Of a stretch of 64,000 bases of DNA, positions 1 through 64,000 are shown in pieces. Under the pieces are notes generated by a model that ran no database searches, had not been told where the DNA came from, and saw nothing but the letters and a program-made list of their open reading frames with translations. The position numbers were made by a program, and so were the translations under genes. Positions within the stretch are counted from its first letter, which is position 1. Every line of letters begins with the position of its first letter. The stretch lies in contig OZ020590.1 in NCBI GenBank assembly GCA_963971535.1, positions 149,495,680 to 149,559,679 of the forward strand, read 5' to 3'. Origin of the DNA: Notolepis coatsorum. Taxonomy: Eukaryota > Chordata > Actinopteri > Aulopiformes > Paralepididae.

Positions 1-85
1 TAGTGTAGTATACCTGTATCGATGTACATATTAATACTTAATACTACAACTCTGTACATACATCTGATTAGCACTAATACTAATC

Positions 86-220
86 AGTGGCTCGGGAGGT
101 ATAGCAGTCATCTGGTAATCTGGAGGTTCCCAGTTCGATTCCCCTTCTCCCGGGCAGCGTGTCGAAGTGTCCTTGAGCAAGACACTTAACCCCTAACTTA
201 ACCCCATTGCAGTAGTCGAG
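86..220 (+). mobile_element. tRNA-derived SINE, unit A
   Basis: The head reads like a tRNA gene: a box A-like GGCTCGGGAGGTATAGCAG is followed by box B AGTTCGATTCC. A central segment (GTGTCCTTGAGCAAGACACT) of the kind found in fish SINEs follows. The same element sits at the same place in units B and C, so it predates the unit duplication. The 3' end merges into a LINE fragment without a visible tail. Confidence 0.7.
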
Positions 221-333
221 GGAGGCGAGACGTGACTGTTGATTGGACGAGGAGTTGGGTGGCTTCATTTGTCAGCAAGGGGCGGATCCTTCTGCCGTTG
301 CTCAGGAGGAACATTGCATGCAGGGCAGGGATA

Positions 334-2180
334 CAAACTGGTCAGACTACTGCTTGACCTTACTCCTAGAACCCACCTCACCCCTGCCCACTTTGACAAC
401 CTAGGATGGCTTAGAGTAGACGACAGAGTACAGCAACTTGCAATGGGCCTGGTCTACAAGATACACTACACGACTAAAGTACCCATGTACATGTCAAAAT
501 ACTTCCCAAAGGTCAGTGAATACCACGATCACAACACCAGAGGGAGCTCCACAAATCATGTCAAACCCAGATTCGGCTCAAACAAGGGACTAAACACGTT
601 TTGCAATTATGCCACATCAATGTGGAACGCCCGACCCACAGCTGTAAAGGAATGTGAATCACTACCCACTTTCAAAACCACTCTCAAAGAGCACCTACGG
701 GAGACTGCAGTTGGAAACTGGCCCCTGTAAATGTCTAAACCCAACCCCCTCCAATGTACAGTAAATGTCCTAACCCAATAATACATAAGACCCTCTTCTT
801 GGGACCAAGTAAGGTTTAGTCGATATTCCAATGTAGTTTCGCTTGTAGTTTCCCCCCCCCGCCCCCACCTCCAATGTACAGTCCCCCCCCCCCACCTACC
901 CAACCTCCTCCAATATACAGTTTCTACGTCAAATGTATATACTCTCTTTTTTAGACTCTTTTTGTATCACAAACAGTACTGTATTTGTAAATCTGGTATG
1001 TCATAAATGTATAGATGTAGCAGTACTGTCTATCTGTATGTTGTGTATGTCATATATGTTATGATGAATTGAAAATGGGGGACCCTGATGTAAACAAGAT
1101 GAAAGTCTTTCTCTGGGCCCTGTTCCCCGTACCTGGCTAACTGAGTTAGCCGGATAATGTTCAGCATAGCTTGACTTAAGCCAGACATTTCCGTTCCCCG
1201 ACGTCGGATTTTCTAAGTCACTATGGCAACAGATCGAAAAGTTTGAACCTGCTCCAGAGCAGGTTTAGTTGAGTTAGCTGGATATAAGCTGGCCACTCCC
1301 TCGGAACAAAATGGCAGCTCCCTTCCTCAGAGATTGATTGATTGATTGGAAACTGTATTAACAGATTGCAGAATGGGGTACAATACAGTACGGCTCAATA
1401 CACACAATTGTTAAGGGGATGCAGACCCAGAGAAAGACTTTCGTCTTGTTTACATCAGGGTCCCCCATCGGGGGTCGCGGCCTGAAAACTTTAGGAACGA
1501 TGTATTTATTATATTACATGATACCTAAGCGCATACAGTAGAGATATCCTCATAAGTATCTATTCATTCGTATCAATTAGATATACTCTTTATCTTTGGG
1601 CTTGTTTTTGTATACTTATTCTGAAAGAGTTGAAATAATTATTTTCGCTAGCAAGATCTCATTTGATTATTCATCCATTAAGCCTATTGCCAGAAGTTAC
1701 ATTTAAATAAATATAATCTGATTGATTGGGGTAATAAGGGACTTAAAATGTGCCTATAGATTATGCATTTAACTTGTCGGCGAGGCTATTGAGCCGTACT
1801 GTATTGTACCCATTCTGCAATCTTGTTAATAAAGTTTTAAATCAATCAATCAATCAATCAATGCCGTTAGAAAATCAGGATTTCTGCGATCGACACCTGC
1901 TGTCTTTTCAACTGAAGCGGCCGCGCGCACTGATCCTGAGTATCAAGTCTGGTTCGAATGAACGAGACTGAATCCACCTTCGAGGAACAGGGAAATCCCG
2001 GATTCAAACATCTGGTTAATTGAATCTGGATAATGGGACTTTTGATCGACTTAGTTGAACCAGGTACGGGGAATAGGGCCCAGGTCTGCATCCCCTTAAC
2101 AATTGTGTTTATTGAGCTGTACTGTATCGTACCCATTCTGCAATCTGTTAATAAAGTTTTCAATCAATCAATCAATCATA
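334..2180 (+). mobile_element. LINE 3' end, (CAAT)n-tailed, unit A, interrupted by a MITE
   Basis: The left part encodes the C-terminus of a non-LTR reverse transcriptase protein (residues such as NTRGSSTNHVKPRFGSNKG and SMWNARPTAVKEC). It ends in a 3' UTR closing with AATAAAGTTTTCAATCAATC. The copy is 5' truncated and not functional. It is interrupted at 1116-2080 by a Harbinger-like element; the LINE resumes at GTCTGCATCCCC. In unit C the same LINE is uninterrupted at 41161. Confidence 0.85.
1116..2080. mobile_element. Harbinger-like non-autonomous element, unit A
   Basis: Terminal inverted repeats GGCCCTGTTCCCCGTACCTGG and, on the other strand at the right end, GGCCCTATTCCCCGTACCTGG bound the element. 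Flanking trinucleotides are CTG and CAG around a CTG that occurs once in the empty unit C site, fitting a 3-bp CWG-type duplication with one mutation. Inside lies a minus-strand LINE 3' fragment (1330-1470) and an 85-bp LINE tail ending in (ATCA)n near 1860. No transposase is seen. The unit B copy is longer because A has an internal deletion after the LINE fragment. Confidence 0.75.
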
Positions 2181-2424
2181 CACGGCACACTGAGGCCTAC
2201 AACAAACTGACCGGATCTTCCTTTATTCATTATGTTGATTGTACTGTAGCACTATTTTACTCTGTCCATTCTATTGCATAATTTTACTATCTATTCTATT
2301 CTACTATTCTATTATTGCACTGTATTATCTATTGCTTTTTTATTACAGGTTCAAAACTGTCAGGTATTAAACTGTGTGGGTATCAAACAAGAGACTGTCA
2401 GGCTTTAAAACTGTGTAGGAACCA

Positions 2425-2613
2425 GGCCTAGAACTGCACCCTGAGAGGGAACTGCACCCTGTGAGGGAACTGCACTCTGAGAGGGAACTGCACTCTGAGA
2501 GGGAACTGCACCCTGAGAGGGAACTGCACCCTGAGAGGGAACTGCACTCTGAGAGGGAACTGCACTCTGAGAGAGAACTGCACTCTGAGAGGGAACTGCA
2601 CTCTGAGAGGGAG
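2425..2613. repeat. 18-bp minisatellite, unit A
   Basis: About ten tandem copies of GAGAGGGAACTGCACTCT, with C/T variants at one position. The unit length is a multiple of three, so long open frames (ERELHS on plus, SLSECS on minus) arise as artefacts. It lies downstream of the zinc-finger exon relative to its transcription, beyond the likely poly(A) signal at 2732-2737 (minus). Confidence 0.9.
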
Positions 2614-2731
2614 GTTCGAAGGGTCAAAGTGGGTATAAGACAGGAGGGAAGACTGTCGAGTTTTAAACTGTGGATACCAAACAGAGAAGGTAAAGACAAC
2701 TTTGAACTGTTGAACATTAATCCAGAACTAT

Positions 2732-2737
2732 TTTATT
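2732..2737 (-). terminator. Candidate poly(A) signal of ZNF A
   Basis: AATAAA on the minus strand about 270 bases after the ZNF A stop. The equivalent hexamers occur at 20162-20167 (unit B) and 41705-41710 (unit C), so the position is conserved among the paralogues. Confidence 0.45.
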
Positions 2738-3003
2738 GCACTGTAAAAAATAATAATAATAATATATATTTAGCATGGAATAGCGCACAAACTAAAGTAT
2801 GTAGAAATTAACTGGTTAGTCAGTCTTGGACTATAAACAATGCATGTCAAATGAGCCATACTATTGTCTCCATAGCTATAATACAGAACACACGATGGGT
2901 CCGCAAACATGGCTAAAATGGTCAACAACGCTGGCGCCATTGAGTAAAGATGGGAAAAGAGCGTGGCGGTCAATGAGTTAACAGGGACGGGGTTGAATGT
3001 GAA

Positions 3004-4631
3004 CTAGAATAGATGAGGGAGGGAGGGACGTGAGTTTGTTTCTTCTCTGGTGTGAATCATCATGTGTGTCTTTATATATGTCTTCCGAGTAAATCCTTTC
3101 CCACAAACTTCACAACTAAATGTTTTTCCCCCAGTATGAGTTCTGATATGTACTTTTAAGTCACGTTTTGCACCAAATATTTTATCACACAGTGTGCAAC
3201 TATAGGGCTTTTCCCCAGTATGGCGTCTTATATGTTCTTTTAGGTAATCTTTTACACTAAATCTTTTAGGACACAGTGTGCAACTATAGGGCTTTTCCCC
3301 AGTATGGCTTCTCATGTGTTTATTCAGCTCTCCCAGTGTAATATATCTTTTAGGACACAGGGTGCAACTATAGGGCTTTTCCCCAGTATGGCTTCTTATA
3401 TGTACTTTTAAGGCATGTTTTGCACCAAATATTTTATCACACAGTGTGCAACTATAGGGCTTTTCCCCAGTATGGCGTCTCATGTGTCTATTCAGGTGTC
3501 CCTGTGTAATATATCTTTTAGGACACAGTGTGCAACTATAGGGCTTTTCCCCAGTATGGCGTCTTATATGTTCTTTTAGGTAATCTTTTCCACTAAATCT
3601 TTTAGGACACAGTGTGCAACTATAGGGCTTTTCCCCAGTGTGGCTTCTCATATGTGCTTCCAAGAGTCTAATGGCAGTACATTTCTTGCCACAAACAGTA
3701 CATGTCATGTGAATTTGAAAGTGAAGTTTTAAGCTCTCTGTGGGTTCTAAATGTTTTCCACACAAACCACAGTCACTAGAATGGGCTTTAAGATGGGGCA
3801 TTAAAGCTTTCCTATTAGGAAAACATTTCCCACACACTTTACAGCTCCAGGTCTCACATGATATTTGGTTTGATAATTTCACCTCATGGGATGCAACCAC
3901 AGAGCTCTTGAACTGGTTGCTGTTAGACAAACTCTGTCCTTTGTTTTTCTGTGTCTTCTTTGATGTCAGTGAGTTTAAACCAGGATGAGGTTCACTAGTC
4001 TCCAGCCAATCATCACTGTCATCAGTATCAGTTCCAGAACAGTGTGAAGAGAGGAGCTGGCCATCTGTAGTTGGTTCTAAATCACCAGCTGGATCTAAGT
4101 TACTGACTGGTTCCGATAATCCACAGTCCTCTCCATCAGGTTCTGTTTTCATCTGTTCTGTTGAGGTGCTGGCTAGAGGCTCGGTCTCTCTGTTTTCCTC
4201 AGTCTGGGTTTGGTTAAACCATGAGGACTGAGGTTTCTCTTCATCATCTTCACTCTTCACAGGGACAGGGTTGAAAGTGAACTTGATATCAGCCTCCTCC
4301 AGACCTTGAAGCTGCTCTCCCTCCTGACTGGTCCAGAGTTCCTCCTGTTCCTCTTTAATCTGTAGGAGCTCTGGGTCCTGGGTTTGGTTAAACCATGAGG
4401 ACTGAGGTTTCTCTTCATCATGTTCACTCTTCACAGGGACAGGGTTGAATGTGAACTTGATGATATCAGCCTCCTCCAGACCTTGAAGCTGCTCTCCCTC
4501 CTGACTGGTCCAGAGTTCCTCCTGTTCCTCTTTCATCTGTAGGAGCTCTGGCTGCTCCTGGCTCAGACTGGGGCTCCTCTCCTGCTGTTCAGGGGGAACC
4601 TCCTCTTCACAGACAGAGAGCTGTGGGGGGT
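3004..4631 (-). CDS. Teleost C2H2 zinc-finger protein, last exon (ZNF A, 10 fingers)
   Basis: This exon encodes a probable nuclear DNA-binding transcription factor. The N-terminal part (about residues 9-260 of the open frame) is acidic. It carries two copies of a 58-residue repeat with KEEQEELWTSQEGEQLQGL and FTFNPVPVKSE, typical of fish zinc-finger families without a KRAB box. Ten C2H2 fingers follow; the first three are divergent, and the others are joined by TGEKPYSC linkers. The open frame runs to an ATG at 4656, but the first eight codons (MLLFCLPP) look intronic. On the minus strand TCTGCCTCCCTCCAG is a good 3' splice site, so the exon should start at 4631. The exon(s) carrying the true start were not found. 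A minus-strand AATAAA at 2732-2737 is a candidate poly(A) signal. The frame is intact; expression is not shown. Confidence 0.85.
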
Positions 4632-4711
4632 CTGGAGGGAGGCAGAATAATAACATGAATAGTTGTAATTGCTGTCACCATTGGAAAGCCACCCATTTTA
4701 AGAATTCACAC

Positions 4712-5036
4712 ATGTTCTTCCTGTGCCCCAGGACAGTTCAGTCAGTATGTTCTTCCTGTGCCCCAGGACAAGTTCAGTCAGTATGTTCTTCCTGTGTCTC
4801 AGGACAGTTCAGTCAGTATGTTCTTCCTGTGTCTCAGGACAGTTCAGTCAGTATGTTCTTCCTGTGCTCCAGGACAGTTCAGTCAGTATGTTCTTCCTGT
4901 GTCTCAGGACAGTTCAGTCAGTATGTTCTTCCTGTGTCTCAGGACAGTTCAGTCAGTATGTTCTTCCTGTGTCTCAGGACAGTTCAGTCAGTATGTTCTT
5001 CCTGTGTCTCAGGACAGTTCAGTCAGTATGTTCTGA
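4712..5036. repeat. 35-bp minisatellite upstream of ZNF A exon
   Basis: About nine tandem copies of a 35-bp unit starting ATGTTCTTCCTGTGTCTCAG. Because 35 is not a multiple of three, the array is open in all three plus frames and produces spurious ORFs. It lies about 80 bases upstream of the exon's splice acceptor, hence in the presumed intron. Confidence 0.92.
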
Positions 5037-5061
5037 CTGGTTCTAGTTCAAACCCATTAAT

Positions 5062-6492
5062 ATATTTTTTTTATCCACTTTTTCTCCTTATTTCCAATTT
5101 TGTATTATCCAATTCTTCCCTCCCCTGTCTTGAACGTTGCTAGACTATAGGGGTCCCCACACGGCGAGCGATTTTAGCCAGGCGACCGATTTTTTTAGCG
5201 AGCCGACCGACAGAATTGTATCGCCTCCATTGTTATGAATGAGAGAACACACACGGCAGGAGATTTTGAAGCGACGGTCGGCAAGCTATTTCTGTCGCCT
5301 CACTAAATATCGCCTCAATCCTATTTTTTTAGGCGACGGCAGGCAGGACAATGAGGAAATAACATGACTTCTACAGTAGAAGTAGTGCAGAAGTTCTACT
5401 GGTGTATCATTTGTACACCTTTACAATACATTCATTGATCAATAACCTACGTATTATTACCATGCTACTTATGTTCACTATTATTAACAGGAACAATTTA
5501 AATAAATAACGTTAGTTTGAGAAGCTATAGTGGCCGCTTGTCATTAACTAATAAATGAACAATGCGCCACGATGCACCTACTAGTGTTTTATACTCGGGT
5601 AACAAAAGAAGCTGTGGATGTTGACAGAGTTTAATGTCCAGGCTGCAGCTGATGTAGTTTGTAAGGTTTATTGTCCAAAGAAAATGATGGTTGAGAACAA
5701 AACAGTTTGCGTCTTCCGTGAAAAAAACACTCTTTCAGCAGCTGCATAACAATACTTGTCCAATCGGTGGTAATGAACATATCGTAGCGATCAGGCATGC
5801 AGTAATGTCAGGAAGAATGAGGAGAGGTTGTATTCGTATATGGTGGTTTAATTCCAGCTCAATATGGAGTTTACAGTTTAATACTCCCTCGTAACGCACA
5901 ACACAGCGTCAGCTACCTGCTAACCCGCTTCACGACAACCTAACGTCCGGTCCCGGCGGTCCGCCCTCCTATATCTCCTGGGGGGAAACACCCCCAGCTA
6001 AACAGAGCGACACATAGCTTATTATACCTGTGAATGGTCGCCTCTGGTGTGGGGGGCTAAGCGATTGTCATTGAGCGCCAGGCGACCGCATCGCCAGGCG
6101 ACGTCGCTCGCCCGCCGTGTGCAGACCACTTATGCCTCCCACTGGTCGGCTGTAGTGAGGATAGAAGCCTTGCATCACGTGCCCCCTCCGGTACACGAGG
6201 AGGCAGCCTGTCGCATCTTTTCACCAGACAGCTCGAACTCTCAGTGGCGAGGAGTAACGCGTGGGAGGCTCACGCTGCCCCCGATACTTCCTGTCTCTGC
6301 TGTACAGGCGCCACCCAACCGACCTGTAGGAGTCACTGTCCACAACATCCAATCCCCACCCACCGGCTTTCCCACCCTCTAACACTGCCAATTGTGTTAG
6401 TATGACGGCCGGCCAAGCCGGTAGCAACGCCGAGAGCTGGGCTCGATACCAGCATATCCTGTGTTAGTGGCGAGCGCCTTGCCCACTGCGCC
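5062..6492 (-). mobile_element. 460-bp tRNA-derived SINE, unit A, split by a DNA transposon
   Basis: The element is flanked by 14-bp target duplications TCAAACCCATTAAT at 5048-5061 and 6493-6506. Read on minus, it starts with a tRNA-like head and ends in an A-tail that appears as T-rich sequence near 5062. The head has lost about 10 bases (ACTCAGCCGC) compared with unit C. A 982-bp DNA transposon is nested at 5149-6130. The intact allele is 43829-44288. Confidence 0.85.
5149..6130. mobile_element. Non-autonomous TIR DNA transposon with TAT target duplication
   Basis: Terminal repeats AGGGGTCCCCACACGGCG (left) and AGTGGTCTGCACACGGCG (right end, other strand) bound 982 bp. TAT flanks both ends (5146-5148, 6131-6133), and the unit C SINE has a single TAT at 43916-43918 in the same context. 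Sub-terminal repeats of GCCAGGCGACCG occur at both ends. No transposase was recognised; a 67-codon ORF at 5691 has no clear homology. The 3-bp duplication suggests a PIF/Harbinger relative, but the termini are not diagnostic. Confidence 0.82.
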
Positions 6493-6560
6493 TCAAACCC
6501 ATTAATTAAGATTAAAATGCCAACCTAACAAACGAAGGTCCAAATGTTCGGGCTCAGCCC

Positions 6561-6914
6561 TACCTCTATGTAAAGTCATCTACTAGTAAACTAGCAGTCT
6601 TACCTCTATGTAAAGTCATCTACTAGTAAACTAGCAGTCTTACCTCTATGGAAAAGTCATCTACTAGTAAACTAGCAGTCTTACCTCTATGTAAAGTCAG
6701 CTACTAGTAAACTAGCAGTCTTACCTCTATGTAAAGTCATCTACTAGTAAACTAGCAGTCTTACCTCTATGTAAAGTCAGCTACTAGTAAACTAGCAGTC
6801 TTACCTTGATGACTTTACATAGAGGTAAGACTGCTAGTTTACTAGATGACTTTACATAGAGGCAAGACTGCTAGTTTACTAGATGACTTTACATAGAGGC
6901 AAGACTGCTAGATT
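6561..6914. repeat. 40-bp tandem array ending in inverted copies (hairpin), unit A
   Basis: Six direct copies of a 40-bp unit (TACCTCTATGTAAAGTCATC...AGCAGTCT) run to about 6804. About two and a half copies in opposite orientation follow (6806-6914). The two arms can form a stem of roughly 100 bp. Each unit also contains the short palindrome CTAGTTTACTAG in interrupted form. The paralogous array is at 44359-44667 with five direct copies. Confidence 0.9.
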
Positions 6915-7187
6915 AGTATTTTATGTAACGGTTCTCATTCAGTCAGAGACAGAAGAGTGACTCTGACCTGCTTTTTGACATGTATTGTCCCTCAGCTGCA
7001 GAAGACACATAAAACAACATATTTGTAGTCTTCTGGTCACTGCACATCTTGCATACCCTCAGCAGAGAGATACAGAACTGCTCTGTTCTTTTGTAATGCC
7101 TCAATAACATTTACTTTATAAATAAATAGGAAAAAGAAATGTTTTATCAAAATAGGATAAATTAAATTAAACATGATGGAAAGAAAC

Positions 7188-8515
7188 TGTGGAAAACATT
7201 AAATGAGCTAATGGGCAGATCAGGGGACAACACACCCTCCTTTATAGAGTCAGGCAGTGCCTTCATTACTAAACCTCTAGATATTGCAAACTACTTTAAT
7301 GATTTTTTTTGTTGGGAAGATAGAGAAACTAAAAAAGTGAGATAACAATCTTTCAAAACAATTGATTAATGACCAACTAATGAGAAATAAAGATTGTGAG
7401 TTTGACTTTCAAACTGTGCATGTGAATAAAGTAGAAGCATTTCTTAGTAGTGTAAATGTTGAAAAACCATCAGGATTGAATGAATGAATGAAAACTTTAT
7501 TTAACAGATTGCAGAATCAAGGGTACAATACAGTACGGCTCAATACACACAATTGTTAAGGGGATGCAGACCTGAGAAAGACGTTCGTCTTGTTTCCATC
7601 AGGGTCCCCCATTTTCAATTCATATAGGCATTTATGACATACACAACATACATGACATTTATGGCATAGGGACATATAGGTATTTAGTACTGATACATTT
7701 GTGACATAAACGGTATTCAAATATACAGTACTGTTACCCCTAGATCCTGACAGAGTATATACATATGATGGGGAGGGGACTGTACATTAGGAGGGGGTGG
7801 GTGGGTGGGAGAGAAATATACATACGGCGGGGAGGGAATATATACATGCGGTGGGGAAGAGACTGTCTATTAGGAGGTGGTGGGGGTTTTGGGCATTTAC
7901 GGTGGCCAGTTTCGAATTGCAGCCTCCCGTAGGTGCTCTTTAAGAGCGGTTTTGAATGTGGGTAGGGATGCACATTCCTTTACAGCTTTGGGTAGGGCGT
8001 TCCACATTGATGTGGCATAATTGCGAAATGTATTTAGTCCCTTGTTTGAGCCGAATCTGGGTTTAACATGATTTGTTGAGCTTCCTCTGGTGTAGTGGTT
8101 GTGGTATTCACTGACCTTTGGGAAGTATTTTGACATGTACATGGGTTAGGATCAGCGACTTCGGGTCATTGAGAAGCGCTATATAAATAAAATGAATTAT
8201 TATTATTATTATTATTAGATGGGAAACTCTTGGGTATGGTTTCTGGCTCTATTGCACTACCCATATGCCATATTTTCTATCTAAGCTTACTGAAAGGTGT
8301 ATGTCCATTGGCATGGAAAAGTTATTCCACTACCCAAAAACAAGGACGACATGTTTTCAGGTGCTAATAGCCGTCCTATCAGCATTCTTCCAGTGCTTAG
8401 CAAAATCATGGAAAGAATTGTGTTTGACCAGGTTTCCTCTTTTCTTTTCTACTAACAAACTCAACTCTGAATTTCAGCATGCGTACAAAAAATATCACTC
8501 CACTCCTAAGGCCTA
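7188..8515 (+). pseudogene. Broken LINE reverse-transcriptase fragment, unit A
   Basis: Reading frames at 7188-7470 and 8215-8505 encode parts of a non-LTR polyprotein. They include a pre-RT segment (KLWKTLNELMGRSG, ANYFNDFF) and RT motifs resembling SILPVLSKIMERIVFDQ and SEFQHAYKKYHST. A short tail fragment of another retroposon (8150-8214, ending in ATT repeats) and, in this unit only, a LINE 3' copy (7475-8146) interrupt it. Frameshifts show it is dead. The paralogue is 44940-45605. Confidence 0.75.
7475..8146 (-). mobile_element. LINE 3' copy, (ATTC)n-tailed, minus strand
   Basis: The 5'-truncated copy starts on plus with GAATGAATGAATG (its 3' tail on minus), then UTR, then the C-terminal coding region ending near KVPMYMSKYFP. 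Unit C lacks it at the matching place (45241-45250), so it inserted after the duplication. No clean target duplication is visible. Confidence 0.75.
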
Positions 8516-8890
8516 ACAAAAATAATAGTTGGTTTCAGGTTGCCGACCGACCCTGCCGATTTAGGTGCGACCCAATATATTTTATGAGTTTTTAAATTTT
8601 CTTTTAAAAAAAATTAAAAAAAAAAATCCGATTTATTTTTTTTTTTTTTTTTTTTTAAGAATAAAGTTTCATAGAAATCTTAGTCAAACATTTAGTATTA
8701 TGGATATTAAACATGCTGGCAGAGTACATGCATCCATGTTGTTGTGAACATTTTAATTAAATAAAGAAATTCCCTATCCATAGTCGCCATGGGAAAGAAT
8801 AAAATAAAAAAATAAAATAAAATAAATTCCCTACCTACCCATGGCCAAACTGACAACCAACCTGAAACCAACTATTATTTTTGTTAGGCC
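8510..8890. mobile_element. Harbinger-type MITE, TAA target duplication
   Basis: Perfect terminal inverted repeats of about 32 bp begin GGCCTAACAAAAATAATAGT at both ends. They are flanked by TAA at 8507-8509 and 8891-8893. Unit C has the uninterrupted site near 45615. The interior is A/T rich with homopolymer runs and has no transposase. TSD TAA with GGCC ends fits PIF/Harbinger. Confidence 0.85.
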
Positions 8891-9065
8891 TAACCCATAA
8901 GCTACAGTCTATGTATATGGCTGGGAGCTTTATACAATTAAACTCTTACACTAAACCAAAATCAAATCAAAACATTACTTAAAACAGAAATGGTAAACTA
9001 GCGCCACCTGCTGAACATAGCAGGAAATGCCACAGTGCATAGACTATCTGATAGACTATCAAAAC

Positions 9066-9416
9066 CATAGATATATATAGAACACTAGAGGGGTGCTCCA
9101 GTAGCAAACAAATGGGTTGGTTTGCTATAAACATCAAATATGTAGTTATGATACTGCATACTTATAAAAATGTTTTTTTTAAAGATGTTTTTTTTTTTAC
9201 AAACCGCTTGAATCATAGCCACGTTAATAATGCTTGTAATAAACCAAACCGTTTGTAAATCAGTCAATATTTCAGCGAGTTATGAGTATTTTTGTCTGTG
9301 CAGCTCACTCACTCGCACTCAAGGCTGACCTCGGCAAGATGGCCGCGGTTAAGTGACGTCGCTCTCCATTGGCCAGCAGCGCGGGTAAGCTATCTAGTGT
9401 TCTATATATATCTATG
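9066..9416. mobile_element. 351-bp MITE with perfect 24-bp TIR and 8-bp TSD
   Basis: Ends read CATAGATATATATAGAACAC and continue identically for 24 bases on each strand. The direct duplication ATCAAAAC lies at 9058-9065 and 9417-9424; the empty site in unit C has it once. The 8-bp duplication fits hAT or P-element superfamilies. The CATAG terminus is not the usual hAT CAG start, so the superfamily stays open. Confidence 0.8.
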
Positions 9417-9444
9417 ATCAAAACCACTCTCAAAGAGCACCTAT

Positions 9445-9983
9445 TCTCGAAGTCAACTTCCTGTCTGTTATTGCTACGCAACTGCAGCGTGGGGGGAAAC
9501 AGCCCCGCCTGGTACATTGTGTACACTATTTAGTAGAGAAACGGATAGTTAAAGCGGCAAATTAAAGACAATCAAGCAGACTTTTCTTCAGTCCTTCACA
9601 ATGCCAAAGAGCTGCTGTGTTACGCGTTATACTAATGACAAAAACAGAAATCCAAATCGGAAGTTTTATACCATCACAGAGGAAAAGTGGCTGGTGGCTA
9701 ACATTCGGCTAACTCGCTCTGATGTTGTGGTCGTGGTAATCAGGGGGAGTTTCTTTGACTCATATCTCGCCTTAGAATCACCAGAAAGGCTTTCGAAATA
9801 GTGAAATGCCATGTTGGCCTCAATATTTTCAAAACAAATCGTATGAAAATGTTATGAAATGAACAAGAATGTGATAAAACATGTAATAAAAACGGAGCTC
9901 AATGCATGGATTTGATGGTAGAAATCCGTATGGTCCCCCTATACCAAGATGGCGGCGGTCTCGTGACATCAGTGTCTTCGAGA
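9445..9983. mobile_element. Non-autonomous DNA transposon with AT target duplication and THAP remnant
   Basis: Ends TCTCGAAGTCAACTTCC and TCTCGAAGACACTGATG (other strand) are flanked by AT on both sides (9443-9444, 9984-9985). The unit C site reads CACCTATACGAGAG without the insert. The interior carries the start of a THAP-like coding region. A 2-bp AT duplication plus a THAP domain is a combination I associate with ISL2EU-type elements; that assignment is inference. Confidence 0.72.
9601..9801 (+). pseudogene. THAP zinc-finger domain N-terminus, degraded
   Basis: The short frame begins MPKSCCVTRYTN and continues KFYTITEEKWL, matching the opening of the C2CH THAP DNA-binding domain found in transposases and transposase-derived proteins. 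The position where a second cysteine is expected (R-C-TN in relatives) is tyrosine. The frame leaves the family after about 35 residues and stops at residue 66. It lies wholly inside the 9445-9983 element, so it is read as a leftover of that element's transposase, not a host gene. Confidence 0.6.
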
Positions 9984-11017
9984 ATACGAGAGACTGCAAT
10001 TCGAAGCTGGCCCATGTAAATGTCCTAACGCAACCCCCTCCAATGTACAATAAATGTCCTATTAAACACAATAATACACGAGACCCTCTTCATGGGACCA
10101 AGTAAGGTTTACTTTAGTCGATAATCCAATGTACAGTAACCCCCCGCCTACCCACCTCCTACAATGTAGTTTCTTCGTCAAATGTATATACTCTCTTTTT
10201 TAGACTATTTTTGTATCACAAACAGTACTGTATTTGTAAATCTGGTATGTCATAAATGTATAGATGTAGCAGTACTGTCTATCTGTATGTCGTGTATGTC
10301 ATATATTATGATGAATTGAACATGGGGGACCCTGATGTAAACAAGACGAAAGTCTTTCTCTGGTCTGCATCCCCTTAACAATTGTGTGTATTGAGCTGTA
10401 CTGTACCCATTCTGCAATCTGTTAATAAAGTTTTCAATCAATCAGTTAGCAGGTAAATTAATTTACATTGATAAACATACAATATGCATGGAGCCACATA
10501 CCTGCAGAAGACACATAAAACAACACCGATGGAGTCTTCTGGTCGCTGCACATCTTGCATACCTACATGTACTAAATTAAACAATTCATTAGTTTCTTCA
10601 CCATAATAACTCATACCTACATGTACAAAATTAAACAATGCATTCGTTTTTTCACCAGAATAACTCATAGTTTCTTCACCATAATAACTCATACCTACAT
10701 GTTGTAGCGCTGAGAGAAAGGAGTCGGAGGCGGTGTCTCGAAGTTGAACCTTATTCATCAGCATAACAACATGTCGACCTAGTCGAGTCGATATCGATCG
10801 GTATTGGTAAGAATACGGCTCTGGTAAGAATGAATGCCGGTGGCAGGAAGTGCCACACTATATATCGTTCGGGGGGGAACTACTATTCCCAACAACAGTT
10901 CTGTGTGAATTATGTACAATCACTACACAGTACTAAATTAAACAATGCATTAGTTTCTTCACCAGAATAACTCAGACCTACATGTACTAAATTAAACAAT
11001 GCATTCGTTTGTTCACC

Positions 11018-11236
<219 letters not shown>

Positions 11237-11239
11237 CCG

Positions 11240-11957
11240 AGAACAGAGATAATGCAGCGGAACGCACAATTGGAGGGGGGCTTCCCACCCTCCAGAACAT
11301 TTACAACAAGCGGTGCAGGGGCAAGGCTAAGAGAATCATCAAGGACTCCAGCCACCCGAACAACTGCCTCTTTGAACTGCTGCGGTCAGGCAAGCGAGCG
11401 ATACCGGAGTCTCAAGGCGAGCACAGAAAGACTCAGAAGAAGCTTCTATCCCCAGGCCATCAGGCTGCTCAACGAACAATAAACACTATGCAACAACCAT
11501 CAAATGCACACAGCACACACATCCACACGCACACACTCACTTTAAACAAACAACACACTGCAGCACCCACTCTCCACACTTTAGATCACCTAAACACACT
11601 TTATATTTATTGGTAAAGGATTTGCACTACAACTCGTACACCTTACTGTAAATTGTATCTAAATTGTACCTCATCCCATTTCTGCGTTGCACTATATAGT
11701 ATTGTATATTAGTATATTGCATAGTATATTGTATATTGTATGGTAACTCAGTTACTTCTATTCTGCATCGAACATTGTACATATGTCTATACTGAACACT
11801 GTGACCTCTATTTTTACTTCTTTTTACATGCTACTTTATTTTATTTCATACTTATCTTGTCTAGCACAGTCTCTGGAGAGTAACAGTAAGAAGCATTTTG
11901 TATAAAAGTATTCTGTACTTCTGTATGACAACTATTAAAGAAACTTGAACTTGGAAT
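11240..11957 (+). mobile_element. Rex1/CR1-like LINE 3' end
   Basis: The plus frame encodes residues such as RAKRIIKDSSHPNNCLFELL with RSLKASTERLRRSFYPQAIR in the next frame. This is the conserved C-terminal end of fish non-LTR proteins. A UTR follows, ending ACTATTAAAGAAACTTGAACTTG. A frameshift separates the two stretches and the 5' part is missing. A 75-bp piece of the same 3' end is inserted in unit B at 15709-15785. Confidence 0.7.
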
Positions 11958-12291
11958 GGCCGTAGCAATCATTGCGACATTTAACCTACCTATAAAACTA
12001 GAACTAGTGGTCAAATTAGCACAAATGTCATAAAACCATGTAATAAAACAAACGTTAAGCATTATGTATTACAAGTTAAAAACTTAAATTAGTTACATTT
12101 AGCAGAAACGAGTTAAATAAGGAGCTATATTTCAAACTGAAGCCCCTCCCATCAGCAGAGAGAGTGGGTACGGCAACACAACAGGGACAGACAGCGATAG
12201 GCAATGAGGTGGTGTGACAGGTTCTCACTGCCACCTAGTGGTAGCTGTTGTTATTGTATGTACTGTGTGGATTGATTGAACATTTTATTAA

Positions 12292-12903
12292 ATGGGCCTG
12301 GTCCACAAGATACACTACACCACTAAGGTACCCATGTTGTACACGTCGAAATACTTCCCAAAGGTCAGTGAATACCACGACCACAACACCAGAGGAAGCT
12401 CCACAAATCATGTCCAACCCAGATTCGGCTCAAACAAGGGACTAAACACGTTTCGCAATTATGCCACAACAATGTGGAACGCCCTACCCACAGCCGTAAA
12501 AAAGATGTGAATCCCTACCCACCTTCAAAACCGCTCTTAAAGAGCACCTACGGGAGGCTGCAATTAGAAACTGGCCACCGTAAATGTCCAAACCCCCCCA
12601 CCCACCCACCCCCTCCTAATGTACAGTCTCCTCCCCATCATATGTATATATTTTCTGTTAGGATCTCTGGGTAACAGTACTGTATATTTGCATATCGTAT
12701 ATGTCACAAATGTAACAGTACTATATACCTGTATGTCATGTATGTCATAAATGTCACTATGAATTGAAAATGGGGGACCCTGATGTAAACAAGACGAAAG
12801 CCTTTCTCTGGTCTGCATCCCCTTAACAATTCTGTGTATTGAGCTGTACTGTATTGTACCCATTCTGCAATCTGTTAATAAAGTTTTCATTCATTCATTC
12901 ATA
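12292..12903 (+). mobile_element. LINE 3' end, (CATT)n-tailed
   Basis: The C-terminal coding piece (GLVHKIHYTTKVP, NTRGSSTNHVQPRFGSNKG) with a frameshift near 12506 is followed by the family 3' UTR and TTCATTCATTCATTC. The tail is CATT based, unlike the CAAT tail of most neighbours. Confidence 0.8.
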
Positions 12904-13344
12904 CTACTGAGCAATAGTGCTAATCAGATGTATGTACAGAGTTGTTATATTAATATGTATCTATCCATATATATTGTGACATCCTCCAGGCACGACGCAG
13001 TATACAAGTAGATTTCTTGAACTGATTTGAATGAAGCTTGTCCATTCTCCATCCAAACCGTAAAATATGTACACAATACATACAAATGATACCATTAGCA
13101 ATTGAAAGCCCATCAAAAACGTAGCTAACATCAACATATAACGAAAATCATCATCCATAGCAATCAATACCTTAGTGGCTGCGTGCCAGTATAAGAGAAC
13201 ATCGATTGTGTTGTGTCTTTGTCCTTTTTCTTGTTATATTGTCTTGTGTTAGACAACTATTTTACTTGCTTGATTGAATTGACCGCGAAGTCAAGACAGC
13301 CATCCATCAAGTCATGTCGGGTCTCAAAGAAAGGCGGAAACACG
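12904..13344. other. Interval with no recognised feature
   Basis: The first 60 bases resemble the flank found near 15500 (GCTAATCAGATGTATGTACAG in inverse form). I see no gene, tandem array or element ends in the rest. Confidence 0.5.
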
Positions 13345-14580
13345 TGTGGTAGTATTGACGTTGAATTTCATAATTAATAGGTGTGAATAAATTAGAGACC
13401 CATAATGTAAAGCCAGATGTATCTTTCAATAGCAGAGAGAGACTCAGTGGCTAAAACAGTCTCAACTGTCAGTTGAGACAGCTGCAGCAGATAACAGCAA
13501 GAGCCATTCTCAACCCCCACTCAAGCAATGACTAAATTAGAGGACAAACACCTTTTCGAACTGACTGTATGTAAATGCTGATCAAAGACAGCTGGGCTGA
13601 CCACAGGGCAGACCAGTTTAGACTTGCTGAAGAAATGATTAGTCATGGACACTAAGTCACAAACAAAGTTATCTATTAATCAACTGTTTAGTATCAAAAG
13701 AGTAAACCATAATATTAGAAATGGGTAAATTCATATATACGGGAGATACAGTTGGTAAAAGGTTATTGGAACAGTACTCGGCAATCAGTTGAGTTGAGAG
13801 ATCACACCAAGGAGGGGGGGCCATAAAGACCCCCCTTCTGATCACGGAGGGAAGAGAAACCACATCAAGGAAGGGGGGGCCATAAAGACCCCCCTTCTTA
13901 TCACTGAGGGAAGATGACATCACACCAACCCCCACCCGTGGGACAAGACCCAACCCCCCAGAAGAAGACGCTGGATTGGATCAACCATGTGCTAATATTG
14001 GCTAGAAATGATAGGATATAAGGGCCCACAAAGTGTTATGCTGGAGCCGAGACCCCACCCAGGTCTGCATGCTCCAACCGCCCCCCCACCGAGAGACTAC
14101 TGCTGTGCTGTTTTAATGTAAGTAAGCTGAAATGGAACCACCATGTTTGGTTAGAATAGACTGTAAACTTAGCTTAGAAACCAGGCGGCTTACTTACATA
14201 CAAAAAGGGCTTACAGTATTGTCAATGTATGTTCAAATTATGTTAACAAGTGACTGTTTCTGTACATATTGGGGTTTGAGATGCAAACCTTATTGTGATT
14301 CCTGTACACGGCAGCCATGTTAATGTTTTCTGATAATCTTTTGTATGTAAAAGGCAACTTCTTATTCACCCTTGGCCTCTGGCTCAAATAAATGTTGAGT
14401 TGAACTATAGTTCTGGTTTGTCTGGCTACACGTTTATTTCTTCATCTGCTTTAAGTCAGATGAGGAGACCAACAATTCTATCGTATATGATCCCTTTCTC
14501 CTCCTTCCAGATAAGCAATCCCATTGTCCTGTACTACAATAACCTTAGATTATTGTAGGATTCTGTAGAAATATACTACA
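13345..14580 (+). mobile_element. Solo LTR with CACG target duplication
   Basis: The segment begins TGTGGTAGTATT and ends ATATACTACA, so the ends are a short inverted repeat with TG...CA. It is flanked by CACG at 13341-13344 and 14581-14584. A TATA-like GATATAAG lies at about 14015-14022 and AATAAA at 14387-14392, giving plus orientation. No internal region or second LTR is present, as expected after LTR-LTR recombination. The 4-bp duplication and 1,236-bp length fit a gypsy or endogenous retrovirus LTR; family unknown. Confidence 0.78.
13796..13912. repeat. Duplicated hairpin motif inside the solo LTR
   Basis: Two tandem copies of about 60 bp each contain a GGGGGG...CCATAAAGA...CCCCCC stem-loop, followed by TATCACTGAGGG or its variant. 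They lie upstream of the TATA-like box, in the position of a U3 enhancer repeat. Confidence 0.65.
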
Positions 14581-14859
14581 CACGTCACCGGATATTAAGT
14601 GGGAAACGTCTCGTGAGACTAAATAATTGCACAAGCAAAAAGAAATCATGCACCACTCATATTATCTATATAAACCCATATGAAATACAATCCTGAGTGT
14701 TATTATTAATATGCTAAAATAAACGTATAAAATTGTAAGCGAATATAACTATATTAACCAACTGTTAACCATAGCTGCATTTACATATATCCACATCTGT
14801 CTGTACATACCTGCATATAATCCTTTGTATATCTGATACTAGCCTTTATCTATCTATAC

Positions 14860-15430
14860 ATTTTGTACATATCCCTTACCTACTCTTACTAGTTACTATA
14901 TCTGTACATATCCCTTACCTACTCTTACTATATCTGTACATATCTCTTACCTACTCTTACTATATCTGTACATATCTCTTACCTACTCTTACTAGTTACT
15001 ATATCTGTACATATCTCTTACCTACTCTTACTAGTTACTATATCTATACATATCCCTTACTAGTTACTATATCTGTATATCTCTTACCTACTCTTACTAG
15101 TTACTATATCTGTACATATCCCTTACCTACTCTTACTAGTTACTATATCTGACCATATCCCTTACCTACTCTTACTAGTTACTATATCTATACATATCCC
15201 TTACCTACTCTTACTAGTTAGTGTTACTATATCTATACATATCTCTTACCTACTCTTACTAGTTACTATATCTATATCTGTACAACATATCCCTTACCTA
15301 CTCTTACTAGTTACTATATCTGTAGATATCCCTTACCTACTCTTACTATAGTTACTATATCTGTACATATACCTTACCTACTCTTACTAGTTACTATATC
15401 TGTACATATCTCTTACTAGTTACGCTGCTG
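14860..15430. repeat. 37-bp minisatellite at the start of unit B
   Basis: Roughly 14 imperfect copies of a 37-bp unit (TATCTGTACATATCCCTTAC plus CTACTCTTACTAGTTAC), some truncated. Unit C has only a few copies (38893-38935 and 39779-39830), split by a hAT element. Confidence 0.9.
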
Positions 15431-15536
15431 GCCAGTATGATTTACTACCATAGTGTCTTTATACCTGTATCGATGTACATATTAATACTTAATACTACAA
15501 CTCTGTACATACATCTGATTAGCACTAATACTAATC

Positions 15537-15670
15537 AGTGGCTCGGGAGGTATAGCAGTCATCTGGTAATCTGGAGGTTCCCAGTTCGATTCCCCTTCTC
15601 CCGGGCAGCGTGTCGAAGTGTCCTTGAGCAAGACACTTAACCCCTAACTTAACCCCATTGCAGTAGTCGA
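15537..15670 (+). mobile_element. tRNA-derived SINE, unit B
   Basis: Paralogue of the SINE at 86-220, with the same box A and box B-like sequences and nearly identical throughout. Confidence 0.7.
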
Positions 15671-15708
15671 GGGAGGCGAGACGTGACTGTTGATTGGACG
15701 AGGAGTTG

Positions 15709-15785
15709 GTTTCAAGTTTCAAGTTTCTTTAATAGTTGTCATACAGAAGTACAGAATACTTTTATACAAAATGCTTCTTACTGTT
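15709..15785 (-). mobile_element. Short Rex1-like 3' fragment inserted in unit B
   Basis: About 75 bp reading TTTCAAGTTTCTTTAATAG on plus is the reverse complement of the 3' end at 11880-11957. Units A and C lack it between GAGTTGG and GTGGCTTC, so it is unit B specific. Confidence 0.7.
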
Positions 15786-16857
15786 GGGTGGCTTCATTTG
15801 TCAGCAAGGGTCCTTCTGCCGTTGCTCAGGAGGAACATTGCATGCAGGGCAGGGATACAAACTGGTCAGACTACTGCTTGACCTTACTCCTAGAACCCAC
15901 CTCACCCCTGCCCACTTTGACAACCTAGGATGGCTTAGAGTAGACGACAGAGTACAGCAACTTGCAATGGGCCTGGTCTACAAGATACACTACACGACTA
16001 AAGTACCCATGTACATGTCAAAATACTTCCCAAAGGTCAGTGAATACCACGATCACAACACCAGAGGGAGCTCCACAAATCATGTCAAACCCAGATTCGG
16101 CTCAAACAAGGGACTAAACACGTTTTGCAATTATGCCACATCAATGTGGAACGCCCGACCCACAGCTGTAAAGGAATGTGAATCACTACCCACTTTCAAA
16201 ACCACTCTCAAAGAGCACCTACGGGAGACTGCAGTTGGAAACTGGCCCCTGTAAATGTCTAAACCCAACCCCCTCCAATGTACAGTAAATGTTCTAACCC
16301 AATAATACATAAGACCCTCTTCTTGGGACCAAGTAAGGTTTAGTCGATATTCCAATGTAGTTTCGCTTGTAGTTCCCCCCCCCCCCCCCCCCCCACCTCC
16401 AATGTACAGTCCCCCCCCCCCACCTACCCAACCTCCTCCAATGTACAGTTTCTACGTCAAATGTAGATACTCTCTTTTTTATACTCTTTTTGTATCACAA
16501 ACAGTACTGTATTTGTAAATCTGGTATGTCATAAATGTATAGATGTAGCAGTACTGTCTATCTGTATGTTGTGTATGTCATATATGTTATGATGAATTGA
16601 AAATGGGGGACCCTGATGTAAACAAGATGAAAGTCTTTCTCTGGGCCCTGTTCCCCGTACCTGGCTAACTGAGTTAGCCGGATAATGTTCAGCATAGCTT
16701 GACTTAAGCCAGACATTTCCGTTCCCCGACGTCGGATTTTCTAAGTCACTATGGCAACAGATCGAAAAGTTTGAACCTCCTCCAGAGCAGGTTTAGTTGA
16801 GTTAGCTGGATATAAGCTGGCCACTCCCTCGGAACAAAATGGCAGCTCCCTTCCTCA

Positions 16858-17275
16858 GAGATTGATTGATTGATTGGAAACTGTATTAACAGATTGCAGA
16901 ATGGGGTACAATACAGTACGGCTCAATACACACAATTGTTAAGGGGATGCAGACCCAGAGAAAGACTTTCGTCTTGTTTACATCAGGGTCCCCCATTTTC
17001 AATTAATAATGACATTTATGACATACATGACATACAGATAATAGATATATCATGACATTTATGACATACATGACATACAGATATACAGTACTGTTACATT
17101 TGTGACATACAAGATATGCAAATATACAGTACTGTTAAACAGAGATCCTAACAGAAAATATATATACGAGGGGGAGGAAACTGTACATTGGGAGGGGGTG
17201 GGTGGGTGGGAGGGGGTGTTTGGACATTTACGGGGGCCAGTTTCGAATTGCAGCCTCCCGTAGGTGCTATTTGAT
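16858..17275 (-). mobile_element. LINE 3' copy inside the Harbinger-like element
   Basis: It starts with ATTGATTGATTG (tail on minus) and reaches the coding end near CTCCCGTAGGTGC. The A copy of this insertion is cut short at 1470. Confidence 0.8.
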
Positions 17276-17374
17276 CCCATTATACCATTCTGAATAATGT
17301 TTTCGCGAGATGATTTCCAAAATGTATTGATTTCATAGAATGTGTGAAATAGGCCTATAATTAAAAACAATTCA

Positions 17375-17645
17375 AATTAGGGATGTCCGATATTATCGGC
17401 CGATATCGGCAGTAAAATGTGATATCGGAAAATATCGGTATCGGTTAAAAAGAAAAAAAAAAACAATAATAATAATATTTGTTATATATATATCCAGTAA
17501 AATTATTAGTTACCTGAAATTATTCCATTTTTGGGGGGGGGGGGGGGGGAACCCTGCATATATCGGTATCGGTTGATATCGGTTGATATCGGTATCGGAA
17601 ATTAAGAGTTGGACAATATCGGAATATCGGTATCGGTAAAAAAGC
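17375..17645. repeat. ATCGG-rich repeat, possible hAT-like remnant
   Basis: The left end reads TAGGGATGTCCGATATTATC and the body holds many GATATCGG and GGTATCGG copies plus a run of about 20 G at 17525. The left terminus resembles fish hAT-type elements. I could not define the right end or a duplication. Confidence 0.45.
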
Positions 17646-19149
17646 CTAATTAAAATACATTAAACTGGTCAAATAAATGCTGATAATAAATCATATTCAG
17701 CCTATGGATTTCCTACATACTGCATGACACCTGTTTGAGCTGCGGGATGAGGCGCGCTTGTTTCTGATGGAGAATGTGTCCCAGCTCGCTGCCCACCTCC
17801 GATGCCGACTAGATATCAATTGAGGGGGAATACACGGCACAGCTATACCTACCTATTCGAAAAAAACATTATCTGCACTGACTTATATAAAAAATAAGTA
17901 CAGATCACGTCTGAATGAATGTGGAGGATGATCTCAGAGTCGCTGTCTCCAAAATTAAACCCAGACTATGCACATCCATCTCATTAGGTGAGTTGAACAT
18001 TATAGCCTTCTAAATGAAACACGCTATATGTATTCATTTTATGGTTGTTTGATTATTGTGTTATTTTGTGTAGTTATTGTGCATGTTAAAAGTCTCCAAT
18101 GCATATGTGTGCGTGTGAACGTTTGCATGTTTCAACCACCTCTATATGATAGTGGGGGTCGCGGCTCTCTGACACCGTTATTTCGGGGGTCGCGGCCTGA
18201 AAACTTTAGGAACAATGTATTTATTATATTACATGATACCTAAGCGCATACAGTAGAGATATCCTCATAAGTATCTATTCATTCGTATCAATTAGATATA
18301 CTCTCTTTGGGCTTGTTTTTGTATACTTATTCTGAAAGAGTTGAAATAATAATTTTCGCTAGCAAGATCTCATTTGATTATTCATCCATTAAGCCTATTG
18401 CCAGCAGTTACATTTAAATAAATATAATCTGATTGATTGGGGTAATAAGGGACTTAAAATGTGCCTATAGATTATGCATTTAACTTGTCGGCTAGGCTAT
18501 TGAGCCGTACTGTATTGTACCCATTCTGCAATCTTGTTAATAAAGTTTTAAATCAATCAATCAATCAATGCCGTTAGAAAATCAGGATTTCTGCGATCGA
18601 CACCTGCTGTCTTTTCAACTGAAGCGGCCGCGCGCACTGATCCTGAGTATCAAGTCTGGTTCGAATGAACGAGACTGAATCCACCTTCGAGGAACAGGGA
18701 AATCCCGGATTCAAACATCTGGTTAATTGAATCTGGATAATGGGACTTTTGATCGACTTAGTTGAACCAGGTACGGGGAATAGGGCCCAGGTCTGCATCC
18801 CCTTAACAATTGTGTTTATTGAGCTGTACTGTATTGTACCCATTCTGCAATCTGTTAATAAAGTTTTCAATCAATCAATCAATCATACACGGCACACTGA
18901 GGCCTACAACAAACTGACCGGATCTTCCTTTATTCATTATGTTGATTGTACTGTAGCACTATTTTACTCTGTCCATTCTATTGCATAATTTTACTATCTA
19001 TTCTATTCTACTATTCTATTATTGCACTGTATTATTTTACTCTGTCTATTGCTTTTTATTACAGGTTCAAAACTGTCAGGTATTAAACTGTGTGGGTATC
19101 AAACAAGAGACTGTCAGGCTTTAAAACTGTGTAGGAACCAGGCCTAGAA

Positions 19150-20043
19150 CTGCACCCTGAGAGGGAACTGCACCCTGAGAGGGAACTGCACTCTGAGAGG
19201 GAACTGCACTCTGAGAGCAATGGTGCAGTCCTAATATGGGAACTGGTAACACGCCACGCCACGTGCACGCGCGGGTACGTGCATGCGCACATAACTGATT
19301 TATACACACGCACGCACACACACACGCACACACACACACACACAAGCGCATATACGCAAGTGCAATCTTTCTATCATACAAGCTCTTCTTGCTCTCTATT
19401 TGTGTGAATGTGCGCGTGGAAAGCTGGCGCGCAGCCCAGACGCTTGATTCAATATCATAAGCAGGTAGACCCCCATCACGAATTCCGAGCCACATTAGTA
19501 TTCACCTCCACTGCCTGTGTCACACAGATTGAAGGGGGAGATGCATTCAGATAGCCAACACCCAGACACTTAGTCTACCTGCGCTTTTTGTTATGTAAAA
19601 CGGTGGCCGGGTACTAGTCACAACGAATGGATACAGCGCATTTTTGTGTGCGCGTACACGCGAGTACACATCGGTGCACGATCGCGCGTACTTCTGCCTC
19701 AGTGATCTGGTAACACGGCGTGTAACCGGGTGTGACCGCGACTGCACCACTGTCTGAGAGGGAACTGCACTCTGAGAGGGAACTGCACTCTGAGAGAGGG
19801 AACTGCACCCTGAGAGGGAACTGCACTCTGAGAGGGAACTGCACTCTGCACTCTGAGAGGGAACTGCACCCTGAGAGGGAACTTCACCCTGAGAGGGAAC
19901 TGCACTCTGAGAGGGAACTGCACCCTGAGAGGGAACTGCACTCTGAGAGGGAACTGCACTCTGAGAGGGAACTGCACTCTGAGAGGGAACTGCACTCTGA
20001 GAGGGAACTGCACCCTGAGAGGGAACTGCACTCTGAGAGGGAG
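19150..20043. repeat. 18-bp minisatellite, unit B, split by a hAT element
   Basis: About four copies (19150-19217) and about sixteen copies (19753-20043) of GAGAGGGAACTGCACTCT. A 535-bp hAT element lies between the two blocks. The total is about twice that of unit A and several times that of unit C. Confidence 0.9.
19218..19752. mobile_element. hAT MITE in the minisatellite
   Basis: Ends CAATGGTGCAGTC and CAGTGGTGCAGTC (other strand) are typical of hAT. The 8-bp duplication TCTGAGAG at 19210-19217 and 19753-19760 is part of the minisatellite unit itself. The interior has alternating purine-pyrimidine stretches (CGTGCACGCGCG, CA repeats). No transposase. Confidence 0.88.
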
Positions 20044-20410
20044 GTTCGAAGGGTCAAAGTGGGTATAAGACAGGAGGGAAGACTGTCAAGTTTTAAACTG
20101 TGGATACCAAACAGAGAAGGTAAAGACAACTTTGAACTGTTGAACAGTAATCCAGAACTATTTTATTGCACTGTAAAAAAAAAAATTATAATATATATTT
20201 AGCATGGAATAGCGCACAAACTAAAGTATGTAGAAATTAAGTGGTTAGTCAGTCTTGGACTATAAACAATGCCCGTCAAATGAGCCATACTATTGTCTCC
20301 ATCCATAGCTATAATACAGAACACACGATGGGTCCGCAAACATGGCTAAAATGGTCAATAACGCTGGCGCCATTGAGTAAAGATGGGAAACGAGCGTGGC
20401 GGTCAATGAG

Positions 20411-21765
20411 TTAACAGGGACGGGGTTGAATGTGAACTAGATGAGGGAGGGAGGGACGTGAGTTTGTTTCTTCTCTGGTGTGAATCATCATGTGTGTCTT
20501 TATATATGCCTTCCGAGAAAATCCTTTCCCACAAACTTCACAACTAAATGTTTTTTCCCCAGTATGAGTTCTGATATGTACTTTTAAGTCACGTTTTGCA
20601 CCAAATATTTTATCACACAGTGTGCAACTATAGGGCTTTTCCCCAGTATGGCATCTCATGTGTCTATTCAGGTCTCCCTGTGAAATATATCTTTTAGGAC
20701 ACAGGGTGCAACTATAGGGCTTTTCCCCAGGATGGCTTCTCATGTGTCTATTCAGGTGTCCCTGTGTAGTATATCTTTTAGGACACAGGGTGCAACTATA
20801 GGGCTTTTCCCCAGTATGGCGTCTCATGTGTCTATTCAGGTCTCCCTGTCTAATATATCTTTTACGACACAGTGTGCAACTATAGGGCTTTCTCCCAGTG
20901 TGGCTTCTCATATGTGCCTCCAAGAGTGTAATGGCAGTACATTTCTTGCCACAAAAACATTTCCCACACACTTCACAGCTCCAGGTCTCACATGGTATTT
21001 GGTTTGATAATTTCACCTCATGGGATGCAACCACAGAGCTCTTGAACTGGTTGCTGTTAGACAAACTCTGTCCTTTGTTTTTCTGTGTCTTCTTTGATGT
21101 CAGTGAGTTTAAACCAGGATGAGGTTCACCAGTCTCCAGCCAATCATCACTGTCATCAGTATCAGTTCCAGAACAGTGTGAAGAGAGGAGCTGGCCATCT
21201 GTAGTTGGTTCTAAATCACCAGCTGGATCTAAGTTACTGACTGGTTCTGATAATCCACAGTCCTCTCCATCAGGTTCTGTTTTCATCTGTTCTGTTGAGG
21301 TGCTGGCTAGAGGCTCTGTCTCTCTGTTTTCCTCAGTCTGGGTTTGGTTAAACCATGAGGACTGAGGTTTCTCTTCATCATGTTCACTCTTCACAGGGAC
21401 AGGATTGAAAGTGAACTTGATATCAGCCTCCTCCAGACCTTGAAGCTGCTCTCCCTCCTGACTGGTCCAGAGTTCCTCCTGTTCCTCTTTAATCTGTAGG
21501 AGCTCTGGGTCCTGGGTTTGGTTAAACCATGAGGACTGAGGTTTCTCTTCATCATCTTCACTCTTCACATGGACAGGGTTGAATGTGAACTTGATGATAT
21601 CAGCCTCCTCCAGACCTTGAAGCTGCTCTCCCTCCTGACTGGTCCAGAGTTCCTCCTGTTCCTCTTTCATCTGTAGGAGCTCTGGCTGCTCCTGGCTCAG
21701 ACTGGGGCTCCTCTCTTGCTGCTCAGGGGGAACCTCCTCTTCACAGACAGAGAGCTGTGGGGGGT
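20411..21765 (-). CDS. Teleost C2H2 zinc-finger protein, last exon (ZNF B, 5 intact fingers)
   Basis: Paralogue of ZNF A and probable nuclear transcription factor. The same acidic N-terminus with two KEEQEELWTSQEGEQL repeats leads to the finger array. A deletion of about 43 codons fuses the start of finger 1 (CEVCGKCF) to the middle of finger 3 (CGKKCTAITLLEAHMRSH), destroying both. Five regular fingers follow, joined by TGEKPYSC-type linkers (one is PGEKPYSC, one TGRKPYSC). The C-terminal tail is longer than in A (ends HIQPRPC). The splice acceptor is conserved, so the exon should start at 21765 although the frame is open to 21790. First exons not found. Intact frame; function unproven. Confidence 0.82.
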
Positions 21766-21846
21766 CTGGAGGGAGGCAGAATAATAACATGAATAGTTGT
21801 AATTGCTGTCACCATTGGAAAGCCACCCATTTTAAGAATTCACACA

Positions 21847-22322
21847 TGTTCTTCCTGTGCCCCAGGACAGTTCAGTCAGTATGTTCTTCCTGTGCCCCAG
21901 GACAGTTCAGTCAGTATGTTCTTCCTGTGCCCCAGGACAGTTCAGTCAGTATGTTCTTCCTGTGCCCCAGGACAGTTCAGTCAGTATGTTCTTCCTGTGC
22001 CCCAGGACAGTTCAGTCAGTATGTTCTTCCTGTGCCCCAGGACAGTTCAGTCAGTATGTTCTTCCTGTGCCCCAGGACAGTTCAGTCAGTATGTTCTTCC
22101 TGTGCTCCAGGACAGTTCAGTCAGTATGTCAGTACATACTGAGGATGAACATACTGACTGAACTGTCCTGAGACACAGGAAGAATATACTGACTGAACTG
22201 TCCTGGAGCACAGGAAGAACATACTGACTGAACTGTCCTCAGGAAGAACATACTGAATGAACTGTCCTGGAGCACAGGAAGAACATACTGACTGAACTGT
22301 CCTGGAGCACAGGAAGAACATA
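21847..22322. repeat. 35-bp minisatellite, unit B, direct then inverted
   Basis: Eight direct copies (21847-22128) are followed by about five copies in opposite orientation (22129-22322). The array is therefore a large inverted repeat upstream of ZNF B. The direct block is more homogeneous (CCCCAGG variant) than in unit A. Confidence 0.9.
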
Positions 22323-22371
22323 GATGGTGAAAAAACGAGGTAGTTCACCATGTCGGCCGATGATTAAAATG

Positions 22372-22560
22372 ACATAAATGACGCAACATACAGATATATA
22401 TCATGACATTTCTGACATACAGGTATACAGTACTGTTACATTTGTGACATACAAGATATGCAAATATACAGTAGTTAAACAGAAATCTTAACAGAAAATA
22501 TATACATACGAGGGGGATGGAAACTGTACATTAGGAGGGAGTGGGTGGGTGGGAGGGGAC
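22372..22560 (-). mobile_element. LINE 3' UTR fragment
   Basis: Minus-strand UTR of the (CAAT)n LINE family: GACATACA repeats, ACAGTACTGTTACATTTG and the GGTGGGTGGG stretch. Confidence 0.65.
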
Positions 22561-22679
22561 ATGTGTATTGTGAATTGTGTATTGTGAAAGCCAAGGTAGG
22601 TGATTCAATAACGTTACTAGTTCAACTGATCTTTACATTCGAATTTTTTTCAAATAGTCTACCAGTACAAATGTTTGGA

Positions 22680-22895
22680 TCAAAATGCTGATCGGTACTT
22701 TGGTAGTTCGTTCAGACGGGAGAGGAGAGGAGAGGAGAGGGGGTGTTTGCCTCCTTTCCTCAGACAATTCTTTGCAAACTTCTCCCTGATTTGTAATAGC
22801 TTTTGGCAATCTGAAGTATACTCTAAATGCTTTTCCCGGTCCGACCGATTAGTACAGCCAAAAACACAACAATAATTGACCCTTTTGAGCAACAA
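22680..22895 (-). pseudogene. Possible THAP-like domain fragment
   Basis: The 71-codon minus frame contains NYCCVFGCTNRSDREKHLEY, which resembles the CX2-4C opening of THAP domains in fish transposons. The rest (KLLQIREKFAKNCLRKGG) matches nothing I can name. The surrounding 22,560-23,010 is unit B specific sequence without defined ends. Weak evidence; it may be a transposase remnant. Confidence 0.4.
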
Positions 22896-23109
22896 TGACC
22901 AGGAACAGTTGCGAGTTCGGTTGCGTTGTAAACATTCAGTATCTCCAAAATGGCCGACTTCCGGTTTGATGACGTGCCGTGAAAACGCTTGCGTACTACA
23001 ACACAGTACATAAGCTACAGTCTAGACATGTGTATGGCTGGGAGCTTTATACAATTAACTTACACTAAACCAAAATCAAATCAAAACATTACTTAAAACA
23101 GAAATGGTA

Positions 23110-23325
23110 GGGGAGCTCCCGTAGCTCACCGCATATCTCGGCGCTATTTCTGCGTCGGGGAAAACCGTGCTCGTCACGGATCTGGGGGACACGAGTTCGA
23201 TTCCCGGACCCGCCGTCATTTCTCAGAATGTCTTCCCCTGCTCTACATCCCATTTCAACCTGTTTCTGTCGGTCATGCTTGACCAGAAAAGCGATAAACG
23301 CTAAAAAATTAAGTTTAAAAAAAAA
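23110..23325 (+). mobile_element. tRNA-derived SINE with 15-bp target duplication
   Basis: The head has CCCGTAGCTCACCGC (box A region) and GAGTTCGATTCCC (box B). The body ends AAAAGCGATAAACGC and an A-tail. Target duplications AAAACAGAAATGGTA lie at 23095-23109 and 23326-23340. Units A (8985) and C (45711) carry the empty site. Confidence 0.88.
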
Positions 23326-23499
23326 AAAACAGAAATGGTAAACTAGCGCCACCAGCTGAACAGAGCAGGAAATGCCACAGTGCATAGAGTTAGCAGGTAA
23401 ATTAATTTACATTGATAAACAAAATATGCATGGAGCCACATACCTGCAGAAGACACATAAAACAACACCGCTGGAGTCTTCTGGTCACTGCACATCTTG

Positions 23500-24036
23500 C
23501 AGTCAACCAACAAACTCGATTCTTGTACCGGATCTCCTCTCTGGTAAACAAGAATACCCTGAAGACTCTGGCAGGAGCACTCATTCAAGGGTACTACGAC
23601 TATGCGTGCACCTCATGGTACCAAAGCACCTCAAAGGCACTAAAAAACAAATTACAAACATCTCAAAACAAGCTAGTCAGACTACTGCTTGACCTGACTC
23701 CTAGAACCCACCTCACCCGGCCCACTTTGACAACCTAGGATGGCTTAGAGTAGACGACAGAGTACAGCAACTTGCAATGGGCCTGGTCTACAAGATACAC
23801 TACGCGACCAAGGTACCCATGTACCCAAAATACTTCCCAAAGGTCAGTGAATACCACGATCACAACACCAGAGGGAGCTCCACAAATCATGTTAAACCCA
23901 GATTCGGCTCAAACAAGGGACTAAACACGTTTCGCAATTATGCCACATCAATGTGGAATGCCCTACCCAAAGCTGTAAAGGAATGTGAATCACTACCCAC
24001 TTTCAAAAACACTCTCAAAGAACACCTACGGGAGAC
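23500..24036 (+). mobile_element. LINE C-terminal coding fragment
   Basis: The frame encodes NQQTRFLYRISSLVNKNTLK and a connecting region, then (after a shift near 23735) GLVYKIHYATKVP and NTRGSSTNHVKPRFGSNKG. It ends abruptly at GGGAGAC before the 3' UTR. Dead fragment of the (CAAT)n LINE. Confidence 0.75.
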
Positions 24037-24339
24037 GTTGCGCACCAGGCAGCCGTGCATGCGCTGTGACACCAATGGCGGAAATACACGGCTCGCTCTG
24101 TAATTACCACTCGTGGAGTAACAATGATTTAAACTGTTTATTAGCAACTCCGAGCTTCCAGACCACACTGTAAAGCTGTGTTAAACCCATATTGTACGCT
24201 GGGTATCTTTGAAATTCATATCTGATATATTTTTGACACACCCCCACGCCCGCGTTCACGCTTGGTTGGTATTTTCTAAAGTGGTCGCGTCCCATGAGCA
24301 AGTGACTGCGGTCACAAAAGCCCCAGGCTTGCAAACCGC

Positions 24340-24907
24340 AGTCACGTAAGGGGCTAAAGTACATGATACCTAAGCCGAGTGCATACAGTACAGATATCCT
24401 CATAAGTATTAATTCGTATCAATTAGATACTCTTTGGGCTTGTTTTTATCTATACTTATTATGAAAGATTGGAACTAATTATTTTCGCTAGCAAGATCTC
24501 ATTCGATTATTCATTCCATTAAGCAGGCACATTTAAAGAAATATAATCTGATTGATTGGGGTAATGAGGGACTTAAAATTAGCCTATAGATATGCATTTA
24601 ACTTGTCGGCGAGGCTATTGAGCCGTACTGTATTGTACCCATTCTGCAATGTGTTATAAAGTTTTCAATCAATCAATCAATCAATCAATGCCGTTAGAAA
24701 ATCAGGATTTCTGCGATCGACATCTGCTGCCTTTTCAGGTGAAGCGGCCGCGCGCAATTATCCTGAGTATCAAGTCTGGTTCGAATGAACGAGACTGAAT
24801 CAGCGTTCGAGGAACAGGGAAAGCCTGGATTTATTCATCGGGTTAATTGAATCTGGCTAATGGGACTTTTGATCGACTTAGTTGAACCAGGTACGGGGAA
24901 TAGGGCC
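24340..24907. mobile_element. Right part of a Harbinger-like element inserted in an L2
   Basis: Sequence matches the right half of the A/B Harbinger-like element, including an internal LINE tail with (CAAT)n at 24660-24690 and the terminus GGTACGGGGAATAGGGCC. The left terminus was not found. It abuts the L2 reading TACCCCCAAGGTTCTGTCC. The same junction occurs at 63142. Confidence 0.65.
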
Positions 24908-26632
24908 CAGTACCCCCAAGGTTCTGTCCTCGGCCCCACCCTCTTCACTCTATATATGCTCCCCCTGGTCGTGTCATCAGCCGGCATGGGATATCCTTCC
25001 ACTGCTACGCTGATGACACCCAACTCTACCTCAGGACTGCCCCACTTCCCTCTGCCCCCCTACCATCACCACCATCATCACCTTCATCCACACTGACCAC
25101 CTGCCTTGAGGAGATAAAGGCGTGGATGAGTCACAATTTCATACAACTAAACAGCGCCAAAACAGAAGACATTTTAATCGGCACCCCACACCAAATCAAA
25201 TCATCCCCAATAACCAGCATCACCTTTTCCAGCCAGAACCTCCCCCTCTCACCTGTAATAACTAACCTGGGCATAAAAATGGACCCCCACCTGACCTTTG
25301 ACTCCCACATTAAGCACCTGTGCAAAACCTCATTCTTCCACCATAGAAACATAGCAAGACTCCGTCCCACACTCACCCTGCCAGATGTGGAAAAGCTTGT
25401 TCACGCCTTTGTCTCCTCAAGACTTGACTACTGCAACGCACTGCTCATCGGGATCCAAGAGCATCCAGAAGCTCCAACACATTGTGGGAGAAAATTATCT
25501 TTATCTATGTATTTTATTGTTATATCATTCAGACATCAAGATACCTTCATAATGTTTTGACTCGTCTTTCCGATATGAACTAATGTGATCTGATGCAAGC
25601 CACATAAGCAAGACAAGTACAAAGGTTCGCTTACACAAACAAACAATGTTTGCACTAGCTCACCAACCCCCGTTCCTGTGGACTCCTGTACCCCCCCCCC
25701 CCTGTCTCCCCGTTATGTAACATCACCCCACTGCTTGAACGGAATACAACTTGTTTAACGTGCAGGTGTCTGATTGGATGTTAAACACTATCATCTAGTG
25801 ATTGGATAATATACTGTCATGCTATCGTTTGCCCCTTTCCCTTATATAAGCAGCATTGAAATGTATCATAATTGTCCAACTCCTGACAGAGTATTATACA
25901 TACTCTGCTTGTGACTTGTGAACCATATATTCTGCAGAATATAATAATAAATATCTTTGACTGTGAAACGACTCTCTATCCTGAAAAGCCAACTTTGTTC
26001 ATGTGCATCACCAAGAGTTTAAGACGATCTTTTATTTCCATCACAACATCCAGAACTGTGCTGCTAGGATCCTGATGAGAGTGCGGAAATATGATCACAT
26101 CACACCCATACTCCATTCCATACACTGGCTCCCTGTCTCCTCCAGGCTTGAATACAATTGGGTCTCCCTCCTCACCCATCAGTGCATCCACAGCAACGCC
26201 CCCTCCTATCTAAAAGAGCTCATCGCTCCCCCGACCTCCACCCGCTCCCTCCGCTTTGGACACTCAAACACACTCCAACCCAAACACAGGACACACCTCT
26301 GCACCATGGGTGACCGGGCCTTCTGCTCAGCTGCTCCTCGGCTGTGGAATGCCCTCCCCGACCATCTGAGAGCACCACAGTCCGTTGAGGGGCCTAAAAA
26401 CATTTCTTTTTAACAAGGCATTTGCCTGAATTATTCTTTTACTTTTATTTTTACTTCTATTCGTTTTTATTATTATTATTTATTTTTATTTTTATGTTCT
26501 TCCATTTCATTGGTTGTTTTATTAATTTTAATTGTTTTTATTCATTTAACTTTTTATCTTTATCTCCTGTAGCACTTCGAAATTTTCACAAATATAAAGT
26601 GCGGTACAAATTTAATTTATTATTATTATTAC
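24908..26632 (+). mobile_element. L2-like LINE, 3' half, with solo LTR inserted
   Basis: Broken frames encode RT motif region PQGSVLGPTLFTLYMLPL, then EEIKAWMSHNFIQLNSAKTE, FVSSRLDYCNALLIGI and, after the solo LTR, NCAARILMRVRKYDHITPIL and SAAPRLWNALPDHLR. The 3' end carries TATAAAGTGCGGTACAAAT and ATT repeats. Frameshifts near 25000 and 26150 and an inserted LTR make it non-functional. A paralogous copy without the LTR starts at 63143. Confidence 0.82.
25483..26045 (+). mobile_element. Solo LTR with ACAT target duplication in the L2
   Basis: 563 bp starting TGTGGGAGAAAATT and ending TTTCCATCACA, flanked by ACAT at 25479-25482 and 26046-26049. The second L2 copy reads straight through (CCAACACATCCAGAAC near 63715). 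TATATAAG at 25843-25850 and AATAAA at 25946-25951 give plus orientation. Gypsy or endogenous retrovirus origin cannot be decided. Confidence 0.85.
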
Positions 26633-27544
26633 CTGCTAACGGGTAGGACCCTTTAGCTGGTTGACGCGGCTGTTGCGGAGCCCGAGCTCACAAGCTCAAA
26701 TATCTCAGTTACACAAGTAATGAAACTAGTTTGCTACAATTTAGTAATTTTTGCTAGTTCAAAAACATCCACAGCAACTGTGACAATTTACTTAAAAAAA
26801 GAACGTAAAACTTAAATGAATTGCCCAGGCTTTTATTAGCTTAAATCTCTGAACTCACCCGCCTTTATTTGGGACAGGCTTCTATTTAGGACTCTGCTTT
26901 CTTTTTACGGTATTCATCACCTGCTATCACAAGTTAGCCAATGTTAATCTCCCATAGCAACTGATCACACTGGTGACTGGTCCCATTAATTTGTATATAT
27001 TTGAAAGCTTTGTTTATTATGATACTACTAACTTGACATCTCCTTTCAATAAACAGAGGGCTACGCCCCCTCAACATACTGAGACCTGTGTTATAACAGT
27101 TATAACAAATCAAATGAATCAACATCATTGTACTGGTTCTTTAACATGTAATTTCTTCACACACACATCAAACACCTTTTTCATCAAACAACATTTGCAG
27201 CCAGTGAACTTACCCTCCTTAATCAACCCTCTGTCACAGTTGTTGGTCTCGTTTACTCTTAAGAGTTGTTTAGTCTTGTTTCTTGGAGGACTGTTTGACG
27301 ACGATCTATACTGCTTCTCTCTTTTGTGTGAGAAAAGTGTGAGAAAACGCTTTTGTAGTTGAAGTGTGATTTCCTCAAATCAACATATATTGCATCAGCA
27401 GTCCTTTCACAATAAAATACTAAAAATATCGGGGTGCTCCAGTAGCACACCATAAAGTGTAAGTAAAGTGTTTAAGATCCGATAACGGAACCGAATTCAC
27501 AAGTAGATATTTTAAGACACTGTTAGTGAAAAACAGGATAAGAC
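26633..27544. other. Interval with no recognised gene
   Basis: Unique-looking AT-rich sequence. Short frames (129 aa at 26973, 64 aa at 27259) show no domain. GGGGTGCTCCAGTAGCA at 27430 recurs inside the MITE at 9089. Confidence 0.5.
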
Positions 27545-27782
27545 ATGAAACATCATGATCAGCCCCATATTCACCCCACCAGAACGGTATATTATGTTAG
27601 TTGAGAGTCAGCTACCAAAGCGACTATGGAACTACGCAGTTCAAACGGCAGGTGTGGTAAGCAACAGGTGTTTTAATAGGCGTACAGAACAAACCCTGTA
27701 CCAAGTGCTAACAGGTAAAGAACCTAACTTATCCAAAATGCAGACATTTGGATCTGTATGCTATACGTACAAACAGAACAAG

Positions 27783-29131
27783 TGTAACTGAGGGGTACAA
27801 TTCCCTGACTGTATTAATAAGTATGGTATCATTAAACCACTACCGCTTTATGTACTTTAATTACTGGCCATACAGTACATGATATATAAATATGATGAAC
27901 ACTTCCCACAATGAATCGGTTCCACACCAAGGTGTAATTAAGTATTTATTGCAGCAAAAGGTACATAATATACTTCTCTGGTCACTTTGGATGCGCTTAT
28001 AAGGCAAGGAATGTGCGTAGGCAAATCAATAATGAATGTCCATTCTCTGGTTACGCAGGAGGTAATTATACAACCTGAATCTTAGGGAATTATATCTATG
28101 GTACACTAGTAATATATAGCGGGAGATACTGGAAGGGTCCCCCCGGTTGTAAGCCAGCAGGGGTAGAGGATCTGTCGGTAGTAGAGAGTCTGGTCAACGA
28201 TGACTAAGGAGACTCCAAGTACAGGAGACGGTGCAATAGCCTCTTGATCCACAGACGAATACAGCTGTTCTCCGTAGACTGTAGCTCCACAGTGAAGAAA
28301 GCTAGCCGGCCTCAGGCTCTCTGAGGCGCAGGCTCGACGTGGCTCCCCACAGGGTAAATCCCACACGTGTAGGCGTCGGCGATTCTCCGCTCCATAAATC
28401 ACAGGACCAAAACAAATATAATCCAGCCGCAAAGGGCTATGTAGTCGTCGGGTAGATTAATCCAGTGTACATGTCCACACGGTTCTCGTCTAGGTCTCCT
28501 CGGGTGAAAGCGCCATGAAAGCAGCCCAGCCTGGATAAGCACTCTAGCTGGTACGAGGAAGCGTTGGTGATGCTGGTCACTGTAGAACTTTAGCCGCACG
28601 ATACACTATACTCAAATAGACTATTACTGACTTAATAGAAATATGTCGCACTCGACGGTATAGCGCCAAACTCTGACAATTCAGTTATTAATTCGCACGC
28701 GGTCTCAATGCTCTATTTGGGGCCAAACAGGCCATACTTCACCGCACGTTGTATCGTGGGTGAGGCTTCAACTTATTGGGTAACTCTTGACTTCTGACTA
28801 AGTGCTTCTGTATTCACCTGCGCTATATTTATATGCACGGCGAACAAACTAGTGCCAACCTCATTTCTGTCTCCGTATTCCTGGGCAAGGCCGGGCATGT
28901 ACAGACATGTCTTGACGGTGACTTTGAACCTGACTCTGGAGGCATGGCCCTGGCGCCTGTGGACCGCTGTCCAATAGGAGAATGAAATATTATGGTCTGG
29001 ACTAGGCTAAAGGGACATTCCGTGTATATGTACAAGGAATATACAAGGGATATCAAACGATATACAAATACTATGCAATATATATCAATCAATAAATATA
29101 TATATTCGGTTTAATCTGATCCTTTGTAACA
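27783..29131 (-). repeat. 3' LTR of the BEL/Pao element
   Basis: 1,349 bp. It is the downstream LTR because the element runs on minus. TG...CA ends read on either strand. Short frames inside (108, 66 and 87 codons) are duplicated exactly in the other LTR and have no known domain. Confidence 0.96.
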
Positions 29132-29143
29132 GCCGCCTCCTAA
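29132..29143 (-). other. Polypurine-tract candidate of the BEL/Pao element
   Basis: On minus, TTAGGAGGCGGC abuts the 3' LTR, the place where plus-strand DNA synthesis primes in LTR elements. Confidence 0.55.
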
Positions 29144-29225
29144 TTAGTCCCACCTAATTAGCTAAGCAGAGACAGATTAACCGCACTGTCCACTACTCAA
29201 TGTCTGTTGTGAGGGGTCGGGCAGT

Positions 29226-32200
29226 TCACAAAGTCAGGGGGTCATGGTCGTCATCGATAGTATCGGGGAGCCTTGGCAGTTCTATTAGCCTCGCCACGGG
29301 TCGGGTGTAGATCCGTCCTTGGACGAGCACTTCGGCTGCTTGGACCTTTCCGTCGGCACCGGTGATCACTTTGCTTACGCGGCCAACCGGCCACATAGCT
29401 CGGGGTAGTGACTGGTCGATAATCATGACGACTGTTCCTTCTGTCAAATTGTCTCTCTCTTTCACCCATTTCTGGCGGGTCTGTAGAGACGGTAGATAGT
29501 GGAGTAGGAAGCTGTTCCAAAACTTGTCAGCCAATACTTGACTGTACCTCCACATTCTTCGGCCGTTCGCTTCTTCAGGCCTGTACATTGTCTGGGGTAG
29601 CGCGGGGTCCAGCCGCCCCATCAAGAGTGTGTTGGGGGTGACTGGGTCGACATCTGCTACATCACTTGAGACGTAACCGAGGGGCTTTGAGTTCAATACT
29701 CCCTCGATCTCCGTGAGGACTGTCATTAGGACTTCTTCCGCCACGGTCTGGGCCCCAAGCACGGCGTACAGGGCTGTCTTTATTGAACGTACTTCTCGTT
29801 CCCAAGTTCCACCGAAGTGAGGTGCGTTCGGGGGATTAAACTGGAAGTCAATCTGGGATGGAGCGAGGTGGGTCTTAAGTTCTGGGCCCATAGCTTGGAA
29901 GCTCTCTCTCAGCTCTCTTTCTCCGCCTTTGAAGTTTGTCCCGTGATCAGACAATAATATAGACGGTTTGCCTTTCCGCGATGTGAATCTTCGGAAGGCC
30001 ATAAGGAATGAGTCTGTGCTCATGGTTGGAAGGAGTTCTATATGCATCGCTCGGGTGGTCATGCATTTGAATACAATACCCCACCGCTTCTCGGTTCCTC
30101 TTCCTTTCTTTATATACAGCGGGCCGAAACAGTCCATACCGGTGGAGTGAAAAGGCTTGTCGCCGAGTCGGAGGCGACAGGGAGGTAGGTCAGCCATCCG
30201 GGGTATACTGGGCTGCGCTCGCCACTTACGACAGTCTAGACAGGTTCGCTGGAAGCGCCGCACTGCTTCTCTCCCTTGCAGTATCCAATAACGACGTCTG
30301 ATCTCCGCGAAGACTCTCTCTGCCCCGGCGTGATGCACATCCTCGTCGTATTTCTTTATGATCAGCTCTGTGACCTTGTGTCGGCTGTTTAAGACTATCG
30401 GGTACTTGACGTCATCCGGTAAGTCTGGAGCTCTCCGCAGACGACCACCCACTCTGATGAGACCATGGGCGTCGCTCTCGGGGGCTAGGTGGAGCAGTCT
30501 GCTGTCTGATGGGACGGGCTTTGCTCCCTGTAGACAGTCTAGCTCATCGGGGAACGAGTCTCTCTGGGCTCGTTGTAGTAGAAGAAGTTCTGCTTCTTCG
30601 TAGTCAGCTGCTGTAATGTCAGTAGTGAGCTGAACCTCTGGGTGGTGCCACAGGAATGTCTTTAGCTGCGCACTCTCTAGGGTGAGGCAATCGTCTATGT
30701 CGGGGTCTGTGGAGACGAGTGTGTTCAATCCACAGAACATAGATTTCTTGTTTTCGGCCTCCTCTTTACTCGCTTCCCGTGGGGTGGGTGTAGGCCACTC
30801 TTCTTCCGGGAGCTTGAGGAACTCTGGCCCGTCACTGTATAGGTTGTGACGGGTGAGGTCATCCAGGGACATTCCCCGGGTGATGACGTCAGCTGGGTTG
30901 TGTTTTGTGTCCACATACCTCCAGCTTGCTACTTCTGTTAAATCTTGAATCTCTGTGACTCTGACTCCCACGAAGACCTTGTATCTGCACGAATCAGACC
31001 GGATCCATGTGAGTACTGTCGTGGAGTCTGACCACAAGATTGTTCTTTGCACCGGAATGGTGAGTTCACGTTGGATTAACGTGGCGAGTTGCGCTCCTGC
31101 TAGGGCTGCGCAGAGCTCTAGACGCGGGATAGATTGTTGCTTTCGTGGGGCTATTCTTGAGCGAGCCAGGATGAAAGCAGTATGTATTTCTCCTCCCTCC
31201 TCTCGGGCACGCAAGTAGGCCACCGAACCGTAGGCTACTTCGGAGGCGTCGCTGAAGACGTGCAGGTCCATCTGGCACGTCTCCGGCCTCACTGTGGGTG
31301 GGAAGTAGCTGCGGCGTATGTTGACACCTGGGAGTGAGCTGAGTTCCGTCTCCCACTCTCTCCATGTGGATGCAAGGTGTTCGGGTATGGGGTCGTCCCA
31401 GCCCTGGTCCTGGTCCCATAACGCTCTTACAATCATCTTTGCCCTGGTGGTGTAAGGTAGAATACATCCCAACGGGTCATATTGTCTGGCGAGTGTTCTG
31501 TATACACTCCGTCTGGTGGTCGGTAGTGCAGTCGACCTTCCCTGCTCCTTGGTCAGGGGTGTGTGTTTATAATGGAGCGAGTCTGTTTTGAAGCGCCAGA
31601 CTAGTCCTAATGTCATTTCTTGGGCTTCTCCTGGGATGGTCGCCATCCAGGTCTTGCTGCTTGATGCCTTGTCCTCGGGGGAGAGGCTGCGCAATACTTG
31701 CGGGTCGCTGCTGGCCCACTGCCTGAGATCAAAGCCGCCTTTGATCAGGGAGGCGCGGAGCTTGAGTAGAAGGGCCTCGGCTTCTTCTGGCGTCGAGACG
31801 CTTTGCAGACAGTTGTCCACGTAGAAACTATTTCCTACACTTTGTCGGACCTCTTCATCAGCTGCTGGGTCTTCTGCGACGTGTTTTTGCAGTGCAAACG
31901 TAGCACAGCATGGGCTGCATGTGGTTCCGAAAGGGAGGACTTCCCATTGATAGATGGCTGGTTGCTCATCCCCGATCCTCTCTCTCCATAGGAACCGCAG
32001 CAGGGGCTTGTCCTCCTCCACTAGTCTCACCTGCAGGAACATCCCTTTGATGTCGCCGCTGATGGCCACCTTGTCCTGGCGGAAACGTAGTAACACGCCT
32101 AGTAGAGAGGGGCCGAGTGTTGGGCCGGGCAAGAGCTCTTTATTCAGATTTTGTGATCCGATCTGGTAGCTGCAGTTGAACACAATACGATCCTTGCCGT

Positions 32201-32408
32201 TGTGGTGGACTTTGTGGTGCGGCACGTACCATGATTCGGTCGTCTGATCGGCCTCTTTAATGTCAATTTTCTTTATGTGTCCCGCTGTGATTAGCTTGTT
32301 AATCTCAGCGCGGTACACCGTCTCTTGAGCGGGGTCTCTGGCTAGGCGCCGCTCTGTGTTCAATAGATACCGCTCCGTCGCTTCTTTTGGGGCGTGGAAG
32401 GTAGGCAT
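29226..32408 (-). CDS. pol: BEL/Pao pol: reverse transcriptase, RNase H, integrase
   Basis: The 1,060-codon frame carries, in order: RT (FNCSYQIGSQNLNKELLPGP, KGMFLQV, and the catalytic box FYVDN near residue 195), RNase H (FSDASEVAYG near 388), an HHCC zinc module (HHAG near 690 to CLDC near 724), the integrase core (D in GMDCFGP near 757, D in LLSDHGTNF near 820, E in GGTWEREV near 868), and a C-terminal region typical of BEL/Pao (KFWNSFLLHYLPSLQTRQKW). The second Asp of the RT box is Asn; I recall such boxes in fish Pao copies but cannot confirm it here. The frame is continuous with the upstream gag-protease frame apart from one TGA at 32415-32417, so residues before the first Met are probably part of the native protein. 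Confidence 0.93.
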   Translation of the reverse strand: MPTFHAPKEATERYLLNTERRLARDPAQETVYRAEINKLITAGHIKKIDIKEADQTTESWYVPHHKVHHNGKDRIVFNCSYQIGSQNLNKELLPGPTLGPSLLGVLLRFRQDKVAISGDIKGMFLQVRLVEEDKPLLRFLWRERIGDEQPAIYQWEVLPFGTTCSPCCATFALQKHVAEDPAADEEVRQSVGNSFYVDNCLQSVSTPEEAEALLLKLRASLIKGGFDLRQWASSDPQVLRSLSPEDKASSSKTWMATIPGEAQEMTLGLVWRFKTDSLHYKHTPLTKEQGRSTALPTTRRSVYRTLARQYDPLGCILPYTTRAKMIVRALWDQDQGWDDPIPEHLASTWREWETELSSLPGVNIRRSYFPPTVRPETCQMDLHVFSDASEVAYGSVAYLRAREEGGEIHTAFILARSRIAPRKQQSIPRLELCAALAGAQLATLIQRELTIPVQRTILWSDSTTVLTWIRSDSCRYKVFVGVRVTEIQDLTEVASWRYVDTKHNPADVITRGMSLDDLTRHNLYSDGPEFLKLPEEEWPTPTPREASKEEAENKKSMFCGLNTLVSTDPDIDDCLTLESAQLKTFLWHHPEVQLTTDITAADYEEAELLLLQRAQRDSFPDELDCLQGAKPVPSDSRLLHLAPESDAHGLIRVGGRLRRAPDLPDDVKYPIVLNSRHKVTELIIKKYDEDVHHAGAERVFAEIRRRYWILQGREAVRRFQRTCLDCRKWRAQPSIPRMADLPPCRLRLGDKPFHSTGMDCFGPLYIKKGRGTEKRWGIVFKCMTTRAMHIELLPTMSTDSFLMAFRRFTSRKGKPSILLSDHGTNFKGGERELRESFQAMGPELKTHLAPSQIDFQFNPPNAPHFGGTWEREVRSIKTALYAVLGAQTVAEEVLMTVLTEIEGVLNSKPLGYVSSDVADVDPVTPNTLLMGRLDPALPQTMYRPEEANGRRMWRYSQVLADKFWNSFLLHYLPSLQTRQKWVKERDNLTEGTVVMIIDQSLPRAMWPVGRVSKVITGADGKVQAAEVLVQGRIYTRPVARLIELPRLPDTIDDDHDPLTL

Positions 32409-32414
32409 ACCCTC

Positions 32415-35400
32415 TCACCTCAGGAGTGGAGTTGCGTATCTCATCACTCCGTTGACTTTGACTCTCTTTGTCCCCTGCTCGAGGAGGGCTATAGCGTAAA
32501 TGTCTTCCTTGGAACGAATGTCTTTCTTTTCGTTCTTAAAGGGCATTGTCTCTAGTGTCCATAGCCTCTCGACATGCTGTAGGAGGGTGGTGTCTTCTTC
32601 TGTCACTCTGGAGTGGAGGCAGCTAGTGGCTGCTGTTCGGTTAAGAGACTTAGCGAGGGGGCCTTGTAGTGTCCATCCTAGGCGGGTCTCGACTGCTGCA
32701 GGACAGCCTCTGGGCCCTGTGTGGACCCGGTCAATCGGGACGATGAGGTCTGCATGGTCGGAGCCTATCAGCAGGGTCGGGGTGGCACCGTCTATGAGCG
32801 GTATAGGTAGTTGACGCAGGTGCACATATTTATCCATCAGCTTGGCGATGGGGTAGGTGTACTGCGACAGGCCTATTTCTTGGCTGGTGAAAGCGTTAGT
32901 AATCCTATACCGTCTCTCTGGCTGCCCGCTTGCTGCGATAGTGAAGGAGACATTCTCGCCCTTTATCGTCTTTAGATCTCTTCTTATTGTCCGAATCGTC
33001 ATCTGGTTTTCGCTCCCCCGCAGCCCCAGCTGGGCCGCAGCGGACGCGAGGAGAAGGGTCTTCTCTGACCCGTCGTCAAGGACGGCGTAAGTGTCCATGA
33101 CCTTATCTTGGTAACTCAGTGTTACGCGGACCACCTTTAAGAGCACCCGGGCGCCCCCGCTGCTGGCGGGGTCAATGTACATAACACTTGCCTTTGTGCT
33201 GCTTGAGGGTGCAGGCTTTCTTCTGTTACTGTCGTGTAGGACATCTAGGTGGGCTCCGTCACACCGACTACACCTCTTCTTTAAGCGGCAATCAGCTGCC
33301 ATGTGACTGCGCGCACATCGGTAACAGCGTCGGTTGGACTTTATCCATTGACTCACCTCGTCGGCGGTCATCTTCTTGAACGTGTCACATTGTGACAACC
33401 AGTGTTCCTTTTCGCAGTACGGGCACACCATCTTCCACTTCTCTTTCATCGAGGGGGTACTGTGGTTCTTGCTGCTCGGTACTGATTCTGATTGGTGCAT
33501 GACGGTCACCAATCTGCGGCCATCGTTTGCTCTCCTAGGTCCCTCTCTGGAGCTTGGTGTGCTCCGCATGAACGTATCCAACCGTAGGCTGTTGACTTCT
33601 CTCGCCAGGAAGTCGGCTAGGTCTAGGAGGGATGGCTCGGGACCGTTAGGATCACGGTGGTCTCTTTGCCGCCTGAAGCGCTCTTGTCGGGCGGGCGGAA
33701 GCTTCTCTAAAATCCTCTCGACATTAGAGTTTGCGTACAGTTCGTGCATACCCTTTTCTCTTTGCGCCCCCAGCATCCCTACCAGGGATTGTACCTTGAT
33801 AGACAGGTCATCTAGTGAGCGATTGTCTGTGGCTGGGGGTAGGCGGTCAATATGCCTTATCTCTTGTATTACGTAGTCCCATATGCGTCCATATCTTTGG
33901 TCGAGTGCTGCTAGAGCCGCTGTGTATGGGGTAGTAGAGGTGGCATAGGCCAGCGCTATATTGTGCGCTCGGGGCACCTTGAGGTGCTTCAGTAGGATAG
34001 CATACTTGTACGGTTCATCAGCTACATCGGACATCATTGTCTCTAAGCACATTCGTAGCTCCGTGTACTGTGCTCTGTTCTCGTGGGTGAAGTCCGGAAA
34101 CGTCGGTGTGCCAATGTATGATGCCATGGATGGCTGGCACATCGGTGAGCGTTGGAAGAGAGGCCTCCTAGGCGAGTCTCCTCTTATGCCTCTTGGTGGG
34201 CTGGTACCTGCTGGGTACCATGGCCCGCGTATCCAGGTGCTGTTCCTCGGGGCTGGTTGTGCGTCAAGCTCACCCGTGAATTGAGTCGGGGGTCTGTAGC
34301 GCAGAGCCGCGGGGGTAGAGCCTGGGCTGTACTGGACCTCCTGGTCCTGTGGAGTACTGTGCTGCTGTCGGGCTTGACTCTCCTCCTCTCCCTCTTCTTC
34401 TTCCTCTGGCAGGTCCTCTAGATCCTGTAGTCGTCTATTTTGCCTCTCCGCGGTGTAGACCGTTTCTTCCTTGTAGCTGGGTCTCACTTGGACCGGTCGG
34501 GGAAGGGGTTCGGAGGGGGGTATAGGCTCTCTCTGGTGGTCGGGCTCAGGGTCGCTTGATCGGGTAGGGGAGGGTGCCCTTGACCCCTGTCTTGACGAGG
34601 CCCTGGAACCCCGTGCGGAGGGAGGGGGTGTTGCCCTGGTGATCAGCTGCTCCATTATCTGCGCTTGTAATCGGTCGCGCTCGGCTTCGCGCTTGGTGAG
34701 AGCGAGGTCGCGCTCTGCTTCTCTTTGGGCACCGGTAGCGGCGCGCTGGGCTTCGGCGGCGGCGCGCTGGGCTTCGGCCCGGTCCCTTACCATATTCTCT
34801 TCCGTCTGAAGGCGTCTAATCTCTAGACGTATACGATCTTCGTCGCTCCGTTGCTGCGCCTGAAGGCGTTCTCTTTCCATGGAAGAATGTTCGCGCTCAC
34901 TAAGCGTCTGTGCTTGGAGTCGATCGCGCTCTGTTGAGGCTGCTAGGCTGGCGAGGAATGCCTGTGCCAGCATCTTGTCCGCCTCGCTGGGGGAAGACGC
35001 TGGTTGAGGTGATCCGCTCCTGGCAGTACTCGTTGGAGATCTGTTCTCCTGTGGCGAGTCCTGGAGATCCATCTCCGGGGTGCTCTCCTCTTCTTGTAGC
35101 GGGTAGAGTTCCATCCCTGGAGAGCTGTCTTTATCCTGGAGCTCTCCGGGGACTACTTCTTCGGTCTTGGCGGGGGGTAAAGTCATGTCGGGTCCCTCCT
35201 GGTCCCTACCGTGAGCTTGGTCAGTTACGTTAGAACCCACTAGGGCCTCTATTGGCGGGGTAGCCTGGTCGATAGGGTCGGACATAATTTTACTATCTAC
35301 TTTTTCCGCGTTTACCGTCTGTAGAAAGCTAGGTAGTATATTGGCAACGTAATCCTCTAAGTACTGAGGTGTCTGCCGTCTACGCTGCGGGCGATCTACT

Positions 35401-35456
35401 TTAGGAGAACCGTTTTGTGGAGTGTTCATCATAGGCCATGTCAATATTAATACCAC
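32415..35456 (-). CDS. gag-pro: BEL/Pao gag and protease
   Basis: The 1,013-codon frame has a basic, glutamine- and glutamate-rich coiled-coil-like stretch (REAERDLALTKREAERDRLQ, about residues 165-280). A capsid-type region follows (LLKHLKVPRAHNIALAYA, about 480-600), then cysteine-histidine modules (CPYCEKEHWLSQC near 677, CYRCARSHMAADC, CSRCDGAHLDVLH near 727). The aspartic protease active site lies in AVLDDGSEKTLL near 794. The first Met may be replaced by MM at codons 9-10. The frame ends in TGA shortly after the protease; two codons later the pol ORF's first Met follows in the same frame. Confidence 0.92.
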   Translation of the reverse strand: MVLILTWPMMNTPQNGSPKVDRPQRRRQTPQYLEDYVANILPSFLQTVNAEKVDSKIMSDPIDQATPPIEALVGSNVTDQAHGRDQEGPDMTLPPAKTEEVVPGELQDKDSSPGMELYPLQEEESTPEMDLQDSPQENRSPTSTARSGSPQPASSPSEADKMLAQAFLASLAASTERDRLQAQTLSEREHSSMERERLQAQQRSDEDRIRLEIRRLQTEENMVRDRAEAQRAAAEAQRAATGAQREAERDLALTKREAERDRLQAQIMEQLITRATPPPSARGSRASSRQGSRAPSPTRSSDPEPDHQREPIPPSEPLPRPVQVRPSYKEETVYTAERQNRRLQDLEDLPEEEEEGEEESQARQQHSTPQDQEVQYSPGSTPAALRYRPPTQFTGELDAQPAPRNSTWIRGPWYPAGTSPPRGIRGDSPRRPLFQRSPMCQPSMASYIGTPTFPDFTHENRAQYTELRMCLETMMSDVADEPYKYAILLKHLKVPRAHNIALAYATSTTPYTAALAALDQRYGRIWDYVIQEIRHIDRLPPATDNRSLDDLSIKVQSLVGMLGAQREKGMHELYANSNVERILEKLPPARQERFRRQRDHRDPNGPEPSLLDLADFLAREVNSLRLDTFMRSTPSSREGPRRANDGRRLVTVMHQSESVPSSKNHSTPSMKEKWKMVCPYCEKEHWLSQCDTFKKMTADEVSQWIKSNRRCYRCARSHMAADCRLKKRCSRCDGAHLDVLHDSNRRKPAPSSSTKASVMYIDPASSGGARVLLKVVRVTLSYQDKVMDTYAVLDDGSEKTLLLASAAAQLGLRGSENQMTIRTIRRDLKTIKGENVSFTIAASGQPERRYRITNAFTSQEIGLSQYTYPIAKLMDKYVHLRQLPIPLIDGATPTLLIGSDHADLIVPIDRVHTGPRGCPAAVETRLGWTLQGPLAKSLNRTAATSCLHSRVTEEDTTLLQHVERLWTLETMPFKNEKKDIRSKEDIYAIALLEQGTKRVKVNGVMRYATPLLR

Positions 35457-35481
35457 TATATTAATATTACACTAGTTACCC

Positions 35482-35498
35482 TCCGGCTCGAAGGACCA
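35482..35498 (-). other. Primer-binding site, tRNA-Tyr
   Basis: On plus the sequence TCCGGCTCGAAGGACCA equals the 3' end of vertebrate tRNA-Tyr (GUA) including CCA, as I remember that tRNA. It begins two bases inside the 5' LTR border, the standard spacing. Confidence 0.85.
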
Positions 35499-35500
35499 AT

Positions 35501-36849
35501 TGTAACTGAGGGGTACAATTCCCTGACTGTATTGATAAGTATGGTATCATTAAACCACTACCGCTTTATGTACTTTAATTACTGGCCATACAGTACATGA
35601 TATATAAATATGATGAACACTTCCCACAATGAATCGGTTCCACACCAAGGTGTAATTAAGTATTTATTGCAGCAAAAGGTACATAATATACTTCTCTGGT
35701 CACTTTGGATGCGCTTATAAGGCAAGGAATGTGCGTAGGCAAATCAATAATGAATGTCCATTCTCTGGTTACGCAGGAGGTAATTATACAACCTGAATCT
35801 TAGGGAATTATATCTATGGTACACTAGTAATATATAGCGGGAGATACTGGAAGGGTCCCCCCGGTTGTAAGCCAGCAGGGGTAGAGGATCTGTCGGTAGT
35901 AGAGAGTCTGGTCAACGATGACTAAGGAGACTCCAAGTACAGGAGACGGTGCAATAGCCTCTTGATCCACAGACGAATACAGCTGTTCTCCGTAGACTGT
36001 AGCTCCACAGTGAAGAAAGCTAGCCGGCCTCAGGCTCTCTGAGGCGCAGGCTCGACGTGGCTCCCCACAGGGTAAATCCCACACGTGTAGGCGTCGGCGA
36101 TTCTCCGCTCCATAAATCACAGGACCAAAACAAATATAATCCAGCCGCAAAGGGCTATGTAGTCGTCGGGTAGATTAATCCAGTGTACATGTCCACACGG
36201 TTCTCGTCTAGGTCTCCTCGGGTGAAAGCGCCATGAAAGCAGCCCAGCCTGGATAAGCACTCTAGCTGGTACGAGGAAGCGTTGGTGATGCTGGTCACTG
36301 TAGAACTTTAGCCGCACGATACACTATACTCAAATAGACTATTACTGACTTAATAGAAATATGTCGCACTCGACGGTATAGCGCCAAACTCTGACAATTC
36401 AGTTATTAATTCGCACGCGGTCTCAATGCTCTATTTGGGGCCAAACAGGCCATACTTCACCGCACGTTGTATCGTGGGTGAGGCTTCAACTTATTGGGTA
36501 ACTCTTGACTTCTGACTAAGTGCTTCTGTATTCACCTGCGCTATATTTATATGCACGGCGAACAAACTAGTGCCAACCTCATTTCTGTCTCCGTATTCCT
36601 GGGCAAGGCCGGGCATGTACAGACATGTCTTGACGGTGACTTTGAACCTGACTCTGGAGGCATGGCCCTGGCGCCTGTGGACCGCTGTCCAATAGGAGAA
36701 TGAAATATTATGGTCTGGACTAGGCTAAAGGGACATTCCGTGTATATGTACAAGGAATATACAAGGGATATCAAACGATATACAAATACTATGCAATATA
36801 TATCAATCAATAAATATATATATTCGGTTTAATCTGATCCTTTGTAACA
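35501..36849 (-). repeat. 5' LTR of the BEL/Pao element
   Basis: 1,349 bp, expected to hold the promoter for minus-strand transcription of gag-pol. Identical to the 3' LTR apart from one base noticed. Confidence 0.96.
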
Positions 36850-37239
36850 ACAAGGGAAAACTTGATGCCAGGTGTGACATGGGATATTTTGTGGGTTATG
36901 ATAAGAACAGCCCATCATATTTAATCTATCACCCAGATACTGATAAAGTGCAAAAGCACAGGCTGGTCAAGTTAATAAACAAAGTAACTGTGGAGAGACA
37001 GACACAGACAAACGAGTCAAATCAGAGTGATGATGACTATGACAATGTGATACGGCCTAAAGCTAACGTGATCACACAGGAGGTGTATGAGAGTAACGAG
37101 AGCGCTCAAGAACAAAGTGTACAAAATAGTCCAGTAACTATGTCTGACACAAATGGTGAATCTGAGAGTGGGAGATATCCAACTAGAGAAAGGAAGAAAC
37201 CAAGTCACTTAAAAGACTGCAGCCTCTTGCATTGGTGAC

Positions 37240-37670
37240 GAGCGTAATCTCCGCTACGCCACCCAGCCGCTTTATTCTACATTCTTATGGAATGAATGAG
37301 ATAAAAAATATATATATTATTATTTTTTTAATACATTTTTAGTTAATTTTCATAACGAGATAATTTGCTGTGTAATTAATTAATCTAATTAAGGCGATAA
37401 ACTGACAGCCCTAGTTCTTATGCACGCCTGGTGATACAAAATCCAAATTGAACTCTGCCATTTGAAAGATAATATATGTATATATATAAATGTGCGAATT
37501 GGCTATAATAAGGTAATTTATAAGCCTGCTATTCTATAATAATATTTCAAATTGCTTTGGTCCGGATGGGAGAATTCAGTACTGTATCTACAGAACCTTC
37601 TGTTTAATCATCTTCCCTTTATTAATTTCCTTAGATTTTTTGTACACATGATCTCAAGAATACGGAAGCC
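37240..37670. other. AT-rich interval without recognised features
   Basis: A few poly(T) and TA-rich runs. No frame, repeat or element boundary could be supported. Confidence 0.5.
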
Positions 37671-37674
37671 CTAA

Positions 37675-38440
37675 GAGGCCGTACATTCATACATTTTATT
37701 TACTCCGTTTTCCCGTGATAACGAGTTAATTAAATTTTTTTCTCGTGATAACGGGATAATTTTCTCGAGAAAACGAAACGATAGTCTTGTATATATTAGA
37801 GCACTGCAGTAAACATCATTCAGTGTCGCAATGTCAGAGGAGCAGGTAGCCCGTTTTGTGACTGTGATGTGGTGCATCACAGTCAGGAAAGGGGCGAAAG
37901 GAGCAGGAGGATATTGATCACCGCATCACATATCTCTTCAATCAAGGCCTGACACAGGCTGAAATAGCTTTATGCCTTGCTGTTACAGATAATATATACC
38001 GGTATATACACATTAGTGTGCATCAAAGTGCAATCAAAGTGAGTGAGCTCTCAAAGAGCACCTGGCTACGGGACGGGAGGCTGCAACTCGAAACTGGCCC
38101 CCGTATGTCCCCCTCCCACCCCCTCCCAATGTACAGTTTCCTCCCCCCCTTCGTATGTATACATTTTCTGTTAGGATCTCTGTTTAACAGTACTGTATAT
38201 TTGGATATCTTGTATGTCACAAATGTAACAGTACTGTTACTGTGTATAACTGTATGTCAGGTACCCCCCTGAAATAAATGAATCCGTTATCACGAGGAAA
38301 CGGACTTCGTTTTCTCAAGATAACGAGATAAATTATCCCGTTATCACGAGAAAACGGACTTCGTTATGTCGAGATAACAAGTTTATAACAAAATTATCCC
38401 GTTATCACGAGAAAACTAATTAAATTAACTCGTTATCACC
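37675..38440. mobile_element. DNA transposon remnant with GTTATCACGAG repeats at both ends
   Basis: The left side carries CGTGATAACGAGTTAATTAA and CGTGATAACGGGATAATT. The right side (38285-38440) carries inverse copies CCGTTATCACGAGAAAAC three times. Between them, around 37830-37990, a degraded frame reads LFNQGLTQAEIALCLAVTDN, like a helix-turn-helix opening of a transposase. A LINE 3' fragment (38055-38275) is inserted. Superfamily and exact termini unresolved; IS3EU-like is a guess. Confidence 0.5.
38055..38275 (+). mobile_element. LINE 3' fragment
   Basis: It begins CTCAAAGAGCACC and runs through the CCCCTCCC UTR stretch to CTGTATGTCAGG, lacking the tetranucleotide tail. Confidence 0.65.
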
Positions 38441-38447
38441 TACAAAT

Positions 38448-38830
38448 CCCTTCACGCTCTGGCACCTCAGTACCTCACTGACCTCCTCCACCCCTACACT
38501 CAGTCACGGTCCCTGCGATCCACGGACACTGGTCAGCTCTCCATCCCCCGAACCAGACTACGGACGTTCGGGGACAGAGCTTTCAGTGTGGCAGCTCCCA
38601 CCCTCTGGAACTCCCTCCCCGCAGAACTCCGCACCACCCCAACTCTGGACTCATTTAAAAAACGGCTCAAAACCCACCTCTTCAACCTGGCCTTCAACCC
38701 CTAACTTTCTCACTTTATATGTATATGTTGTGTCTGTCCACTATGTTTGTTAATTTGTTATCTCCCCCCCCCCCTTATGTAAAGCGACCTTGGGTCCTCT
38801 GAAAGGCGCTATATAAAACGAAGTATTATT
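38448..38830 (+). mobile_element. L2-like LINE 3' end
   Basis: The frame encodes HALAPQYLTDLLHPYTQSRS, RTFGDRAFSVAAPTLWNSLP and a stop, the conserved C-terminus of fish L2 proteins. A UTR follows, ending GCGCTATATAAAACGAAG and ATT repeats. 5' truncated but the C-terminal frame is open. Confidence 0.85.
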
Positions 38831-38935
38831 ATCCTTTTGATTACGGTTCTACACGTGTCTTTATAGCTGTATCACTGTACATGTTAATACTATATCTATA
38901 TCTGTACATATCCCTTACCTACTCTTACTAGTTAC

Positions 38936-39778
38936 TAGGGGTGTAAAGGTACACGTATCCGTACGGAACCGTTTCAGTGTGTACCATACCGTACCGAACG
39001 GCTGTGTACCAAACGAATACAACGGTATGTTTTTTTTTTTACTATCTTTTCCCCCCCTCCTTTTTTCAGATTTTTCTCCCATCCCACGGTTAGTCGTTAT
39101 GCCAATTCCCAACCCCCTTCCTGGTTGTTGCGCACCCCCCCCTACTGTTGGTCCAGGAGGCCGGAGACTGTCACATGCTTTCCTCCGACACATGTGCAGC
39201 CAGCCGGCAGCCAGCCTGGCAGCGCAGATTCTCACCGGGAGAGTGGAAGGTGTGGAAGGTCAACTACCTTTCTCCAGATCCTACCCTCGCTGTGCAGGCG
39301 CCCCGACCGAACTGTAGGTGTCGCTGTCCACAACGCCCAGGACCCACCCATCAGCTTTCCCACCGCTAACACTGCCAATTGTGTTAGTATGAGCGACCAG
39401 CCAAGCTGATAGCAACGCCGAGAGCTGGGCTCGAACCCAGCGTCTCCAGCGTTGGTGGCGAGCGACTTGCCCACTACACCACCTAGCCGCCTACAACGGT
39501 ATGTTAACCACTAACGACTGCCCACCGGCACCGGGGGCTGTTTTTTTCACAATCTAATATAATTATACTTTTTTTCTTTACAAGTCGATTATTAATTTCA
39601 ATATAGAATATTTGTTGACAGCCCTACAAGTACAATTAGTTACTGCACACTACATCACCCCTGAGTGGAACATGGAAAGCCAAACTTTCCCCCACTGTAC
39701 CGAAAACCCGTACCGAACCGTGACTTCAAAACCGAGGTACGTACCGAACCGTGGTTTTTGTGTACCGTTACACCCCTA
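38936..39778. mobile_element. hAT element with nested SINE, CTAGTTAC duplication
   Basis: Ends TAGGGGTGTAAAGGTACAC and TAGGGGTGTAACGGTACAC (other strand), flanked by CTAGTTAC at 38928-38935 and 39779-39786, within the 37-bp minisatellite of unit C. No transposase. Without the nested SINE and its duplication the element is about 370 bp. Units A and B lack it. Confidence 0.9.
39032..39491 (-). mobile_element. 460-bp tRNA-derived SINE inside the hAT element
   Basis: Target duplications TACAACGGTATGTT at 39018-39031 and 39492-39505. On minus the head reads GGCGGCTAGGTGGTGTAGTG (box A) with GGGTTCGAGCCCA (box B) and the element ends in an A-tail. It has the same 460-bp length as the copy at 43829-44288. 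Confidence 0.92.
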
Positions 39779-39944
39779 CTAGTTACTATATCTATATCTG
39801 TACATATCTCTTACCTACTCTTACTAGTTACGCTGCTGGCCAGTATGACTTACTACCATAGTGTCTTTATACCTGTATCACTGTACATATTAATACTTAA
39901 TACTACAACTCTGTACATACATCTGATTAGCACTAATACTAATC

Positions 39945-40080
39945 AGTGGCTCGGGAGGTAGAGCAGTCATCTGGTAATCTGGAGGTTCCCAGTTCGATTC
40001 CCCTTCTCCCGGGCAGCGTGTCGAAGTGTCCTTGAGCAAGACACTTAACCCCTAACTTAACCCCATTGCAGTAGTCGAGG
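39945..40080 (+). mobile_element. tRNA-derived SINE, unit C
   Basis: Paralogue of 86-220; box A here is intact (GGTAGAGCAGTC). Confidence 0.7.
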
Positions 40081-40179
40081 GAGGCGAGACGTGACTGTTG
40101 ATTGGACGAGGAGTTGGGTGGCTTCATGTCAGCAAGGGGCGGATCCTTCTGCCGTTGCTCAGGAGGAACATTCCATGCA

Positions 40180-41238
40180 GGGCAGGGATACAAACTGGTC
40201 AGACTACTGCTTGACCTTACTCCTAGAACCCACCTCACCCCTGCCCACTTTGACAACCTAGGATGGCTTAGAGTAGACGACAGAGTACAGCAACTTGCAA
40301 TGGGCCTGGTCTACAAGATACACTACACGAATAATGTCGAATGTCAAATTACTTCCCAAAGGTCAGTGAATACCACGATCACAACACCAGAGGGAGCTCC
40401 ACAAATCATGTCAAACCCAGATTCGGCTCAAACAAGGGACTAAACACGTTTTGCAATTATGCCACATCAATGTGGAACGCCCTACCCACAGCTGTAAAGG
40501 AATGTGAATCACTACCCACTTTCTTTTTTTTTTTATATATTTTTTATTATTGCAAAACAAAAATTATTAAAAGTCAGTACTCAACACATAATGCATAATG
40601 AAACTAACAGTCAAGGTGGTTAAAATTACATGCAAGTACAGAAACAAGACAAAAAAAAAAGTCTATAATAACATTTTAACCGTATACAGTGTATATCCAG
40701 CGAAATTAACAATTATATAAATGTTTATATAGGATCACTACCCACTTTCAAAGAGCACCTACGAGACTGCAGTTGAAAACTGGCCCCTGTAAATGTCTAA
40801 ACCCAACCCCCTCCAATGTACAGTAAATGTCCTAACCCAATAATACACGAGACCCTCTTCTTGGGACCAAGTAAGGTTTAGTCGATATTCCAATGTACAG
40901 TTTTGCTTGTACAGTTTCCCCCACCCACCCAACTACCTCCAATGTACACTCCCCCCCCCCCACCTACCCAACCTCCTCCAATGTACAGTTTCTACAGTTT
41001 AGACTCTTTTGGTATCACAAACAGTACTGTATTTGTAAATCTGGTATGTCATAAATGTATAGATGTAGCAGTACTGTCTATCTGTATCTTGTGTATGTCA
41101 TATATGTTATGATGAATTGAAAATGGGAGACCCTGATGTAAACTAGACGAAAGTCTTTCTCTGGTCTGCATCCCCTTAACAATTGTGTGTATTGAGCTGT
41201 ACTGTATTGTACCCATTCTGCAATCTGTTAATAAAGTT

Positions 41239-41283
<45 letters not shown>

Positions 41284-41285
41284 AC
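40180..41285 (+). mobile_element. LINE 3' end, unit C (no MITE)
   Basis: Paralogue of the unit A and B LINE end, running through to (CAAT)n of about ten repeats. It keeps the uninterrupted CTTTCTCTGGTCTGCATC at 41154-41171, the empty site of the Harbinger-like element. It is itself split by a poly(A) retroposon at 40524-40733. Confidence 0.85.
40524..40733 (-). mobile_element. Poly(A)-tailed retroposon fragment, 16-bp target duplication
   Basis: 210 bp starting with a T run on plus, flanked by ATCACTACCCACTTTC at 40508-40523 and 40734-40749. The long duplication and A-tail indicate L1-type target-primed insertion on minus. Source family not recognised. Confidence 0.85.
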
Positions 41286-41528
41286 ACGGCACACTGAGGC
41301 CTACAACAAACTGACCGGATCTTCCTTTATTCATTATGTTGATTGTACTGTAGCACTATTTTACTCTGTCCATTCTATTGCATAATTTTACTATCTACTA
41401 TTATTGCGTCTGTATTATTTTACTCTGTTTATTGCTTTTTATTACAGGTTCAAAACTGTCAGGTATTAAACTGTGTGGGTATCAAACAAGAGACTGTCAG
41501 GCTTTAAAACTGTGTAGGACCCAGACCT

Positions 41529-41588
41529 AGAACTGCACCCTGAGAGGGAACTGCACCCTGAGAGAGAACTGCACCCTGAGAGGGAGGT
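41529..41588. repeat. 18-bp minisatellite, unit C
   Basis: Only about three copies, against about ten in A and twenty in B. Confidence 0.85.
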
Positions 41589-41958
41589 TCGAAGGGTCAA
41601 AGTGGGTATAAGACAGGAGGGAAGACTGTCTAGTTTTAAACTGTGGATACCAAACAGAGAAGGTAAAGACGACTTTGAACTGTTGAACAGTAATCCAGAA
41701 CTATTTTATTGCACTGTAAAAAAAAATATATATATATATTTAGCATGGAATAGCGCACAAACTAAAGTATGTAGAAATTATCTGGTTAGTCAGTCTTGGA
41801 CTATAAACAATGCCTGTCAAATGAGCCATACTATTGTCTCCATCCATAGCTATAATACAGAACACATGATGGGTCCGCAAACATAGCTAAAATGGTCAAT
41901 AACGCTGGCGCCTGGCGCCATTGAGTAAAGATGGGAAAAGAGCGTGGCAGTCAATGAG

Positions 41959-43539
41959 TTAACAGGGACGGGGTTGAATGTGAACTAGATGAGGGAGGGA
42001 AGGACGTGAGTTTGTTTCTTCTCTGGTGTGAATCATCATGTGTGTCTTTATATATGCCTTCAGAGTAAATCCTTCCCCACAAACAAAAAACCCACAAACT
42101 TCACAACTAAATGTTTTTCCCCCAGTATGAGTTCTGATATGTACTTTTAAGGCATGTTTTGCACCAAATATTTTATCACACAGTGTGCAACTATAGGGCT
42201 CTTCCCCAGTATGGCATCTCATGTGTCTATTCAGGTCTCCCTGTGAAATATATCTTTTAGGACACAGGGTGCACTATAGGGCTTTTCCTCAGTATGGCTT
42301 CTCATGTGTCTATTCAGGTGTCCCCGTGTAATATATCTTTTATGACACAGTGTGCAACTATAGGGCTTTCTCCCAGTGTGGCTTCTCATATGTGCCTCCA
42401 AGAGTGTAATAGCAGTAAATTTCTTGCCACAAACAGTACATGTCATGTGAATTTGAAAGTGAAGTTTTAAGCTCTCTGTGGGTTCTAAATGTTTCCCACA
42501 CAAACCACAGTCACTAGAATGGGCTTTAAGATGGGGCATTAAAGCTTTCCTATTAGGAAAACATTTCCCACACACTTCACAGCTCCAGGTCTCACGTGGT
42601 ATTTGGTTTGATAATTTCACCTCATGGGATGCAACCACAGAGCTCTTCAACTGGTTGCTGTTAGACAAACTCTGTCCTTTGTTTTTCTGTGTCTTCTTTG
42701 ATGTCAGTGAGTTTAAACCAGGATGAGGTTCACTAGTCTCCAGCCAATCATCACTGTCATCAGTATCAGTTCCAGAACAGTCTGAAGAGAGGAGCTGGCC
42801 ATCTGTAGTTGGTTCTAAAGCTGGATCTAAGTTACTGACTGGTTCTGATAATCCACAGTCCTCTCCATCAGGTTCTGTTTTCATCTGTTCTGTTGAGGTG
42901 CTGGCTAGAGGCTCTGTCTCTCTGTTTTCCTCAGTCTGGGTTTGGTTGAACCATGAGGACTGAGGTTTCTCTTCATCATGTTCACTCTTCACAGGGACAG
43001 GGTTGAAAGTGAACATGATACCAGCCTCCTCCAGACCTTGAAGCTGCTCTCCCTCCTGACTGGTCCAGAGTTCCTCCTGTTCCTCTTTAATCTGTAGGAG
43101 CTCTGGGTCCTGGGTTTGGTTAAACCATGAGGACTGAGGTTTCTCTTCATCATGTTCACTCTTCACAGGGACAGGGTTGAAAGTGAACTTGATGATATCA
43201 GCCTCCTCCAGACCTTGAAGCTGCTCTCCCTCCTGACTGGTCCAGAGTTCCTCCTGTTCCTCTTTCATCTGTAGGGGCTCTGGGTCCTGGGTTTGGTTAA
43301 ACCGTGAGGACTGAGGTTTCTCTTCATCATCTTCACTCTTCACAGGGACAGGGTTGAAAGTGAACTTGATGATATCAGCCTCCTCCAGACCTTGAAGCTG
43401 CTCTCCCTCCGGACCGGTCCAGAGTTCCTCCTGTTCCTCTTTAATCTGTAGGAGCTCTGGCTGCTCCTGGCTCAGACTGGGCTCCTCTCTTGCTGCTCAG
43501 GGGGAACCTCCTCTTCACAGACAGAGAGCTGTGGGGGGT
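41959..43539 (-). pseudogene. Zinc-finger pseudogene (ZNF C)
   Basis: Paralogue of ZNF A and B with at least two single-base deletions. One is at about 43480 (GACTGGG where A and B have GACTGGGG), just after the splice acceptor. The other is at about 42273 (GTGCACTAT for GTGCAACTAT), inside finger 5. A 15-base in-frame insertion (about 42076-42095) adds five residues between the cysteines and histidines of the last finger. The N-terminal acidic region has an additional copy of the KEEQEELWTSQEGEQL repeat. Fingers 1-4 and the finger before the last are otherwise intact. With the first shift the standard protein cannot be made; internal starts such as 43343 would give a fragment. Confidence 0.87.
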
Positions 43540-43618
43540 CTGGAGGGAGGCAGAATAATAACATGAATAGTTGTAATTGCTGTCACCATTGGAAAGCCAC
43601 CAATTTTAAGAATTGACA

Positions 43619-43800
43619 CATGTTCTTCCTGTGCCCCAGGACAGTTCAGTCAGTATGTTCTTCCTGTGTCTCAGGACAGTTCAGTCAGTATGTTCTACCT
43701 GTGTCTCAGGACAGTTCAGTCAGTATGTTCTTCCTGTGTCTCAGGACAGTTCAGTCAGTATGTTCTTCCCGTGTCTCAGGACAGTTCAGTCAGTATGTTC
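43619..43800. repeat. 35-bp minisatellite, unit C
   Basis: About five direct copies upstream of ZNF C, with no inverted block. Confidence 0.9.
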
Positions 43801-43828
43801 TGACTGGTTCTGGTTCAAACCCATTAAT

Positions 43829-44288
43829 CTTTTTTTTTTTTTTTTCACTTTTTCTCCTTATTTCCAATTTTGTATTATCCAATTCTTCCCTCCCCTGTCT
43901 TGAACGTTGCTAGACTATGCCTCCCACTGGTCGGCTGTAGTGAGGATAGAAGCCTTGCATCACGTGCCCCCTCCGGTACATGAGAAGGCAGCCTGTCGCA
44001 TCTTTTCACCAGACAGCTCGAACTCTCAGTGGCGAGGAGTAACGCGTGGGAGGCTCACGCTGCCCCCAATACTTCCTGTCTCTGCTGTACAGGCGCCACC
44101 CAACCGACCTGTAGAAGTCACTGTCCACAACGTCCAATCCCCTCCCACCAGCTTTCCCACCCTCTAACACTGCCAATTGTGTTAGTATGACGGCCGGCCA
44201 AGCCGGTAGCAACGCCGAGAGCTGGGCTCAATACCAGCATATCCTGTGTTAGTGACGAGCGCCTTGCCCACTGCGCCACTCAGCCGCC
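43829..44288 (-). mobile_element. 460-bp tRNA-derived SINE, unit C (intact)
   Basis: Target duplications TCAAACCCATTAAT at 43815-43828 and 44289-44302. On minus: GGCGGCTGAGTGGCGCAGTG head, box B region, body ending AGTGGGAGGCATAG, then a T-rich stretch and A-tail. It is the undisrupted allele of 5062-6492 and contains the single TAT (43916-43918) used by the transposon there. Confidence 0.92.
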
Positions 44289-44358
44289 TCAAACCCATTA
44301 ATTAAGATTAAAATGCCAACCTAACAAACGAAGGTCCGAACGTTCGGGCTCAGCCCTA

Positions 44359-44667
44359 CCTCTATGTAAAGTCATCTACTAGTAAACTAGCAGTCTTACC
44401 TCTATGTAAAGTCATCTACTAGTAAACTAGCAGTCTTACCTCTATGTAAAGTCATCTACTAGTAAACTAGCAGTCTTACCTCTATGTAAAGTCAGCTACT
44501 AGTAAACTAGCAGTCTTACCTCTATGTAAAGTCATCTACTAGTAAACTAGCAGTCTTACCTTGATGACTTTACATAGAGGTAAGACTGCTAGTTTACTAG
44601 ATGACTTTACATAGAGGCAAGACTGCTAGTTTACTAGATGACTTTACATAGAGGCAAGACTGCTAGA
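44359..44667. repeat. 40-bp tandem array with inverted end, unit C
   Basis: Five direct copies to about 44562 and two and a half inverted copies to 44667. Same junction (TTACCTTGATGACTT) as in unit A, so the inversion predates the A/C split. Confidence 0.9.
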
Positions 44668-44939
44668 TTAGTAATTACTTTATGTAACGGTTCTCATTCA
44701 GTCAGAGACAGAAGAGTGACTCTGAACTGCTTTTTGACATGTATTGTCCCTCAGCTGCAGAAGACACATAAAACAACATATTTGTAGTCTTCTGGTCACT
44801 GCACATCTTGCATACCCTCAGCAGAGAGATACAGAACTGCTCTGTTCTTTTGTAATGCCTCAATAACATTTACTTTATAAATAAATAGGAAAAAGAAAAG
44901 TATGTTTTATCAAAATAGGATAAATTAAATTAAACATGA

Positions 44940-45605
44940 TGGAAAGAAACTGTGGAAAACATTAAATGAGCTAATGGGCAGATCAGGGGACAACACACCC
45001 TCCTTTATAGAGTCAGGCAATGCCTTCATTACTAAACCTCTAGAAGGCTAGATATTGCAAACTACTTTAATGATTTTTTTTGTTGGGAAGATAGAGAAAC
45101 TAAAAAGTGAGATAACAATCTTTCAAAACAATTGATTAATGACCAACTAATGAGAAATAAAGATTGTGAGTTTGACTTTCAAACTGTGCATGTGAATAAA
45201 GTAGAAGCATTTCTTAGTAGTGTAAATGTTGAAAAACCATCAGGATTAGGATCAGCGACTTCGGGTCATTGAGAAGCGCTATATAAATAAAATGAATTAT
45301 TATTATTATTATTAGATGGGAAACTCTTGGGTATGGTTTCTGGCTCTATTACACTACCCATATGCCATATTTTTTATCTAAGCTTACTGAAAGGTGTATG
45401 TCCATTGGCATGGAAAGCTGCTAAAGTTATTCCACTACCCAAAAACAAGGAGGACATGTTTTCAGGTGCTAATAGCGTCCTATCAGCATTCTTCCAGTGC
45501 TTAGCAAACTCATGGAAAGAATTGTGTTTGACCAGGTTTCCTCTTTTTTTTTCTACTAACAAACTCAACTCTGAATTTCAGCATGCGTACAAAAAAATAT
45601 CACTC
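44940..45605 (+). pseudogene. LINE reverse-transcriptase fragment, unit C
   Basis: Better preserved than in A: GSITLPICHIFYLSLLKGVC, AWKAAKVIPLPKNKEDMFSG, then a shift and SEFQHAYKK. A 65-bp retroposon tail (45248-45315) interrupts the frame. Not functional. Confidence 0.75.
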
Positions 45606-45782
45606 CACTCCTAACTCCTAACCCCTAAGCTACAGTCTATGTATATGGTTGGGAGCTTTATACAATTAAACTCTTACACTAAACCAAAATCAAATCAAAA
45701 CATTACTTAAAACAGAAATGGTAAACTAGCGCCACCTGCTGAACATAGCAGGAAATGCCACAGTGCATAGACTATCTGATAG

Positions 45783-46276
45783 ACTATCAAAACCACTCTC
45801 AAAGAGCACCTATACGAGAGACTGCTATTCGAAGCTGGCCACTGTAAATGTCCTAACGCAACCCCCTCCAATGTACAATAAATGTCCTATTAAACCCAAT
45901 AATACACAAGACCCTCTTCATGGGACCAAGTAAGGTTTAGTCGATAATCCAATGTACAGTAACCCCCCCCCCCCCCCCCCCCCGCCTACCCAAGCCCCAC
46001 CCCACCCACCTCCTACAATGTACAGTTTCTTCGTCAAATGTATATACTCTCTTTTTTAGACTATTTTTGTATCACAAACAGTACTGTATTTGTAAATCTG
46101 GTATGTCATAAATGTATAGATGTAGGTAGCAGTACTGTCTATCTGTATGTCGTGTATGTTATGATGAATTGAAAATGGGGGACCCTGATGTAAACAAGAC
46201 GAAAGTCTTTCTCTGGTCTGCATCCTTGTGTATTGAGCTGTACTGTACCCATTCTGCAATCTGTTAATAAAGTTTT
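45783..46276 (+). mobile_element. LINE 3' end, unit C second copy, left part
   Basis: Runs to AATAAAGTTTT, where the large LTR element is inserted; the (CAAT)n tail reappears at 57021. Carries the empty sites of the two unit A transposons (9066-9416, 9445-9983). Confidence 0.85.
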
Positions 46277-47957
46277 TGTCGTATATTTCTAAATGAAAAC
46301 ATGAATAAAGCAAACTATAAATGTACCAAAATATTGAGTTATAAGAAAGAGCCGGAAAAACACCATGTTGGTAGAAAGAGGGTAGAGCCAAGTCGACTCT
46401 CCCATCACCCCAACAGATGGCTGACCTTAAGATAATTACTGGGCCCTCCAGGCTATATTAAGATAAGGCAGGAAGGACTCTAGCTAAAAGAGGAACAAAA
46501 GCTTACTCAAGAATGACCCATTTGCCCCCACCGGTCGAACCTATTTGGTAATAACAGACAGAAGGAAGGAACTAAAACAAACTGAAAATAACAGTGAGAT
46601 CAAAAGGTCATATTTACCCTAAGTAAGGGATTTCAGGTTACGACATGGCAGAATGGTTAGGGGACAGAGTAAAAGGAGTGGTAAAAAGAGCCTCTCAGAT
46701 AGACGAGTCAGCAGCACTCAAGTAAGGCCAAATGTTCAAAATGCATCCAGGATATAGAAAAAACTAACAAGGTTACATGTAGGCATAAACTCTTAGAAAC
46801 TATTAGAATAACTTAGTCACAATAAAGAAAAGAAACTCTTAAAGCTAGAAGGTAAAACTATACTGTATTGGTCAAATGTTCATCAGGAAAATAAGGTGTT
46901 CTATTAAAGAACGGATATATAGGGTTTGTTATCTGGGCACTGTCTGGAAAAGTAGTCTGGTTCTTATCTAGACTATGTAAACCTTTTAGTCATAAGCATG
47001 ATGTTGTATTACTCAGTGAAAACTACCCTCTCATTAAGTAATGATTAAAGTGTCAGCAGATTCAAACTGTGAAAACCGTTGTCAGAAGACCCAGGAAATT
47101 GTGTAACATGTGGTCACAGGATACCCTCAGACAAGTTCTGCTGGAATGTGACAGGAATAGGCAGGGTCTCCCCCCCCTCTCTCTCTCTCTGTCTCCCCCT
47201 CTCTCTCTCTCCTCTAATAAAAAGGGCAAATGGCGACTCATGAGACACACGACTCACACCAGAAGGAACCTGGAGAGAAAGACACACACACCCGGTGACA
47301 CTCAGAGGAGATGGAGAAGGATCCCTGCAGAGCCAAGCCGTGACACAGAGGGACTGAGACCCGATGACAGACGAAATCGCTTCGCATCAGGAGAAGCGCT
47401 GACACACCAGAAAGGACCTGAAGACCCAGAGACATGGGGACAGACGAGGACAGAGATCGCATCGCAACTTGAGCGCTGAACCTCCACCGACGGAGAGAGG
47501 ATCACCACCCGGAGCTTGAGAGCCGAGCCGGAGACTCAGAGCCACTGACACCCAATGACAGAAGATCGCTTCGCAGCAGGAGATCCTGCCACGGAGAGAG
47601 ATGAAATCAAGCGCTCCTTGCTTGAGCGCTGAGACTGAGGAGACCAGGTTGTCTTGACAACCAGACCAGCAAACCACAAGAGAGGACTCGGTGTTGGCCA
47701 TGGACAACCTAAGACAGCGAACAGCACAGAGAGACGACAACAGCCAAATGAAAGAGACGATGTACTGTTTTAATTCCTAAAGCTGTTTTATTAATAAACA
47801 CCGCCGCCCGTTGATTTTGACCATATCGTCAGTCTCCTCTTACTTGAAACCGAACATCTGAAAATACCTAAAACCATGCAGAGGAAAGGGTGAAATAGAA
47901 CACTATACGATCAATGAACTTAGATAAGAGATACATGAATGAAGAAAAGACACTTCA
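46277..47957 (+). repeat. 5' LTR of the pol-less element
   Basis: 1,681 bp, TGTCGTATATTT...AGACACTTCA. It contains a CT-rich tract (47170-47212) and AATAAA at 47793-47798. Frames such as the 136-codon one at 47069 recur in the other LTR and are not recognised proteins. Confidence 0.94.
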
Positions 47958-47959
47958 AA

Positions 47960-47977
47960 TGGTCCGTGACCCGTCCT
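47960..47977 (+). other. Primer-binding-site candidate, tRNA unassigned
   Basis: TGGTCCGTGACCCGTCCT starts two bases after the LTR. The TGG start and spacing are right. It partly resembles a tRNA-His site (TGGTGCCGTGACTCGG) but with differences, so I do not assign it. Confidence 0.5.
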
Positions 47978-50900
47978 GCATTTCGACCAGAAACCGGTTG
48001 AAAAACGACAGCAGCCACTTCTCAAGGACACGGAGAGGTTCTCTCCCCCTCATCGATGCTCTCTACGACTGAGGACGGAGGATCGTCACCGTTGCGACCG
48101 AGGCCAGTGGGAATAGGTAAGTAGTACTAATGTGTTTACAATTGGTAAATGGTCGAAGCAGTCTCGCATTTTGGGGTTGCTATTACATTAGGTAGAAATG
48201 AGTTGTAAATGGACCAGGATAATGTTGGTGTTGGAGGGGTACCGGGGTCCAGGTTTCACAACCTGGCTCTGGTCTCAGCCACACACCGGCGCTGCACTTA
48301 TGTTCGGTTAGGATACCTATAATTGGTACGAGGCCAAGTGAGGAGAGGAAATAGATGTCTGTATTTAGTTATATCAGTTTGGGGATAGGCTAGGGTTTAG
48401 GTAAAATAATTGAGGGGACTGGCGTAGGAGCAGTAGAACGGAGATTAGTCACAGATAGCGGGAAGTGGGACTGTGCGTGACGGAGTGGTTCAGTAGAGGG
48501 TAAGGTAAAGAGTTTAATGTGAAAACCGTGGTAGTACAGGGCAGCCTGGTTCCACGAAGAGATAACCGTGGTGAAGTTCAGGGATAGCCTGGTTCCGCGA
48601 AGAGAAATAGAGAACAGGGAGGTAATTGGTTGCTTTTTTTTCCGCGCCATCATTCGCGGACTTCACTCTTAGAATCGGCACGTATAACAGACGAGTTTAG
48701 AAAGACGTTTTCATACAGATCTGTTGTAGTGTGACCCGACGGAATCTGCTTAAAAAATTCGCCTTTGGTACGGATTTTTGAGAAGGTATTTGGTCGATTT
48801 GGGGGTGAGACAGGTAAAAGCTCCCCAAACGGCGCTGAATATGAAGATTGAGAGGCTGAGAAGAGGAATGATGGGGGGGGGGGAAAGTAACCTTTGGAGA
48901 TAATGCACTTGTGGGAGAAATGCGTGGGGTAACTGCACAGGGGATTAGAACAATAGGAAGAATATTGTGTGAAATGAAGCAAGGAAATGCGTTTGGAAGG
49001 AATGTGTGCATAAATGAATGGTGTGCTTATGAATGAGACATTAATTTGTTAAGTATATGTGTTTGAATGGATGGATGTTAGGAGCTCTGAGTAAATGTCA
49101 AGGTATTTTTTGTATTATTATGAACCAGCTGGTGGCCAAGGCTGCAACGGAGAAACCACACCCCTGTCCTGCCAGCATTAGCTGGCGCGACGGGACTAGC
49201 GTGTGGACGCTGTGTTGCGTTTTCGAGTGAATTGAATGAATGACATGTGAGATGGAACCTAGGAGATGTGGAATGTGCGTTGAAATTTTTCAAATCGGGG
49301 CTGTAGAAATTTAAAAGTAATGTAGTAAAGATCAAAGAAAACGGGGATTTTAGAGCTGGTGACGTCATAGGGAGCGTCGGAGCTTGGGGTGCGTTAGATT
49401 TGGAATAACGGGGCTAGATCGGGAGCGTTATATTTAAAATACGGAGCCGGCCGGGGCCAAGCGGGCGAGCGTACTGGGATAAGGATAATAATATATGTTC
49501 TGTGGACGGGGGCTTAATAGGATTAAAGTTGTGTTATGGGGGAAAGCAGGGGTTGTGTAAAAGTTGCGAGGTGTTGTGCCGCTCGAGTCAACAGGACTGG
49601 GCCGTTTAGGAGGAGTGGTGTTGGATGCTAAGCTAAGCTAATAGGAGCTGGCGGCGCTGAGCTAACGAAGCTAAGATGCTAAGCTACCTGTGCTAACTAT
49701 GTAGCATGGTTGGACTCTCGGGGAATCTCGCGTGTTGCTACTCTTTGCTAGTGCGGGATCTTAGAGAGGCGATGGACAGGTACTTCCGGTGTAGAGGGTT
49801 CTGGGAATTGTAGTTTTGTGGTTGAGGTAGAACGTCGAGTTGACGTCTTGGGGTGGTTTACGTAATGACGCACTTGCGGGGGAGGCGTGGGCACCTCCTA
49901 CAGGAAGTGGTGAGTGCTGTGGTGCGTTGGTGATGATGAGCGTACGTTCCAGTGGAGGGCGCTGTTGCCTCTTTTATAGTTTCACCTTTACAGGTGGGAC
50001 GGGGTGCAGTAAACAATAGAGATCAGTTGTGATTATTATAGGTTTTGAAGCGCGGAAATCTGTGGGGATTTGTAAATTCTTTATATTAGGTTTTTTCTGT
50101 TGTTGATGATGGGTGTGTTTACTGGTTTGATTATAGGTCTGTATTTGTTATGGGCCAGGGGTAATGGCGCTGGTGGGATAGTATGGGATAGATGTGTGAG
50201 TTTGTTTGTGACTTTGGTTGCATGAAAACCCCCCCCCCCCCCCCCCTTTTTCCTCTGTCTCTTCCTCCCTCGTTCACACTCCTTCCCTCCCTCCCTCCCT
50301 CCCTCTCTCCCTCCCCCCCCCCCCCCCCCCCCCCCCCGCCCCCCTCCGCTCTATCCCTGTCTCCCGGCTTAACTTTGTGAGGGGACAGGTGCACAAAGGG
50401 AGTTTTTGTTTAGTATAGATTGCCTGATTGATTGATTGATTGAAGGATTTTGTTAACAGACTGTAGAGTGGGTGCAGTACAGTGCAGCTCAATACACACA
50501 ATTGTTAAGGGGATGCGGACCGGAGAAAGACTTTCGTCTTGTTTACATCAGGGTCCCCCATTTTCAATTCATCATGGGCGTGGAGTATTGGTTATATTAG
50601 AATAATGTTACTTGCTAAAATAGGATTACATAAGGATAAATAGAATATTCATGGTTATTCTTTTGGTCTGATTAAAGTTAAGGTTGATTTAGACGGTTTT
50701 GGTAGTAGTTAATGTTGCATTGTGTGACCCCCCCCCCCCCCCCCCCCTTTCCTCCCCTTAGTCCCTGGATCCCTGTATCCCTCCCTCCTTTTTTCTTTTC
50801 CCTTCCCTGTCTCTCCTTGTATTTCGCCATCCCTGGATTGCGGCGTGTTGTGGGCATTTGGTTGTAGGTTTATGTGTACTGCGTTGTTATTGTATATGTG

Positions 50901-52052
50901 AAGTAGGTACCGGATGGGCGCTGGCCTGTCTAGGTGCAGGTGGTGGTAGGATGATTTGTGATATTCTTGGTGTGGTAGAAGCTTGGGGTGATTCCGTTCA
51001 GGTTCGAAACTGAAGGGAGGACGCTTTGGGCTGTGAGTTGACGGTTCTTTGTGTATTCGGAGAACTGGGAGGATATTGCGGTGGCATAGTGCGGGTGTCC
51101 ATGAAATTATTAACGTGGCCAGCTGTACTATGTGTCGGTCAGGGTTTTAGTGATCTAAGTTGCTAAAAGTTTATTGTTTTCCCTGATTAGGTGGTTGGTA
51201 GCAGTAGCAACACTGATTAATTTTTATTAAGTGTTGTGGGGGGTAATGGTTGTGTGTGAGGCGGAATGAAATGGATGTAGTATGAGAAGTGAAGCGAAAG
51301 CGAATAATACATTTAGTCGATACGCTAATTGGAATAATACATTTAGTCGATACGCTAATCGGGCATTTGAAAGTAAGAGATAAGGTTAGGATGAACAGAT
51401 TCATCAAGCAAAGAGAGATTAGAATCAGATGAAGGACCAGGTTTACAAAGGATTATTAGACAATGGATAGGAAGGGGATTAATGATTATATTTCCCAGGA
51501 AACTAGGAGGAGAGAGCACACAGGGGATTGGAAAACTCCAGTGTTCCTGTTGAAGGAACGGACAAAAAACAAGATAAGCTGTATCGTTATTTTTTCAAGC
51601 AAATCACACTGTGTCTCTTTAAATATATTAGTATAGTGTTGCCCGACATTTCCAATGCATAACGAAGAGTGGAAATAATAAGGGAAATGCCACTGTATTA
51701 AGTTGGATATTTCTGCTTTCTTTCTATACAGATGCTCAGCCGGACAGGTGCTCTAAACGACTTCCACAACCATCTAGGGAAAACGGTTTGAAAAGCCTTG
51801 GTATAAGTATGAATGATAAGCCAATTATCAATCCTTGTCTGCACAGTAAAATTTTGACAGTGTGAGTGTTTTAACTCAAGTAAGTAGAAAATAGTGTAAG
51901 ACGGAGAAATTTGTTTTTTCAAACGGTGATTACAAGAGAGTGTTGAAAGTGGAATGAATGACAGTAACATAGGAAGTTCACTTTAGTGGGACATTTGATA
52001 GGAACAACTGAAGCGTTAGATGCAATAACAATAGAATAACAACAACGACAAT
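47978..52052 (+). other. 4.1-kb leader of the pol-less element
   Basis: No long plus-strand frame. Features seen: C/T homopolymer tracts (50229-50247, 50316-50345, 50729-50747), clustered GCTAA motifs (49630-49705), a duplicated AATAATACATTTAGTCGATA pair at about 51305-51358, and a minus-strand LINE 3' fragment (50431-50575). Minus-strand ORFs here have no domain. Confidence 0.6.
50431..50575 (-). mobile_element. LINE 3' fragment in the leader
   Basis: Begins ATTGATTGATTGATTG (tail) and runs to CCCCCATTTTCAATTCATC, the family UTR. More diverged than most copies (GACTGTAGAGTGGGTGC). Confidence 0.75.
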
Positions 52053-53048
52053 ATGGAAGAGGGCCTTAGTGATCGGGCCATTGGGGGGAGTAGGCCGAGG
52101 GCCTCTGCAGACATTTCCCAGATAGACTATACCAGTGATGATCTGATTGATTTGAATATGGACTTCTCTCATGTGACCAGTACGACAGAAGGACTTGGAA
52201 TGATGACTTTGATTCCAACACAGGGGAGTGAACCAGTGACAACGGTGTTACTCCAACCAGAACCGATTCAAGCTGGAGTGTCCATTGCAGGCGACTGCGG
52301 TTTAACCAAGGGGCAGAAAAAGAGACTGAGGTTACAGCCGTCCCACGAAGTCCACTCTGGCCGGAGGGCTGGAACTGAGACCGACAGCAGGTATGGAATA
52401 CACGAACAGTTTCTACAGCCCACCCAGGGACGGCAAGCCGCCGGTGCTGAGATGGGGGAAGAGGCAGCATACTATAGACAACAGAGAGCGTTTGTGACAG
52501 CGTTCGAACAACACGAGGCAGTTCATCGAGATCTGATGAAGATACAGCTGGAGATCGGTCAAGCCGCACACGAGACTCAGAGACTGGGACGAGAACTGGC
52601 GAGAAAGACTGTGCTACTAGAAGCGACAGCTGTTGAGATCATGCTTCGGGCGTCTGACCTAGGCCGCTGTGATCAAAGGATGCCCTGTGCTCTGTTGCCC
52701 GGACAGGGAACTGGGCCGCAACAGGGTGAACAGGACCGCAGGAGGGGTGAGTTTCCAGGCCCCTCCCAACAAGAGAAGGCCCGAGGAGAGGCAGCAGAAA
52801 AGGACAGGTATGCCCCTCTCTCCTCCAGGCAACAGGACATGCGACCAGAGGACAGGAGAGGGGTGGACCTGGAGAGGACGGTGGGAGGCCAGCCGAGAGA
52901 CTGTGGGAGTCGTGGTAAACTGGGTGAACTGGAACCCCTGGGATGGCCGGCGTCGGCTGTGTGCTGGGGTTGTGGGGAGGTTGGCCATTTCGCTCGGTCA
53001 TGTGACAAAGGGTGGAGGCCTCAGCGAACGTCCAGAAAAAAGAAATGA
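52053..53048 (+). CDS. Gag-like protein with CCHC zinc knuckle
   Basis: 331 codons. The first half is acidic with no clear domain. A predicted helical stretch (RAFVTAFEQHEAVHRDLMK to ETQRLGRELARKTVLLEATA, about 150-210) is followed by a basic, glutamine- and arginine-rich region. One CX2CX4HX4C knuckle (CWGCGEVGHFARSC) lies at about 307-320, and a lysine/arginine tail follows. This is the order of a retroviral or LTR-element Gag: packaging protein with nucleocapsid at the end. After the TGA (53046-53048) the same frame continues with a second knuckle-like CWECGELGRCQRGC, in which the His position is Arg. The product would act in RNA packaging of the element, if made. Confidence 0.75.
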   Translation: MEEGLSDRAIGGSRPRASADISQIDYTSDDLIDLNMDFSHVTSTTEGLGMMTLIPTQGSEPVTTVLLQPEPIQAGVSIAGDCGLTKGQKKRLRLQPSHEVHSGRRAGTETDSRYGIHEQFLQPTQGRQAAGAEMGEEAAYYRQQRAFVTAFEQHEAVHRDLMKIQLEIGQAAHETQRLGRELARKTVLLEATAVEIMLRASDLGRCDQRMPCALLPGQGTGPQQGEQDRRRGEFPGPSQQEKARGEAAEKDRYAPLSSRQQDMRPEDRRGVDLERTVGGQPRDCGSRGKLGELEPLGWPASAVCWGCGEVGHFARSCDKGWRPQRTSRKKK

Positions 53049-53114
53049 GCCAAACAGGGTTGCTGGGAATGTGGAGAGTTGGGACGTTGTCAGAGGGGGT
53101 GTCTGCATAGGTCA
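53049..53114 (+). pseudogene. Second zinc knuckle remnant after the gag stop
   Basis: In-frame continuation of the gag-like ORF up to a TAG at 53115-53117. CX2CX4xX4C spacing is kept with Arg in place of His. Either the ancestral nucleocapsid had two knuckles and has decayed, or the stop is bypassed. Confidence 0.6.
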
Positions 53115-53117
53115 TAG

Positions 53118-53700
53118 GTTAATTAAGAACGAGGCAGGAATGCACAAGCGGAGCTAATAGTGCTCGGGAAAATAGAGTTATTAATAAGTTAAAATGGGAA
53201 GAAGGACTGATTGGAATAAAAATAGAGAAAAATATATATAGAAGCGTTGGTACATTAGATTATGAGTGGAAGCGACTAAGATGGATGTGCAACTAACAGG
53301 GAGAGATGAAATTACTGACAGATGCATGAGCCGATCGTACTAACAGTTAATTAATAGACAAATCATGGGTTTTCCTTTTTGCTACAGTGTGTCTGATCAA
53401 CTCTTGCTGTGGCGGTGAGGAAAACGTAAGGGAGAATGGTATGGTGGACGATTTTTGGTATCTCCCACCTGTGCAGCCTGGCCCGGCTGCACAGATTGGA
53501 GAGAGAGAGAAAAATGGTCACCGCAATGGCTCTTGTGGTCATGTGAACTCTGAACCAGACGGTGTCAGAGAAGGGTTAAACAGTTGGGTTTTAGACAGGA
53601 ACAATGGAACATATAATATTAGACAGAGTTAGAAACAAAGGACTATTTATAGTAGTGATTACAATACTTGATCAAAGGGTGGTCAAGGTTGATTTTGAAG

Positions 53701-53744
<44 letters not shown>

Positions 53745-55335
53745 AACAACAATATTATTATTTCATTACTTATTTTATTTCTTTTTGGATTTCTAATTTT
53801 GCTGTCTTAGTTTTGCGGGGGTATTTATGCCTCTGGATGATAGTTTAATTCTGTTGGATGGGTGTGTAGCATGTAGGCACTCACAGTTTTTTGTTTATTT
53901 TTAATTTTCTTTGTTTTTGGTTGACTATATTTTTTTAGGAACTGGCTGGCTGGGGGGGTTCTCTCGCCGGTCAGGGGTAGCAGGTGGTGGTGACACAGCG
54001 GGACTGGTAGGAGGTCTGATATAATGTGCTGGAAACTGAGAATGGACGGGAGCTGGTTCATGGTTTGTTTTCCGCTCATTAAGGCTCCAGATGTAGAATC
54101 TGGAGGGTTGTGTCACTTTTTGGGTTATGATAAGTGTTGGGGGAACATATTTCTCTGTCTATAAGAAAGCTCTGTAGGTTGTTGGTCGCAAATTGGCCAG
54201 ACGGTGTTCATGTAGAGTGCAGACATGTGAATTTGATGATTGACTTATGGAAGACTCTGCACCGGCTTGTTGAAAGCTGGCGGAGTGTGTGTGGTGTGTG
54301 TTTAAAGGGACTGTGGTTTGTTGACCATGCACATAGGATCTGTTGGTGATTGGCCTCGTCTAGAGCTGACTGTCCGGACCGAGGAGCTGTCGGGAAACGA
54401 GGTATTTGGAAGTGAAATAATAGTTATTCCACTGTCAAGGGTGGAGGTAGTTGTGTTGATCTTGAGATATTGAATCTAGTAAAACAGTACAGCACAAAAA
54501 GAAATGAGACAAAGATGATTTGATTGAATGTTAACGTAAGAAGCTGTGAAATACATAGATAATGAATTGGAGAAAAATGTATTGTCAAAATGCAGAACAG
54601 TAAAGATGTATCTGTGAAAATAAATGTTTCCAATCTATTGTGTGTTTTGTAAATAATAATCCAAAATGCAAAAAGGACAGAGGGAAAATCGATTCCTTCT
54701 GTGGAAAATCGGAGCAGTACCAGAGACCTGCATACAACGAAGAAAAAGGCGGTGATTAGCACAAAATACAACAAGAAGAAACAAAACGGTCAAAAACGAG
54801 TTAGCAGTAAAGGCTTTAGGAGGTTTAAACAGGGATAACTGACAGGGATGAAAGCAAAGGATAATTGAGGCCTCAGTGGTCTTTTTAAGGAGTAAAAATG
54901 ATTTATGTTGCTTGTTTGAATTTCCCTCAAATGTTTAGAGAGTTAATCTTTTAGTGGTGTGATGTATTAATCTTTTCTTGCAGAGTCCATTACACAAAAT
55001 AGACATTTAAGCTAAGTACATGGATAAATATAGTCTTAAACAAAAAGAAGCTGAGAATGGTACGATCATCTCTTTGCATAGAGAGACGGACCTAGACTGG
55101 ATGTCATAATAATAACTGATAATGTGTATAAACTGTGAAAGGAGGAAAAGGTAGGTGAAATGATGATTTTGTAACTGTACAGATGGAAAGGGTTTTGTAG
55201 TTCGATTTGGGGAAATTTTGGATTTTTTTGAAAATTTTAGAAAATATTAGCAAAAATTATGAGAATGATTTTAAACATGTTTAATTTAGAATATTAATGT
55301 TGTATAGGAGGTTATTAAACCCCCTAAGGGTGGAT
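53118..55335 (+). other. 3' internal region of the pol-less element
   Basis: Holds an 81-codon frame at 53387-53632 (CLINSCCGGEENVRENG...) preceded by a pyrimidine stretch and CTACAG like a splice acceptor, a 40-base poly(A) at 53701-53740, and then no supported coding. The LTR is preceded by AAGGGTGGAT, a weak polypurine tract. No pol motifs in any frame. Confidence 0.55.
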
Positions 55336-57016
55336 TGTCGTATATTTCTAAATGAAAACATGAATAAAGCAAACTATAAATGTACCAAAATATTGAGTTA
55401 TAAGAAAGAGCCGGAAAAACACCATGTTGGTAGAAAGAGGGTAGAGCCAAGTCGACTCTCCCATCACCCCAACAGATGGCTGACCTTAAGATAATTACTG
55501 GGCCCTCCAGGCTATATTAAGATAAGGCAGGAAGGACTCTAGCTAAAAGAGGAACAAAAGCTTACTCAAGAATGACCCATTTGCCCCCACCGGTCGAACC
55601 TATTTGGTAATAACAGACAGAAGGAAGGAACTAAAACAAACTGAAAATAACAGTGAGATCAAAAGGTCATATTTACCCTAAGTAAGGGATTTCAGGTTAC
55701 GACATGGCAGAATGGTTAGGGGACAGAGTAAAAGGAGTGGTAAAAAGAGCCTCTCAGATAGACGAGTCAGCAGCACTCAAGTAAGGCCAAATGTTCAAAA
55801 TGCATCCAGGATATAGAAAAAACTAACAAGGTTACATGTAGGCATAAACTCTTAGAAACTATTAGAATAACTTAGTCACAATAAAGAAAAGAAACTCTTA
55901 AAGCTAGAAGGTAAAACTATACTGTATTGGTCAAATGTTCATCAGGAAAATAAGGTGTTCTATTAAAGAACGGATATATAGGGTTTGTTATCTGGGCACT
56001 GTCTGGAAAAGTAGTCTGGTTCTTATCTAGACTATGTAAACCTTTTAGTCATAAGCATGATGTTGTATTACTCAGTGAAAACTACCCTCTCATTAAGTAA
56101 TGATTAAAGTGTCAGCAGATTCAAACTGTGAAAACCGTTGTCAGAAGACCCAGGAAATTGTGTAACATGTGGTCACAGGATACCCTCAGACAAGTTCTGC
56201 TGGAATGTGACAGGAATAGGCAGGGTCTCCCCCCCCTCTCTCTCTCTCTGTCTCCCCCTCTCTCTCTCTCCTCTAATAAAAAGGGCAAATGGCGACTCAT
56301 GAGACACACGACTCACACCAGAAGGAACCTGGAGAGAAAGACACACACACCCGGTGACACTCAGAGGAGATGGAGAAGGATCCCTGCAGAGCCAAGCCGT
56401 GACACAGAGGGACTGAGACCCGATGACAGACGAAATCGCTTCGCATCAGGAGAAGCGCTGACACACCAGAAAGGACCTGAAGACCCAGAGACATGGGGAC
56501 AGACGAGGACAGAGATCGCATCGCAACTTGAGCGCTGAACCTCCACCGACGGAGAGAGGATCACCACCCGGAGCTTGAGAGCCGAGCCGGAGACTCAGAG
56601 CCACTGACACCCAATGACAGAAGATCGCTTCGCAGCAGGAGATCCTGCCACGGAGAGAGATGAAATCAAGCGCTCCTTGCTTGAGCGCTGAGACTGAGGA
56701 GACCAGGTTGTCTTGACAACCAGACCAGCAAACCACAAGAGAGGACTCGGTGTTGGCCATGGACAACCTAAGACAGCGAACAGCACAGAGAGACGACAAC
56801 AGCCAAATGAAAGAGACGATGTACTGTTTTAATTCCTAAAGCTGTTTTATTAATAAACACCGCCGCCCGTTGATTTTGACCATATCGTCAGTCTCCTCTT
56901 ACTTGAAACCGAACATCTGAAAATACCTAAAACCATGCAGAGGAAAGGGTGAAATAGAACACTATACGATCAATGAACTTAGATAAGAGATACATGAATG
57001 AAGAAAAGACACTTCA
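55336..57016 (+). repeat. 3' LTR of the pol-less element
   Basis: 1,681 bp, same as 46277-47957. AATAAA at 56852-56857 would serve 3' end formation. Confidence 0.94.
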
Positions 57017-57040
57017 TTTTCAATCAATCAATCAATCAGT

Positions 57041-57560
57041 TAGCAGGTAAATTAATTTACATTGATAAACAATAAACATACAATATGCATGGAGCCACAT
57101 ACCTGCAGAAGACACATAAAACAACACCGCTGGAGTCTTCTGGTCGCTGCACATCTTGCATATCTACATGTACAAAATTAAACAATTCATTAGTTTTTTC
57201 ACCAGAATAATAATAATAACGCAGAGAACAGAGAATGGAATCTGCATGGAATGGCCGTAGCAATCATTGCGACATTTAACCTACCTATAAAACTAGAACT
57301 AGTGGTCAAATTAGCACAAATGTCATAAAACCATGTAATAAAATGAACGTTAAGCATTATGTATTACAAGTTAAAACTTAAATGAGTTACATTTAGCAGA
57401 AACGAGTGAACTGAAGCACCTCCCCTCAGTAGAGAGTGGGTACGGCATCACAACAGGGACGGACAGCGCGATATGCAATGAGGTGGTGCGACAGGATCTC
57501 ACTGCCACCTAGTGGTAGCTGTTGTTACTGTATGTACTGTGTGGATTGATTGATTGAATT
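57041..57560. other. Continuation of unit C after the LTR element
   Basis: Matches unit A 10444-10560 and 11950-12270 (TTAGCAGGTAAATTAATTTA, then GGAATGGCCGTAGCAATC). Unit A has about 1.3 kb more between these two blocks (AAT array, Rex1-like LINE end and a 230-bp insert), which are absent here. Confidence 0.7.
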
Positions 57561-57718
57561 GATTGATTGAAAACTTTATTAACAGATTGCAGAATGGGTA
57601 CAATACAGTACAGCTCAATACACACAATTGTTAAGGGGATGCAGACCAGAGAAAGACTTTAGTCTTGTTTACATCGGGGTCCCCCATTTTCAATTCATCA
57701 GGACATATATGACATACA

Positions 57719-58190
57719 TGAATGAATGAATGAATGAATGAATGAATGAATGAATGAATGAATGAATGAATGAAAACTTTATTTAACAGATTGCAGAATG
57801 AATGGGTACAATACAGTACGGCTCAATACATACAATTGTTAAGGGGATGCAGACCTGAGAAAGACGTTTGTCTTGTTTCCATCAGGGTTCCCCATTTTCA
57901 ATTCATATAGACATTTATGACATACACAACATACATGACATTTATGGCATAGGGACATATAGGTATTTAGTACTGATACATTTGTGACATAAACGGTATT
58001 CAAATATACAGTACCGTTACCCCTAGATCCTGACAGAGTATATACATATGATGGGGAGGGGACTGTACATTAGGAGGGGGTGGGTGGGTGGGAGAGAAAT
58101 ATACATACGGCGGGGAGGGAATATATACATGCGGTGGGGAGGAGACTGTCTATTAGGAGGTGGTGGGGGTTTTGGGCATTTACGGTGGCC
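57719..58190 (-). mobile_element. Inner LINE 3' copy with (ATGA)n tail, 10-bp duplication
   Basis: Target duplication ATGACATACA at 57709-57718 and 58191-58200, inside the UTR of the longer LINE. The 3' tail is about 14 repeats of ATGA. Close relative of the copy at 7475-8146. Confidence 0.85.
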
Positions 58191-58732
58191 ATGACATACA
58201 GATAGACAGTACTGCTACATGACATCTATACATTTATGACATACCAGATTTGCAAATGCAGTACTGTTTGCAGTGGCGGCCGCTGGGTACTTCGCCACTA
58301 GGGGCGCTATACCAAATATTTTGCGAACATGTACAGTACAGTACTGTACCACGCAAGACTCATGGCAAGACGTGAGCGATTCGACTCACGCTCACGGCAA
58401 TGAATCGGCTCTTATGAACGAGTCGCTCAGCTGTTACTACAACAACACACAACCAGTCAAATAAAGTATAGTCTAGACTCTAATTCACAACTTGAAACAC
58501 AATATAAATAGAAAAGTTAGAAACAAAACTCGCCCGTCTCCAAACACAGGCAGATCTCTCCCTCTCTCCTTCTCTCTCTCACACACAGCGCGACGTGGAA
58601 TCGATTCGTTACACAATCAGACCTATTATATACCAAGAATAACTTCAGTATGAGTACAGGGCTGTACACATATTTTGCATATTGTTAAACGAGCCAAGGC
58701 TAGCTATTAAACTATCGATATGAATCGAAAAT

Positions 58733-58866
58733 CTGGGACCCTGATGTAAACAAGACAAACGTCTTTCTCTGGTCTGCATCCCCTTAACAATTGTGTGTAT
58801 TGAGCCGTACTGTATTGTACCCATTCTGCAATCTGTTAATAAAGTTCTCATTCATTCATTCATTCA
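58733..58866 (+). mobile_element. LINE 3' fragment with (CATT)n tail inside the hAT
   Basis: GGGACCCTGATGTAAACAAG to TTCATTCATTCATTC, the last 130 bp of the LINE family. Confidence 0.8.
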
Positions 58867-59034
58867 AACATAGACGATATTGAACAAGCCATAATCCACG
58901 TATTTTCAATCCGAGAGAGCTGCAGTAGTTAAATCAATGAGCCATCGATAAATAAACAATCAGCAATGTCTCGCTTCATGAATGGCCAGCAGTAGTACTG
59001 CTCCTAAAAAAACTATTTACAACCGTTAACGTTA

Positions 59035-59087
<53 letters not shown>
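59035..59087. repeat. (GA)n microsatellite
   Basis: About 26 GA dinucleotides; a shorter GA run follows the 56-bp array at 59470. Confidence 0.95.
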
Positions 59088-59089
<2 letters not shown>

Positions 59090-59149
59090 CTTCAACCTCG
59101 AACCTAAATTCCTTAGCAACCCGTGTTACCAAGTAAACAAATCACAGAA

Positions 59150-59468
59150 CGATAGCCAGTTAGCCCGCACCAGCCTAGTAGTACTACTAACGTTAGCTCC
59201 CAGAACGATAGCCATTTAGCCCGCACCAGCCTAGTAGTACTACTAACGTTAGCTCCCAGAACGATAGCCAGTTAGCCCGCACCAGCCTAGTAGTACTACT
59301 AACGTTAGCTCCCAGAACGATAGCCAGTTAGCCCGCACCAGCTTAGTAGTACTACTAACGTTAGCTCCCAGAACGATAGCCAGTTAGCCCGCACCAGTCT
59401 AGTACTACTAACGTTAGCTGCCAGAACGATAGCCAGTTAGCCCGCACCAGCCTAGTACTACTAACGTT
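59150..59468. repeat. 56-bp tandem repeat inside the hAT
   Basis: About six copies of CCCAGAACGATAGCCAGTTA-GCCCGCACCAGCCTAG-TAGTACTACTAACGTTAG. The last copies lose a TAG triplet. Confidence 0.92.
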
Positions 59469-62400
59469 AGAGAGAGAGAGAGAGAGACTCACTGTTTAGT
59501 TGAAACGTCCAGGGCAGGAAACGTGTATAATCCGCCATATAGCTTGTTAGCCAAGTGTTAGCTCAGCTGAGCTCGTCGACGTTAGCACAACACTCAACAA
59601 GTACATTCCTTTGTCCATTTCCGCTCGAACAGACTGCAAACTACCTGGCGTTCTATCGCCATGCTCTAAGACAAACTCTAACCTTAACCAACTTTGAAAG
59701 AGTGCCTAAGCTTAACAGTCTAAAGAACTTGCAGTCACAGCACGGCACGCTCTAAGACAAACAACAGTCCTAGTACCAGGAACCAAGCTAGAAGCTAGAA
59801 TTGGAACATTAGAAATTGGATTCGGCCAATCAGAGATCGTCTCTGTGAAATTCTGCCATAGAAAAAAATACTGGCGTCGGCCAATCAGAGAGCGTCTCCG
59901 CGAAATGCGGCTATGGAAATTCTCACGGAAGTTCACGCTGCTTTCTAGACCGCTTCAAATCGCGCTCGGATTCCAACATAATAGTCATATTTCAACGCAC
60001 AACGCCGTATGCACTGATTGGCTGTGACGGAGACAGCGATCAAACTGTGACGCGCACTCAGAGCGCTATCGCGTATAGCCCGGGCCGAAAAAAAAAAAAA
60101 AAAAAAAAAAAAAAAACGTGATGTCACTTCCTGCTCTGGAACACGATGTTTTTTTTAATTTAGATAATAACGTTATATTGTGTATTGGAAATACAAACAT
60201 ACTTAAAATGAGTAAATATTATTAATTTTAAACATGTTTATATTATTTATAGGGCTATAAAACACAAAAACGAAAAAGTTTTATTGTCTTCTTCTCTGAT
60301 TTAACAGCAGCTGGCCAGCAGGTGGGTCGGCGCCCTAGCGCCCCTAGTGGTAGAGCCGCCACTGACTGTTTGTGATACAAAAGAGTCCAGAAAAGAGAGT
60401 ATATACATTTGATGTAAAAACTGTACATTGGAGGAGGGGTGGGGCAGGTGGGGTGGGGTTGGGTGGGTGGGGGGCTGTACATTGGAGGTGGTTGGGTGGG
60501 TGGGGTGGGGTGGGGGGGGGGGTTGGGTAGGAGGGGTGGGTGGGGAACACTGTACAAGCAAAACTGTACATTGGAATATTGACAAAACCATACTTGGTCA
60601 TTTACTGTACATTGGAGGGGGTTGGGTTAGGACATTTACAGGGGCCAGTTTCTAATTGCAGTCTCCCGTAGGTGTTCTTTGAGAGTGGTTTTGAAAGTGG
60701 GTAGTGATTCACATTCCTTTACCGCTTTGGGTAGGGCGTTCCACATTGATGTGGCATAATTGCGAAACGTGTTTAGTCCCTTGTTTGAGCCGAATCTGGG
60801 TTTAACATGATTTGTGGAGCTCCCTCTGGTGTTGTGATCGTGGTATTCACTGACCTTTGGGAAGTATTTTGACATGTACATGGGTACCTTGGTCATGTAG
60901 TGTATCTTGTAGACCAGGCCCATTGCAAGTTGCTGTACTCTGTCGTCTACTCTAAGCCATCCTAGGTTGTCAAAGTGGGCAGGGGTGGGGTGGGTTCTAG
61001 GAGTAAGGTCAAGCAGTAGTCTGACCAGTTTGTTTTGAGATGTTTGTAAAGAAAATGTTTGCGCCTTTGAGGTGCTTTGGTACCATGAGGTGCAAGCATA
61101 GTCGTAGTACCCTTGAATGAGTGCTCCTGCCAGAGTCTTCAGGGTATTCATGTTTACCAGAGAGGAGATCCGGTACAAGAATCGAGTTCGTTGGTTGACT
61201 TTTTTTTATTACATTGGATGCCATTTTGTCACAGGAAAGATTAGCCTCTAGGATGGAACCCAGGTAGGTAATTTCATCTTTCCTTGTGACAATATTGTCA
61301 TTGTCACCCACTGTAACTGAGAAGCCGTCGGCCTTGCTGAGTTTGTTATTTGAGCCAAAGAGAATGGACTCTGTTTTACCCAGGTGTAATGATAGTTTGT
61401 TGTCAGCGAGCCAGGTGCAGATTTTGCCTAGTTCCGAGCTGAGGGTTCTTTCAACCTGTAACTTGTTCTTGTCAGAGACCAGCAGGGCTGAGTCGTCCGC
61501 GAACAGGAACAAGCTGCAGTCACAAGCTGACGACATACATTTGCATAAATTAGGAACAGTAGCGGTCCTATGTATGCTTCCTTGTGGAACACCACAGCTC
61601 ACTGGGAGGGGGGGGGGGAGGGGGGGGGGGGGTAGGGTACCGTTTACCTCCACCATCTGTTCTCACCCCTCCAGGTAGGATTGCATCCAGCTCACTGATA
61701 GACTATCAAAACCAATTGCTTTTAGCTTGTCAATCAGAATGGAGTGATTGACAGTGTCGAAGGCCTTTTGTAGGTCCAGCATGACCATGCCGCAGTATTT
61801 GCCCGCGTCCACCTCTTGTTTGACGTGGTCGTTCAAATAGAGAAGGCATGTGTCAGTGGAGTGGGATGTTCTGAAGCCAGATTGGAATTAGGAGATTAGA
61901 TTTTTTTTCCGCAAGGTACTTTTCGACCTGTTAGTATACTATTTTTTCCATGACTTTCGAGATGGAGATAAGAATAGAAACAGGGCGGTAGTTGCCTGGA
62001 TCTAATTTGCTGCCCTTTTTGTGCAGGGGGGTTACTCTAGCAATTTTGAAGTCTTTGGATACGTGTCCCTGTTTTATGGAGAGGTTTATTATGTGTGTGA
62101 TGACTGGGGTGATGGCGGCTGCTGAGTCTCTGAGGAATTTGGAGGGGATATTGTCATGGCCAGTGGCCTTGTTAGGTTGGAGGGGCGCTCAGTTTTTTGA
62201 GTACCTCAGCTGTTGTTACCATGCGGGACAGATGGCTAAATATCGGGACTGTCCCGCTATAATCGGGACGTTTGGTTGTAACTATTAAAATGTTTGAGGA
62301 GATACACTGTTTGACGGATTGGATGACGTGGACGTGACTTGAGAAATTGAATGAGCCTTTGACGTTTTGATGAATGAATTTGAGAAAATGCATTTATCTG

Positions 62401-62529
62401 TTCAAGCACTGTTATCTGATGATGAACATGAGGTGTCACTAACCAAAGGTGAATCAATTCAATGCATGTATGGATGATGTCCGAAACAGATTAAAACCTG
62501 ATTAATAGTGAAACTGTATAGCCTCCAAG

Positions 62530-63142
62530 CCTCTCTGACACGTTATTTCGGGGGTTGCGCCTTGAAAACGTTGGGAACCATGTATTTATATAAAGTACAT
62601 GATACCTAAGCCGAGCGCATACAGTACAGATATCCTCATAAGTATTAATTCATATCAATTAGATACTCTTTGGGCTTGTTTTTATCTACTTATTCTGAAA
62701 GAGTTGAACTAATTATTTTCGCTAGCAAGATCTCATTCGATTATTCATTCCATTAAGCAGGCACATTTAAAGAAATATAATCTGATTGATTGGGGTAATG
62801 AGGGACTTAAAATTAGCCTATAGATATGCATTTAACTTGTCAGCGAGGCTATTGATCCGTACTGTATTGTACCCATTCTGCAATCTGTTATAAAGTTTTC
62901 AATCAATCAATCAATCAATCAATGCCGTTAGAAAATCAGGATTTCTGCGATCGACATCTGCTGCCTTTTCAGGTGAGGCGGCCGCGCGCAATTATCCTGA
63001 GTATCAAGTCTGGTTCGAATGAACGAGACTGAATCAGCGTTCGAGGAACAGGGAAAGCCTGGATTTATTCATTGGGTTAATTGAATCTGGCTAATGGGAC
63101 TTTTGATCGATTTAGTTGAACCAGGTACGGGGAATAGGGCCC
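62530..63142. mobile_element. Right part of a Harbinger-like element, second L2 locus
   Basis: Paralogue of 24340-24907 with the same internal LINE tail and the same right terminus joined to the L2 at CAGTACCCCCAAGG. Left terminus not found. Confidence 0.65.
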
Positions 63143-63764
63143 AGTACCCCCAAGGTTCTGTCCTCGGCCCCACCCTCTTCACTCTATATATGCTCCCCCT
63201 GGTCGTGTCATCAGCCGGCATGGGATATCCTTCCACTGCTACGCTGATGACACCCAACTCTACCTCAGGACTGCCCCACTTCCCTTTGCCCCCCTACCAT
63301 CACCACCATCATCACCTTCATCCACACTGACCACCTGCCTTGAGGAGATAAAGGCGTGGATGAGTCACAATTTCATACAACTAAACAGCGCCAAAACAGA
63401 AGACATTTTAATCGGCACCCCACACCAAATCAAATCATCCCCAATAACCAGCATCACCTTTTCCAGCCAGAACCGCCCCCTCTCACCTGTAATAACTAAC
63501 CTGGGCATAAAAATGGACCCCCACCTGACCCTTGACTCCCACATTAAGCACCTGTGCAAAACCTCATTCTTCCACCTTAGAAACATAGCAAGACTCCGTC
63601 CCACACTCACCCTGCCAGATGTGGAAAAGTTTGTTCACGCCTTTGTCTCCTCAAGGCTTGACTACTGAAACGCACTGCTCATCGGGATCCCTAGCAAGAG
63701 CATCCAGAAGCTCCAACACATCCAGAACTGTGCTGCTAGGATCCTGATGAGTGTGCGGAAACTG
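63143..63764 (+). mobile_element. L2-like LINE fragment, second copy
   Basis: Same coding remnants as 24908-25482 and continues through the site where the solo LTR sits in the first copy (AACACATCCAGAACTGTGC). Ends where SINE sequence begins. Confidence 0.82.
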
Positions 63765-63985
63765 AAGGGTGGGGATCGGGCGTTGTGGACAGCGACTCCT
63801 ACATGTCGGTTGGTGCGCCTGCGCAGTAGAATCAGGAAGTGTCGGGGGCAGCGTGAGCCTCCCACGCGTTACTCCTCGCCACTGAGAGATCGAGCTGCGC
63901 AGGTGAAAAGATGCGACTGCTGTTACCTCAAGTACCGGAGGGGACTTGTGCTATGTATGACTTAGTCCACATTTCAGCCGGCTTG
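63765..63985 (+). mobile_element. SINE body fragment (460-bp family), headless
   Basis: GGGGATCGGGCGTTGTGGACAG to CTTGTGGGAGGCAAG matches the body of the 460-bp SINE in plus orientation without its tRNA-like head. It continues to the window end. Confidence 0.75.
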
Positions 63986-64000
63986 TGGGAGGCAAGAAAC

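What the first reader, a model, noticed from the sequence alone, without database searches (positions are those of the whole stretch)
46277..57016. Recent 10.7-kb LTR element with gag-like ORF but no recognisable pol
LTRs of 1,681 bp look identical and the TTTT duplication is intact, so it moved recently. Yet the 7.4-kb interior shows only a gag-like frame and a 4.1-kb leader. Such an element must borrow RT and integrase from a partner. A gag-encoding, pol-less element with this leader length is unusual and could be an undescribed parasite of a fish retroelement or endogenous retrovirus.
Basis: partly seen in the sequence, partly recalled or inferred. Interest (0 to 1): 0.85.

Follow-up and report, generated by a model that had tools for sequence, protein, structure and literature searches.

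The report
Active pol-less LTR retrotransposon family
This is one fresh copy of a large family of mobile DNA elements in which no copying or inserting enzymes were found, yet one protein-coding gene is kept intact, so it probably borrows another element's machinery while supplying an RNA-binding protein of its own.

Summary
The element spans 46277-57016, with two identical 1,681-bp LTRs, TTTT on both sides, and no RT, protease or integrase match in six frames. It is not one deleted copy. The host assembly (3.42 Gb) has 753 PPT/LTR junctions of this type (backward control 0). Of 21 copies looked at, the 17 that keep the region all have the same ORF open, and none holds a stretch large enough for pol. 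LTR pairs are identical in 12 of 13 copies aligned, while LTRs of different copies differ by up to 7.5%, so several lineages moved recently. The ORF is constrained (5.2% versus 12.0% variable sites; fewer amino-acid changes than chance, P about 0.001). "Gag-like" is too generous: Pfam finds only a CCHC knuckle, and a low-confidence model shows one coiled coil and no capsid. The 4.1-kb leader is probably mostly an intron (donor and acceptor kept in 17 of 17 copies). Best reading: an established, recently mobile non-autonomous LTR family, moved in trans, that supplies its own nucleocapsid-like protein. No partner was found. It resembles plant TR-GAG elements and is a new variant of that kind.

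The parts
46273..46276 (.). Target-site duplication, left copy (TTTT)
   Evidence: 4-bp duplication in 11 of 13 copies, only 3 bp shared in the other 2 (C1, one C6 copy).
46277..47957 (+). 5' LTR, 1,681 bp; TATA-like stretch near 47215 and AATAAA at 47793 (R/U5 limits inferred)
   Evidence: 44 matches in the genome with 40 of 1,835 candidates scored.
47960..47973 (+). Primer-binding-site-like stretch, tRNA-His-like (tRNA recalled, not tested); 9 of 13 copies read TGGTGCCATGACCCG instead, the window and 3 others the one-base-shorter form
   Evidence: LTR-end/PBS pattern of the commoner form at 137 places in the genome, backward control 0.
48114..48122 (+). Probable splice donor TAG|GTAAGT, the best-scoring donor in the element
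   Evidence: kept in 18 of 19 copies examined (miss: deletion copy L042); 17 of 17 that keep the ORF (one as GTGAGT). Matrix recalled and approximate.
51715..51731 (+). Probable splice acceptor (pyrimidine tract + ACAG), about 320 nt before the ORF
   Evidence: 17 of 17 ORF-bearing copies (313-322 nt before the ORF in 16, 1,292 nt in L033, where an optional segment intervenes); second-best acceptor score in the element (the best lies inside the ORF at 52829).
52053..53048 (+). ORF of 331 aa: disordered N-terminus, coiled coil (residues 135-209, predicted), CCHC knuckle (residues 304-317)
53701..53740 (+). A40 tract; A-run of 15-63 at about 0.6-0.7 kb after the ORF in other copies
   Evidence: 17 of 17 ORF-bearing copies (window plus 16).
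55326..55335 (+). Purine-rich stretch before the 3' LTR (PPT-like, AAGGGTGGAT)
   Evidence: PPT/LTR junction at 753 places (<=2 mismatches), backward control 0.
55336..57016 (+). 3' LTR, identical to the 5' LTR
57017..57020 (.). Target-site duplication, right copy (TTTT)

Best explanation
The element is a young copy of a large, recently mobile family of non-autonomous LTR retrotransposons. Its RNA is transcribed from the LTR (inferred), packaged, primed by a tRNA at the PBS, reverse transcribed and inserted with a 4-bp stagger, all by enzymes of some other LTR element or retrovirus (inferred, since no copy read has room for an unseen pol). Absence of pol is a shared state of diverged copies, not damage to this one (shown for the copies read). 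The one conserved ORF makes a self-associating (coiled coil, predicted), RNA-binding (CCHC) nucleocapsid-like protein. It is probably made from a spliced mRNA that removes about 3.6 kb of the 4.1-kb leader, while the unspliced RNA serves as the genome (inferred from conserved splice sites). The protein probably acts in trans, helping the family's RNA into the helper's particles or into reverse transcription (inferred).
For: LTRs identical within 12 of 13 copies aligned, one mismatch in the 13th. LTR difference between copies: median 2.8%, maximum 7.5%, over 136 comparisons of 17 LTRs. 17 of 21 copies looked at (window plus 20 fetched) keep the ORF region, and the ORF is open in all 17; 3 are deletion copies and one stretch was fetched from the wrong side. 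In 18 interiors compared, the longest interior stretch not matching the window copy is 920 bp; examples in L031, L033 and L046 show no pol family. The 121 ORF places listed genome-wide have no stop, open frames 334-388 aa (best candidates are scored first). By coordinates, 20 of 20 PBS sites in the overlap of the two lists pair with a PPT 7.19-8.36 kb away, and the 18 of 100 listed PPT sites with a scored ORF have it 2.2-3.2 kb upstream, leaving little room for pol there. Variable sites: ORF 51 of 977, rest 767 of 6,401. Indels against the window inside alignments: 3 distinct in the ORF, 385 outside. Amino-acid changes 28 versus 38.9 expected, P 0.00095; pN/pS 0.44. Donor and acceptor in 17 of 17. 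Four-gamete violations in 158 of 435 site pairs show recombination, as co-packaged RNAs would give.
Against: No partner was found, so the trans step is an inference. The protein has no homologue in the one search made (4,372 candidates, none at E<=1) and no proven function. The structure model is single-sequence, mean pLDDT 47. One deletion copy without the ORF (L042) also has identical LTRs and a 4-bp duplication, so the ORF may not be needed in cis, unless the deletion came after insertion. Splicing rests on approximate recalled matrices and conservation, not RNA; upstream ATGs remain even after splicing (14 in the guessed first exon, 6 before the ORF). 82 of the 100 listed PPT junctions and 45 of the 100 listed PBS sites have no scored ORF nearby, and an autonomous member could be among the PPT sites. 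Most copies were checked for pol by co-linearity and ORF length, not by a family scan.
Confidence: 0.7

Rival explanations
1. The family is an internal-deletion form of an autonomous retrovirus or LTR element in the same genome that has the same LTRs and the same ORF in an env/accessory position; it simply rides on its parent.
For: Donor-acceptor layout puts the ORF where retroviruses express genes from spliced RNA. 82 of 100 listed PPT junctions have no scored ORF. At least two LTR types share this interior.
Against: The ORF places that could be paired with a listed PPT leave little room for pol downstream (18 of 18), and PBS-PPT distances are 7.19-8.36 kb in 20 of 20. No integrase locus among the 150 scored (of 24,135 candidates) lies near a listed PBS or PPT site. 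No pol remnant in the window copy.
Confidence: 0.2
2. The ORF is a host gene transcript picked up by the element (a retroposed mRNA ending in the A-tract), kept because it helps the element or by chance.
For: A-run of 15-63 about 0.6-0.7 kb after the ORF in 17 of 17 copies; no gag family except the knuckle.
Against: The only AATAAA/ATTAAA between ORF and A-tract in the window is at 53215, about 490 nt before it. The 121 listed protein matches are 92-100% identical with frames of 334-388 aa, so no separate host gene was seen (diverged or split exons would be missed).
Confidence: 0.12
3. The ORF is a passenger and the element is a plain large non-coding derivative (LARD-like) moved only through its LTRs, PBS and packaging signal.
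For: An ORF-less copy with identical LTRs exists (L042).
Against: ORF constraint: fewer variable sites, few indels, fewer amino-acid changes than expected; no stop in 17 of 17 and in 121 listed places, although 0 stops alone has P 0.20.
Confidence: 0.15
4. Identical LTRs reflect gene conversion or assembly collapse, not recent movement.
For: Arrays in tandem exist (C27, three ORFs about 10.05 kb apart; C4, four junctions about 8.53 kb apart), so LTR recombination probably happens.
Against: Identity holds in 12 of 13 pairs at dispersed places, with different LTR sequences per place and 4-bp duplications in 11 of 13.
Confidence: 0.03

Closest known systems
TR-GAG elements of plants (terminal-repeat retrotransposons with a GAG domain)
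   Same: Two LTRs, one ORF, no pol; movement in trans (passages of PMC8704663, on one such Arabidopsis element with a new insertion).
   Different: Not a plant genome (C2H2 zinc-finger arrays and BEL/Pao in the window; species not tested); no GAG capsid domain found, only a knuckle and predicted coiled coil; 4.1-kb leader with probable splicing; no autonomous relative found, whereas the Arabidopsis element has one.
LARD / large non-coding LTR derivatives (recalled)
   Same: Long, mostly non-coding interior and intact LTRs.
   Different: A conserved ORF is open in 17 of 17 copies that keep the region.
HeT-A of Drosophila (recalled; only search listings seen)
   Same: Encodes a nucleocapsid-type protein and no RT of its own.
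   Different: HeT-A is non-LTR and telomeric; this has LTRs, PBS and short target duplications.
Helenus/Ajax non-autonomous LTR elements (PMC10886601, passages)
   Same: Non-autonomous LTR elements with PBS and PPT; animal Helenus makes 4-bp duplications.
   Different: Helenus and Ajax carry small-RNA-derived sequences in their LTRs; this element gave no Rfam match at E<=0.1 and encodes a protein.
Endogenous retroviruses (features recalled)
   Same: TG...CA LTRs, short target duplication, tRNA-type PBS, a splice donor shortly after the PBS.
   Different: No gag capsid, pol or env family found.

Membership tests
TR-GAG | Two LTRs with a single ORF and no pol | tested here: met
TR-GAG | ORF encodes a GAG domain | tested here: inconclusive
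   Only zf-CCHC just under the Pfam cut-off; weak PDB matches, E 0.096 or worse, mostly to knuckles; no capsid fold in a low-confidence model.
TR-GAG | Related autonomous element of the same family | tested here: inconclusive
   None found; 150 of 24,135 integrase candidates scored, 0 near listed PBS or PPT sites.
LARD | No conserved coding region | tested here: not met
   ORF open in 17 of 17 and constrained.
Endogenous retrovirus / autonomous LTR retrotransposon | pol (protease, RT, RNase H, integrase) | tested here: not met
   No pol family in six frames of the window copy; positive control.
LTR retroelement in the wide sense | LTRs with TG...CA, PBS, purine tract, target duplication | tested here: met
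   tRNA identity recalled, not tested.
Troyka | CG...CG ends and 3-bp duplication | tested here: not met
   TG...CA ends and 4 bp in 11 of 13, 3 bp in 2; definition from PMC12440569 passages.

The most novel reading that the evidence does not exclude
A very large, recently mobile, pol-less LTR family in an animal has replaced gag-pol with one new gene: a capsid-less, coiled-coil, zinc-knuckle protein made from a spliced RNA. It acts in trans to steer the family's RNA into the particles of other LTR elements, so the family lives as a long-standing parasite that brings its own packaging adaptor.
Probability: 0.35. Interest if true: 0.8.

Novelty: new variant of a known kind. Interest (0 to 1): 0.62.

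Why it matters
As far as I recall, non-autonomous LTR elements that keep a gene are known mainly from plants, and whether their protein matters is unsettled. A young family with hundreds of junctions, several lineages and a measurably constrained ORF would allow that question to be tested. The lack of any capsid signature, and the probable splicing, suggest a different division of labour between parasite and helper than 'brings its own Gag'. My searches of the open PMC library (listings only, plus passages of three papers) listed no such animal family; listings were capped and that library lacks most subscription papers.

Tried and rejected
A single damaged copy was rejected: the family shares the structure. 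Troyka was rejected on ends and duplication. Rfam: no match at E<=0.1 for 46000-57300. Homologous proteins: none. PDB by sequence: only weak matches, mostly to knuckles. A fold search was not run because the model is poor. The seven PBS-PPT pairs without a listed ORF first looked like candidate autonomous partners; they lost weight because L039, a copy with the ORF intact, is also missing from the ORF list. The extra segments of longer leaders carry no pol family in the examples scanned (L033, L031, L046); one is about 96% like part of the LTR of another subfamily. The retroposed-mRNA idea is weak. Integrase search: 150 best of 24,135 candidates only. The searches for PF18697 and for the LTR-end/leader DNA did not complete.
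Full report
Observation. The two LTRs (46277-47957 and 55336-57016; 1,681 bp) do not differ at any position, start with TG and end with CA, and are flanked by TTTT on both sides. The interior is 7,378 bp. The longest plus-strand ORF runs 52035-53048, with its ATG at 52053, so the leader after the LTR is 4,095 bp.

No pol. The ORF matches only the CCHC zinc knuckle in Pfam (E 4e-4; 20.7 bits against a cut-off of 20.8). The rest of the interior and one LTR were scanned in six frames, in pieces, with stops as X. On the plus strand of the interior six matches to other families appeared at E<=1, all below their cut-offs (best TctB, E 0.0092; one to an insertion-sequence family, TnpB_IS66, E 0.038); the minus strand, the LTR and the other frames over the ORF gave none. 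The same library recognises RT, Pao peptidase and the integrase zinc domain in the window's BEL/Pao element.

A family, not a single deletion. In the host assembly (3.42 Gb, 4,787 contigs) the LTR search scored 40 of 1,835 candidates and returned 44 matches, mostly as pairs. I fetched 20 further stretches. Together with the window that is 21 copies: 17 keep the co-linear interior with the ORF open (334-377 codons), 3 (L042, L044, L049) are deletion copies without the ORF, and one stretch (L050) was taken from the wrong side and says nothing. In the 18 interiors that could be compared with the window's, the longest interior stretch without a match is 920 bp; a 1,482-bp stretch in L048 is its 3' LTR. 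Extra segments of L031, L033 and L046 were scanned and gave no pol family; those of the other copies were not scanned. The PPT/LTR junction pattern occurs 753 times with at most 2 mismatches and the LTR-end/PBS pattern 137 times, the same patterns read backwards 0 times. Of the listed sites (the first 100 of each), 20 of 20 PBS in the overlapping stretch of the two lists pair with a PPT 7.19-8.36 kb away. 55 of 100 listed PBS have a scored ORF 1.1-5.6 kb downstream, and 18 of 100 listed PPT have one 2.2-3.2 kb upstream. The 45 and 82 without one are not shown to lack it, since only 121 of 5,225 ORF candidates were scored and L039, whose ORF is intact, is among the unlisted.

Age. In 13 LTR pairs aligned, 12 have no mismatch and one has a single mismatch. 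Five further pairs have equal scores but were not aligned. Between copies, 17 LTRs differ by 0.4-7.5%, median 2.8%. So insertions are fresh in several lineages at once. Target duplications are 4 bp in 11 of 13, while two (C1 and one C6 copy) share only 3 bp. 158 of 435 informative site pairs in the ORF fail the four-gamete test, which is what template switching between co-packaged RNAs would produce, though conversion between genomic copies or repeated mutation could too.

The ORF is maintained. Variable sites are 51 of 977 in the ORF (52053-53030) and 767 of 6,401 elsewhere in the interior; third positions vary most (13, 15, 23). Distinct indels inside alignments to the window number 3 in the ORF (9, 9 and 1 base) and 385 outside; the 1-base call lies at the edge of a segment present in some copies only, where the frame stays open, and segments that break an alignment were not counted. 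Of 54 single-base variants in 320 codons 28 change the amino acid, against 38.9 expected (P 0.00095, treating variants as independent); pN/pS is 0.44. The absence of stops among those variants is by itself no evidence (P 0.20). All 121 listed ORF places in the genome are free of stops, but the tool scores the best candidates first. The C-terminus comes in three natural forms: 10 of 17 end soon after the first knuckle, 4 of 17 have a second knuckle, 3 of 17 a different tail.

What the protein is. A single-sequence model (mean pLDDT 47, pTM 0.27) shows one long helix, residues 135-209, mostly confident, with disorder elsewhere and no capsid-like bundle. PDB matches are mostly confined to the knuckle, E 0.096 or worse. 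No homologue was found among 4,372 candidates of a 5.8-billion-protein collection. I therefore call it nucleocapsid-like rather than Gag; the missing capsid is likely but not proven.

Leader. The best donor in the element, TAG|GTAAGT at 48114, lies about 160 nt after the 5' LTR. An acceptor with a strong pyrimidine tract ends at 51731. The donor is kept in 18 of 19 copies examined and the acceptor in 17 of 17 ORF-bearing copies (matrices recalled and approximate). Use of both would remove 3,615 nt and 72 ATGs, leaving 6 ATGs between acceptor and ORF and 14 in the guessed first exon. I infer that unspliced RNA is the genome and spliced RNA the messenger.

Helper. The assembly is rich in integrase genes (24,135 candidates; 149 of the 150 scored have no stop). 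None of the 150 lies within 15 kb of a listed family PBS or PPT; one lies near a listed ORF but on the opposite strand. The helper remains unknown. The window's own BEL/Pao element has a 5-bp duplication (ACAAG, read), which argues against it being the helper.

Subfamilies. L051 (C6) matches the window's ORF end and last 2.3 kb of interior at 97% (2,464 bases), but its LTR matches the window's well only over the first 55 bases of the 1.59 kb read. A 0.93-kb part of that LTR is about 96% identical to the extra leader segment of L037, L043, L046 and L048, and at 95% and 90% to two pieces of that of L033. LTR and leader thus seem to exchange modules. Tandem arrays occur on C27 and C4.

Comparison. 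By anatomy the nearest kind is the plant TR-GAG element, of which one Arabidopsis member was caught moving (PMC8704663, passages). Defining points tested: two LTRs, one ORF and no pol are met; a GAG domain and an autonomous relative are inconclusive. It is not a LARD (ORF conserved), not Troyka (ends, duplication; PMC12440569 passages), and not Helenus/Ajax as described (PMC10886601 passages; no Rfam match).

Verdict. Observation confirmed; interpretation partly supported; a new variant of a known kind, with the function of the protein and the identity of the helper open.

Noticed in passing
window 27783-36849: A second young LTR element, coding on the minus strand: LTRs about 1,350 bp, 99.8% identical over the alignment, ACAAG duplication, open frames of 1,062 (RT, Pao peptidase, integrase zinc domain, DUF5641) and 1,018 codons (no Pfam match at E<=0.01); BEL/Pao type.
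   Followed up: partly
window 254-7477, 15783-22129, 39868-45622: Three diverged copies of a segment carrying a C2H2 zinc-finger-like frame (3004-4674, 20411-21808, 42231-43496, minus strand); the pol-less element sits just beyond the third copy (finger type judged by eye).
   Followed up: no
G000:C27:1648646-1669391 and G000:C4:114983490-115009118: Tandem arrays of the family: three ORFs about 10.05 kb apart, and four PPT/LTR junctions about 8.53 kb apart.
   Followed up: no
L051:2413-4001: A subfamily with the same 3' interior but an LTR that matches well only in the first 55 bases; part of that LTR recurs as an optional segment in the leaders of other copies.
   Followed up: partly
window 48524-48605: A 43-bp tandem repeat, about 2 copies, in the leader, 0.6 kb after the 5' LTR.
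   Followed up: no
L050:5301-8762: Open LINE-type frame (endonuclease plus RT, 1,154 codons) next to a family copy on C21.
   Followed up: no
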